A stretch of DNA of 64,000 bases from Zanthoxylum bungeanum (Eukaryota > Streptophyta > Magnoliopsida > Sapindales > Rutaceae). Each line of letters opens with the position of its first letter. Within the stretch, counting starts at the first letter, position 1. Location of the stretch: the NCBI GenBank assembly GCA_019454045.1, contig SKCR01023746.1:1-64000 (forward strand), in the 5' to 3' direction. Made by a program: the position numbers and the translations under genes. The notes under the pieces were generated by a model. That model saw nothing but the letters and a program-made list of their open reading frames with translations. It was not told the origin of the DNA and ran no database searches. This document shows positions 1 through 64,000 of the stretch, in pieces.

Positions 1-828
1 CCATCCGTATATCACTATTAATTTATTTTATGCACTTTATGATGTTTTAGAAGCATGCTTAAGGGTGTATGATGATGAGACCTAACAAAGATAATAAATT
101 GGTTGCCAATTACGCATAAATCCCTCAATTTATATTAAGCAACTATCCTTCCATTGAATGATTCTGGTTCAAGATCCAAAATTGGCATTGGTTTTGGCCA
201 AAGTCAAGACCTTTGTCAATTGAGGATGTACTTGAATCATGAGAGTTTTGTTCCACATCGGTGTCTTGTCCAAGTTGTGATTTGTTGGCCAAAGTCAAGA
301 TCGCTTCTTGTCCAACGACATTGATTACGAAACTTTCCTTGTCAATGGGTCCCGCTTAACCGGAATCATTAGGTTTGTTGTGCCAAAGCCAAGGCCTAGA
401 TGGTTCGGAGGATAGGTTAGGAAAATGTATTAGATACATTGGCATAAGTTATATACATATGTTTTGGACTTGGATGTCCACCTAACCGGATCTAGGAATT
501 GGATTGGATCCAATTGATCTTTGAGATCTACCTAGTTAAATAGCATACAATTTGTTGGCCAAAGTCAAGATTGTGTGTTATTTAACGGGATCCTAGCCCA
601 CTAGGAAATAGGATTTCCCGAGTTCTCAACAGAGGGTTAGAGACTTGATAAAAATAGTGGGAGGCTAGTATTGAATTTGCAATTTCATTCAGATACTTAG
701 CCTTACGAGTCTTTCAAAATTATTTCGTTTAATAATTAAAATTAGTTGGACTAATTCTTTGTTATTTTTTCTTGTAACAGTTTGACTGTACCCATTTTAT
801 CGTTAACTAGATAGTTGGACTATCGTAG
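1..828 (+). other. Untranslated leader of element A with an array of hairpins
   Basis: There is no gene here. Four stretches carry the core GGCCAAAG or TGCCAAAG (about 196, 287, 382 and 557), each in the tip of an inverted repeat. The clearest is 535-586: 17-base arms (535-551 with 570-586) that pair throughout with a few G-U pairs, and TTGGCCAAAG in the loop. The others are 162-238, about 242-338 and about 357-407, with bulges. Elements B, C and D have equivalent arrays at the same place, so this is probably a functional RNA region. Packaging or dimerisation is a guess. Confidence 0.7.
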
Positions 829-1720
829 TTGAGATGGCTAGCAAGGGTAAATGTCCGAGACATCATCATGGGTGACAATGTCTTTAAGGGGACAAACTTT
901 GCTGATTTGGAAATGAACCTGAGGATAGTCCTTGGGGCTGAGAGGATGCTGTACACTATACAAACACCTCTCCCGCCTAAGCCCACTGACCACTTGAGCT
1001 GGAGTTATGGAAAACTCACAGCAATGATTGTGACACAGCTCAGGCTATTATGTTAGCTTCGATGACTCAGCACTTTCGTCGCCAGAATAGGGACTTGGAT
1101 CCTTATAGTATGATGGCTAGACTTCGAGATCTCCACCGCTCCAACAAGCGGATGGAAAGGTACGAGTTGGTGAAGAAACTCTTCCGCGCCCGAATGACTG
1201 AAGGCGCATCAGTTGAGGCCCACGGGGCTCAAATGATCGCCGATATTGATGAGTTGGCCAATATGGGAATAGTCTTGGAGGCTGAGCTGACCATAGATTT
1301 GATCTTATAGTCACTTCCTGATACTTGGAGACAAATCATAATCAACTATAAGTTGATGGATACGGATGACACTCTTGGAGAGCTGTTATCCATTTGAAGG
1401 AGTCTGAAAAAGAACTCCAAAAGGGGGGCAAGCGCGAGGCGCAGGCGCACTTTACATCGACCTCTCAGAGGCCAAAGGCTGGGCCCAAAGCTACTGGAGG
1501 GGTGGAGGAAGAAGAAAAAGAAGAAGAAAATAAGAAAAAGGGTAAAGGCAAGTTGACAAAAGCTTCTGGGAAGCCAAGGGACAAATCTCAAGATGTCTGC
1601 CTCAACTGCGGCAAGAAGGGTCACTGGAAACGTGACTGCCGAATGGGCAAGGGACACAAGGAGGATATCAAGGCAGGCAAGGCACTAGCCTCTGGTATGT
1701 TTGTTATTGAGATAAATATG
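829..1720 (+). pseudogene. gag of element A (broken)
   Basis: This is copia Gag, the nucleocapsid-like protein that forms the cytoplasmic particle and binds element RNA. The N-terminal part reads FADLEMNLRIVLG, matching FADWELDLRIVLD in element D. The middle part (1050-1310) contains MTQHFRRQ and the Gag helices. Near 1600-1650 lies a CCHC zinc knuckle, CLNCGKKGHWKRDC, after a Lys/Glu-rich linker. Three reading frames are needed and a TAG ends the middle piece at 1308-1310. The natural start is probably an ATG near 834, but the frame is lost soon after it. Confidence 0.8.
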
Positions 1721-2093
1721 ACTACTTCTAGTTTTAAAAATTGGATTTTTGATTCTGGTTGTGCTGCTCATATTTGTACTGATTTGCAGGATCTGCAGGA
1801 TAGCAGGATGCTGGCTTCAGGGGAGATTGATCTACGAGTCGGAAACGGAAACTCCAGTTGTTGTTTTGGCTGTAGGGACTTTTGTTTTGGAATTGCCCTC
1901 GGGGCATATGCTTAAACTTTTGAACTGTTATTATATACCTAGTTTGACTAGGAATATCATATCTGTATCTTTGTTAACCCATCATGGGTACACTTTTGTA
2001 TTTAGAAACACTGGGTGTTATTTATATAAAAATGATGCAGAAATTTGCACTGCTGTAGCAAATAATGGCCTTTATATTTTGAATATAATATGA
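1721..2093 (+). pseudogene. Aspartic protease of element A (broken)
   Basis: This is a copia aspartic protease, which would cleave the polyprotein. The active-site triplet is in WIFDSGCAAHICTDL at about 1741-1785. The first frame stops at 1915. The rest, LLNCYYIPSLTRNIISVSLL, follows in another frame to 2093, so at least one frameshift splits the domain. The family's second conserved block (a hydrophobic beta hairpin then YYIP...NIISV) is visible, so the assignment is firm although the copy is dead. Confidence 0.8.
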
Positions 2094-2154
2094 ATCTCCT
2101 AAACATAAAATAACAAACAAAAGGCTCAAAAAGAGTAATCTAAAAGATGAAGCT

Positions 2155-3010
2155 TACATGTGGCATTGTCGTCTAGGACACATAAACAAGACTCGCATAT
2201 CCACACTTTCGAAGAGTGGGTACTTGGACGGATTTGATCTTAATTCATATGATGTCTGCGAATCTTGTCTTTTAGGCAAAATGCCTAAAACACCTTTTAG
2301 TGGTAAAGGTGAACGTGCCACAGAACTGTTAGCCCTCGTTCATAGTGACGTATGTGGGCCCATGTCTAGCCAGGCTAGAGGTGGATATCATTACTTCGTA
2401 ACCTTTACGGATGATGCATCTCGTTATGGTTATGTGTATCTAATGAGACACAAGTCGGAAACTTTTGAGAAATTCAAAGAGTTTCGACACGAAGTAGAAA
2501 AACAAACAGGCAAGAGTATAAGACATTGCGGTCGGACCGTGGTGGCGAATACTTAAGTTATGAGTTTCAAGATTACTTGAAAGAAAATGGTATTCTTTCA
2601 CAGTGGACTCCTCCTGGAACACCGCAATTAAACGGTGTGTCTGAACGGAGAAACCGTACCTTGTTAGACATGGTAAGGTCGATGATGAGTCAGACTGAGC
2701 TACCAATATCCTTCTGGGGATACGCATTTAACAGTGCGGTACTTATTTTGAATAAGGTTCCGTCAAAGTCTGTTGAACAGACTCCATATGAGAAATGGAC
2801 ATGAAGGAAACCAGGTTTCTCTTTCCTGAAGATTTGGGGATGCTGGGCATATGTTAGACGTTTGGAAGGTACCAAACTAGAACCCAAATCAGATAAATGC
2901 CTTTTCGTGGGATATCCTAAGGAAACCAAAGGATATTACTTCTATCACCCACAAGAGAACAAAGTGTTGTTGCTCTACATGCATTTTTCCTTGAGAAGGA
3001 ATTCCTAGAT
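2155..3010 (+). pseudogene. Integrase of element A (broken)
   Basis: The zinc-binding GAG-pre-integrase part is WHCRLGHINKT...CESCLLGK. The catalytic core follows: HSDVCGPM gives the first Asp, RSDRGGEY the second, and GVSERRNRTL the Glu of the D,D-35-E site. The frame changes near 2525-2556, and a TGA at 2802-2804 cuts the piece just before the GYP-like region. Integrase would insert the cDNA. All catalytic residues are recognisable, but the protein cannot be made in one piece. Confidence 0.85.
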
Positions 3011-3013
3011 GCA

Positions 3014-4808
3014 GTGGTAAGTGGGAGGAAAGTGGAGCTCGATGAAAATCGTAGTGATACTGTTCCAGGCAATGAATCAACGAAGGAACATAAACAGACC
3101 ATCCAGGATGATTCTGTACCACAATCTTCAGATACACAAGGACCGCGTAGGTCGGAGAGAGTCAGGAAGGTACCTGAGAGGTATGGGTTCCTGATCTCGC
3201 CTCATGTAGATATTAATCTTATTGAGGATAATGAACCGACTACGTATGAGGAAGCAATACAGAATATTGATTCCGCTTTATGGCAAGATGCCATGAAGTC
3301 CGAGATGGATTCCATGTATGCCAACCAAGTTTGGACACTGGTTGATGCACCAGAAGGCGTAAAGCCTATTGGATGCAGATGGATCTTCAAGAAGAAGACC
3401 GACATGGATGGCAACGTACAAACGTACAAAGCTAGGCTTGTAGCAAAGGGGTATCGTCAACAATATGGTATTAATTATGACGAAACTTTCTCACCCGTTG
3501 CCATGATTAAATCCATTCGGATAATGCTTGCAATAGCTGCATATTTCGATTACGAGATATGGCAGATGGATGTTAAAACCGCTTTCCTTAACAGAAACCT
3601 TTTGGAGGATGTTTATATACAACAACCTGACGGTTTTATAGTACCTAGACTTGCAAACAAGGTTTGTAAGTTAAATCGATCCATTTATGGATTGAAGCAA
3701 GCATCACGGTCATGGAATCAGCGTTTTGATGAGATCATAAAAGAATATGATTTCGTACAAAACGATGATGACCCTTGTGTATACAAGAAGGTTAGTGGGA
3801 GAGCACTGACTTTTATTGTCCTTTATGTCGCGACGTATTACTTATAGGCAATGACATTCCCATGCTAACGTCGGTGAAAGCTTGGCTTTCATTAAAATTC
3901 TCCATGAAAGATCTGGGAGAAGCAGCCTTTATTCTGGGAATAAAGATCTACCGGGATAGATCTAGAAAGCTGCTTGGACTCTCCCAGAGTACATATATTG
4001 ACAAAGTGTTGAAGCGATTCAACATGGATCAATCCAAGAGGGATTGATGCCAATGTCACGTGGTATCCTTCTGTCTAAGGACATGTGTCCTAAGACTAAA
4101 GAAGAGAAAGATAACATGAGTCGGATACCGTTCGCCTCGGCAGTCGGATCGATCATGTATGCATGATATGTACGCGACCTGATGTGTCATATGCTTTGAG
4201 CATGTGCAGTCGCTATCAGGCCGATCCAGGTGAAAGTCACTGGATGGCTGTTAAGAATATCCTTAAGTATCTTAGACGAACCAAGGATGCTTTCTTAATT
4301 TATGGAGGTGGAGAACTTGAGGTGTCTGGGTATACCGACGCAAGTTTCCAAACCGACAAGGACGACTTCAAGTCGCAATCCGGGTACATTTTTTGTTTGA
4401 ATAACGGAGCAGTGAGCTGGAAATCTTCCAAGCAAGATACTGTTGCCGATTCAACAACTGAAGCGGAGTATATTGCGGCATCGGAAGCAGCAAAGGAGGC
4501 AGTTTGGATCCGAAAATTCCTAATCGGATTAGGAGTAGTTCCGTTAGCTGCTGAGCCCGTGCCATTGTATTATGACAATAACGGGGCTTATAGCACAAGC
4601 TAAGGAACCAAGGTCTCATCAACGATCCAAGCATGTTCTTCGGCGTTACCATCTGATTCGGGAGATTATACATCGTGGCGATGTAAAAGTCGAGAAGGTC
4701 GCATCGGATGACAACATTGCAGATCCGCTGACGAAGGCTGTTCTTCAGCAAGTGTTTGAACGACATATACATAGTTCAGGTATTAGATGCTTGAGTGACT
4801 GGCTATAG
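3014..4808 (+). pseudogene. Reverse transcriptase and RNase H of element A (broken)
   Basis: The long frame 3014-3847 holds the copia RT: GCRWIFKKK, YKARLVAKGY, DETFSPVA, WQMDVKTAFLN and SIYGLKQASRSW. Where the YVDD active site should be, a one-base deletion near 3826-3836 changes the frame, so the frame ends in YVATYYL and a stop. The thumb (3862-4047) and RNase H (4163-4808, with DSTTEAEYIAASEAAKEAVW and the C-terminal ADPLTKAV) follow in further frames. The last frame ends at 4808, directly against the polypurine tract, as is normal for copia. Confidence 0.9.
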
Positions 4809-4822
4809 GCCAAGTGGGAGAT
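4809..4822 (+). other. Polypurine tract of element A
   Basis: CCAAGTGGGAGAT lies between the RNase H stop codon and the TGTTAGAC start of the LTR. It is the plus-strand primer site for reverse transcription. The core AAGTGGGAGA is shared with elements B and C (CAAGTGGGAGA). Confidence 0.75.
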
Positions 4823-6119
4823 TGTTAGACATTATGACCCATAGCGTCACTGTTTTGTAAATGATATGGTATTATTGTACAAAATTAACTATGTGATAAT
4901 GAAATTGCCCTTTTGCCGTTTTGTAAAATTATTTACTTTAATATATTAATGGCAAAAGTCCATATGATTAGTTCCGTATTGAGATGATATGAGACAGTAT
5001 CAATATAAAAGGTTTAATCATTAAATATCCCTAGTCGAGAGTATTATCGAGATCGGACATCGATAATGCGGAATAGACTAGTATTGCACTTGTGCGAGTT
5101 GTGATGGCACAACGGCATAGTTCTCATATATTTAAGTATTGGATACTTATGCAAGTGCGATAGGAGGTTGTGTTTTACCGATAGTACGGAAAACAGCTTC
5201 GCTCTGGACAGACCCCGCGGAATCCCATTGGTAGTTTAGTTTGTCTGGTGTCTATGGGAGGCCAGCATCAGGGTAGGTGTATATGGTCTTAACCTGAGAC
5301 TTGCATCGCTAGTACTTGCGACAATCGGTAAACTTTGGTTGTGGTGGTTCGGGGCTTTAACCGGTTCTGTGTACGCCTCTTCTGGGTTTATCGAGAATAG
5401 TAGTGTACTGGATGTGATGTCAAGATGGAAGTATCACTTCAGACATATGGAGATGATGATCACGCTGGATACAGAACTAGTACTCTATAAAGGTTGCAAC
5501 CATCGGGACAATATGACCAGGTCAGGATTATCCGATTTAAAAAGAGACTAGTTGTTTGATATCCGATATATGTTTCGTACGGGGCAGACACATTTCCAGC
5601 CCCAGGCCTAACATGTGATCGTCCGATACTGGATCGATATACGCGATACTGCGGTATACTACGCTTGATAAAGATCTAATATTCCAGTAAGAATATTTCT
5701 GGAGAATTGGGTAGGCATGGCGCTTTGCTAGAAGCCAACCTTGTCTTGTAAATCGGTAAAAACGTAGTACGAGGTACATACGTGTTTGGATTATCCAACG
5801 ACCGTATTTACTGCCAACATATCCAAATTAATCTCGATCTCTCTCTCTCTCCTAATAAGGCACTTTATCCAAGATAAAGTTTCTCTCGTAATTAATCCAA
5901 GATTAATAAAGTTCGAATCAAACATCATAGGTGAATCTTCAGGAAGCGACCGGAGATCCTCTTCACCATTTTCGTCACAAAGCTTTGTAAGTATGTTTCC
6001 GCATCCTTCAAGCTTTGCATGTATGTTATTTTATTTCTATGGCTTAATCTTTCTTTGGGACTAATTATAGAAACCACCACTCATCATAGGGACTTATGTG
6101 TAAAAATGCAGTGCCTACA
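4823..6119 (+). repeat. 3' LTR of element A
   Basis: It starts TGTTAGAC right after the polypurine tract. The 3' limit (CCTACA, 6119) is the best TG...CA candidate but cannot be checked against a second copy. The LTR contains short perfect hairpins with a CAA loop, for example 5862-5880 (ACTTTATC/GATAAAGT) and 5891-5907 (ATTAATC/GATTAAT), and a CT repeat at about 5838-5852. GTAAGT at 5986 resembles the splice-donor-like motif late in the other LTRs. The short frames here are not genes. Confidence 0.65.
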
Positions 6120-6556
6120 GTTGGAAAGTGGTTGGCATTTATGCCAAAACCACTTTCTTTCTAACTACTTGGTTTATGTGAAACCAAATTACCCTAACTA
6201 CATGGTTTTGGTGAAAAGGGTAAAAACCCTTAAACAAAACCCAAGCACTCTCTCTACACACTTGTAACACAACACAAAACCCTAATACACAAGGCATATG
6301 GGCGTGAACTTGCTTCTCCATTCTCTTTGATTTTGTTGCAAAATCAACAAAGCTAGCACTTGGAGAAATCAACTAAGGTGATAGGGAAACTACTTCAAGA
6401 GTTGGAATCATCACTTAAAGCTTGGATCTTGGAGATCTCTTCTCAAAATTTTAAAGCTCAAATCCTTTCATTGTAAGTATATTCCGCAACTTTGTTTTGA
6501 ATTTATGAACACCTTTACATGCTTATTAGATCATTGGCATGTTCTAGGAATACTAA
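6120..6556. other. Spacer between element A and the Ulp1-like gene
   Basis: No gene is seen. A nested inverted repeat lies at 6123-6161 (AAAGTGGTT/AACCACTTT around GGCAT/ATGCC), and another at about 6218-6233 (AAGGGT/ACCCTT). It may hold the promoter or 5' exons of the Ulp1-like gene, or the end of the putative Mutator-like element; I cannot locate a terminal repeat. Confidence 0.4.
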
Positions 6557-8295
6557 CATATAGTTGGACAGAAGGCAGAGGCTCAAGACTCAGACATGTC
6601 TTTAATTCTGAATCAGCCACTGAGAAACAGAAAGCCAGACCCTTATCAATTGTCGCCATATGATCTTGTTTCAACAGGTGCAATGTCCAAATTTAAAGCT
6701 GGTATTTTTTTGGTGAACAAGGCAGTCAATACTGATCATTTGAAGATAATTCAATATTGTTTTAATCAATTCGCTGAGAAAAGGTACCAAATCATTTACC
6801 ACCATAGACTGACTTATCTTCAATATATGTATATTCGAATGAAATTTTTTTTAATTCCTGTTTGGGTTGCTTGCAGTGATATTATTGTCCGAACAAGTCA
6901 TGAGCATATCACACGGGGTAGCTTGTTGTCACTTTTTCCTGGTGAACCAGTTCAAGGCGAGGTTGTATCTATTGATTTTTACTGATTTTTTCGTATAAGT
7001 AGGTAATAATAACTTACCTATTCCTCAGGTCATTTGCATGAAAGCTGAGTACTTCACCATACAAGAGTCTTTGAAAAGAACTACTGAACCAATCAATTGA
7101 TTTTTACCGACAACCTTTGCTGTTAGTATTTTCGTTGTACCATTAAAGCTGATTGTTGTAATTTCATTGCTTTTTTTATCTCATTCCAAGTCATAATATT
7201 TTGGTCTCGATTCCATAATTGAATATGTAGCAAATGGTACTAGAGCGAAATGCACAATATGATTCGTTTTGTAGAGCTTCCCAATTGAAAGATCATTATA
7301 TGTCTGATCTGCAAAGATGCCAACAGGTATAGTATATATATTTCTTTATGCATCATTTATATTTTTTACGTTACTATTTCTTAATTGCATCCTTATATCT
7401 TCTTTACTTGTCACTAGATATTCGTGCCCATCCACGACGGAGATTTCCATTGGTACATGTTATTGGTTAAGGTTAAAGAAAAAGTTTGTGAGATTTGGGA
7501 TTCTTTACGGAGTGGTCGTCGAGCGTAAACGACAAAATCAAGTGAATATTATTGTAATTCCATCTCACTTTTTTTTTGTTTATTATTTATTTCATTATTT
7601 TGTTGTATATCTATTATGCAGAATTTTTTATTATAACCAGTTTATTTTCTCATTTAGTTACAAGCGCTGGATGTTATCCACCGCAGTTATGTACTGAATA
7701 CATTCCCAGAACCTTAGAGCTTCCTGTCTTTCCAAGTGTGCAATGGTATAGGAGTTCCAACCCAACCCAACGGGTATGATTGCGGGATTTATGTTATTAC
7801 ATTTATGGACACTGTGGGAGTCGCCACCAGCACAACTTATCTGGTACATGATGGGACTTCATATATTTACTGACTTCATCGTTTTGGATGCAATAACCAC
7901 ATTAAGTTGAGGTTCTTGGTTGCTCTGTATGCTTACAAGTTTTTGGTGTTTATTTCCTGCTACTTATTAATCTATCAACATCATTTTATTTTCTTTTGCC
8001 CATGATAACAGAACAGATGTTTAGATACTGAACATTGGATTAGTGATACAATTTTACTGACTTTATTTTTTTGGAGCAGCATGACTCCCAGGAAGCAAGA
8101 GTGACAATAGCATTGCAGCTGATTGACTCTCCATTGAATGAGAAACGTCATGAGATCTTAAAGTTAGCGATGAGGGAGTATAACACACAACAGCAACAGA
8201 TGTCAATGCAAACACCAAGAGGGAAACCTCTGAAATTGTCAATAAGAATCGAAAAGAACAGTAAAAAGAAAGGTCGTTTACGGAGAAAAGGTTAA
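6557..8295 (+). pseudogene. Ulp1/SENP-like C48 cysteine protease gene (TE-type), broken
   Basis: Visible exon pieces with splice sites: about 6557-6783, 6877-6961, 7029-about 7121, 7231-7326, 7418-7524, 7658-about 7850 and about 8079-8295. Together they give the order of a Ulp1 peptidase, which removes SUMO-like modifiers: HITRGSLLSLFPGEPVQGE, then VICMKAEYFTIQESL, then IFVPIHDGDFHWYMLL with the catalytic His, EIWDSLRSG, and YDCGIYVITFMD with the catalytic Cys. The last exon (DSQEARVTIALQLIDSPLN) is the usual C-terminal tail and ends in a basic stretch. A TGA at 7099-7101 interrupts exon 3, and a frame change lies just before the Cys motif near 7775. Divergent Ulp1 genes of this kind are known cargo of plant Mutator-like elements; the transposase downstream fits. 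Confidence 0.75.
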
Positions 8296-8884
8296 TGTAT
8301 GCGTTACTGGAAATATTTAACTATATAGTGAATGCATTTTTGACATCTTTTGAATCGATGAAATGTAGCTACAAATGCATTACTCGATCAGTTTTGTTGC
8401 AATGATGTTAATGCATAAGTGCATGAAGAATTGAGGCATTATTTTTGGTCATCAGTTTAGCTTTTGTTTTAAGCATCTATCAACAGCATTTTATAATTTT
8501 GTATGTGTATATGTCTCATTTAAATTAGCCCATGATTGCATTAAACAATTCCGTGAACAACTTTCAAAATTTGGTATTCAATTTGGTTCACTTCATCAAT
8601 CCACTGAACCTTCCAACAATGACCAAAAATGGTTCCTAAATTTTATGTATTAGCTAGTTAACAAGCCAGTAAAAAAATAAAATGATTCCAAAAATTAAGC
8701 ATAAACTCAGGTCCAATAAATACATTTCCATTACAATGATTTTTGGTTTGAGGTCAACACATGCCATTACAACATTCAACAGCACTGTGAAAAGTTTCCA
8801 AAAAAATTACCATTACAACATCCATCATGCTTACTACGTACTAATTACAACAAAAGAAATGTCATCCAATAACGAAATAAAAGA
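8296..8884. other. Spacer between convergent genes
   Basis: No supported gene. It separates the 3' end of the Ulp1-like gene from the 3' end of the transposase gene, so it probably holds both 3' UTRs. The frame at 8682-8897 has no recognisable features and overlaps the last transposase exon on the other strand. Confidence 0.5.
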
Positions 8885-11209
8885 CTACATGGAGTAAGGC
8901 CACCATGTGCAGTTTTCGTAACAGCATTGTGAAGAGGTTCCAAAAAAATTGTTGTCACTACCGAAACCTGCAAAAGTATTTATGTGCATTCAGTTCGGTC
9001 TATCATAAATTCTCAAATTCATTCACATATTAATACCTGCAAATGCTTCTGAAGTCGATGGCGTTGGATACGTAGATGACGTTAGATTGTCACTTGCAAA
9101 ACCTACAAATATTGACAGACCAATTATTCTTTGAAGGAACAAAATTTTGTAACACACAAAAAATTAATTTCATACAAATAAACAAGTATATTCAATTATT
9201 CCCCCTTGAAATTTTCTGAGTTCTTAATACCTGATGAACATTCTGGTGTCGATGGCATCCAATATGTTTGTGATGAGACACTAGTCCCACTGATAATACT
9301 TCCACCTTCATCATTAGCAGTAACAATTTTTATAGAACAATTCCTTTTGTTGTGCCCTGTTTGCTGACATTGGCTACATTTTCTAATTTCCACTACGTCA
9401 TTCTTTGACCTTTTAGCACATCATTTTGTAATAATTATACCAGGGTTTTTGACTTGTATGCGCGTATCACAACCCATAACATTACCAAGTATTCCATCTT
9501 CTTCAATAGCAATAACTTCCTCAAATTTACTAGTGAGCCGTTGAATCTCAGATACAGCTTCTGTGTAAGCATGCTCATTTTTTGATGCAATAAAACACAA
9601 ATTATTACATGCTGTTGCCAAAGAACCAAATTTGGCAACCTCCATAAGGTGCTTGTCCATGTGAGGAGGTGCAATATCCACAATATAATTGGCTGACTTC
9701 TTTGTCGATTTGGTCCACCGCTCTATAATCAACGTAGGCGGTATACGAACCATTTGCTCCAATTTCATAACATGAAAAATATGAGAACATGGAATACCTG
9801 AAGACTCTAGCATCTTACATGAACACGCAATGTGCACTCTTTCAACATCAAAAACAATTGTCCATCTAAGGCTCGGGTGCTGAAACTTAGTAATTGTATA
9901 GATATTCGAACGTATGGACTTCTCACAAGTCACCATAATTAACGATGACTCACAAGCTATCTCTTCCCGAACCCATTGAAATACATTCTTCATATAAACC
10001 TCAGAAGAATGTTTTTCGATGCTACGTAGATGTGTCGTTAAAACTGGACTACTATAGGTCGAATCAAACTCATCTTTAGATTCTTTATGTCGTATGCAGT
10101 ACAATGCACGATATATTTGTCGAATAAAATCATACAATTTCAACTTCACCTTAAGGAAACGAGACAAGTATGAATTTAAACTCTCACACATTTGCGTCGT
10201 TCGCATTCCACCAAAAAAAATTCCTTTCAGATAAGCCTCAGCCCATTTGCCACGTTTCTGGTACATCTTTTGAACCCATTCATTTTTCTCCAACCCCATC
10301 TCAGAAACTAAAGCAGCCCATTGTCTTTCAAATTCATCTATGGAAAACGGCTTCAACATGAATGAGCTAAATTTTTTGGTGAATTCTTCTTTTTTGATAT
10401 TTGCTTGAGCATTTCTTTGAAGATGCCAACAACACAAACGATGTGAACAGCCTCCCATAACTGTTTTTATTGCCTTTGACATTGCCTTGTCACCATCAGT
10501 TATGACTGACATAGGTTGTTTATTATGCATTGCAGTCAGAAATGTATGTAGTAGCCAAATATATGAGTCAACTGTTTCATCACTGAGTAAAGCAAAACCG
10601 AAAATAGTTGTTCTTCGATGGTGATTTACCCCAACGAACACAACTAAAGGTAGGTTGTATGCATTTTTCTTGTATGTCGCATCAAATGCCAAAACATCAC
10701 CAAAACATCCATAATCATGTCGTGCAACAGTGCCAGTCCAGAACAAGTTACGTAATAGATTATCCTCAATCAACGTATATTCGAAATACACACCAAGATG
10801 AGAATCGGCTTTTGCAGACAAATATGCAATTGCGGCTTCAGAATCCGTCTCTGATAAATCTGCACGTCGACTAGCATCAAGTTTATTCTGCAAATCTTTA
10901 CCCATGAACCCAACATTATGCAAATCTCCTACCTGGTCAGATTTAAAATCCATTAATTGACAGACCTTAACCCCTACATGTTGCAGTGTCTGAGCATGTG
11001 CTAAATCAGCATTACTGACATGTCTGTGGGAACGAAGAAATTGTGTCTCATATGGGGCTGCCAACATGTGATTGTGGTCATCAATAAATTTTACAACCAC
11101 ATATTTATGCCTGGAATGATTAAATTTGATATGGAATTCCGCTGGACAACCGTAACGAGTAATGCCCTTCGGTTCCCTCACTCGATTAGTTCGCTCCAAA
11201 TATTTTTTT
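8885..11209 (-). pseudogene. FAR1/FHY3-related MULE-type transposase gene with one nonsense codon
   Basis: Large exon about 11209-9231, then 9102-9037 and 8967-8885 (stop TAG), all with GT-AG ends and matching phase. The N-terminus keeps the end of the FAR1 DNA-binding domain (GITRYGCPAEFHI...HNH). The MULE catalytic core follows: DVLAFDATYKKN (Asp), VITDGDKAM (Asp), CCWHLQRNA and QMCESLNSYL (Glu). A SWIM zinc finger is CSCKMLESSGIPCSHIF, and near 9360 there is a CCHC knuckle, CSQCQQTGHNKRNC. An in-frame TGA at 9421-9423 sits between SWIM and knuckle, in the sequence IIITK-stop-CAKRSKN. No ATG is visible at the 5' end; a TAG lies at about 11215-11217 and the first FAR1 cysteines are missing, so a 5' exon is lost or unrecognised. 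It could be a host FRS gene, but the Ulp1 neighbour favours a Mutator-like element. Confidence 0.85.
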
Positions 11210-12539
11210 TTGACCTAGCACCGAGCTTCCTGTTGAAACCAGAACCAGTGAACAAGTTGATGAAAGCTGTTGATGGAACCAGACAGTGAACAAACTGGTG
11301 AAACAAAGCAGTGAACAAACTGATGAACAAGCTGCACCGAGCTTCCTATTGATAACCAGAACCAAAGAACAAGTTGATGGAATTTACTTACTGCTCATGG
11401 AACCACCGAACTTGCTCTTGCAACCAGAAAGACTGAACAAACTAGTGAAACAAGGCAGTAAACAAGCTGCACGTAGGTCCCTCAATGGTAGAATGAATTT
11501 GCTTGCTTGGGGTGGTTGGTGAAGAATAACTCCTTCATGAAGCACAGCCACCAACGTGGACTTCACAAAACTGAACTGCAAATTTCATTTTCCATTAATG
11601 AAGTTAGTTGACAAGCATAAGAGGCCCATGCTATAGATTGGGCCTAATTTTCTTTTTGAGAAGCCCATCTTAAGCCCATCTCACAAATGTGGGAGTAAAT
11701 GGTCATTAAATTAAGTAAATTACAAAATTTAAGGTAAAAAATATAATTAAAAAAAAATTCTCATCTTCTGTAATTAATAAAAAATCATTTTCATACTAAT
11801 TACCTTTCATATGAAATAATAATTATTTATACAAAAAATTTATAAATTTTCCTCCATGCTCATTAACTGGAATCTTAATTGAAAAATACCAATAACTGAT
11901 AAAAGAAAATAATAAAACAAATCATACACGAAAACTAATAAAAATTAATTTTCATACTAAATACATTTCATATGAGGGATATGAAATAAAAATTATTATA
12001 TAAAAAAACTTATAAAAAATTCTCCTCCATGCTCATTAACTTTAGTGAATATCCGCATTACTATTAATTATAACCAAATTTAATATTAATTGTTCAAAGA
12101 AAATAATAAAACGATTCAGTAACGAGTAAACGTATTCATGATATAAAATTCGTATTCCATAACTGTAATAAACACTTTAAATCGAATTGACCCATTGATT
12201 AAACGAATATATTGTTTGAAACTCACATTCGTTTTAAAGCGAATTGAATCGAATAAATAAACGAAATGCTTACCAAAAATTGCCACCCCTAGTCGTAATG
12301 AATAAAAATAGTAAGCGAAAACAATAAGTATAAAACTCGTATAAATGCTAAATTAACATATGTAATTAACGAGGGATAATAAAAATATATATCAATATTA
12401 ATTATCTGTGGTCATTATTTGTGATGTAAGGTCATTTTGTATTAACTTATAATCATTAAACACGAAATCGAGATCGAATCGAAGTAATAAACATGATATT
12501 GAATAATTTGTAATTGTTAGATATAACTAATAGATGCAA
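11210..12539. other. Intergenic, AT-rich; degenerate repeats
   Basis: 11230-11480 repeats short phrases (CCGAGCTTCCT, GAACAAGTTGATG, GTGAACAAACTG) in a degenerate direct-repeat pattern. The stretch 11690-12540 is very AT-rich, with two similar segments (about 11760-11870 and 11940-12045, sharing TTTTCATACTAA and CTCCATGCTCATTAAC). TGCCACCCCTA at about 12281 resembles one end of a hAT MITE, but I find no partner end. No gene is supported. Confidence 0.5.
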
Positions 12540-14285
12540 CTTCACACCATTAAAATGCAATTTCACCATTAAGATGCAACTTTCAACCTTAAAAGATGCA
12601 ACAAATATTTTAAACTTGAAAAACAAAAAATTAAATAATTTTTAAGAAAAAACCACTCAACATTTGTGTTAGGGCGCATAAATATGACCATTGAATATGC
12701 AACTTCAACCAATAAACTTGCAACTTTCATCAATAAATATGCAATATTTCGAAGATGAAACATTTAGCAATAAACATGCAAAATGAAACCATTGGACTTG
12801 TAACTTTAGCAATAACATGCAATTGCATCTGCCTCAAAAATGCACCTGCAACTATGACCGTTGAATATGCAACTTCTACCATATACTTGCAACTTTCATC
12901 AATAAATATGCAATATTTCGAAGATGAAACCTTTAGCAATAAACAAGCAAAATGAAACCATTGGACTTGAAAATTTAGCAATAACATGCAATTGCATCTG
13001 CCTCGAAAATCGCACCTGCAACTATGACCGTTGAATATGAAACTTCTACCATCAAACATGCAACTTTCACCAATAAATATGCAATATTTCAAAGATGAAA
13101 CCTTTAGCAATAAACATGCAAAATGAAACCATTGGACTTGAAATTTTAGCAATAACATGCAATTGCAGCTGCCTCGAAAATCGCACCTGCAACTATGACC
13201 GTTGAATATGTAACTTCTACCATCAAACATGCAACTTTCACCAATAAATATGCAATATTTCGAAGATGAAATTTTTAGCAATAAACATGCAAAATAAAAC
13301 CATTGGACTTGAAATTTTAGCAATAACATGCAATTGCATCTGCCTCGAAAATCACACCTGCAACTTTGACCGTTGAATATGCAACTTCTACCAGGAAACA
13401 TGCAACTTTGACCAATATTATGCAATATTTCGAAGATGAAACCTTTAGCAATAAACATGCAAATTGAAACCATTGGACTTGAAATTTTAGCAATAACATG
13501 CAATTGCATCTGCCTCGAAAATCGCACTTGCAACTATGACCGTTAAATATGTAACCTCTACCATCAAACATGCAACCTTCACCAATAAATATGCAATATT
13601 TCGAAGATGAAATTTTTAGCAATAAACATGCAAAATGAAACCATTGGACTTGAAATTTTAGCAATAACATACAATTGCATCTGCCTCGAAAATCGCACAT
13701 GTAACTATGACCATTGAATATGAAACTTATACAATTAAACTTGCAACTTTCATCAATAAAAATGCAATATTTCGAAGATGAAACATTTAGCAATAAACAT
13801 GCAAAATGAAACCATTGGACTTGTAACTTTAGCAACAACATGCAATTGCATCTGCCTCGAAATTCGCACCTGTAACTATGACCATTGAATATGCAACTTC
13901 TACCATTAGACTTGCAACTTGCATCAATAAATATGCAATATTTCGAAGATGAAACCTTTAGCAATAAACATGAAAAATGAAACCATTGGACTTGTAACTT
14001 TAGCAATAACATGCAATTGCATCTGTCTCGAAAATTGCACATGTAACTATGACCATTGAATATGCAACTTCTAACATTAGACTTGCAACTTTCATCAATA
14101 AATATGCAATATTTCGAATATGAAACCTTTAGCAATAAACATGCAAAATGAAATCATTGGACTTGTAACTTTAGCAATAACATGCAATTGCATCTGCCTC
14201 GAAATTCGCACATGTAACTATGATCATTGAATATGCAATTTCTACCATTAAACTTGCAACTTTCACCAATCAATATGCAATATGC
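12540..14285. repeat. Satellite array, about 171-bp monomer, about 10 copies
   Basis: The anchor TGCATCTGCC (one variant GCAGCTGCC) begins at 12825, 12994, 13165, 13336, 13506, 13677, 13848, 14019 and 14190, a spacing of 169-171 bases. Each monomer contains several smaller blocks around ATGCAACTT or ATGCAA, about 25-30 bases apart, so the monomer probably arose by amplification of a shorter unit. The left edge (12530-12620) is degenerate and the right edge runs into AT-rich DNA at about 14285. Nucleosome-sized monomers like this are common in plant satellites. Confidence 0.95.
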
Positions 14286-14779
14286 AATATATTTTTATAT
14301 TATTTTATTTTTTTTCAGTATTTTAAAAAATTAATTTTCTTATATGAATTTTTTTTATCAGTATTTTATAAAAATAATTTTTAAAAACTTACACTAAATT
14401 TTTTTTATAATTTTATTTTTATTAATATTTTATAATTTATTTAATAAAAAATAATTTTTAAATTTGTTTTGAGTAACTGGTTGCAACCGGTTGTTGCAAC
14501 CAGTTACTCTAATTTATTTATTTTTTTTAATCTAACAACCCTTGGGTATCAGATACCCAATGGTATGTTAGCAACACCCTTTCAAGAAAGTATTTTGGTT
14601 TTAGTCAAACACACGCATTCAAATCTAATTCAGATTTTTTTTTTGCAAACCAACTGACGAAGCAATGGCAGATTCAACGACACAGTAAAAAAAAATAAAC
14701 AAGATTTGACAGATCAAATGAGCAAATGAAGAAACGAGAAAAAAATAATAAAAATAAATAAAAGTCAGACCTGAAATCT
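14286..14779 (-). other. AT-rich region with two strong hairpins; probable leader of remnant G
   Basis: 14471-14509 is an inverted repeat with perfect 16-base arms and a 7-base loop. 14532-14571 is a nested one: CTAACA/TGTTAG outside and TTGGGTAT/ATACCCAA inside around CAG. They lie on the leader side of the primer-binding site at 14780-14793 (minus strand), the same place as the leader hairpins of the other elements. 14290-14460 is plain AT-rich DNA. No gene. Confidence 0.5.
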
Positions 14780-15255
14780 GGCTCTGATAACCAATTGATA
14801 CGAAACTGGATACTAAAAAGACGAAACTCGATCCAAGATCCCGTAGACCCCCAAGAATCTGTCCTTAAAACCCTTGGAGATAGCCTCAGATGAATTTTGC
14901 CAGCAAAATAGACGCCACAAAGGATGCCAACCCTTTGATAAGTCTTTGTTCAATCACTGAACTTTGATAAAAATTTCTTAATCTCAAAGAAAGTTACTAT
15001 TCACGCTCAAAATATTGGGTGCTTCATTAATAGTTGTTTTTGAGTTTAAATAATGATATGTTCAAACCCTAATAGAGCGAAAAAGTCTAAAATAACCTTA
15101 AACTACCCATTATCAACTAAAAGCCCATAACTCCTAATTTCTAGCCCATTTTGTCCCACAAATAAATAAAAATAAACTAACCCAAATAATAAATAAAATG
15201 GTCATTCACGTTGGTTCCATACATACACATAAATAATAATATGATGAAAATAAGC
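14780..15255 (-). repeat. Probable LTR and primer-binding site of retrotransposon remnant G
   Basis: On the minus strand TGGTTATCAGAGCC (14780-14793) matches the tRNA-Met primer-binding site of plant LTR elements, one base off the usual TGGTATCAGAGC. The LTR would run rightward from 14796 (minus strand ending TATCA). Its outer limit is not visible and no second copy lies in the window. Confidence 0.45.
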
Positions 15256-15498
15256 CTAAATAACTGAAAATGATCCATGCTGCTCATCGATGACTTGGGT
15301 CAAATGTATAACTCTTGAACCATCTTCCTTGAAGTCCAATTGGTCTCGAACGTGCTTGTTCAATTCAGCTATATGAAGTTGGGCCAGGCCTGCCATAGCG
15401 TCTTTGATCTTCTGAGCTTTGTGTCTTGTAATTGGTCCAACCGGTACATGGATTGGATCTATTGTACTCTGGATCGAATCAGGTGCTGTTAGGATCAC
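15256..15498 (-). pseudogene. C-terminal fragment of a retrotransposon polyprotein (remnant G)
   Basis: The frame contains VPVGPITRHKAQKIKDAMAG, like the GP(I/V/M)TR-R/K-AKK-K-A tail found at the C-terminus of many plant Ty3/gypsy polyproteins. About 80 residues remain and no catalytic domain is present. Its position just upstream of the LTR-like stretch on the same strand fits the 3' end of an element. The assignment rests on this one short motif. Confidence 0.45.
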
Positions 15499-15749
15499 AT
15501 CAACCTATCTCCCTAAGCCTTAAATTTAACGAAAAATGGACATGGCGCACCCTAAAATTGGACAACCTGAAATATAATCCAGCACCAAAATAACCTGTAA
15601 CAAACATCAAATATGCAAAAGGACCTCCGATCCATCCAAGACATATCAATTATCAACATCAATATTCAAATTCAAGGATCCGTGCCCACAATTACATATA
15701 TAATCAAAATTATATATTATTACAACCATTGGCTAGTGTGGTCTTGGTG
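15499..15749. other. Intergenic
   Basis: No gene or repeat is recognised between remnant G and the hAT element. Confidence 0.5.
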
Positions 15750-17089
15750 CCGATGCCTAGACCCAGCCACGATTCCGGTTCCGAACCGGTTGGAACCGGA
15801 AGGTTCCGGTTCCGGTTCAGGTTTCGGAATCGGAACCGTGGCCGACCGGTTCGGTTGGGGTTCTACCCCAACTCCAACCGGTCGGAACCGTAGGGTTCCA
15901 ACAGGAACCCTCCCCAACGGCTAAAAAAAATTTTAAAAAAATTTTATAAATTAAAATATAAATTACTAATATATCTCTAATAACGGTTATATTTATGGGC
16001 ATTTTTTGTATCAAAAAAATTCTAAAACTCTATAAATATGATTCATTTTTCATTATTTCAACACACCAAATTCTCAACTCTCTCATTTTCTATAATTCTC
16101 TTATTCTCAATCTCAATTCAATACAATTCTCTTATAATCTTATTCTCAATCTCAATTCAATTAGTTGTTAATTTGTTCATTCGCAAATCGCAATTATTCA
16201 ATTTTCTTATTTTTCTTCCTAATTTCTCAAACGAAAAATGGCAAGCTCATCTGAGAATATAATGTCAAATATGTCAACCCAAGAGAGCGGCCCTAGTGTC
16301 GGTGCACAATCACGGAGAAGAGAAGTTAAGGCTCGGTCCTCGGATATTTTCAAAATTCATTTTCATTTGGAACGCCTAGAAGATGATACACAACGAGCAA
16401 TTTGCACCTATTGTGGGGTTACCTATAAATTTCCTGGTGGATACGGCAATATGATCAAACACATGGAAAAACATCATTCCGTTAAACTTGGCATTGATAC
16501 GACGCAAACTCAAATGGCCAGGTACGCATCATCTAGTAGAGGTACGAGTGCTGTAGATTTATTTAAATATTCTGATGTAAAAATAGAGAAGAATTTGCGA
16601 AATTAACTTGTATGGCACATCTTTCTTTAAGCTTTGGTGAAAAACTTCATTTTACTAATTACGTGCATAATGCTTTAAACCCTTCTGCATGTAGAATGAC
16701 TCGAAATTGTAACAACAAGTGCAAGCGGAACCGGAGCCAAATGATCAACTGATAATGATGATTGATAATTGTAAAATGTTAATTTACAAATGAGATATGT
16801 CTTAAAATTATAATGGAACTACGTGAGCTTTGATTCCTCTCACCCTTGGAGGATACGTAGGCAACTTAAATTTTTAAAAATTTAAGCTCAAGTTCTTCAA
16901 TGTAATAATTTTATTTATTTATAAAATTAATCTCATTTATTTTAATTAATTTTCAAAATTTAAAAAAAAGGTTTGGAACCGAACCGGTCGGTTTCGGTTT
17001 GGTTCAAGGTTCCGGTTCCACTTAAGTGTGGAACCGGAAACCGGCCGGTTCGGTTCGGTTCCGAACCGCCGACCGGGTCTACCGATGCC
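15750..17089 (+). mobile_element. hAT-superfamily deletion derivative (15758-17081) with 8-bp target duplication
   Basis: The element begins TAGACCC (15758) and ends GGGTCTA (17081), and is flanked by the perfect 8-base duplication CCGATGCC (15750-15757 and 17082-17089), the hAT signature. Both subterminal regions (15770-15915 and 16973-17075) are packed with copies of AACCGG and GGTTCGG in both orientations, typical hAT transposase binding sites. Inside is a truncated transposase frame with only the BED finger. At 1324 bp it is non-autonomous. Confidence 0.92.
16238..16606 (+). pseudogene. N-terminal fragment of a hAT transposase: BED zinc finger
   Basis: About 122 residues. A Ser-rich start is followed by a BED-type finger: FKIHF, then CTYCGVTYKF and, after a Gly-rich turn, NMIKHMEKHH, giving C-x2-C and H-x4-H ligands. 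The BED finger would bind the subterminal repeats of the element. The frame stops at 16606, before any of the RNase H-like catalytic core or the hAT dimerisation region, and a full transposase would be several times longer. The first ATG at 16238 follows AT-rich leader sequence. If translated it could act as a DNA-binding competitor; that is speculation. Confidence 0.8.
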
Positions 17090-18600
17090 TATGGGATGCT
17101 TAGAATCACAGAGAGTTTTGATACCATAAACACATTAGAGCCTAAAATTAGAAATTTTTAATTTTTAAATATATATTTTTATATATTTTTTATTATCTAT
17201 TAAAATGAGTCATTTTAAAATTTTGATTATGGTAAAAAACTCAAGACAATTTAGTGATCTTTTGTCTACTCTCAATTCTTCACACAAATTATATTAGTGG
17301 GCAAATTTTATTCTTGATTCATTTCCTTCTCCATGGTTCTAATGAGAAGAAAGTCCACACATTTTTTTTTAAATTAAAATTATTTAATGATTGATTATTT
17401 GGCATGATATTCGTTTTTCAGGTTTTAATAATTAATATTTTAATTATTTGTGTTGGTGAGTAAATATATGGACAACAAACAATATAATTTAAATAATAAG
17501 ATATATATTTTTAAAAAGAAAATAAAAGATATACAAGTTATTTATATTTATACATTGCTTGCAATTAATTTTTTTTTTTTTTTAAATAATTTGTTATGTA
17601 TAAGTAGAGATTTTATAAACATCAATAAAATGGACACATCATAAAGCAAACAAACACCAACGTGATCCTTCCAATCTTTATCATATATTTACATACCAAA
17701 ATCAGCTTAATTTGCCAAATTAATGTCACCATCCAACTAAATGAAATCGTCTATCAAAGTAAGAGTGCAATATTCTATCATTTCTATTGTGTTTTTTTAA
17801 TATATCTGGATATCTCTTTATATAGGCATAATTATATGAATCTTGTAAAAGGTATGGTATATTGTAGATATCAATATGTGTAGAAATTCAATATATCGTA
17901 AATATTAATTAAAATGAGTTATATATATCGAATTATGTGGAAATTCAACATATCATAAACACTAATCAAAGTGAATTTTAGATGTTGAGATATATGTAAA
18001 TTTAATGTATCAAAGTGAATTAAAATGATGTCTAGTTCTGTTATGTTACGTGACAGCATCAAAGAAAACAATGGACGGATATTATAGATGTCGAAATATA
18101 TGTAAATTCAATGTATTATAAATGTTGATTAAAGTGATGATTTAAATATAATTTTTTTCCTTTGTTTATGTTGTACTACGTGGCAACACTAAAGAAAACA
18201 ATGGACAAAAATATATATATAAAAATAAGATAAGATGGAAAATACACTCAACTATCATAAGCATTCTTACAGAAATATAAGTTTTAATACTGAAAGTAAA
18301 TTAATTTATATAAAATTTAATTCATATCATTAAATATTTTTTTTATATACTTGAGTCACTTTTCTTTTTATTTTGAAATAAATTTTTACTATATTTCGTC
18401 TAATTTTATAACAAAATTTTACTATCTTAAGATAGTTTTTCAAATATTCAAGTTATGTAATATTAAGTAGATGAAATATGACTCAAAATTAAAAAATAAA
18501 TAAATTATAATTTAATTAAAAAAATTAAATTATAAATACTAAAATATGGCCATGGCAATTTAGAAAATAAATGGGTGTGATTTTCCATTTGAACAAACAA
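17090..18600. other. AT-rich intergenic region with short degenerate repeats
   Basis: No gene. Between about 17860 and 18215 the phrase AAATTCAATATATCGTAAA recurs in variants at about 17883, 17941, 17998 and 18104. The phrase CAAAGAAAACAATGGAC appears near 18060 and, as a variant, near 18190, so the stretch is an old tandem duplication. The rest is low-complexity A/T. Confidence 0.55.
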
Positions 18601-18702
18601 TGCATTTATTCGCAACCGAGCCTTCCTCTCTGACGACGATCATTCACTGACTACGTCAAAATTTTATTTAAAAATTTTGAAAACGATCCTCATTTCTCGA
18701 GA

Positions 18703-18711
18703 CCTATAAAA
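18703..18711 (+). promoter_or_regulatory. Probable TATA box of the ARF1 gene
   Basis: CTATAAAAT lies 30-40 bases upstream of a pyrimidine-rich stretch that would suit a transcription start near 18735-18745, and about 130 bases upstream of the 5' UTR intron donor. Positional inference only. Confidence 0.5.
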
Positions 18712-18836
18712 TCTAAAAAAAAAGCCCTCCGTTTTTGCAGTCTTTTTTTTTTTGGTTTGCTTTGTTTTAGTTTTAAGTTGTGACCGGCTGCTCCTCTCCT
18801 CAGATCAGATTCCAAAATTCTTTCTATTTTTCCCCT

Positions 18837-21108
<2,272 letters not shown>

Positions 21109-21724
21109 TGGACCATTCATAGTCAATCATTCAGCGATGAGTACAATTGCAGTCTATAGATGTTATTGACTTCCTGTTACTGCAAGTCCTATACTGTTCA
21201 TTTTGGGATTCCATTTTTTAATTGCTAGCACGAACACAGATGCTTGTTTATTTTGTTCTTTTTTTTGTATTTGTTTCTTGTTGAATTTGAAAACTAATAA
21301 TTTGTAATTTCTTTCTTGTTGACATTGTTAACAATTATCTTGTTAAAATTGTGAGAGGATGTTGTGTACCAACTGATTTGTATTTATTTATTTTTTCTGT
21401 ATTACTTATGTCAATATCATTTAAAATTGATTCAAACTGAATATAAAAAGATAACTCAACTGGTTTAATTCCTGTCAGTTGTCGGTGAAAGCAACGTGCG
21501 AACAAAATCAGCAACTGCTGTTTGTTCATTGATCAAATGCACAACCAGAATTTTTTATGCCGCTTCTACTTTGTCTAATACTGCGGATATATATATTTTC
21601 GAGTAGACCTCCCAATTCAATGTATGAAAACACAAACGCATTCGTGGATTTGGAATCATTGGTATCTTATATCTAATTTATATTATTGTATCTTTCTCAT
21701 AAACTAAGTTAATTCTTCTTCCGG
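21109..21724 (+). other. ARF1 3' UTR and short spacer
   Basis: A T-rich 3' untranslated stretch runs to roughly 21300-21350. No strong poly(A) signal is certain, though TATTTATTT and AATAA-like sequences occur. The rest to 21724 shows no gene. Confidence 0.5.
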
Positions 21725-21941
21725 GTATCGTTCTAAAATTTTTATATTTATATAAATTAATAGTGTTAACGGCTGTTTTTCGTTTCAATGCAATTTGAGA
21801 AATCGATCCCTCGAATAAACTGTTAGGGTGGTGTATCGTTCTAAAAATTTATATTTATATAAATTAATAGTGTTAACGGCTATTTTTCGTTCCAATGGCA
21901 ATTTGAGAAATTGATCCCTCGAATAAACTGTTAGAGTTGGT
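21725..21941. repeat. 108-bp tandem duplication across the left edge of element C
   Basis: 21725-21832 and 21833-about 21941 are near-identical. Each unit begins GTATCGTTCTAAAA, contains TGTTAACGGCT and ATCCCTCGAATAAAC, and ends with the first bases of the C LTR (TGTTAGGGTGGT in unit 1, TGTTAGAGTTGGT in unit 2). Because unit 1 includes LTR sequence, the duplication must be younger than the C insertion. Confidence 0.8.
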
Positions 21942-22786
21942 GCTCTAAGCGCCAATTTTATTATTTATTTCCTTGTAAATACTAAATGTAACATTTTATT
22001 ATGAATAAAATGAGCAGTTTCTTTTATATAACATCTTCTTTAATATGATAAAGACGTAATAGACCTTAGAATGATTAGTTATGATACTGTTGCAAAAGCG
22101 TCGCAACTGACATTAAGTTGTATCATGACGTTGTCATTCTTAGACAGTTCCCGGTCAAGGTTTACACTACTTGGTCAGTAAAGTAAACCCATTGAGACTG
22201 GTACATGTCGTATATTGGAATCTTGGATTCCGATGGTTTCTAAATGAACCACGAGTCTTGAAAACTCGTATAGACGTGTAGGTGTTTATAGCGGATAAAC
22301 ACTGAATGACTCACCGAAGATTCTTAATGGATGGTACACCAACGACAATAAGAATCTTCTCTGATTGAGTGAGCATAGTGAGTCTTTGACTTGAGATACC
22401 ACTATGGATATATGAGTTATCATCTACACTTAGATGACAGTCACGTCACCGATCTATATAGATCAGACATCTGCCTGTTCGTTAGGTGTGGACTAATGCT
22501 CAGGATATCCTGTGTGTATCAAGAAAGGATCTGTCAGCTCTGTGTACAGAGCATAATATTCAATATGGAATTAGAAATCTTTTAAATCCATGAGCTCGTG
22601 GTAACTGTTAGAAATACTTCTAAGTGTATTAAGAGATTGCTAATAGAAACGTTGACGTGATTATATCTATAGAGATTTGACGTTTGTATCTATATCTCTG
22701 GAATAATCCGGATATCTGTGGCGACAGAGATTATAACGTATGCAGTGACCTCGACCTGTATTATTCAGTGAGAGTTTATCCGTGTT
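21929..22786 (+). repeat. 5' LTR of element C, first part
   Basis: Matches the 3' LTR at 51179 onward. It breaks off at ...TTTATCCGTGTT, where the minus-strand B LTR begins. Bases 22028-22786 recur at 35737-36496. They agree almost perfectly up to about 22550, then differ by many small indels. Confidence 0.88.
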
Positions 22787-25384
22787 TGTAGGGGTTTTTA
22801 GGGGGAATATCCGGTAACGCAGCGGAAGCGGCGGAAGATCGAATCTTCCGATTTCAAAACTTTTTCTCGGATTCATTAAATAAACATATTTATTTATATC
22901 CAATAATCAAATTATGAAATAAAATTCAAATGAATCATATTTAAGTGAATTTACCGAAATGCCCTTACATTGGTATTTTGTCCATTTTAGTCCGAAATTG
23001 ATCTAATCAATTTTGAATGATTCTAAATCATTTCTAAGATGAACTTAGCATGTTCAAAACATCAAAACACCACAAAAGCAACCAAAATCCCATTTTGACT
23101 CTTAAGGCCGAATGCACCACAAATGTCCCATTTTGTGCACTTTGTCATTTCATGCATCAAAACACATCAAGATGTAATCCAATGGACATGAAACTTTATA
23201 TGCATCATATACACATCCAAATGCACAACATATATGAAAAGCCCCAAATTGGAATTGGTCATGAACCCTAATTTTTCAATTTCATCAAATTGGACAAATT
23301 AGACCAAATTGGTTAAATCTAATACTTCAATCATGTTTCTTCCATCCAAATCAAGTCTCAACACAATGAAACAACTATAGAACAATTCTAGGTCATTTAA
23401 GAGTGGGTCAACAACTCTAGAATGGCAACAAGGTTTCCAAAACCATAAAAAGATACTTATAACTACACTAGTCACAAGCTTTCTCCATTATACATGCTCA
23501 TCACTTTCATCAAAGTTCAAAACCAAATAACACAAAACTATAAAAGAAGAAAAAAGAACATCAAAGCAACACAAAATGATGCCAAGTATGTTAGAAAACA
23601 TTTCCATGTTGAAAGCTTTAAAGAAAGACTTACAAAATCCAAGTTTTCAAGCCTTTTCTCCTTTGGCCTTCAAGCTTTTCTCTCAATTCTTTTATTTTTA
23701 TTTTGTGTATTGAACTTCTTAAACCCTAAAAATGAAAAAACAATATATACCTCCTCCAAATAAGCCTTGGCCGAAATTTGGTGAAGAAATAATATCTAGA
23801 TATATTTTTGTTTCATTAAAGTTACAACTTGTCAACTTGTTCTAAATCATTACACTTTAATGAATTATTCAACTAAGTCAACAATTGCAACTTAAAAATA
23901 TAACACTTATATTTATTTAAGGTCTTGGCCGAAATTTAGCAAAAAATAAAGGAAAAAATATTTTAATTTTAACAATTTAAAAAATATCCAAGGAAGTCAA
24001 ATTCAATTTGACAACCTTTTCCTTTAATGTAAAGTCAAACATTTACACTTATAATCATTTCCTAACTTTATCATTTGGTGAGATATTTATATTTTAATTA
24101 TATTAATCATTTAACAATTAAATAATTAAATAATTAATTAAATACAATATATCAAATATATGTATTATATTTACTTTAAATATCTCAAATACATATATTG
24201 ATGATATGTCAAATACCTTTATTTGACTATTTATTAATGTGTATTTAATAATATCATATATTAAATACAAATACACATTAATTAGGAAATGACGGTTCGG
24301 CCCGTTCGCATGTATTTTTCGTTTAACGTTTAAACGATTTATAAATAATCATCATTATTCATAAAAGTTGCCCTAGTGCTCTACGAGTATGTTTCATTAT
24401 TGAGACTCTCTAGATTCAGGTATATCCGTCACGAAATCCAATTTCGTGTCCATAATCTATCCACCCGTAGATTATGACGATCACGGATAATCTCGCTGAA
24501 TCATACAGGTCGAGGTCATTGCATACGTATAATCCCTCCGTCACAGGTATCCAGATAATCCCAGAGATATAGATGTAAACGTCAAATCTCTATAGGTATT
24601 ATCTCGTCGACGTATCTATTAGCAATCTCTAAATAACACTCGGAACTTACTTCCGATGTATACTGTGGCCACAGATTTAACAGTATATGGACTACCTATG
24701 CTCTGTACACAGAACTGACGGATCCTATCTTGACACACACAGGATATCCTGAGGATCGATCCACACCCAACGAACAGGCGGAGGTCTGATCTAAATAGAT
24801 CGGTGACGTGACTGCCATCTAAGTGTGGAGGATGTCTCATACATCCACAGTGGTGTCTCAAGTCGAAGGACCACTATGCTACTCAACCCGAGAAGATTCT
24901 TATTGACGTTGGCGTACCATCCATTAAGAATCTTCGGTGAGCCGTTCAGTGTTTATCCACTATAAACACCTACACGTCTATACGAGTCCCATAGACTCAT
25001 GGTTCATTGGGATAAACCATCGGACCAAGTCTCGATATACGACATGTACTGGTCTCAACGGATTTGACTAACCGACCCGTGTTAGCAAATCTTGACCAGG
25101 AACTATGTTTGATAATATCATATAGCAGTGACACTTCCCAATGTCAATTACAAACTAACTTTGTAACTGTGTACTGCATTATATATTATCGGGCCTTTGT
25201 CTAATATATACATATCACTAAACCACATTTAGTTTCAATCTAATCAAGTAATCAGATCGAATACGTATATAAGAACAAGAGGTGCAACCATAAATAAGTA
25301 ATATTATGGAATAAGGGGATGTTCGTATTCATGAATCAGACATAAATACGGCCCGGATTGGCGCTCTGAGCACCAACCCCAACA
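22787..25384 (-). repeat. 3' LTR of element B
   Basis: 2598 bp. On the minus strand it starts TGTTGGGGTTGG (ending at 25384), right after the polypurine tract, and ends CCTACA. About 24360-25380 is its hairpin-rich U3 part: for example 24430-24448 (CACGAAAT/ATTTCGTG), 24452-24475 (ATAATCTA/TAGATTAT) and 24893-24934 (AAGATTCTTA/TAAGAATCTT). The AT-rich remainder probably holds the promoter. The short frames in it are not genes. Confidence 0.9.
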
Positions 25385-25429
25385 ATTTCTCCCACTTGCT
25401 CTAGTGCCAATCCACGGTATCATATACAC
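25385..25429 (-). other. Polypurine tract and adjacent 3' end of the element B internal part
   Basis: On the minus strand GAGCAAGTGGGAGAAAT precedes the LTR. The same GAGCAAGTGGGAGA occurs in coding element C at 51162-51175, so B keeps the reverse-transcription signal of its coding relatives. Confidence 0.8.
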
Positions 25430-28400
25430 GTCTCAATGTGCATCGTATGCACATGGTCCTCAAAAGCTCACCCAGTACTTAAGAGGTAGGCAACAAAAAC
25501 AAGTCCGCTATGACATATTGAGTTTGTCAACAAAAACTCTATCGTTTCCCATAGTCAGCATCATTCATATTTTGTAGAATCTAGATTATACATTAATATG
25601 ACTCTGATGCTACATCAGTATTGTGCTACAGCTACTGAGTTGTCCAAGTATTTAAGGATCAAATCCAAAATACTATGAAGACAACCGCAAGCACAACACC
25701 AATTTAAAAACTTCTAATTTAAAAGGTCACTATGCAACTTCATAAGTCAATACTTCAAAAGTTGCATTTGATTCCACTAAATAGTAGAATCCTTCGTGAC
25801 ACTCCCACTGCATCTTTTGTGACTCTTTATGACGTAGACTGTCTAACGTCATAATTAGTCTCAAAACTAATATGACCCTAATGGTTGCAGACTATATTCT
25901 CCATGAATTAGAAACTCGTTCTTAATATCTCAAAGATCACAAAGAACGTGTTTCAAGATCCATCATATGGTCTATAGGATGTCAAAATAACTCGTAACAA
26001 TTACGATTAAATCGACATCGATAATCGCACATAATAAAGTATTCATTATGTCATCATCAAATGATACATAATATTGTTTAGACATTCTAATCAATATCTC
26101 TTTCGAAAAAGGAATCATCCTTTACGAAAGATGAATACTTATGTATAAGACACACAATAACTGTCGAACAGTTATACTAACTGTCATACAGATAGCCTTG
26201 TTATGTCTTTCATTAGATCATATCTAATGTACGACTAATAGGAGTATCTCACAAGTCTCTTGGTTTTATATCTTATATAAAACTTTATATCGTATATAAA
26301 AGAGACTACTCCCACTGCTTTCACGGAGTAAAGAAGACTTAGGTAAATCTTTTACCTCACAAACATCTCATTATTACTATAATAATGACAATGTCGTTAG
26401 ATATATAACACTAGAAAGTAATATGTACGCTCCCACTAACCCTTCTAATCACATATGTATTCTATATACTTTGACAAGATCAGACAATCTGACGATATCA
26501 AAAATAGAGAACACATATTTCTGGAAGACTTATCCGAGTCTACAATAGGCTCTATAAGCTAGCACACTAAACTGCGATCTCAGCAGAACACAAACTCTAG
26601 GGCCATTTCAGAATGAACTCTTCAAATAAGGAAATCACAACTGATCTCTTATCTGAATAAGTCATCCAAAAACGCCACTTTGCATTCTTTAGCTAAAATA
26701 TACAGTTTATTATCAACATTAACCAATATATCTTTAATTGTTCAATTAGTGTGACTAGAGATAAGTTTTCTCAGAATCTACAATAGATTGCTGAGTATAA
26801 CTTTTCTCACTGTCATACTATAAAGGTCAAACCTTTAATAAGCTCACATTGCTTTCGTTGTGCAAACAATTAGCACATATCATGAACTAATTCATAATGA
26901 AAGCGTAATCAAGTTCAAAACTTGATCATAGTAAGCTATGAACAATCTTAGATCTAGGTTCAATGGTGAACTTCCAGAATCGATATCAAATATCGCTTCC
27001 ATTAAAAGTCATAGGATAATTTTTCTTCAATAAGAAAACAACGGAACCATTAAGTATCAAATACTCGTGAATGATTCTGTTATCCTATTGGACTTGTACG
27101 GAAGATGTATAAGGGTTGTTCATCTTATTAATTACATAGTTCCATTTATAATTTATCATTCTCACATTTGACTTCAATAAGTCAAGTCTTTTCTACAATA
27201 GTTAACATCTGATGTTACACACCAAGTAATAAAACGATTTTATTACTTAGAATCGTAGGAAAGATATTCTATTAAATAGAATACAATATTCTATTAAACA
27301 GAATAAACGATAAACTTTTACTTATACCTCCGAGGTGTAAGTAATTTCCATTATATAACTATTATATAAAAGAAAGATTGAAATCTCAAACTTTTCAAGA
27401 TTCAAATTTTCTACCTATACATATCATATATGCAACTGTAGAAAATAATGGAACATTAATTAAAGAGATGAATTAGTGTTACTGGAGTATAACCCCAAGA
27501 GTATTGAAACTAATTCGGTAACTTCAATATCAGACGAATCAAATCATATAAGATTCGATTGCTCCCACTACTCAATTCCATCAAGATGGAATCGTGGAAG
27601 AACAATATTGAATATGAATCATATTCACTAAATAACCTTAGAACTAATTGCTTTAAATTCATACGTTTGATCGTATCAAAGATCTTTGAACAGTTCAAAG
27701 ACATGTTATGAATTTTGAGGATAGAATTCTCTAAAACCTTTAGATTGAATATATTTGAACAAGTCAAAAATGTTCAATCTACGTTTCATCAGAACGGATT
27801 GAAAGTACTTGATACTTTCAAGACTTTCAATATGTGTTCCTTCAGAAACACGTAACTAAGTTATGACAATTCATCAACTAAGTTACGAAATAAAGAAAAC
27901 TACCTTAAGCAATTATTATTTATAAAACTACATACATCCAATGTATCAGTTAAATAAATTTGGTGGTCCAATGACAATCATTGGTTAAACGAGATCTTAA
28001 TCACTTTCCTGAATACAATATTCATTAAATGGATAAGGATGTGTGGTGTGATCTAGTATCAAACCATCCTTACCATACGGAATAGCAGCATCCAATGCTT
28101 AAGTGATTAAATTCATAAAGCACCGTTCTAAATTATTTACTTTACCGAATAATTTTTCTTAATGTTTATCTCTACGTCAATGACACTACTAGTTATTATA
28201 AAATATGTAACAATTGTTTATAAAGAACAAGTGACTATCCAATAGTCGCAAGTTCCGATATCAAATATCAAAACAATCGTTAACCAATATTTCAAATAAC
28301 TAGACGGGAGATCTGGTATCCAATACCTATAGTTGTTGTAGTATTGTGAAAATCGATATTTTCTATACACAAATATACGCATCTCCTTTCTTTAGCTTTA

Positions 28401-28950
28401 CTATTTGCATTCAACTATTCACAACAATTGTAAATAACTGATTAGCAAATTGTGTCAGACACATTACCTCTAAAGGTAATTAAAGCTTAGAAACGTCATT
28501 ACTAGATAAACAAATACCTAATAGGGCTTTCTAAATGCCAGTCAAGAATCTCGAGACATGAACTAATTCAAGACAATTCTTACTGCATAAGAAACTATTG
28601 TCTCTAAAGTATTATATCCTAAAGGGGATATCTATCTAGATTATCTATCATGACTTAGAAACTAAGTCATTAACCATCTTTATTTTTGAAGAAAATCGAA
28701 ACAACAGTTCCCGATGGTTTAGACCAATCTAATAATATCCTAGTCTAGTAGTATCTAGAACCTATTCTAGAATAACTGCAACCAAGAGTCTAGTCAGATA
28801 ACATATCAAAATATGTGTGCAGTAAATAAAAGTTTAATTCTATATACAATAGAATAAGGAAACAAACAAGCGGCAATTTCCATAATAACATACACTGCCT
28901 AAGTTATGGAATATTTTAAACTTAGCAGTGCCTCCCACTATTTTTACGTA
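25430..28950 (-). other. Hyper-hairpin non-coding core of element B (copy 1)
   Basis: By eye I count roughly 60 or more short perfect inverted repeats, nearly end to end and often nested. Examples: 25436-25454 (ATGTGCAT/ATGCACAT), 25732-25767 (ATGCAACTT/AAGTTGCAT with AAGT/ACTT inside), 26100-26130, 26211-26229 (CATTAGAT/ATCTAATG), 26263-26283, 27224-27248 (11-base arms AAGTAATAAAA/TTTTATTACTT), 27968-27984 and 28651-28669. Long-range arms enclose smaller hairpins, for example 27997-28006 with 28101-28110. The loop is most often three bases, CAA on the plus strand (UUG in the transcript). No frame is long or conserved enough to be a gene. The RNA is the likely product; its role is unknown. 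Confidence 0.85.
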
Positions 28951-29569
28951 ATGCCGTAATCCCCAACGGAAAGACGAGAATTCAATAATTAAATCGAATT
29001 CCATAATGGGAAGAGGACCCCATGAATATATTTCGACTCACAGCAGAGGCACGGTCTCGCCTACGTATATTCACAGGTAGACAACTAATTGTCAATCACT
29101 CACTAGTGACTCCAGGTTCCGGTCCTGGCCGTTTCTCGTTGTCGCTGCGAAGGCAGGCCCACAAGGAGACGTACCAAGGTTAAACTTGTCAATGATAAAC
29201 TCAAGTTACTTGCGTAACCCTGACAGCTAGGGCACGTTCAGGATTCCGCTTTCGCTTGAATTTATCTAGTATCTAATATACATTCGGCATAAATAAATTT
29301 CTATCAGCTACATCCTCACAGCAGAGGCACGGTCTCGGATGTAGTCAACGAAAAGATATTTATAAACCGTATTGACAAGACGGACCAAGAAACAAGTATT
29401 CCAAATACTAGTTACTTTAAACCTTATTAAGCGGGGATATTCCATTAAGTGTCATACACCCTAAATCTAATCAAATTAGATTATAACATGCATGTATAAA
29501 GTCAAGAAAACATGATTAAACATTGAATAAAACAAGCTAATCATTTTATGGAGGCCTAGAATCAGACTC
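28951..29569 (-). other. Leader of element B with structured repeats
   Basis: This lies between the PBS and the hairpin core. 29024-29072 is a hairpin with GAATATA/TATATTC arms and the apical element GTGCCTCTGCTGTGAG (minus strand), identical to that in the leader of D (43946-43993). A second copy of the apical element is at about 29316-29337. This identity ties B to the D subfamily rather than C, whose loops read GTGCCAAAGCTG. Confidence 0.75.
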
Positions 29570-29581
29570 GCTCTGATACCA
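29570..29581 (-). other. Primer-binding site of element B
   Basis: The minus strand reads TGGTATCAGAGC, complementary to the 3' end of initiator tRNA-Met, three bases inside the LTR. Confidence 0.9.
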
Positions 29582-29584
29582 TTT

Positions 29585-32186
29585 TGTAGGGGTTTTTAGG
29601 GGGAATATCCGGTAACGCAGCGGAAGCGGCGGAAGATCGAATCTTCCGATTTCAAAACTTTTTCTCGGATTAATTAAATAAACATATTTATTTAATTATC
29701 CAATAATCAAATTATGAAATAAAATTCAAATGAATCATATTTAGTGAATTTACCGAAATGCCCTTACATTGGTATTTTGTCCATTTTAGTCCGAAATTGA
29801 TCTAATCAATTTTGAATGATTCTAAATCATTTCTAAGATGAACTTAGCATGTTCAAAACATCAAAACACCAAAAGCAACCAAAAATCCCATTTTGACTCA
29901 TTGGCCGAATGCACCACAAATGTGCCATTTTGTGCACTTTGTCATTTCATGCATCAAAACACATCAAGATGTAATCCAATGAACATGAAACTTTATATGC
30001 ATCATATACACATCCAAATGCACAACATATATGAAAAGCCCCAAATTTGGAATTGGTCATGAACCCTAATTTTTCAATTTCATCAAATTGGACAAATTAG
30101 ACCAAATTGGTTAAATCTAATACTTCAATCATGTTTCTTCCATCCAATCAAGTCTCAACACAATGAAACAACTATAGAACAATTCTAGGTCATTTAAGAG
30201 TGGGTCAACAACTCTAGAATGGCAACAAGGTTTCCAAAACCATAAAAGAATACTTATAACTACACTAGTCACAAGCTTTCCATTATACATGCTCATACAC
30301 TTTCATCAAAGTTCAAAACCAAATCAACATAAACATAAACTATAAAAGAAGAAAGACATCAAAGCAACACAAAATGATGCCAAGTATGTTAGAACAATTT
30401 CCATGTTGAAAGTTAAAGAACTTACTAAAATCCAAGTTTTCAAGCCTTTTCTTTTGGCCTTCAAGCTTTCTCTTCAACTTTCTTTATGTTTATTTTTTGT
30501 ATATGAACTTCTTAAACCCTAAAAATGAAACAAAACAATATATACCTCCTCCAAATAAGCCTTGGCCGAAATTTGGTGAAGAAATAAATCTAGTTATTTA
30601 TTTTTTCATTAAAGTTACAACTTGTCAACTTGTTTTCTAAATCATTCACTTTAATGAATTATTCAACTAAGTCAACAATTGCAACCTTAAAAATATAACA
30701 CTTATATTTATTTAAGGTCTTGGCCGAAATTTAGCAAAAAATAAAGGAAAAAATATTTTAATTTTAAACAATTTAAAATAAATATCCAAGAAGTCAAATT
30801 CAATTTGACAACCTTTTCCTTTAATGTAAAGTCAAACATTTACACTTATAATCATTTCCTAACTTTATCATTTGGTGAGATATTTATATTTTAATTATTA
30901 ATCATTTAACAATTAAATAATTAAATAATTAATTAAATACAAATATATCAAATATATGTATTATATTTACTTTAAATATCTCAAATACATATATTGATGA
31001 TATATGTCAAATACCTTTATTTGACTATTTATTAATGTGTATTTAATAATATCATATATTAAATACAAATACACATTAATTAGGAAATGACGGTTCGGCC
31101 CGTTCGCATGTATTTTTCGTTTAACGTTTAAACGATTTATAAATAATCATCATTATTCATAAAAGTTGCCCTAGTGCTCTACGAGTATGTTTCATTATTG
31201 AGACTCTCTAGATTCAGGTATATCCGTCACGAAATCCAATTTCGTGTCCATAATCTATCCACCCGTAGATTATGACGATCACGGATAATCTCGCTGAATC
31301 ATACAGGTCGAGGTCATTGCATACGTATAATCCCTCCGTCACAGGTATCCAGATAATCCCAGAGATATAGATGTAAACGTCAAATCTCTATAGGTATTAT
31401 CTCGTCGACGTATCTATTAGCAATCTCTAAATAACACTCGGAACTTACTTCCGATGTATACTGTGGCCACAGATTTAAACTGACATATATGGACTACCTA
31501 TGCTCTGTACACAGAACTGACGGATCCTATCTTGACACACACAGGATATCCTGAGGATCGATCCACACCCAACGAACAGGCGGAGGTCTGATCTAAATAG
31601 ATCGGTGACGTGACTGCCATCTAAGTGTGGAGGATGTCTCATACATCCACAGTGGTGTCTCAAGTCGAAGGACCACTATGCTACTCAACCCGAGAAGATT
31701 CTTATTGACGTTGGCGTACCATCCATTAAGAATCTTCGGTGAGCCGTTCAGTGTTTATCCACTATAAACACCTACACGTCTATACGAGTCTCCATAGACT
31801 CATGGTTCATTGGGATAAACCATCGGACCAAGTCTCGATATACGACATGTACTGGTCTCAACGGATTTGACTAACCGACCCGTGTTAGCAAATCTTGACC
31901 AGGAACTATGTTTGATAATATACATATAGCAGTGACACTTCCCAATGTCAATTACAAACTAACTTTGTAACTGTGTACTGCATTATATATTATCGGGCCT
32001 TTGTCTAATATATACATATCACTAAACCACATTTAGTTTCAATCTAATCGTAATCAGATCGAATACGTATATAAGAACAAGAGGTGCAACCATAAATAAG
32101 TAATATTATGGAATAAGGGGATGTTCGTATTCATGAATCAGACATAAATACGGTCCGGATTGGCGCTCTGAGCACCAACCCCAACA
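29585..32186 (-). repeat. 5' LTR of element B
   Basis: 2602 bp, nearly identical to 22787-25384 with scattered single-base indels. It should be followed on the right by the C LTR and a 5-bp duplication. Instead it is followed by a second, truncated internal domain. Confidence 0.88.
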
Positions 32187-35100
32187 ATTTCTCCCACTTG
32201 CTCTAGTGCCAATCCACGGATCATATACTCGTCTCAATGTGCATCGTATGCACATGGTCCTCAAAAGCTCACCCAGTACTTAAGAGGTAGGCAACAAAAA
32301 CAAGTCCGCTATGAAATATTGAGTTTGTCAAAAACAAACTCTATCGTTTCCCTTAGTCAACATCATTCCATTTTGTAGAATCTAGATTATACATTAATAT
32401 GACTCTGATGCTACATCAGTATTGTGCTATAGCTACTGAGTTGTCCAAGTATTTAAGGATCAAATCCAAAATACTATGAAGACAACCGCAAGCACAACAC
32501 CAATTAAAAACTTCTAATTTAAAAGGTCACTATGCAACTTCATAAGTCAATACTTCAAAAGTTGCATTGATTCCACTAAATAGTAGAATCCTTCGTGACA
32601 CTCCCACTGCATCTTTTGTGACTCTTTATGACGTAGACTGTCTAACGTCATAATTAGTCTCAAAACTAATATGACCCTAATGGTTGCAGACTATATTCTC
32701 CATGAATTAGAAACTCGTTCTTAATATCTCAAAGATCACAAAGAACGTGTTTCAAGATCCATCATATGGTCTATAAGATGTCAAAATAACTCGTAACAAT
32801 TACGATTAAATCGACATCGATAATCGCATGTAATAAAGTATTCATTATGTCATCATCAAATGATACATAATATTGTTTAGACATTCTAATCAATTCTCTT
32901 TCGAAAAAGGAATCATCCTTTACGAAAGATGAATACTATGTATAAGACACACAATAACTGTCGAACAGTTATACTAACTGTCATACAGATAGCCTTGTTA
33001 TGTCTTTCATTAGATCATATCTAATGTACGACTAATAGGAGTATCTCACAAGTCTCTTGGTTTTATATCTTATATAAAACTTTATATCGTATATAACAGA
33101 GACTACTCCCACTGCTTTCACGGAGAGTAAAGAAGACTTAGGTAAATCTTTTACCTCATAAACATCTCATTATTACTATAATAATGACAATGTCGTTAAG
33201 ATATATAACACTAGAAAGTAATATGTACGCTCCCACTAACCCTTCTAATCACATATGTATTCTATATACTTTGACAAGATCAGACAATCTGACGATATCA
33301 AAAATAGAGAACACATTTCTGGAAGACTTATCCGAGTCTACAATAGGCTCTATAAGCTAGCACACTAAACTGCGATCTCAGCAGAACACAAACTCTAGGG
33401 CCATTTCAGAATGAACTCTTCAAATAAGGAAATCACAACTGATCTCTTATCTGAATAAGTCATCCAAAAACGCCACTTTGCATTCTTTAGCTAAAATATA
33501 CAGTTTATTATCAACATTAACCAATATATCTTTAATTGTTCAATTAGTGTGACTAGAGATAAGTTTTCTCAGAATCTACAATAGATTGCTGAGTATAACT
33601 TTTCTCACTGTCATACTATAAAGGTCAAACCTTAAATAAGCTCACAATGCTTTCGTTGTGCAAACAATTAGCACATATCATGAACTAATTCATAATGAAA
33701 GCGTAATCAAGTTCAAAACTTGATCATAGTAAGCTATGAACAATCTTAGATCTAAGGTTCAATGGTGAACTTCCAGAATCGATATCAAATATCGCTTCCA
33801 TTAAAAGTATAGGATAATTTTTTTTCTCAATAAGAAAACAACGGAACCATTAAGTATCAAATACTCGTGAATGATTCTGTTATCCTATTGGACTTGCACG
33901 GAAGATGTATAAGGGTTGTTTCATCTTATTAATTACATAGTTCCATTTATAATTATCATTCTCACATTTGACTTCAATAAGTCAAGTCTTTTCTACAATA
34001 GTTAACATCTGATGTTACACACCAAGTAATAAAACGATTTTATTACTTAGAATCGTAGGAAAGATATTCTATTAAATAGAATACAATATTCTATTAAACA
34101 GAATAAACGATAAACTTTTACTTATACCTCCGAGGTGTAGGTAATTTCCATTATATAACTATCATATAAAAGAAAGATTGAAATCTCAAACTTTTCAAGA
34201 TTCAAATTTTCTGCCTATACATATCATATATGCAACTGTAGAAAATAATGGAACATTAATTAAAGAGATGAATTAGTGTTACTGGAGTATAACCCCAAGA
34301 GTATTGAAACTAATTCGGTAACTTTCAATATCAGACGAATCAAATCATATAAGATTCGATTGCTCCCACTACTCAATTCCATCAAGATGGAATCGTGGAA
34401 GAACAATATTGAATATGAATCATATTCACTAAATAACCTTAGAACTAATTGCTTTAAATTCATACGTTTGATCGTATCAAAGATCTTTGAACAGTTCAAA
34501 GACATGTTATGAATTTTGAGGATAGAATTCTCTAAAACCTTTAGATTGAATATATTTGAACAAGTCAAAAATGTTCAATCTACGTTTCATCAGAACGGAT
34601 TGAAAGTACTTGATACTTTCAAGACTTTCAATATGTGTTCCTTCAGAAACACGTAACTAAGTTATGACAATTCATCAACTAAGTTACGAAATAAAGAAAA
34701 CTACCTTAAGCAATTATTATTTATAAAACTACATACATCCAATGTATCAGTTAAATAAATTTGGTGGTCCAATGACAATCATTGGTTAAACGAGATCTTA
34801 ATCACTTCCTGAATACAATATTCATTAAATGGATAAGGATGTGTGGTGTGATCTAGTATCAAACCATCCTTTACCATATGGATTGAGCATCCAATACTTA
34901 AGTGATTAAATTCATAAAGCACCGTTCTAAATTATTTACTTTACCAAATAATTTTTCTTAATGTTTATCTCTACGTCAATGACACTACTAGTTATTATAA
35001 AATACGTAACAATTGTTTATAAAGAACAAGTGACTATCCAATAGTCGCAAGTTCCGATATTAAATATCAAAACAATCGTTAACCAATATTTCAAATAACT

Positions 35101-35736
35101 AGACGGGAGATCTGGTATCCAATACCTATAGTTGTAGTATTGTGAAAATCAATATTTTCTATACACAAATATACGTATCTCCTTTCTTTAGCTTTACTAT
35201 TTGCATTCAACTATTCACAACAATTGTAAATAACTGATTAGCAAATTGTGTCAGACACATTACCTCTAAAGGTAATTAAAGCTTAGAAACGTCATTACTA
35301 GATAAACAAATACCTAATAGGGCTTTCTAAATGCCAGTCAAGAATCTCGAGACATGAACTAATTCAAGTCAATTCTTACTGCATAAGAAACTATTGTCTC
35401 TAAAGTATTATATCCTAAAGGGGATATCTATCTAGATTATCCATCATGACTTAGAAACTAAGTCACTAACCATCTTTTATTTTTGAAGAAAATCGGAACA
35501 ATATTCCCGATGGTTTAGACCATCTAATAATATCCTAGTCTAGTAGTATCTAGAATCTATTCTAGAATAACTGCAACCAAGAGTCAAGTCAGATAACATA
35601 TCAAATATATGTGTGCAATAAATAAATGTTTAATTCTATCTACTATAGAATAAGGAAACAAACAAGCGGCAATTTCCATAATAACATACACTGCCTAAGT
35701 TATGGAATATTTTAAACTTAGCAGTGCCTCCCACTA
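32187..35736 (-). mobile_element. Truncated second copy of the B hairpin core
   Basis: It repeats 25385 to about 28944 with few differences and the same hairpins. It ends in the middle of CCTCCCACTAT, before the leader, and there joins ATAACATC of the C LTR. It has no PBS, leader or 5' LTR. Either a three-LTR array lost its right end, or the assembly joined two haplotypes here. The frames in it are not supported genes. Confidence 0.8.
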
Positions 35737-38034
35737 TATAACATCTTCTTTAATATGATAAAGACGTAATAGACCTTAGAATGATTAGTTATGATACTGT
35801 TGCAAAAGCGTCGCAACTGACATTAAGTTGTATCATGACGTTGTCATTCTTAGACAGTTCCCGGTCAAGGTTTACACTACTTGGTCAGTAAAGTAAACCC
35901 ATTGAGACTGGTACATGTCGTATATTGGAATCTTGGATTCCGATGGTTTCTAAATGAACCACGAGTCTTGAAAACTCGTATAGACGTGTAGGTGTTTATA
36001 GCGGATAAACACTGAATGACTCACCGAAGATTCTTAATGGATGGTACACCAACGACAATAAGAATCTTCTCTGATTGAGTGAGCATAATGAGTCTTTGAC
36101 TTGAGATACCACTATGGATATATGAGTTATCATCTACACTTAGATGACAGTCACGTCACCGATCTATATAGATCAGACATCTGCCTGTTCGTTAGGTGTG
36201 GACTAATGCTCAGGATATCCTGTGTGTATCAAGAAAGGATCTGTCAGCTCTGTGTACAGAGCATAATTATTCAATATGGAATTAGCAATCTTTTAAATCC
36301 ATGGGCCCGTGGTACACTGTAGAAATCACTTCTAAGTGTTATTAAAGGATTGCTAATAGAAACGTTGACGTGATTATATCTATAGAGATTTGACGTTTGT
36401 ATCTATATCTCTGGAATAATCCGGATATCTGTGACAGATGGATTATACGTATGCAGTGACCTCGACCTGTATGATTCAGAGAGTTTATCCGTGTTCGTCA
36501 TAATTTACAGATGAGTGAATTATGGACACGAAATTTGATTTCGTGACGGATATGCCTGAATCTAGAGAGTCTCACTAATGAAATATACTCGTAGAGCACT
36601 GAGGCAACTCTTATGAATAATACATTTATAACTCGTTTAACGGTTAAACGAAAAATACATGCAATTGGGACCTAACTGTCATTTCCGAATTAATGTGTAT
36701 TTGTATTTAATACTTGATTTTATTAAATACATATTAATTAAATATCAAATTGTGATATTTGACACATATTATTAATATATGTATTTGAGATATTTAATGT
36801 AAATATAATACATATATTTAAGATATTTATATTTATTATTTAATTGTTAAATAATTAAATTAATTAATAAAGTAAATATCTTTTGTAATGATTTTAGCTT
36901 TATTAAGCTTGGAAATGACATGATACCATTGGAACACATTTTGATCACTTTATTAAAGATAAGTGTTAACTTTATTAAAGCTAAATGTGTGCCCATGGAA
37001 TTCAAACAAAAATTGAATTAATTGTTATATATTTTTGGTTGGGTAAATTCGACAATGAGGGAAATTTGATATACAAAATTGTTTTGTTTCATTTTTCAAA
37101 CATACACAAGTTTAACAAATATTTTACAAAGTAAGGTTGAGAGAAAAGTAAGAAGAACAAAGGAAATTCATCAACAAACTTTTGGATTTGTAAGTAATTT
37201 CCAACTTTCTTCAACTAGGAAATTGTTTCCATGAGTCTAGGCTTCAATTTGTGATACTTAGAATTTTCTCAATTCCTTAAGTATGTAATTTAAATGCGTT
37301 GGAAACTTGTTTGAAGATGTTAAACATGTATGATTAATTAATGAGCTTATTAGGTGTAATTAAGCTTATTAGATTAATTAATAATTAAAATTATCATTCT
37401 AAAGTTGCTTAGCCATTCATAATTAGCCTAGAATTATTCTTGAGTAATTTCATGATGGTTAGACTTGATTGGTGTGTTATTGGATTAATTAAAGTATTGA
37501 ATTTTATCAATTTAATGTAAATTGTGCAATTGGAGTAATTTATGAAATTAGGGTTCTAAACCTTATCCAATTTTGGGGCTTTTCATATATGTTATGTAAT
37601 TTGATGTATATATGATATATATTAAATTTGGGATTGATTGAATTTGATCTTGATGTGTTTTGAATCAAAAAGGACCAAATTACAAATCCTGAAAAATTCA
37701 GGGACTGTTCGGCAATTTCAGAATTATTGGGGATTTGTGTTGCAATTTGTATTTTCATGTATTAGACATGTATAAATTATTTTGGGATTGATTTGGAATC
37801 AATTAAATATGTATTTCACTATTTAAGGACCAAAATAATTAAATTGTAAAACTTTGAGGCAATTCGGTAATTAATAGAAATTTGATTTCTTGGGTTAAAA
37901 TTTCAAATTTTAAGTATTGGTTAATTAAATAAATAATTTTATTTAATTGTTCCAAGAAAAATATTTGAAATCTGAAAAATTTGTTTTCCGCGTTCCGCTG
38001 CGCTAACCTTATATTTCCGTATAAAACCCCAACA
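35737..38034 (+). repeat. 5' LTR of element C, repeated piece and remaining part
   Basis: 35737-36496 repeats 22028-22786. From 36497 the LTR runs on without a break to its end ...CCCCAACA at 38034. It matches the 3' LTR at 51270-53563, including the hairpins at 36499-36524 and 36527-36545. Confidence 0.85.
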
Positions 38035-38037
38035 AAA

Positions 38038-38049
38038 TGGTATCAGAGC
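38038..38049 (+). other. Primer-binding site of element C
   Basis: TGGTATCAGAGC, the initiator tRNA-Met complement, three bases after the LTR end. Confidence 0.9.
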
Positions 38050-38811
38050 AAGTCTGATTCTGGACAACCGATATATTATTATGCCTTTCAAATTCAATGT
38101 TTACTTTAATCTTGACTTTATGCATGCATGTATTTATTTAATTTGATTAAATAAAGTAAAAACATCTTTTGCGGAAAAATCCTTATTTAAAATAAGGTTT
38201 TTAATTAAATGTGTATTTGATACATATTGATTGGTCCGTCTTATCAATACCGCTTATCGATAAATTTTCTGCCACTATATCTGAGAATGTGCCAAAGCTG
38301 TGAGGATATGGCCGGTAGAAATTTATCTGTACCAGATATATTTGATATTAGGTGAATTCAAACGAAAGCAGAATCCTGAACGTGCCAAAGCTGTCAGGGT
38401 TTCGCAAGTATCTTGAATTCAACATTGACAAGTTTAACCTTGCTACGCCTCCTTGTGAATGTGTCAAAGCTGTCACAACAAGAAACGACCAAGACCAAAA
38501 ACCCGGGAGTCACTATTGAGTGATTGACAATGAGTTATCTACCTAATGAATATACGTAGGCGAGAACGTGCCAAAGTTGTGAGCTGAAATATATTCATGG
38601 GGTCCACCTTTCACTATTATGTTATGATTTGATTACCGCATGTTTTGTATTCTGTTTGGGGATTACAGTTTTGCATGAAATAGTGGGAGATACATTTTTA
38701 GATTAAAAATCCATGATCTAGTTAATGCTTTATGATATAATATGAAATTGTTTAATCTTTTATCTGCTTATCTGCTTACCGTTGAATCACTATCTATTTG
38801 ATAGATTTACG
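38050..38811 (+). other. Leader of element C with four structured repeats
   Basis: GTGCCAAAGCTGT or a close variant occurs near 38289, 38382, 38460 and 38568. Around them are inverted repeats: about 38259-38326 (GATAAATTT.../...AAATTTATC), 38354-38420 (GAATTCAA/TTGAATTC outside, CTGA/TCAG inside), about 38451-38482, and 38548-38596 (GAATATA/TATATTC). No coding frame is present. Confidence 0.75.
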
Positions 38812-39640
38812 ATGGCGGCACCTCCAACCAATCCTTTTGCTCGTATGTTTGATACGAATAAGCTAAAAGGCGCTGAGAAATTTGCGGATTGAGATATGGA
38901 TTTGAGGATTGTCCTCAATTTCGAGAAGTTGGGATACATTTTGGAAGGTCCATTACCGCTTGGTATATCTCTAGATGCATCTCCTGAAGAACATGAGACT
39001 TTCCAGAGATGGAAATATGATGATTTAAGGGTTAAATCATTCATTCTGAGTTCTCTTTCTTCAGAGCGTAAGAAGACTTACTTTGAGATGCACAATGCGT
39101 ATAGCATGATGACATAACTTCGTGAATCTTTCATGAACAATGAACATGCCGTGGTTCATAGAGTTTCAATGGAATTGTTTCATTCTAAACTTGATGAGGG
39201 GTAGGTTGTGAGCCCGCATGTGCTTCACTTGATCAATTTGATTGAGCAGTTGAGGCACCAGGATTTCCCTCTCAATGAAACTCTGGGCGTAGTGTCATTC
39301 TCGGTTCACTCCCGATGTCGTATCGCCAGTTCATTATGTACTTCAACATGAATGAGATTCACTACTCTTACCGTGAGTTCCATAAGATGCTTCTCACAAC
39401 AAAGGAAGACTTGAGGAATGGAGTTCCTACTCGCCTTCCGAAACCCACTTCACTTTCCGCTTCTTCCCAATCCAAGTCGAAGGGGAAGAAGACAAAAGGA
39501 AAGAAGAAGAAGGGTTTCAATGTTCATCCGCAAGCTAAGGTAGCGAAGCCCAAGAGAGCTTCTGAAGACAAGTGCCACCACTGCCAGAAATTCGGCACTG
39601 GAAAAGAAACTACATGGACTATCTTGCATAGATAAGGAAG
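38812..39640 (+). pseudogene. gag of element C (broken)
   Basis: It starts with ATGGCGGCACCT, like D. It reads through NKLKGAEKFAD and then a TGA where D has Trp. Further stops are at about 39116 (TAA after SMMT) and 39203 (TAG). The remains of the zinc knuckle are near 39575-39610: KCHHCQKF, then frame loss before the last Cys. Gag would form the particle; here it cannot. The pattern of stops suggests C-to-T decay. Confidence 0.85.
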
Positions 39641-39689
39641 GAAAGGGCATCTACATCAGGTACTTTTATTTTTCCTATTATTGATATCT

Positions 39690-41034
39690 CATTGGCTTGT
39701 GAAGCTATGACATCTAATTGGATTTTAGATTCTGCTTGTCCTATTCACATTTGCAATACGTTGCAGGTGTTGACGGGAAGTAGACGACTGAAATTTGGGG
39801 AGATACAATTGCAATTCGAGAGTGGTGACTCTCTGGATGCAGTTGCAGTGGGCATATGCGAGATTCCTTTACCTAGTGGGAGACTTTTGTTAAATGACTG
39901 CTATTTTTTTGCCAGAGTGTGTGGCGAATATTATGTCTCTTTTTGTATTAGATACTGAAGGATATAATGTAAATATTAAGAATCGTTCTTTATATTTATA
40001 TGATAGTAATAATATTCAGATCCTTTGTTGTCCAAACGAGCATGGTCATTACATATTGCGTACCTCACTAGATATCTGTAATACTTGAATTAATAAACGT
40101 AAACAATCTGTTATAAATAATACTGAACTCTGGCATATGTGGTTAGGTCATATAGGCGTGAAATGCCTAACCCAATTTGTTAAGAATGGTTTGATACATG
40201 ATCTCACCATTGAATCTTATCCAACTTGCGAATCTTGTATTTGAGGTAAAATGCCCAAAGACAATTTTCGGGTGTTGGACACTGAGCCACTGACTTATTG
40301 GAACTTATACATTATGATGTATGTGGTCCAATGAGTCAAATTACTCACAATGGTTTTTCTTACTTAGTTACCTTTACTGACGATCTGTCATGGTACAGTT
40401 ATGTTTATTTGATAAAACATAAATAGGAAACCTTTGAAAAGTTCAAAGAATTCCGAAATGAAGTTGAAAAACAGACTGGACAATATTAAATGCCTTTGAT
40501 CTGATCGAGACGGTGAATATATGAGTGGAGAGTTCACTGATTATTTAAAAGAGAATGAGATTCTCGCTCAATATACTCCTCCAAGAACTCCGCAACATAA
40601 TGAAGTGTCAGAAATGAGAAATCGGACTTTATTGGATATGGTACGATCGATGTTGAGTTATACAAATTTACCATATTACTTATGAGATTATGCTCTTTTA
40701 ATTACAGCTCATCTCCTGAATACGATTTTTTCTAAAGTTGTTCCTATAACTCCGTATTAGATATAGACCGGTAGGAAATCAAATCTTAGTTAAATTAAGA
40801 TTTAAGGGTGTCCTGCATACGTCAAGATGGCTCATCAAAATAAGCTTTTGCCTTGAGAGCATAAGTTTAGGTTTATTGGATATCCTTCAAATACGAAATG
40901 ATATTTGTTTTATGATACCGAGCATCGAAATATGTTCGTAGCTCGCTTCGTAAAATTTCTAGAAATAGAATTTTTGTCTGAAGGTGGTGATCATAGACAA
41001 GTTGAAATTGATGAAGTAAAACCTGGTACCAAAG
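39690..41034 (+). pseudogene. pol of element C, first part: protease and integrase (broken)
   Basis: The protease active site is WILDSACPIHIC near 39718-39755 (Ala in the third place, as in D). The integrase zinc part and core can be followed by comparison with D from about 40130 to 40900, but with stops at 40086, 40243, 40425, 40683, 40757, 40855 and 40897. The piece 40905-41034 (DTEHRNMFVARFVKFLEIEF) runs straight into the D LTR and continues in frame at 49447 beyond D. Confidence 0.88.
41030..41034 (+). repeat. Target duplication of element D (left)
   Basis: CAAAG, identical to 49447-49451 on the other side of D. Confidence 0.9.
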
Positions 41035-43433
41035 TGTTGGGGTTGGTGCTCAGAGCGCCAATTCCCGGTTGTATTTCTTTTGAATACTTCTATAAAACAT
41101 TATTATTATGAATAATATATGCAGTTTCTATAATATAATCTATCTTATTAATGGTAAAGACGTAATGACCTTAGAATGATTAGTCATGGTACTGTTGCAA
41201 AAGCGTCGCAACTGACATTGAGTAGTATCATGACGTTGTCATTCTCAGATTGTTCCTGGTCAAGGTTTACACTACTTGGTCAGTATAGTAAACCCGTTGA
41301 GACCAGTACATGTCGTATACTGGAATATATGATTCCAATGGTTTCTCAATGAACCATTAGTCTTGGAGACTAGTATAGACGTGTAGGTGTTTATAGCGGA
41401 TAAACATTGAACGACTCACCGAAGATTCTTAATGGATGGTACACCAGCGTCAATAAGAATCTTCTCGGGTTGAGTAGCACTTGTGATTCTTAGACTTGAG
41501 ATGCCATTGTGGGCACATGAGACATCTTCTACACTTAGATGGCAGTCACGTCACCGATCTATTTAGATCAGACCTCCGCCTGTTCGTTGGGTGTAGACAG
41601 ATCCTCAGGGTGTCCTATGTGTATCAAGATAGGATCCGTCAGTTCTGTGTATCAGAGCATAGGTAGTCCATATGATTAGCAATCAGATAAAACCATGGGC
41701 CCGTGGTAAAGTTTAGAAGCTAGTTCTAAACATTCTTTTAGAGATTGCTAACGGAATAGTCGACTGGATAATCCCCGTAGAGATTTGACGTTTACATCTA
41801 TATCTCTGGGATTTATCCGGATACCTGTGACGGAGGAATTATACATTTGCCATGACCTCGACCTGTATGGTTCAGCGAGATTATCCGTGATCGTCATAAT
41901 CTACGGGTGGATAGATTATGGACACGAAATTAGATTTCGTGACGGATATACCTGAATCTAGAGAGTCTCAATAATGAAACATACTCGTAGAGCACTAGAG
42001 CAACATTAATAATAATATTGATTATTTATAAAGTCGTTTAAAGGTTAAACGCAAGATACGTGCCAAAGGGACCCGATAGTCATTTGATTAATTATTGTGT
42101 ATTTACATTTAATACTTGATTAATTTAAATACACATTAATTAATTGTCAAATTGAGATATTTGACTATATCCTAAATGAATATATGTATTTGATATTTAA
42201 TGTAAATATAATACATATATTTAATATATTTGTATTTAATTAATTAATTAATTATTTAATTATTAAATGATTAAATTAATTAAAATATAAATATCTTAAC
42301 ATTTGGATATTTGGTTTAAATGATTAAGTTGCCTTTGTTGACTTAATATAAATATCTTTAAAGTGTTATTTAGATATTTTATCAAGTTGATAAGATTTAA
42401 ATCAAATGAAATTGAAATTACAACTCTTGTATTTGCTTGTTGAAATTCGGCCAAGGCCATTTGGTCAACAAGTATATATTGTTTTCATTTCATTTGTTTT
42501 CTAACCTAATACACTTTAACCTAAACTCCATTAAAAGAAAACCAAGAAGCTTGTGAAGAAGAAAGGATAAAATCAAAGAAAGGCTTGGATTTAGTAAGTT
42601 TTCTCAACTTACTATTAGATAGGAAAATGTTCCTTATGATCTAGGCTACATCTTATGATGTTCTCAAGTTATTATTTTCTTTATTCTTGTGTTTTTTGTT
42701 GGATGGAAGTTTGTTGAAAGTGTTGAGCATGTATGATGAAGGAAGTTTGTGACTATTGTAGTTGTAAGCATTCTTTAGGTTTTGAAAACTTTGTTGCTAA
42801 TCTAGAGTTATTGACCCACTCTTAAATGACCTAGATTTGATCTTGAGTTGTTTCATTGTGTTGAGACTTTGTTTGGATGGAAGAATGATGATTAAGTAAT
42901 TGATTTAAAATATTTGGTCTAATTTGTCCAATTTGAAGAAATTGAAAAATTAGGGTTCATGACTAATTCCAAATTTGGGGATTTTCATTTATGTTGTGTA
43001 TTTGGATGTGTATATGATGCATATAAAGTTTCATGTTGATTGGATTACATCTTGATGTGTTTTAAGACATGAAATGAAAAAAATGCACAAGTTGCCCACC
43101 TAATGGAGCTCTCGGCCAAGTGAGGGAAAATTGGGGATTTTGTTGCCTTGGTGTTTTGATGTTTTGAACATGCTAAGTTCATCTTAGAAATGATTTAGAA
43201 TCATTCAAAATTGATTTGATCAATTTCGACTAAAATGGACAAAAATACCAAGTAAGGGTAATTTGGTAAATTCACTTAAATATGATTTATTGAATTTTCT
43301 TTCATAATTTGATTATTGGAATATTAAATAAATATGTTTATTTAATTAATCCGAGAAAAAGTTTTGAAATCGAAAATACGATTTTCCACCGCTTCCGCTG
43401 CGTTACCGGATTTAGCCCCTAAAAACCCTACAA
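41035..43433 (+). repeat. 5' LTR of element D
   Basis: 2399 bp, TGTTGGGG...CCCTACA. The first kilobase has hairpins: 41358-41372 (TAGTCT/AGACTA), 41895-41920 (CATAATCTA/TAGATTATG) and 41923-41941 (CACGAAAT/ATTTCGTG). TATATATTG at about 42470 is a candidate TATA box, and the purine-rich stretch 42540-42590 could be transcribed leader. Confidence 0.92.
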
Positions 43434-43436
43434 AAT

Positions 43437-43448
43437 GGTATCAGAGCG
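43437..43448 (+). other. Primer-binding site of element D
   Basis: TGGTATCAGAGC, the initiator tRNA-Met complement. Confidence 0.9.
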
Positions 43449-44193
43449 AGTCTGATTCTAGGCCCCCTAAAATGATTAGCTTTAATTAAATCAATGTTTA
43501 ATCATGTTTTCTTGACTTTATACATGCTTATTATAATCTAATTTGGTTAGATTTAGGGTGTATGACACTTAGCGGAAAATCCATAATAATAAGGTTTTAA
43601 TGTAATTATGTATTTGATGCATGTTATGTGGTCCGTCTTGTCAATACGGTTTATGAATACTTCTCTGTGACTACATCCGAGACCGTGCCTCTGCTGTGAG
43701 GGTGTAGCCGATAGAGATTTATTTATACCGGATGTATATCAGATACTAGGTAAATTCAAGTAAAAGCGGAATTCTGAACGTGCCCTAGCTGTCAGGATTA
43801 CGTAAGTAACTTGAGTTTATCATTGACGAGTTTAACCTTGGTACGTCTCCTTGTGGGCCTGCCTTCGCAGCGACAACGAGAAACGACCAGGACGGAAACC
43901 CAGGAGTCATTAGAGAATGATTGACAAATGAGTTGTCTACCTGATGAATATACGTAGGCGAGACCGTGCCTCTGCTGTGAGCCGAAATATATTCACGGGA
44001 TCCACCTTTCACTATTAGTATTTAATTTAATTATTAAATCTTTGTATTCTGTTTGGGGATTACAGTATTGCATGATTTAGTGGGAGGGGCATTTTTAGAT
44101 TAAAAATCCATGATCTAGTTTATGCTTTTGATATTATATGAAACTGCTTAATTTCTGCTAACCGTTTTTCGTGATCTATATGATAGATTGGCG
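43449..44193 (+). other. Leader of element D with structured repeats
   Basis: Inverted repeats at about 43661-43715 (TCTCTGT/ATAGAGA and CTACATC/GGTGTAG), 43751-43820 (TAAATTCAAG/CTTGAGTTTA) and 43946-43993 (GAATATA/TATATTC). The tips read GTGCCTCTGCTGT, GTGCCCTAGCTGT and GTGCCTCTGCTGT. A fourth candidate is near 43846-43880. These sit exactly where C has its GTGCCAAAGCTGT loops, so loop sequence and arms have changed while the layout stayed. Confidence 0.75.
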
Positions 44194-45060
44194 ATGGCGG
44201 CACAATCCACAAATCAGTTTGCGCGTATGCTTGATGCGAACAAACTGAAAGGCGCTGAGAACTTCGCTGACTGGGAATTGGATTTGAGGATTGTCCTCGA
44301 TTCCGAAAAGCTGGGATATGTTCTTGAGGGTCCGTTGCCCCTTGCTGTGGGTACGGATGCTTCGGAGGAGGAACGCCAAGTTTTTGAAACTTGGAAGGAT
44401 GATGATTTAAGGGTTAAATCATACATCCTTAGTTCACTGTCTCCGAAACTCAAGCAACAGTACTATGGTATGCTAGATTCTATAGTATGATGACGTGATT
44501 GAGACAATCGTTTGAGAACCAAGAACAAGTGATTGTTCACAAAGTCGCCATGGAACTGTTCCATGTGCGTCTGGATGAGGGGCAAAATGTTAGCCCACAT
44601 GTTCTTCAGATGATCGATTTGATCGATCAATTGAGGCAACATAATCTCATTTTGAATGACGCTCTCGGTATGAGTGTCATTCTTGGTTCACTTCCAGCTT
44701 CATTTCTCCAGTTCGTGATGTACTTCAACATGAACGGGACTTTCTGTACCTACCAGGAGCTACATAGGATGTTGCTCACGGCAGAAGAGGATCTTAAGAA
44801 GGGAGTACCGACTCGCCCACCTAGATCTACTTCTCTCTCTGCTTCTTCCCAAGGATGGTCTAAGGGAAAGAAGAAGAAAGGGAAGAAGAAGAAGGCTTTC
44901 GGTCCTCAACAGCAGGCAAAGATTGCTAAGCCCAAGAGGGTTTCTGAAGACAAATGCCACCACTGCGGCAAAGTCGGGCATTGGAAAAGGAACTGTCCTG
45001 ATTACATCGCCCAGCTGAGGAGAGAGAGAGCATCTACATCAGATACTTTTATTTTTCCAG
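44194..45060 (+). pseudogene. gag of element D (nearly intact, one break)
   Basis: The ATG at 44194 follows the leader. The first part reads ANKLKGAENFADWELDLRIV to about 44475, then a frame change near 44470-44485 and a TGA at 44496-44498. From 44499 the frame is open: Gag helices, a Lys-rich linker (GKKKKGKKKK) and the zinc knuckle CHHCGKVGHWKRNC at about 44957-44998. Gag forms the cytoplasmic particle. The break lies at the same place as a stop in C. Confidence 0.88.
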
Positions 45061-46611
45061 TTATTGATTTATCTTGGCTTGTGAAGCCGTTACATCCAAC
45101 TGAATTTTAGATTCTGCTTGTCCCATTCACATTTGCAATTCGTTGCAGGTGCTGAAGGAAAGTAGGAGGCTGAAGCCCGGGGAGATGCAGTTGCGGTTCG
45201 GGAGTGGAGACTCTTTGGATGCAGTTGCAGTGAGAGTATGCGAGATCTCATTGCCGAATGAGACACTTTTGTTAAATGAATGTCATTTTGTACCTGGATG
45301 TGTAGCTAATATTATATCACTTTTTGTATTGGATACAGAAGGCTTTTGTATTAATATTAAGAACAGTTCTTTATATTTAAATGATAGTAATAATATTCAG
45401 ATCCTTTGTTGTCCAAACCAGCATGGTCATTATACATTGCAACTTCAAAAGATATATTAAATACTGGAGTTAATAAACGTAGTTTACCTGTAATTAATAA
45501 TACTGAACTTTGGCATATGAGACTTGGTCACATTGGCGTTAAACGCCTTACCCAATTGGTTAGGAATGGTTTGATACCAGATCTTACCATTGAATCCTAT
45601 CCAACTTGTGAATCCTGTATTCAGGGTAAAATGACCAAAGCCCAATTTTCTGGTGTTGGACACCGTGCCATTAACTTACTGGAACTCGTACATTCTGATG
45701 TATATGGTCCACTAAGTCAAACTGCTCACAGTGGTTATTCGTACTTCGTTACCTTTACCGATGATCTGTCACGGTACGGTTATGTCTATTTGATGAGACA
45801 TAAATCGGAAACCTTTGAAAAGTTCAAAGAGTTCCGAAATGAAGTAGAAAAACAAACTGGTAAATATATTAAATGCCTTCGATCAGATCGAGGCGGCGAA
45901 TATATGAGTGGTGAGTTCATGGATTATATGAAGGAGAATGGGATTCTCGCTCAATATACTCCTCCAGGTACTCCACAGCACAATGGAGTGTCTGAGAGGA
46001 GAAATCAGACTTTATTGGATATGGTCCGATCAATGTTGAGTTTCACAGATTTGCCCTATTACTTATGGGGCTACTCTCTCTTGACAGCCGCACATCTTTT
46101 GAACAAGATTCCTTCAAAAGTTGTTCCTACGACTCCGTATCAGATATGGTTCGGTAGGAGACCAAATCTTAATTATATTAAGGTTTGGGGTTGTCCTGCC
46201 TATGTCAGGGTGACTCAGCAAGATAAGCTTTCGCCTCGAGGGCAAAAGTTTAGGTTTGTCGGATATCCTTCGAATACGAGGGGATATCTGTTCTATGATA
46301 CCGAGCATCGAAATGTGTTCGTAGCTCGCTTTACAAAATTTCTAGAAGTAGAATTTTTGTCAGAAGGTGGTAATCATAGACATGTTGAGCTTGATGAAGT
46401 CCAACCTGAAAACAACGAACCAACGGAGGAACCTGAAGTTCAAGTAGATGAAGGACCTTCAACACACACACTCCGTAGGTCGGAAAGGGTATCTAGACCT
46501 CCTGAACGCTTGTATTTGATACAAGAAAAGAGTCTGGATGTTCTCTTAGTTGAAGAGACAGATCCTTTCACCTATAGAGAATCGATATTGGACATCGACT
46601 CCGTGAAATAG
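45061..46611 (+). pseudogene. Protease and integrase of element D
   Basis: The protease site (ILDSACPIHICNSLQ) follows a frame change and a TGA at 45098-45100 where C has Trp. After another shift near 45440-45480 the integrase is open from about 45487: ELWHMRLGHIGVKRL and CESCIQGK (zinc part), HSDVYGPLSQ, RSDRGGEYMSG and GVSERRNQTL (D,D,E), then the C-terminal NVFVARFTKFLEVEF and the RRSERVSRPPERL linker. A TAG at 46609-46611 replaces the Trp codon before RT. Integrase residues are all present. Confidence 0.9.
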
Positions 46612-47229
46612 CAAAGTGCCATGAAATCCGAGATAGATTCAATGCATGAAAATCAAGTTTGGGACTTGATTCCGCTTCCCGAAGGAATTGTTCCTATCGG
46701 TTGTAAATGGGTTTACAAGAGGATGCGCGGGCCTGACGGTAAGGTTGAAACTTACAAGGCCCGACTGGTAGCAAAAGGTTACACGCAGCGACCTGGCGTC
46801 GACTACGATGAAACTTTTTCGCCGGTGGCAATGCTTAAGTCTATCCGGATTTTGCTTTCTATAGCTGCGTATCATGACTACGAGATTTGGAAAATAGATG
46901 TCAAAACGGCTTTTCTAAATGGATTTCTTGATGAAGAAATCTATATGGAACAGCCTGAAGGTTTCGCGTCCAGCGAAACCTCGGGTATGGTATGTAAGCT
47001 TAAGAAGTCCATTTATGGACTTAAACAAGCTTCACGAAGTTGGAATCTTCGATTCGACGAGATTATTAGATCGTCTGGTTTTCTCAAGAATTCGGAAGAA
47101 TCCTGTGTGTATCAGAAGGCCAGTGGGAGCATGGTCGTATTTTTAGTCCTATATGTTGATGACATCCTAATCATTGGGAATGATTTAGGTATGTTACAAA
47201 GCGTCAAAGCGTACCTCTGTAAGAAGTAG
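46612..47229 (+). pseudogene. Reverse transcriptase of element D (C-terminally deleted)
   Basis: Conserved blocks are intact: GCKWVYKRMRGPDGK, YKARLVAKGYTQ, DETFSPVA, IDVKTAFLNGFLDEEIYMEQ, SIYGLKQASRSWN and the active site LYVDDILIIGND. After AYLCKK the sequence jumps into the 3' LTR, so the thumb, connection and RNase H are absent. Element C keeps the next residues (NFSMKDLGETSY) at 50248, which shows where the deletion starts. Confidence 0.9.
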
Positions 47230-49446
47230 TATCATGACGTTGTCATTCTCAGATTGTTCCTGGTCAAGGTTTACACTACTTGGTCAGTATAGTAAACCCG
47301 TTGAGACCAGTACATGTCGTATACTGGAATATATGATTCCAATGGTTTCTCAATGAACCATTAGTCTTGGAGACTAGTATAGACGTATAGGTGTTTATAG
47401 CGGATAAACATTGAACGACTCACCGAAGATTCTTAATGGATGGTACACCAGCGTCAATAAGAATCTTCTCGGGTTGAGTAGCACTTGTGATTCTTAGACT
47501 TGAGATGCCATTGTGGGCACATGAGACATCTTCTACACTTAGATGGCAGTCACGTCACCGATCTATTTAGATCAGACCTCCGCCTGTTCGTTGGGTGTAG
47601 ACAGATCCTCAGGGTGTCCTATGTGTATCAAGATAGGATCCGTCAGTTCTGTGTATCAGAGCATAGGTAGTCCATATGATTAGCAATCAGATAAAACCAT
47701 GGGCCCGTGGTAAAGTTTAGAAGCTAGTTCTAAACATTCTTTTAGAGATTGCTAACGGAATAGTCGACTGGATAATCCCCGTAGAGATTTGACGTTTACA
47801 TCTATATCTCTGGGATTTATCCGGATACCTGTGACGGAGGAATTATACATTTTCCATGACCTCGACCTGTATGGTTCAGCGAGATTATCCGTGATCGTCA
47901 TAATCTACGGGTGGATAGATTATGGACACGAAATTAGATTTCGTGACGGATATACCTGAATCTAGAGAGTCTCAATAATGAAACATACTCGTAGAGCACT
48001 AGAGCAACATTAATAAATAATATTGATTATTTATAAAGTCGTTTAAAGGTTAAACGCAAGATACGTGCCAAAGGGACCCGATAGTCATTTGATTAATTAT
48101 TGTGTATTTACATTTAATACTTGATTAATTTAAATACACATTAATTAATTGTCAAATTGAGATATTTGACTAATATCCTAAATGAATATATGTATTTGAT
48201 ATTTAATGTAAATATAATACATATATTTAATATATTTGTATTTAATTAATTAATTAATTATTTAATTGTTAAATGATTAAATTAATTAAAATATAAATAT
48301 CTTAACATTTGGATATTTGGTTTAAATGATTAAGTTGCCTTTGTTGACATAATATAAATATCTTTCAAGTGTTATTTAGATATTTTATCAAGTTGATAAG
48401 ATTTAAATCAAATGAAATTGAAATTACAACTCTTGTATTTGCTTGTTGAAATTCGGCCAAGGCCATTTGGTCAACAAGTATATATTGTTTTTCATTTCAT
48501 TTGTTTTCTAACCTAATACACTTTAACCTAAACTCCATTAAAAGAAAACCAAAGAAGCTTGTGAAGAAGAAAGGATAAAATCAAAGAAAGGCTTGGATTT
48601 AGTTAGTTTTCTCAACTTACTATTAGATAGGAAAATGTTCCTTATGATCTAGGCTACATCTTATGATGTTCTCAAGTTATTATTTTCTTTATTCGTTGTG
48701 TTTTTTTGGATGGAAGTTTTGTTGAAAGTGTTGAGCATGTATGATGAAGGAAGTTTGTGACTATTGTAGTTGTAAGCATTCTTTTAAGGTTTTGAAAACC
48801 TTTGTTGCTAATCTAGAGTTATTGAACCACTCTTAAATGACCTAGATTTGATCTTGAGTTGTTTCATTGTGTTGAGACTTTGTTTGGATGGAAGAATGAT
48901 GATTAAAGTAATTGATTTAAAATATTTGGTCTAATTTGTCCAATTTGAAGAAATTGAAAAATTAGGGTTCATGACTAATTCCAAATTTGGGGCTTTTCAT
49001 TTATGTTGTGTATTTGGATGTGTATATGATGCATATAAAGTTTCATGTTGATTGGATTACATCTTGATGTGTTTTAAGACATGAAATGACAAAATGCACA
49101 AGTTGCCCACCTAATGGAGCTCTCGGCCAAGTGAGGGAAAATTGGGGATTTTGGTTGCCTTGGTGTTTTGATGTTTTGAACATACTAAGTTCATCTTAGA
49201 AATGATTTAGAATCATTCAAAATTGATTTGATCAATTTCAGACTAAAATGGACAAAAATACCAAGTAAGGGTAATTTGGTAAATTCACTTAAATATGATT
49301 TATTGAATTTTCTTTCATAATTTGATTATTGGAATATTAAATAAATATGTTTATTTAATTAATCCGAGAAAAATTTTTGAAATCGAAAATACGATTTTCC
49401 ACCGCTTCCGCTGCGTTACTGGATTTAGCCCCTAAAAACCCCTACA
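47227..49446 (+). repeat. 3' LTR of element D (5'-truncated)
   Basis: Starts at GTAGTATCATGACG, corresponding to about 41222 in the 5' LTR, and ends CCTACA at 49446. It agrees with the 5' LTR apart from scattered single-base changes. Confidence 0.92.
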
Positions 49447-51165
49447 CAAAGAACTAATGAAGGAACCTGTAGCTCAAGAGGATGAAGAACATTCAACACA
49501 CACACTCCGTAGGTCACAAAGGGTATCTAAACCTCCCGAACGCTTGTATTTGATACAAGAAAAGAGTCTTCATGCTCTCTTAGTTGAAGATACTGACCAT
49601 TTTACCTATAGCGAATCGATGTTGGACATCGACTCCATAAAGTGGAAAGACACCTCCGAGATGGACCCAATGCATGAGAATCAAGTTTGGAATTTGGTTC
49701 CGCTTCCCGAAGGAATTATTCCTATCAGTTGTAAATGGATTTACAAGAGGAAGCGAGGGCCCGATGGAAAGGTTGAAATCTTTAAGGCCAGACTGGTAGC
49801 TAAATGTTACTCGGAGCGACCTGGTGTCGACTACGGTGAAACTTTTTCGCCAGTTGCAATGCTAAAGTCCATTAGGATTTTGTTGTCAATTGCCACTTAT
49901 CATGATTACGAGATTTGACAAATGGATGTCACAACAGCTTTTCTAAATGGATTTCTTGATGAAGAAATCTATATGGAACAACCAGAGGGTTTTGCATCCA
50001 ATGAAAACTCGGGCATGGTATGCAAGCTGAAGAAGTCCATTTATGGACTTAAACAGGCTTCACGAAGTTGGAATCTTCGATTCGACGAGATAATAAAATT
50101 GTCTGGTTTTCTAATTTAGAAGAATCATGTGTGTATAAGAAGGCCAATGAGAGTATGATGGTATTTTTAATTCTCTATGTTGAAGACATCCTTATCATTG
50201 GGAATGATATCGGGATGATGCAAGGTATCAAATCTTACCTCTGTAAGAATTTCTCCATGAAGGACCTAGGTGAAACTTCTTATGTCTTATGCATAAAACT
50301 CTATAGAGATAGTGAAATGAAGCTTATTGGGTTATCCCAATCAACGTACGTAGATAAGATCTTATAACAATATAAATTTGGTAACTGTAAGATAGCAAAT
50401 ATACCATTCAGACATGGCTTACTTCTTTCGAAGAAGATGTGTCCGCAAACAGAAGATGAGAAGATTAGAATGTCTAATCAACCTTATGTTTCGTGTTTGG
50501 GCAGCATCATGTATGCCATGTTATGTACTAGGCCTGATATCAGCTTCGCAGTTAGTGTGACCAACAGATATCAGTCCAATCCAGGAAATGACCATTGGAT
50601 GACCATTAAACATATCCTCAAGTATCTTAAAGGTACTAAGGATAAGTTTATTATTTATGGAGGAATAGAATTGCAAGTTAATGGGTATACGGATTCTGAT
50701 TTCCAATCGGATCCTGATGATAGAAAGTCTACATCAGGATTCGTGTTTACCCTTAATGGTGGTGCAGTTTGTTGGAAGTGTTCCAAACAGGGGTTGACAG
50801 CTGATTCCACCACAGAGGCGGAATATATTGCAGCTTCTGAAGCTACAAAGGAAGCTGTTTGGGTTAGGAACTTAATCACAGAATTGGGAGTAGTCCCAAG
50901 TATCGAGAATCTGATTTCGTTATACTGTGATAATACTGTAGCCACTACGCAAGCAAAAGAATCAAGGGCGCATCAGTAGTCGAAGCATGTGGAACGAAAG
51001 TACCACATCATTCGAGAGATTGTGTTCCGATGGGACATTGTCGTGTGCAAGGTACCGAGTGAAGATAATGTAGCGGACCCGCTTACAAAGGTCATACCTC
51101 TGAAGTTATTTGATAAACATAATGAGTCGATGAGTATTAGATACAATCGATATTGACACTAGAGC
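49447..51165 (+). pseudogene. pol of element C, second part: RT and RNase H (broken)
   Basis: Begins with the D target duplication CAAAG and continues the C reading frame (ELMKEPVAQEDEE). RT blocks: SCKWIYKRKRGPDGK, YGETFSPVA, MDVTTAFLNGFLDEEIYME and SIYGLKQASRSWN. The active site reads YVED instead of YVDD. Breaks include TGA at 49917-49919 and TAG at 50116-50118. RNase H 50437-50979 is open (DSTTEAEYIAASEATKEAVW) but has a TAG in its tail. C could not make its own enzyme. Confidence 0.9.
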
Positions 51166-51178
51166 AAGTGGGAGATTT
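51166..51178 (+). other. Polypurine tract of element C
   Basis: CAAGTGGGAGATT, directly before the 3' LTR. Confidence 0.8.
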
Positions 51179-53563
51179 TATTAGGGTTGGTGCTCTGAGC
51201 GCCAATTTTATTATGTATTTCCTTGTAAATACTAAATCTAACATTTTATTATGAATAAAATGAGAAGTTTATTTTATATAACATCTTCTTTAACATGGTA
51301 AAAAATTAACAGACCTTAGAATGATTAGTTATGATACTGTTGCAAAAGCGTCGCAACTCACATTGAGTTGTATCATGACGTTGTCATTCTTAGACAGTTC
51401 CCGGTCAAGGTTTACACTACTTGGTCAGTAAAGTAAACTTGTTGAGACTGGTACATGTCGTATAGTGGAATCTTGGATTCCGATGGTTTCTCAATGAACC
51501 ATGAGTCTTGGAGACTCGTATAGACCTGTAGGTGTTTATATCGGATAAACACTGAACGAGTCACCGAAGATTCTTAATGGATGGTACACCAACGTCAATA
51601 AGAATCTTCTCGAGTTGAGTGAGCATAATGATTCTTTGACTTGAGATACTACTGTGGATATATGAGTTATCCTCCATATTTAGATGGCAGTCACGTTACC
51701 GATCTATATAGATCAGACCTTCGCATGTTCATTGGGTGTGGACTGATGCTCAGGATATCCTGTGTGTGTCAAGAAAGGATCTGTCAGCTCTATGTACAGA
51801 GCATAGGTATTCAATATGGAATTAGCAATCTGTTAATTCCATGGGCTCGTGGTACACAGTAGAAATCAGTTCTAAATGTTATTAAGGGATTGCTAATAGA
51901 AACGTCGACGTAATTATATCTATAGAGGTTTGACGTTTGTATCTATATCTCTGGAATAATCCGAATATCTGTGACGGATGGATTATACGTATGCAGTGAC
52001 CTCGACCTGTATGATTCAGAGAGTTTATCCGTGTTCGTCATAATTTACGGGTGGGTGAATTATGGACACGAAATTTGATTTCATGACAGATATGTCTGAA
52101 TCTAGAGAGCCTCACTAATGAAATATACTCGTAGAGCACTATGGCAACTCTTATGAATAATACATATATAACTCGTTTAACGGTTAAACGAAAAATACAT
52201 GCAATTGAGACCTAACTGTCATTTCCGAATTAATGTGTATTTGTATTTAATACTTGATTTTATTAAATACACATTAATTAAATATCAAATTATGATATTT
52301 GACACATATCATTAATATATGTATTTGAGATATTTAATGTAAATATAATACATATATTTAAGATATTTATATTTATTATTTAATTGTTAAATAATTAAAT
52401 TAATTAATAAAGTAAATATCTTTTGTAATGATTTTAGCTTTATTAAGCTTGAAAATGACATGATACCATTGGAACACATTTTGACCACTTTATTAAAGAT
52501 AAATGTTAACTTTATTAAAGCTAAATGTGTGCCAATGGAATTCAAACAAAAATTGAATTAATTGTTATTTATTTTTGGTTGGGTAAATTCGACAATGAGG
52601 GAAATTTGATATACAAAATTATTTTGTTTCATTTTTCATGCATACACAAGTTTAACAAACATTTTACAAAGTAAGGTTGAGAGAAAAGTAAGAAGAACAA
52701 AGGAAATTCATCAACAAACTCTTGAATTTGTAAGTAATTTCCAACTTTCTTCAACTAGGAAATTATTTCCATGAGTCTAGGCTTCAATTTGTGATACTTA
52801 GAATTTTCTCAATTCCTTAAGTATGTAATTTAAATGCTTTGGAAACTTGTTTGAAGATGTTAAGCATGTATGATTAATTAATGAGTTTATTAGGTGTAAT
52901 TAAGCTTATTAGATTAATTAATAATTAAAGTTTTTATTCTAGAGTTTCTTAGCCATTCATAATTAGCCTAAAATTATTCTTGAGTAATTTCATGATGGTT
53001 AGACTTGATTGGTGTGGTATTGGATTAATTAAAGTATTGAATTTTATCAATTTAATGTAAATTGTGCAATTGGAGTAATTTATGAAATTAAGGTTCTAAA
53101 CCTTATCCAATTTTCAGGATTTTCATATATGTAATGTAATTTGATGTATATATGATGTATATTAAATTTGGGATTGATTGAATTTGATCTTGATATGTTT
53201 TGAACCAAAAAGCACCAAATTGCAAATACTGGAAAATTCAGGGACTATTTGGCAATTTCAAAATTTTTGGGGATTTGTGTTGCAATTTTTTTTTCATGTA
53301 TTTGACATGTATAAATTAATTTGGGATTGATTTGGAATCAATTAAAAATGTATTTCACTTTTTAAGGACCAAAATGATTAAATTGTAAAAATTTGGGGTA
53401 ATTTGATAATTAATAGATTTTTGATTTCTTGGGTGAAAATTTCATATTTTAAGTATTGGTTAATTAAATAAATAATTATTCCAAGAAAAATTTTTGAAAT
53501 TGGAAAAATTTATTTTCGGCATTCCACTGCGTTAACCCTGTAATTCCGTATAAAACCCCAACA
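51179..53563 (+). repeat. 3' LTR of element C
   Basis: About 2385 bp, ending CCCCAACA. It is followed by TAAAC, the same five bases as before the 5' LTR. It contains the hairpins at 51503-51517 (GAGTCT/AGACTC) and 52039-52064 (CATAATTTA/TGAATTATG), the covarying counterparts of those in D. Confidence 0.92.
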
Positions 53564-53568
53564 TAAAC
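53564..53568 (+). repeat. Target duplication of element C (right)
   Basis: TAAAC, identical to 21924-21928. Confidence 0.9.
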
Positions 53569-54589
53569 CTCCTGCAAGTAGTGAATTTGTTTGGTTAGTA
53601 AGGAATTCAAAACAAACTTGGCAAGAAAACAAGAATATCACAGAGATTTATGTGGTTCGGCAGAGAATGACTATAACCTACGTTCACGGGAGAAAGAGAG
53701 GTGTTATATTACTACTCGAGGTCAAGACCGACCTGGAATATGAGTGGTGTGGTGAGGTTAAAAAGAGCGTAAAATACCTCGGATCCTAAACTAATCCGTT
53801 AAAAATCTCTCAAGTGATCGGATTCCGACCGACTTTCTCTCTCTATCACTAGTTTAGAAGTTCTTGCTTTTTTTTACAAGTAGTGAGATGCAAAAATTGC
53901 TAACCCTTGAATCTGGATCTTCAACCCCTTTATATAAGCTTCCAAATCTACTATTCCACCAGCCCATGACGTCAATTCATGTCACCCTGTCATCATCACC
54001 CCATGCTCATTTTCCCCAACCACTCAGTAAACAGTCCCTCTGGTATCTGACTCAACTACCTCATGTGTGCAGAAACCTATCACTCCAACCTTTTGGCTAC
54101 TACTACACGCTCTGTTGATGTGACAACATGTGGTTAAACCACTCCAATATTATTCCATATCGTAGAGTCTCTGCCTAAGGAGAGCCGTTGACTTAATCTT
54201 GTCATATCAGCCTTATAAAAGCTCGAACTTCCAAATATGACATATGTCATATCAAATACAAAATATCGGGTCGACATATCGAGACAAATGATGGTCGATC
54301 ATGTCATCCATTCTTCAATCGGGTCGAGTCGGTAAGCATGGACCACATCGATTCGGCTTCCATAAAATTTCAATTGCTGCCAAAACTGACACTTCTTCTT
54401 CAGATTCGGTCAATGTACCTACTTGCTTCATCAATAGTAGATTCTTCCTCGGGAATAATCCTCCGCAGAAGAGGCTTGGGTCCTCCGTCTGACTTCAGCA
54501 TCTCTGGGCCCTCATCATTCTCCTCTGGCCAAGTGAAAACCTCAATCTATCACTCATCGATATTCGAACTTCCTCGGGGTGAAAAACCA
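53569..54589 (-). repeat. 3' LTR of gypsy element E, main part
   Basis: Matches 55920-56959 over its length (shared phrases AGTGAATTTGTTTGGTTAGT, CGAGGTCAAGACCGACCTG, TCCTCCGTCTGACTTCAGC). It ends GGTGAAAAACCA at 54589, the minus-strand TGG... start. Short frames here and in the other LTR are not genes. Confidence 0.85.
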
Positions 54590-55840
54590 TAATAAATATC
54601 TGTCCCGCAGTTCTCGGAATCAACGAGTTGGTGAGTTGATGTGAGGAACTTTAAAAAATATGGTGGTACATACTGAACCAGTGTTCTCATGTTGTGGCTC
54701 ATCGAAGCTTCCAAAAACAATGATTCTCGGGTCAGATTGCTGCATAAACTGCCAAATATTCACTTTTTATGTTGATTGCCTATCTTTCATTGCCAACTGA
54801 AAGATATTCATAAGGTTTTTGAATCGTCCCTAGGAAGATATGTAAGTATAATGGTTTTCTTTAATTACTCGTCACATCCATCAATTCATCTTACGCTTCA
54901 TCTCCTCGAGTCGCACATCCATCTCTTGCACGACAAAAACTCAGACATCTGTGGCGCACATAGGTCTTTCTTAGCTGTGAAAAATTACCGATGCTCCCCG
55001 AAGACAGATTTCTAAACCATAAGCTGGCCGACCCCCCAAGGTTAGCGGGATCATCTTGCAAACTATCTTCCCGACCACATCTTGGATTTCCATAAGTAAA
55101 ATAATTTTTTCAATATGGGATTTGGGGTCCGTGTTACCCTTATAGGTGTCCATCGCGGGCATGGTAAATCTCATTGGGAACTCCGTCTTTAACAATTCTT
55201 TGGTAAAAAGGGACTCTGCCACTATATCTTGATCACCCCGAGTGCCTCCCCTCGTGCTATCCTCCCATTTATTCATCTCATTCCGAAATCAATCTCTCAT
55301 TTGAATTTTAGTGTTCTTCTGCCCTCGACTGAGAGATTGCTCATACTCGCTTATCCAGTCATAATATCTCTCATTTTTGACAGTTTTACGCCCCCGTTCC
55401 GGATACTACCTTAATTCATTTTCCTTAACACACAAGCTGTTACTGGACGATTCTAGGGTTTGCATATCATCTTCTTCCTCCCATGGCTCTTCCATAGGTA
55501 CGACATTAGCCACAACCACATAACTTACTTTACGAGCATTTATTCTCTCAATTTCTCGGTCCACTTCCACACTGACTACCCTTTTTCCACTGGCAATCTC
55601 TTCTCTATTACTGAGGCCTACTTGAGCTTTCTCTTCTGTTTCCTTCTCAATCTTCTCGATTTTCTCCATCATAGCTTACATAAAGGCTCGTGTCACCTCT
55701 CTTTCCTTTCGCGCGTTATCCTTTTCCAATTACAGACATTTATCCATTTTTTCCATCCACTCTGTTGTTGAAGACTCCAAAGTTCTATGGTTTTTGTCTC
55801 ATGGAATCGTCTTAGTGTGTTTGCTACTTTTCATACTGGT
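54590..55840 (-). pseudogene. gag of gypsy element E (broken)
   Basis: 55672-55406 is a Glu/Lys-rich N-terminal piece. 55276-54971 contains FTMPAMDTYKGNTDPKSHIE and KMIPLTLGGRPAYG, the core of the plant Ty3/gypsy Gag (retrotrans_gag). No zinc knuckle, protease, RT or integrase follows before the LTR, so the element was gag-only. The pieces are in different frames, so the copy is dead. Confidence 0.7.
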
Positions 55841-55857
55841 CCCCATAGACGGCGCCA
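55841..55857 (-). other. Primer-binding site of gypsy element E
   Basis: The minus strand reads TGGCGCCGTCTATGGGG, the common form for plant Ty3/gypsy elements, two bases from the LTR end at 55860. Confidence 0.8.
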
Positions 55858-55859
55858 AC

Positions 55860-56959
55860 TGTTGACGGTTATTTTTCGTTCTAAGGAAAATTTGGGAAAT
55901 CGACCCCTCAAACAAACTTCCTCCAAGCAGTGAATTTGTTTGGTTAGTAGAGAGCCCAAAACAAACTTGGAAAGCAAATAAGAAAATCACAGAGATTTAC
56001 ATGGTTCAGCGGGAAATGACTCCAACCTACGTCCACCAGAGAAAGATGAGTGTTTATATTACTAATCGAGGTCAAGACCGACCTGAAATACTAGTGGCGT
56101 GGTAAGCTTACAAAGAGCACAAAATACCTCGGGTCTTAAACTAACCCATTACAAATCGCTCAAGTGATCGGGTACCGACAAGCTTTCTTTCTCTATCACT
56201 AGTTTAGAAGTTCTTACTTTTTTACAAGTAGTGAGATAGGAATATTGCTAATCCTTGATTATAAATCTTCAACCCTTTTATATAGGCTTCCAAATCCACT
56301 TTTCCACCAACCCATGACGTCAGCTCATGTCACCATGTCATCATCGCCTCATGCTCATTTTCCCCAACCATTCAGTAAACAGTCGCTGTGGCATCTGACT
56401 GAACAACCCCATGTCAGCAGAAATCCATCACTCTAACCTTTTGGCTACTGCTACACGCTCTGTTGATGTGACACCCTGCGGTTCAACCACTCCAATACTG
56501 TTCCGTCTGGCAGAGTCCCTGTCCAAGGAGAGCCGTTGACTTACTCTTGTTATATTAGCCTTTTAGAAGCTCAAACTTCCAAATAGGACATACGTCATAT
56601 CAAATAAAAAATACCGTGATCTCAGCTCCGTTCCTCGGGTCGGCATGTCGAGGCAAATGGTGCTCGGTCAAGTCATCCATTCTTCAACCAAATCAGGTCG
56701 GTAATCATGGACCATCTCGGGTCGGCTTCCACACACATTCAATTCAATTGTTGTCAAAATTGACAATTCTTCTTTAGGTCAGGGTACCTACTAGCTTTAT
56801 CATTAGTAGTTTCTTCCTCAGGAATACTCCTCCGATAAGGGGCTCGGGTCCTCCGTCTGACTTCAGCCTCCCTAGGCCCTCATCATTCTCCTTTGGCTAA
56901 GTGCAAAACCCATTTTCTATCCCTTCTCAGTTTACAAACTTCCTCGGAGTGAAAAACCA
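55860..56959 (-). repeat. 5' LTR of gypsy element E
   Basis: 1100 bp; the minus strand starts TGGTTTTTCACTCC and ends CCGTCAACA. It is the pair of 21871-21928 plus 53569-54589. Confidence 0.85.
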
Positions 56960-57429
56960 CCATAAAAAATAGATAAACTAAAATTTTTATTAATCAATGT
57001 AATAATATTTAACTACAATTATAACTTTATTTGATTTTGGAAACATAGCTAACAATGCTTTGAGCATAATGACTATCTATACCATAGATGCAGAGTTCGG
57101 TCTGCAACTCCTGGATGGATCAGGGCACATTGCTGGTAAATGTAATAAACAATCAATACTTGTGGCTTTAATAAGTATCTTTCTTAGAATATGTTTGAAA
57201 TTGAGGTGCCGTGACCGTGATGTGGCTTTTAATCCATAACACAAACTATTATTAAGTAAAAGTAGGTGTTTATCAAATACGTACTTTAACTGACAGACAT
57301 ATATATTTTCAGAATAAAGTGGAAGGCACAATAGTTACTTCAATAACTATTATAGTGAAGTAGAGCAATTATTATAGTGAAGTAAAATTTAGATATCATT
57401 CAGTTACTTCAATAATCAAGTTAATGGCT
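56960..57429. other. Spacer between element E and the SWEET pseudogene
   Basis: AT-rich, with two similar phrases (TAACTATTATAGTGAAGTA and CAATTATTATAGTGAAGTA near 57345-57385). The minus-strand frame at 57077-57331 has no recognisable features. Confidence 0.5.
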
Positions 57430-59911
57430 ATATGCCTAATGAAAGATGAAGTGATCAGAGCTCTGTAACAATCTGTATTTGGTTGTAAAAAGAAAATATA
57501 AATAAGAACAACATCATCAACATAAATGCTCTTTCTGGGTGTTGATTTGTAATAACATGCATATTATATTATGAGTTGTGTGAAACCTAGAATTGCTCCG
57601 AGACCATTGCTTACCTGCCATTTATTAAAACCAAATTCATTAAATTAAACAATATAGTTAATGTTGTTTAGCCGGCATTGTTACAATAAAATTAATAAAT
57701 TGTAATTAATATAAAGTAATTTTATATACCAGAATGAATTTTTCTAACTGGATGAGAGCATAAGCTGTCCATTTGGCAAAGTTAGCCAATGAGAGAGATA
57801 ATGGCACGTACTCCACGGATTGGGATCCAGTACTCAACAAATTTTTTACTGACCTTTGCTAAGTTTTTGGAGATTTATTTACATGTGTAATATTCTTTAA
57901 TGAATTATCAAGATTTATTCATTTATTTTTAGTTTTTAAAAAAATCTTATAGGCAAATTGTAATGACTTATATTCTAGTAATGAAACTCTAATTTTTTTA
58001 CCGGACTTATTCTGTTTTTTGTATATTTATTTTATTGACTATAAGATTTGAGTTGTGTTTATTTAAATCAAAAATGAATAAATATCAACAAACCTTGTTT
58101 ACTGTCTCTGCTTCAAAAATACAGGTGAAATAAAAAAAAAAAATGATGGCAAAAATAAAAAGAACAGAAACGTATAAACACATCACTTTTACAGTACCAA
58201 ATGATAATTTACTCAAGTGATATCAGAACTCATATTGCAATACCAAATGCATTACCCAGTTTGTTTGTTTTTTTTTTTTTTTTGGTAAACAACATCACAT
58301 ATATCGAAAATAAATTTACTCTGCAGTTAGTCTTAAAAATAAATATTGAGTGCCAGAAAAGACACTAAATACATTAAATTAAACCATTGTTATTTGAAAT
58401 TTGAGTCTTGAAACGTAAACTGAAATCCTACGACAAATCTTGAAAGTTTATTTATTTAAATTGTTCATGGGAGTTACATGGCACCAAACTAGGCACATTA
58501 CAAACTTGCATCGAGTGCTCAAACTGTAAGAACAATACAATAAACTTGTAAGATATTACAAAACTAAATAAAAATAAGAATAAGAATTTAAATTATATAA
58601 TAAGAATAAGAATTAAAATTATGACTTGAGAGAATTTAGAATCAAAGTAAGCATTTGAATATTAAATAATAGAATAATAGAAGAAATTTCTTCTTTGAAC
58701 AATTTCGTCAAACATGTGGCGAGATCTATAAAAAAATTTGACACAAAAGAAAAGTCAATACCTCTTCTATACCATATCTAGTCTAATGTTGCAGCTTTGC
58801 AGGGAAAATCACATGAACATCCCAAAAAGTGAAAACAAATATGTGCAATGCAATTGCAACTTTGCAAGTAGCCAATAAAGGATGCGTAAGAAGAGAAGGC
58901 AAAGCTGCTGTTGCTCATTTTTGCCTAAAAAAATAATAATAAAGAGGAAATAAATTGTGGCCGTTTATTGAAAAGTGTTACATGTGTAAACAAATGTATT
59001 ACAGATCAATAAAACTCAACAAAATATTTGCTCAGCACCCGATCCAGATCCGTACTCCACACTATTGGTCTTAATGACCTTGTGCTGTTCAAAATAAACA
59101 ACATATATAATTGAGATTTACTACTTCAGAGTTGAGAGTGTGTGGGATCCCATTTACAGTCTTAGTCTTTATTTAGTCCATCCGACACAATGCATGTATT
59201 ATCTTAAGTTGCAGGATTCCTCATTAGATCTCGACTCCGTTTTTATTGAGATTGGAATGGAGAGATACATACCCAGATGGTGAGAGGAGAAGCATACATA
59301 TATGATAATGTTAAAGATATCACATATAATTGCCACAAACATGGACCTTGATATATGTGTGTGAAAAAACATAAAAGTTATAATAGCAACAACTGCTACA
59401 AAAATCACTTGAGCCAAAAGCCCTAGACCAACCACTTTCTGCAAATAAACAACCAAACAGAATTAGACATTATCATGTCAATTGAGATACAAACTTACTC
59501 GAGATAGGTATATAGACATAGCCGCCCTTTGTTTTGGTGGTCGTACCAACAAAATATGGAGAGATAGGTCAACTTTAAAGCAAGACCAACAGCGTTAATG
59601 GTGATCACAAGAGTGCTGTCAGGATGAACAAAAGGGAGAGACCATAGATGATCCAAAACATGCAGTTTAAGCATGTTGCTATGTATGCATATGGATGGAA
59701 ATCTTCCACATCTTTCTTCTTTTATTATACGCCAAAACGTTGCTCTGCAAGCATGCATGTCACCACATCCCATTCTTAATTAGTATTAATTAATAATTAT
59801 AATGATGATTATAAGTAACACAGTTAAAAAAAGAATATTCTTTGTTAATTACTTACACGGGTGCGAGGAAAAGGCCAAAGGAGATAATGTTGCCTGCATG
59901 CATGCATCCAT

Positions 59912-59947
<36 letters not shown>

Positions 59948-60049
59948 ATATTTATGAAAAACTTGTTTTCTGAAACAAAGAAAACAAAAACTAATTAAAA
60001 TCAAAGTGTACTCACCAATGATGACAACGACAGTGCGAGCGTTAACCAT
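57430..60049 (-). pseudogene. SWEET: SWEET sugar transporter pseudogene
   Basis: The exon plan of a plant SWEET gene is complete on the minus strand: exon 1 60049-60016 (MVNARTVVVIIG), exon 2 59893-59857 (37 bases, NIISFGLFLAP), exon 3 59744-about 59521, exon 4 59438-59273 (KVVGLGLLAQVIFVAVV... FNII), exon 5 about 57853-57730 (SVEYVPLSLSLANFAKWTAY) and exon 6 57614-about 57430 (NGLGAILGFTQLI...YACYYKST). SWEETs are seven-helix sugar uniporters of the plasma or vacuolar membrane. It is broken: exon 3 has an extra base near 59720 and two extra bases near 59635, its donor seems mutated to CTATGT, exon 4 has about four extra bases near 59300, and exon 6 has a stop in QLII. The other splice sites survive, so decay is recent. 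Confidence 0.85.
59910..59942. repeat. Homopolymer A tract in intron 2 of the SWEET pseudogene
   Basis: About 30 A in a row just after a TGCATGCATGCATCCATC stretch, inside intron 1 as read on the minus strand between exons 1 and 2. Length is likely unstable. Confidence 0.8.
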
Positions 60050-60134
60050 CCTGGAAGCTTAATGGAATTAGAAAACTAGTATACTGATATAGGTGAGTGC
60101 TAGTAATAAAGAAGAGAATCAGAGAGAGAAGCGT

Positions 60135-60162
60135 GTGTGTGTATATATATATATAGCTTATT
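60135..60162 (-). promoter_or_regulatory. TATA region of the SWEET pseudogene
   Basis: A TATATATATATA run about 85-110 bases upstream of the ATG on the minus strand, next to a short CA repeat. It is placed as a TATA box would be, but is also a simple repeat. Confidence 0.45.
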
Positions 60163-60831
60163 GAATTAAGCTTAAGCATGCGCATATGTACGACTTTTAG
60201 TTGGATTATAAGAAGATAATTAATTAGTTGATTAAATTAATCAGATGAATGGTGTAATTCAACAAGAACTGGGTGCTGGTACTCGAATCTCATTGATTGG
60301 AACAAGAATTGGATGGGAGTAAATAATAAAATAGATAAATTTAAAATTAATTATAGCTAGCTAGGGATCGATGTAGTATGATTTTTGTTGGAGTTTCGAG
60401 GAAGTAGTAAGTACATACTTAAAATTAATGTAGCTGAGTTGTAGTTATATTTATGTTAGGAGTGCAATTGATCACCAGGCTTGTTTGATCCAATACACTT
60501 GAGTTCCACCATATTCTCTAACACTGGCTTTGGTATAATTTGTTGGGGAGCAGGCCTTAGGATGTTGAAGTATTAGAGCAAAAAGAATATCATATTTTCA
60601 TTTATTAGGTAACGTGCAATGTAGTCATCTTTTCAGACCCATAATTTTTATTTTTATTTTTGTAAAATGAAATTTATTCAAAAATAAAAACATCATAAAG
60701 ATAGCACGGAAATAATACTTAGAAAAAACCTATGAATAAAGCCTAGTAAAAAAAAAAGTCGGACAACTCAAATTTTATATTATTGGTGAATACAGATTTT
60801 AGGATTATACATATATATATACACACACATA
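60163..60831. other. Intergenic
   Basis: No gene. It ends in a TA/CA microsatellite (about 60810-60830) at the broken edge of the F LTR. Confidence 0.5.
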
Positions 60832-62072
60832 CGTCTATACGAGTCTCCAAGACTCATGGTTCATTGAGAAACCATCGGAATCCAAGATTCCAATATACGA
60901 CATGTACCACTCAACAGGTTTACTTTACTCACCAAGTAGTGTCATTGACCGGGAACTGTCTAAGAATGACAACGTCATGATACAACTCAATGTTAGTTGC
61001 GACGCTTTTGCAACAATATCATAACTAATCATTCTAAGTAGGGGTGAGCATCGGTCGGTTCGGTCGGTTAATCCATGATTTTTTAACCATAACCGAAATT
61101 TTCGGTTAAATAAAAGTGTGACCGAATTAACCAATTTATGACTCATAACCATTAACCAATTAACCGTTATATTTCGGTCGGTTATGGTTAATTCGGTTAT
61201 TAACCAATCCAATAAATATAAATTCATCAAAATGAAATTTCAATAAAAGCATTTAACACAATTACACAAATATAAATTCAAATCCATCAAAAATACATCA
61301 AATTATAAATGGCGGATTTTGTGATTGTAACTCTGTAAGCTGTATGTGGATTTTCAGAATTTGGAATTTTGTGTTTGTAAGTGGCGGAATTTTGTGATTG
61401 TTTCAGAATTTAGAGTCGACAGAGAAGCTAGGGTTTTTGGTCGATGATTCTGCTCTGCAATTGAGGAAAAAAAAAAATTAAACCCCAAAAAAAAAAATGG
61501 GACGAAGCCAAAATTACATTAACAAAACCAAAGAGAGCCAAAGATACTTACTTTGTGCTTGATTTTCCCATGATTGTAGTTTTGGATGCAGAGAGTATCA
61601 ATTTTAACAAGGCAGAGAAGCTAGGGATTTACATACATAGTCAACGACCAAAAACTGAGCGGAGGGTTTTTGAGATGGCAGAGAAGCTAGGGTTTTGAAG
61701 TGTTATTTTTGATTTAGGGTTTTAAAATATATATATATATATGGTTTAATTTCGGTTAATCGGTCGGTTCGGTTATACGAATCTCATAACCGTAACCGAA
61801 CCGAATAACCGAAAAAATTAAAAAATTTAACCGTAATAACCGATTTAACCGAATTAACCGAACCGTAATAAAAAAATGGGTCGAAACGGTTCGGTTAATC
61901 GGTTAAAACCGATTAATGCACACCCCTAATTCTAAGGCTTGTTATGTCTTTACCATATTAAAGAAAAAGTTATATAAAAAAAAACTGTTCATTTTATTCA
62001 TAATAAAATGTTACATTAGTATTTACAAGGAAATAAATAATAAAATTGGCGCTCAGAGCTCCAACCCTAACA
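60832..62072 (-). repeat. 3' LTR of element F (partial, interrupted)
   Basis: Corresponds to the first 350 or so bases of the C LTR once the MITE at 61039-61928 is removed. It keeps the GAGTCT/AGACTC hairpin at 60841-60855. The rest of the LTR is missing. Confidence 0.85.
61031..61936. mobile_element. hAT-type MITE (61039-61928) with 8-bp target duplication
   Basis: Ends TAGGGGTG and CACCCCTA, flanked by the perfect 8-base duplication ATTCTAAG (61031-61038 and 61929-61936). The subterminal regions are filled with CGGTTAAT, AACCGAA and similar motifs in both orientations. 890 bp, with no coding frame. It contains an AT microsatellite near 61725-61742. Confidence 0.93.
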
Positions 62073-62094
62073 AAATCTCTCACTTGCTCTAGTG

Positions 62095-62760
62095 CCAATA
62101 TCGATTGTATCTAATACCCATCGACTCCTCATGTTCATCAAATAACTTCGGAGGAATGGCCTTCATAAGCGGGTCTGCTACATTATCTTCACTCGGTACC
62201 TTACACACGACAATGTCCCATCGCGACACAATCTCTAGAATGATGTGGTACTTTCGTTCCACATGCTTCGACTTTTGATGCGCCCTTGGTTCTTTTGCTT
62301 ACAAAATGGCTCCAGTATTATCACAGTATAACAGAATCGAATTCTAGATACTTGGGACTACTCCCAATTCTGTGATAAAGTTCCTAACACAAACGACTTC
62401 TTTTGTAGCTTTAGAAGCTGCAATATATTCCGCCTCTGTGGTGGAATCAGCTGTCGACTCCTGTTTGGAGCTTTTCCAACAATCTGCACCGCCGTTAAGG
62501 GTAAACACGAATCCTGATGTAGACTTTCTATCATCAAGATCCGATTGGAAATCGGAATCCGTATACCCATTAACTTGCAGTTCGTTTCCTCCATAGATAA
62601 TAAACTTATCCTTAGTACCTTTAAGATACTTGAGGATATGTTTAATGGCCATCCAATGGTCATTTCCTGGATTGGAATGATATCTGCTGGTCACACTAAC
62701 TGCGAAGCTGATATCAGCCTAGTACATAACATGACATACATTATGCTGCCCAAACACGAA
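62095..62760 (-). pseudogene. RNase H of element F
   Basis: Contains SRYHSNPGNDHWMAIKHILK, GYTDSDFQSDLDDRKSTSGF and DSTTEAEYIAASKATKEVV, the copia RNase H blocks. The C-terminal tail toward 62095 is out of frame with the rest. RNase H would remove the RNA template during cDNA synthesis. The nearest relative in the window is C. Confidence 0.85.
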
Positions 62761-63660
62761 GCATAAAGTTGATTAGACATTCTAATCTTCTCATCTTCTA
62801 TTTGCGGACACATCTTCTTCGAAAGATGTAAGCCATGTCTGAACGGTATGTTTGCTGTCTTACAGTTACCAAAATTATACCATTTTAAGATCTTATTTAC
62901 GTACGTTGATTGAGATAGCCCAATAAGCTTCCTTTCTCTATCTCTATAGAGTTTTATGCCTAAGACATAAGATGCTTCACCTAGGTCCTACATGAAGAAA
63001 TTCATACAGAGGTAAGCTTTGACGCCTTGCATCATCACATTATCATTCCCAATGATAAGGATGTCGTCAGCATAGAGAATTAAAAATACCACCATACTCC
63101 CACTAGCCTTCTTATACACACATGATTCTTCCGGATTCTCGAGAAAACCAGACAATTTGATTATCTCGTCGAATCAAAGATTCCAGCTTCGTGAAGTCTG
63201 TTTAAGTACATATATGGACTTCTTCAGGTTGCATACCATGTCCGAGTTCTCGCTGGATACAAAATCCTCTGGTTTTTCCATATAGATTTCTTCATTAAGA
63301 AATCCATTTAGAAAGGCTGTTTTGACATCCATTTGCCAAATCTCATAATCATGATATGCAGAAATTGACAACAAAATCCTTATAAACTTTAGCATTGCAA
63401 CTGGCGAAAACGTTTCATCGTAGTCGACACCAGATCGCTGCGAGTAACCTTTAGCTACCAGTTGGGCTTTAAAGGTTTCAACCTTTCCTTCGGGCCCTCG
63501 CTTCCTCTTGTAAATCCATTTACTACGGATATGAACAATTCCTTCGGGAAGCGGAACCAAGTTCCAAACTTGATTCTCATGAATTGAGTCCATTTCGGAT
63601 TTCATGGCGTCTTGCCACTTCACGGATTCGATGTCCAACATCATTCTCTATAGGTAAAAT
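62761..63660 (-). pseudogene. Reverse transcriptase of element F
   Basis: The frame 63644-63174 holds SKWIYKRKRGPEGK, FKAQLVAKGYSQ, DETFSPVA, MDVKTAFLNGFLNEEIYME and KKSIYVLKQTSRSWN. After a stop near 63174 the active site reads YADD (about 63060-63085), not YVDD. The thumb region toward 62800 is in other frames. Confidence 0.87.
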
Positions 63661-64000
63661 AGTCAGTCTCTTCAACTAAGAAAACATCGAGACTCTTTTC
63701 TTGTATCAAATAGAAACGTTCATGAGGTCTAGATACCCTTTGTGACCTACAGAGTGTGTGTGTTGAAGGTTCTTCATCTTCTTGAACTACAGGTTCCTCC
63801 ATTAGTTCGTTGGTTTCAGGTTGTACTTCATCAAGTTCAACCTGTCTATGATCACCACATTCAGCCAAAAATTCTATTTCTAGAAATTTTACGAAGCGAG
63901 CTACGAACAAAGTTTGATGCTCGGTATCATAGAACAAACATCCTTTTGTATTTGAAGGATATCCAACAAACCTAAACTTCTACCCTCGAGGCAAAAGCTT
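63641..64000 (-). pseudogene. Integrase C-terminus and linker of element F
   Basis: TLFVARFVKFLEIEFLAE, then the acidic linker and CRSQRVSRPHERFYL, as in C and D. The integrase core lies beyond the window end. Confidence 0.85.

Follow-up and report, generated by a model that had tools for sequence, protein, structure and literature searches.

Element B and its coding relatives

The window, a 64,000-nucleotide stretch of a Zanthoxylum bungeanum contig, harbors an LTR element on the minus strand (B) that is followed by a tandem unit, as well as Copia relatives, among them X and the coding relative Y, and a more distant one, A (Table 1). B shows several traits of a LARD. Its LTR is 97.8% identical to the repeat at 29585-32186, a primer binding site and a polypurine tract are present, and the internal region is long and non-coding, the longest transcript-sense open stretch of the core being 87 codons and those of the cores (some partial) of 29 other copies 63-131 codons. 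LTR sequence was found on both sides of 22 of 29 genomic copies within the flank length taken. The primer site TGGTATCAGAGC is presumably of the initiator tRNA-Met type, and AGTGGGAG at 25389..25396 is assumed from its position to act as polypurine tract. The RT-gene copies of this motif are located at 47122 in Y, 63097 in W and 3794 in A, while the one inside the core is retained in 31 of 31 core copies. A search of Rfam at the gathering score gave no match within the window.

Concerning the relatives, Pfam searches of the Y ORFs detected the gag-IN-RT order and the RVT_2 reverse transcriptase of the Copia lineage, to which the B core itself is tied by nucleotide homology only. The Gag of Y and the Gag of A carry a CCHC knuckle each. 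No relative was found among viral contigs searched with the Y RT protein. We infer that an autonomous partner moves B in trans, since 40 scored places are 94-100% identical and its LTR and leader are shared with Y and X.

Table 1. Features of element B and of its relatives within the window.
Feature	Position	Strand	Remarks
Copia element A	1..6000	+	Less closely related; shares the hairpin and loop signature
LTR of B	22787..25384	-	2.6 kb; TGTTGGGG...CCCCTACA in transcript sense, direct reading
Conserved, structured 1-kb LTR part	24081..25106	-	U3 side; common to the LTRs of X, Y and Z
Hairpin-rich non-coding core of B	25386..28930	-	
Putative polypurine tract core AGTGGGAG	25389..25396	-	Adjoins the 3' LTR
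Core part homologous to pol	25830..28163	-	Collinear with pol of X, Y, Z and W from the integrase to the RNase H region
AGTCTC/GAGACT	26232..26320	-	Around two neighboring perfect inverted repeats (26263-26283, 26284-26300)
AGTGGGAG inside the core	26430..26437	-	Same place as the RT-gene copy of the motif
Longest perfect core hairpin	27224..27248	-	11 bp; transcript loop TCG
10-bp closing stem	27997..28110	-	One long irregular arm; predicted fold
Leader of B	28931..29585	-	87% identity to Y, 75% to X
AGTGGGAG at the leader/core border	28932..28939	-	High identity with X and Y ends there
Primer binding site TGGTATCAGAGC	29570..29581	-	
Second LTR, tandem B unit	29585..32186	-	
Second core	32187..35735	-	Ends at its leader-border AGTGGGAG
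X internal region	38038..41030	+	With hairpins
Y internal region	43436..47224	+	Hairpins within coding sequence
Y gag	44499-45110	+	One CCHC knuckle; Pfam
Y integrase	45406-46611	+	Pfam
Y RT	46621-47229	+	Pfam

A foreign core in the place of gag-pol is not supported: about two thirds of the core is decayed pol. BlastN (word size 5) matched core positions 1799-3112 with W (58.7% identity, E-value = 6e-39) and 805-2561 with Y (56.8% identity, E-value = 1e-25), and the Smith-Waterman score against Y was 751, compared with 264 ± 18 for shuffled sequence. The gag part (core positions 9-790) matched Y marginally (120 vs. 87 ± 10, the highest of 100 shuffles reaching 121.5). Core-Y differences in the integrase are even over the codon positions (46/39/43%); the respective values for Y-X are 13/11/25%. 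Judged by this homology, most of the core represents a pol gene that has decayed in collinear order; no coding remains.

Hairpins and their loops

The hairpins of the core are real. Stem count and folding energy, whose agreement with shuffled sequence had been named as grounds for dismissing them, both lie far beyond the shuffles. Perfect stems of at least 6 bp with 3-5-base loops number 41 in the core, against 4.5 ± 2.4 (maximum 12) in 100 dinucleotide shuffles, and those of at least 8 bp number 14 against 0.4 ± 0.7. The second core also has 41 hairpins (5.0 ± 2.3 by chance). Minus-strand RNA of the core in 200-nt windows has a mean z of -4.33, with 94% of 17 windows below -2, and the whole-core fold of the transcript strand, with base pairs limited to a 400 nt span, gave -1030.9 kcal/mol vs. 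-753.8 ± 15.5 in 40 shuffles. In this fold hairpins follow one another at intervals of about 50 bases and those with a short G-ending loop at intervals of about 80, and 38 loops are triloops (6.8 ± 2.5 in shuffles). The perfect stems are 6-11 bp long, few stems (two) have one mismatch, and the longest uninterrupted predicted helix has 15 pairs (13.5 ± 1.8 in shuffles). What the earlier note overstated is the extent: in the core said to be made "almost entirely" of hairpins, the 1298 predicted pairs involve 73% of the bases, compared with 1137 pairs and 64% in shuffles. The feature is also not confined to the core, as the LTR (27 hairpins vs. 3.4 by chance) and Y at 44090-47224 (20 vs. 2.4 in shuffles) carry it too. 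Control stretches have a mean fold z of -0.73 to 0.03, compared with -4.3 in the core; a milder hairpin excess occurs in those at 14.3-21.9 kb (38 vs. 12.7) and 53.6-64 kb (27 vs. 11.1).

The inverted repeats named individually are all present in the sequence. Those at 25732-25767, 26100-26130, 27224-27248 and 28651-28669 form as described in the predicted minus-strand fold, the third being perfect in 24 of 28 scored copies, and 27997-28006 pairs with 28101-28110. The AGTCTC/GAGACT repeat does form a closing stem in that fold, but the two local hairpins it was said to enclose do not appear there: the two neighboring repeats are predicted to pair with each other, so that the perfect 9-bp repeat at 26263-26283 is not the local hairpin at this place.

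The loops had been described as mostly CAA on the plus strand (UUG in the RNA). This is indeed the commonest perfect triloop, yet with 8 of 28 it is no fixed rule, and the regularity lies in the last position of the transcript loop, which is G in 31 of 41 core hairpins (C first on the plus strand), 23 of 27 in the LTR, 17 of 23 in the Y internal region and 20 of 30 in the Copia element A. Chance hairpins have G there in 19-24%, and in the predicted core fold 69% of loops end in G vs. 12% in folded shuffles, although A and U are far commoner bases. The bias is absent from the control stretch at 14.3-21.9 kb, outside these elements (6/34). Change at the final G is not clearly slower than at the other loop bases (3.8 vs. 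4.1% in the core, 8/27 vs. 25/85 in the LTR); a final G changed in 12 of 140 cases vs. 8 of 37 for other last bases.

The coding relatives X, Y and Z and the Copia element A share the hairpins, and a restriction of the feature to the LARD core is not supported. Across eight ORFs, 25 coding hairpins of at least 6 bp were counted vs. 6.1 ± 2.4 in codon-preserving shuffles, and 15 of at least 7 bp vs. 1.65 ± 1.3, with none of 300 shuffles reaching either count. In 16 of these 25 the first loop base is also the first of a codon, a phase that places a free third position in many of the pairs. Among other retroelements of the same genome, namely six RVT_1 and four other Copia elements (the latter over 1.8-2.5 kb around the RT), the signature is absent or weak.

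Conservation of hairpin places and pairing

Hairpin places are conserved with compensated pairs, clearly in the integrase and more weakly in the RT. Matching places between the core and coding pol amount to 7 in the Y integrase (0.84 by chance), 6 in the Y RT (0.57), 7 in W (1.08), 5 in Z (0.98) and 4 in X (0.65), and A shares 5 places with the Y integrase (0.53). From core to Y, pairing was kept in 18 of 22 double changes in the integrase (P = 7.5e-5, assuming a 0.40 chance of pairing and independent pairs). In the RT-to-PPT part, doubly changed pairs still pairing were 7/13, 8/17, 7/10, 6/14, 5/10 and 3/3, which is not significant. For the structured LTR part, RNAalifold predicted 338 pairs on six sequences, 18 of them with a compensated double change, and the alignment-energy z was -8.4 (four sequences).

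Sense-strand G-U changes outnumber A-C changes 43:13 over seven comparisons, against a neutral expectation of 67:59 (P = 2.4e-4). The Int A-Y counts (25 G-U, 13 A-C) were left out of this pool on account of an unreliable alignment at 59% identity, and the second LTR comparison, X-Y1 (8:1), as not independent. A function at the DNA level is disfavored by this excess. In the alignments, the antisense strand is about equally stable when compared with its shuffles, and the evidence for the strand therefore rests on the G-U excess and the loop G. Selection on RNA shape in the transcript strand, as the earlier note proposed, is thus well supported by the compensated pairs and the G-U excess.

Among copies, the arms are perfect in 1073 of 1223 hairpin-by-copy cells; complementarity is largely retained, but copies 96-99% alike are a poor test of covariation. 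In 31 recent core copies the G-U:A-C ratio is 64:51, about the hand-made expectation from counts outside hairpins, and in a propagated-versus-singleton test P was 0.10 for stems against the rest and 0.15 for stems against loops. The 39 differences between the two cores of the window look random relative to the fold, these cores being too alike for a pairing test. Low stem divergence in pairwise comparisons was set aside, as stems perfect in one copy are biased toward about half the divergence under neutrality. When stems were defined in one copy and scored between two others, divergence was 1.6% in stems, 4.1% in loops and 2.8% elsewhere for the core, and 9, 29 and 16%, respectively, for the LTR. 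Leader and RT loops are not faster (3/26 vs. 378/1756; 4/53 vs. 283/2063). Conserved RNA structure, a further LARD trait, is present in B, although the signal is weak for the RT part and for recent copies.

Core hairpins are denser than those of Y at 44090-47224 (11.6 vs. 6.4 per kb) after loss of coding and at 43-48% divergence, so hairpins have been kept and gained without a protein. The coding relatives and the non-coding derivative, which lie within one window and have hairpins at the same places of the gene, allow selection on RNA to be told apart from selection on protein. These data suggest that RNA shape is being kept, perhaps as a docking site for a particle protein.

Possible role of the hairpins

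The reading we favor, tentatively and at a little less than even confidence, is that B is a non-autonomous Copia derivative whose G-ending-loop hairpins serve as dispersed sites for the Gag zinc knuckle. The RNA genome of this lineage carries short perfect hairpins throughout its coding and non-coding parts, with 3-5-base loops mostly ending in G; B has lost pol coding function while keeping many pol hairpins and gaining more. Each hairpin could offer an unpaired G to the single CCHC knuckle of Gag, the whole RNA may then act as a long series of Gag-binding sites, i.e., dispersed packaging signals, and the protein-less B might thereby enter particles made by its relatives. Retroviral CCHC knuckles are reported to bind to guanosines exposed in loops, among them the final loop G in two hairpins of HIV-1 (PMC7599994). 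The same source counts against Gag binding here in describing MoMuLV NC without binding to isolated hairpins and replacement of the HIV-1 GGAG loop without significant effect on packaging (PMC7599994), as does an account of yeast Ty1 in which internal deletions of as much as 5 kb had no significant effect on trans transposition (PMC4974528). The weak signal in recent copies, the RT part, the rate of change of the loop G and the hairpin excess at 14.3-21.9 kb were also weighed on that side. A broader version, held slightly more loosely still, is that the lineage possibly writes a Gag hairpin code genome-wide, via synonymous sites where coding, that survives pol loss and spreads; the LARD would then be a former pol gene serving purely as RNA scaffold, and a parasite that retains only the parts read by the particle.

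Genome-wide folding selected for compactness or for protection from nucleases and silencing, comparable to genome-scale ordered RNA structure (GORS) in certain RNA viruses and with no particular loop reader, is unlikely but the strongest competitor. Low fold energy over whole elements rather than single sites would agree with it, and so would short stems, which give a compact RNA without long perfect duplex; the G-ending loops (69 vs. 12%, with A and U much commoner) and the preference for triloops (38 vs. 6.8) are left unexplained. Dicer-type enzymes act on duplexes of about 20 bp or more, for which perfect stems of 6-11 bp and a longest uninterrupted predicted helix of 15 pairs are short, and a decoy for them is so far not supported, although longer imperfect arms such as 27997-28110 exist. 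Rather improbable is a mutational process in which the reverse transcriptase switches template at fold-backs and copies an arm as its complement, with no selection. In its favor, the arms are perfect and one-mismatch stems few, and among recent copies 7 of 16 double-change events within stems left the pairing intact, 6 of these 7 in single copies (one change being counted in both directions). On the other hand, the G-U excess needs selection on RNA, the places of the hairpins within the gene persist over 40-55% divergence, the other Copia and RVT_1 elements of this genome have weak hairpins or none, and no one-strand G at the loop end is predicted by template switching.

We consider very doubtful a role of the hairpins in translation, in avoiding splicing or in RNA localisation of the coding relatives, with the core as decaying pol in which they are still visible: the coding hairpins and the decayed pol fit, but the core has more hairpins than Y at 44090-47224, not fewer. 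Chance or base composition is scarcely credible and already contradicted, since no shuffle comes near the core count, core energy or coding count, the controls do not share the fold energy and the stretch at 14.5-21.9 kb has no loop-G bias, even if AT-rich DNA yields some hairpins and control stretches are mildly enriched.

The Gag-binding reading bears on two questions about LARDs, which make no protein: what selects them for packaging, and why the core persists. It also outlines a simple route from gene to structural RNA. The loop-end G is a one-base prediction suited to a binding assay. Concerning known systems, GORS denotes ordered structure throughout an RNA genome including its coding parts; B is likewise structured throughout, but is not an RNA virus, and its short, perfect hairpins are regular and follow a loop rule. 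LARDs such as Sukkula of Triticeae resemble B in having many copies and LTRs, a primer site and a polypurine tract around a long non-coding core, and conserved RNA folding has been reported for the group (PMC7215508). Unlike the LARDs described there, B has a core of mostly recognisable decayed pol and G-ending short-loop hairpins, a signature common to its coding relatives. Packaging signals of enteroviruses, STNV and HBV are reported as many dispersed short stem-loops with a minimal shared loop motif, also in coding sequence (PMC7793301, PMC3593212, PMC7612645). B shares the genome-wide stem-loops with a common loop motif, but it is a retrotransposon, its presumed reader is a Gag zinc knuckle and its motif is a single loop-end G. 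The genomic RNAs of Ty1, Ty3 and HIV-1 are, like those of this lineage, LTR-element RNAs with structure in coding sequence, and stable regions are described as a mosaic making up to 30% (Ty1, Ty3) and about 40% (HIV-1) of the RNA (PMC11381356), whereas the excess of predicted folding here spans LTR, leader, coding sequence and core. Finally, Cassandra, a TRIM, is described as a non-coding LTR element with a conserved fold and tandem arrays (PMC7215508); its fold pairs its LTRs and it carries 5S sequence, while B has local hairpins and 2.6-kb LTRs.

Hairpins across the Copia cluster

Copia LTR retrotransposons form a nested cluster in the window (genome size 3.96 Gb). They comprise element B, a non-coding derivative, its relatives X, Y, Z and W, and the more distant element A, which is 58-66% identical to Y at the protein level over three best matches. 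The genome appears to be that of a plant: among the best 120 of 3327 protein matches to the Y integrase, those carrying an organism name were plants.

Features of the Copia cluster and occurrences of AGTGGGAG (window coordinates)
Feature	Position	Strand	Remarks
Element B LTR	22787-25384	minus	
Element B core	25386-28930	minus	
Element B leader	28931-29585	minus	carries tRNA-Met-type primer site
Element B second LTR	29585-32186	minus	followed by second, truncated B unit
Relative X	35735-41030	plus	
Relative Y	41031-49449	plus	gag, integrase and RT ORFs
Relative Z	49450-53566	plus	
Relative W	near 61929-63812	minus	
Element A	1-6000	plus	more distant Copia
AGTGGGAG starts	656, 3020, 3794, 4813, 38682, 39875, 44079, 47122, 51167	plus	
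AGTGGGAG starts	25389, 25802, 26309, 26430, 27562, 28932, 32191, 32601, 33106, 33230, 34363, 35728, 63097	minus	

We show that the hairpins are an RNA-level feature of this Copia lineage, partly kept without protein. The excess described in an earlier note for the B core is real, as 41 perfect stems of at least 6 bp with loops of 3-5 bases were counted against 4.5±2.4 in 100 dinucleotide shuffles. Predicted fold energy was also below that of 40 shuffles (-1030.9 vs -753.8±15.5 kcal/mol), and the modelled fold contained 38 triloops (6.8±2.5 in shuffles), with G as the last base in 69% of short loops vs 12%. The CAA loop (UUG in the transcript) emphasized by that note is indeed the commonest, but accounts for just 8 of the 28 perfect triloops.

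The signature is strand-specific and wider than the B core. Read on the plus strand, B loops mostly have C first, while loops of the plus-strand relatives mostly have G last. In transcript sense, G closes the loop in 31/41 hairpins of the B core, 23/27 of its LTR and 3/3 of its leader, as well as in Y (LTR 15/24, internal 17/23), X (LTR 12/23, internal 11/15), Z (internal, 8/12) and A (20/30), compared to 17-24% in chance hairpins. In A, Y and Z, eight coding ORFs (seven matched by Pfam; the one at 50437-50979 not) harbor 25 hairpins vs 6.1±2.4 after synonymous-codon shuffling, and 15 vs 1.65 for stems of at least 7 bp. The loop starts at a codon boundary in 16 of the 25 hairpins, a phase with a free third base in many pairs.

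Origin of the B core

Judged by its sequence, the B core is mostly decayed pol. It is collinear with the integrase-RT-RNase H region of Y, Z and W over about 25830-28163, with 57-59% nucleotide identity in local matches (best E-value = 6e-39), 51-57% in forced global alignments, and a Smith-Waterman score against Y of 751 (264±18 in 30 shuffles). No clear gag match was found for its first 780 bases. Each transcript-sense frame contains 87-119 stops, and none of 29 other copies has an open stretch longer than 131 codons. Differences between core and Y are even over codon positions (46/39/43%, integrase), unlike those between Y and X (13/11/25%). The 8-base RT-gene motif AGTGGGAG is retained at the corresponding site.

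The core is far less similar to Y than are the LTR and leader; identity falls at 28931, exactly at AGTGGGAG, from ~87% in the leader to no clear match, reflecting either a template switch or uneven constraint.

Distribution and conservation of the signature

The signature is not a general retroelement feature. Elsewhere in this genome, six RVT_1 loci (L051-L056) have 12, 1, 5, 1, 2 and 0 hairpins (2.1-4.2 expected) and fold z of -0.65 to +0.48; the moderate excess in L051 (12 vs 4.2) lacks G bias (loop-end G in 2/12). Four other Copia loci (L057-L060) have 7, 3, 3 and 5 hairpins vs 2.7, 2.4, 1.6 and 1.9, fold z of -1.0, 0.05, -0.25 and -1.5, and loop-end G in 8/18. The Y-type RT loci (n = 20, the window's own included) carry 23-29 hairpins each, two of them 26 vs 2.4 and 3.0 expected, and some have open frames reaching 700-1005 aa. 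Within the window, milder excesses occur at 14.3-21.9 kb (38 vs 12.7) and 53.6-64 kb, W included (27 vs 11.1); energy excess in its other parts is small (mean z -0.73 to 0.03). The region of a 592-aa ORF on the minus strand (9421-11199), which encodes MULE transposase and FAR1 domains, is hairpin-poor and was used as a control. A tandem array (12679-14283, period ~171 bases, shifted copies ~90-93% alike) contains two open frames on the minus strand, of 267 and 272 aa, neither of which matches Pfam.

Single stem changes in seven comparisons of relatives (window core pair included, 3:1) gave 43 G-U and 13 A-C outcomes (neutral 67:59, P = 2.4e-4). In 31 recent cores (two in the window and 29 fetched; 40 places were scored out of 8526 first-look candidates) the ratio was 64:51, close to background, which is what changes arising mostly after insertion would give. 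Alignment energies did not separate the strands. Across the copies, 1073 of 1223 hairpin-by-copy combinations show the window-core hairpin as a perfect one. Comparing two copies at stems taken from a third gave differences of 1.6% in stems, 4.1% in loops, 3.8% at the loop end and 2.8% elsewhere. Variants in at least three copies affect 16/573 stem, 154/2841 other and 11/136 loop sites; singletons contrast less (55, 318 and 19, respectively), and the combined shared-versus-singleton test of stems against the rest reached only P = 0.10.

Putative Gag recognition and AGTGGGAG repeats

The G-ending loops would be read by the Gag CCHC knuckle, which is present in Y and A. Retroviral knuckles are described as binding exposed guanosines, for example, in MoMuLV, the G of UCUG and, in HIV-1, the final loop G of two hairpins (PMC7599994), and a packaging-signal model for small RNA viruses involves multiple genome-wide stem-loops with a minimal loop motif (PMC7793301). 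However, Ty1 is reported to tolerate large internal deletions (PMC4974528), MoMuLV hairpins in isolation to be unbound, and replacement of the HIV-1 GGAG loop not to affect packaging significantly (PMC7599994). LARDs with conserved folds are already known (PMC7215508); among papers listed from an open-access library and judged by title or beginning of abstract (weak evidence of absence, subscription papers being mostly outside it), we recognised neither G-ending hairpins in plant Copia nor a LARD core preserved as folded former pol.

AGTGGGAG, also the polypurine-tract (PPT) core, has 22 copies in the window where 0.8 would be expected; each B unit carries six, and all 22 lie on the sense strand of a Copia element, at leader ends, within RT and at PPTs. 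On average, 0.93 of the core copies retain these six sites, compared with 0.85 for all 8-mers. The second B unit ends exactly at the leader-border AGTGGGAG, fused to a 5'-truncated X LTR (35728-35740), as if copying began from an internal polypurine tract; the repeats are perhaps internal plus-strand start sites.
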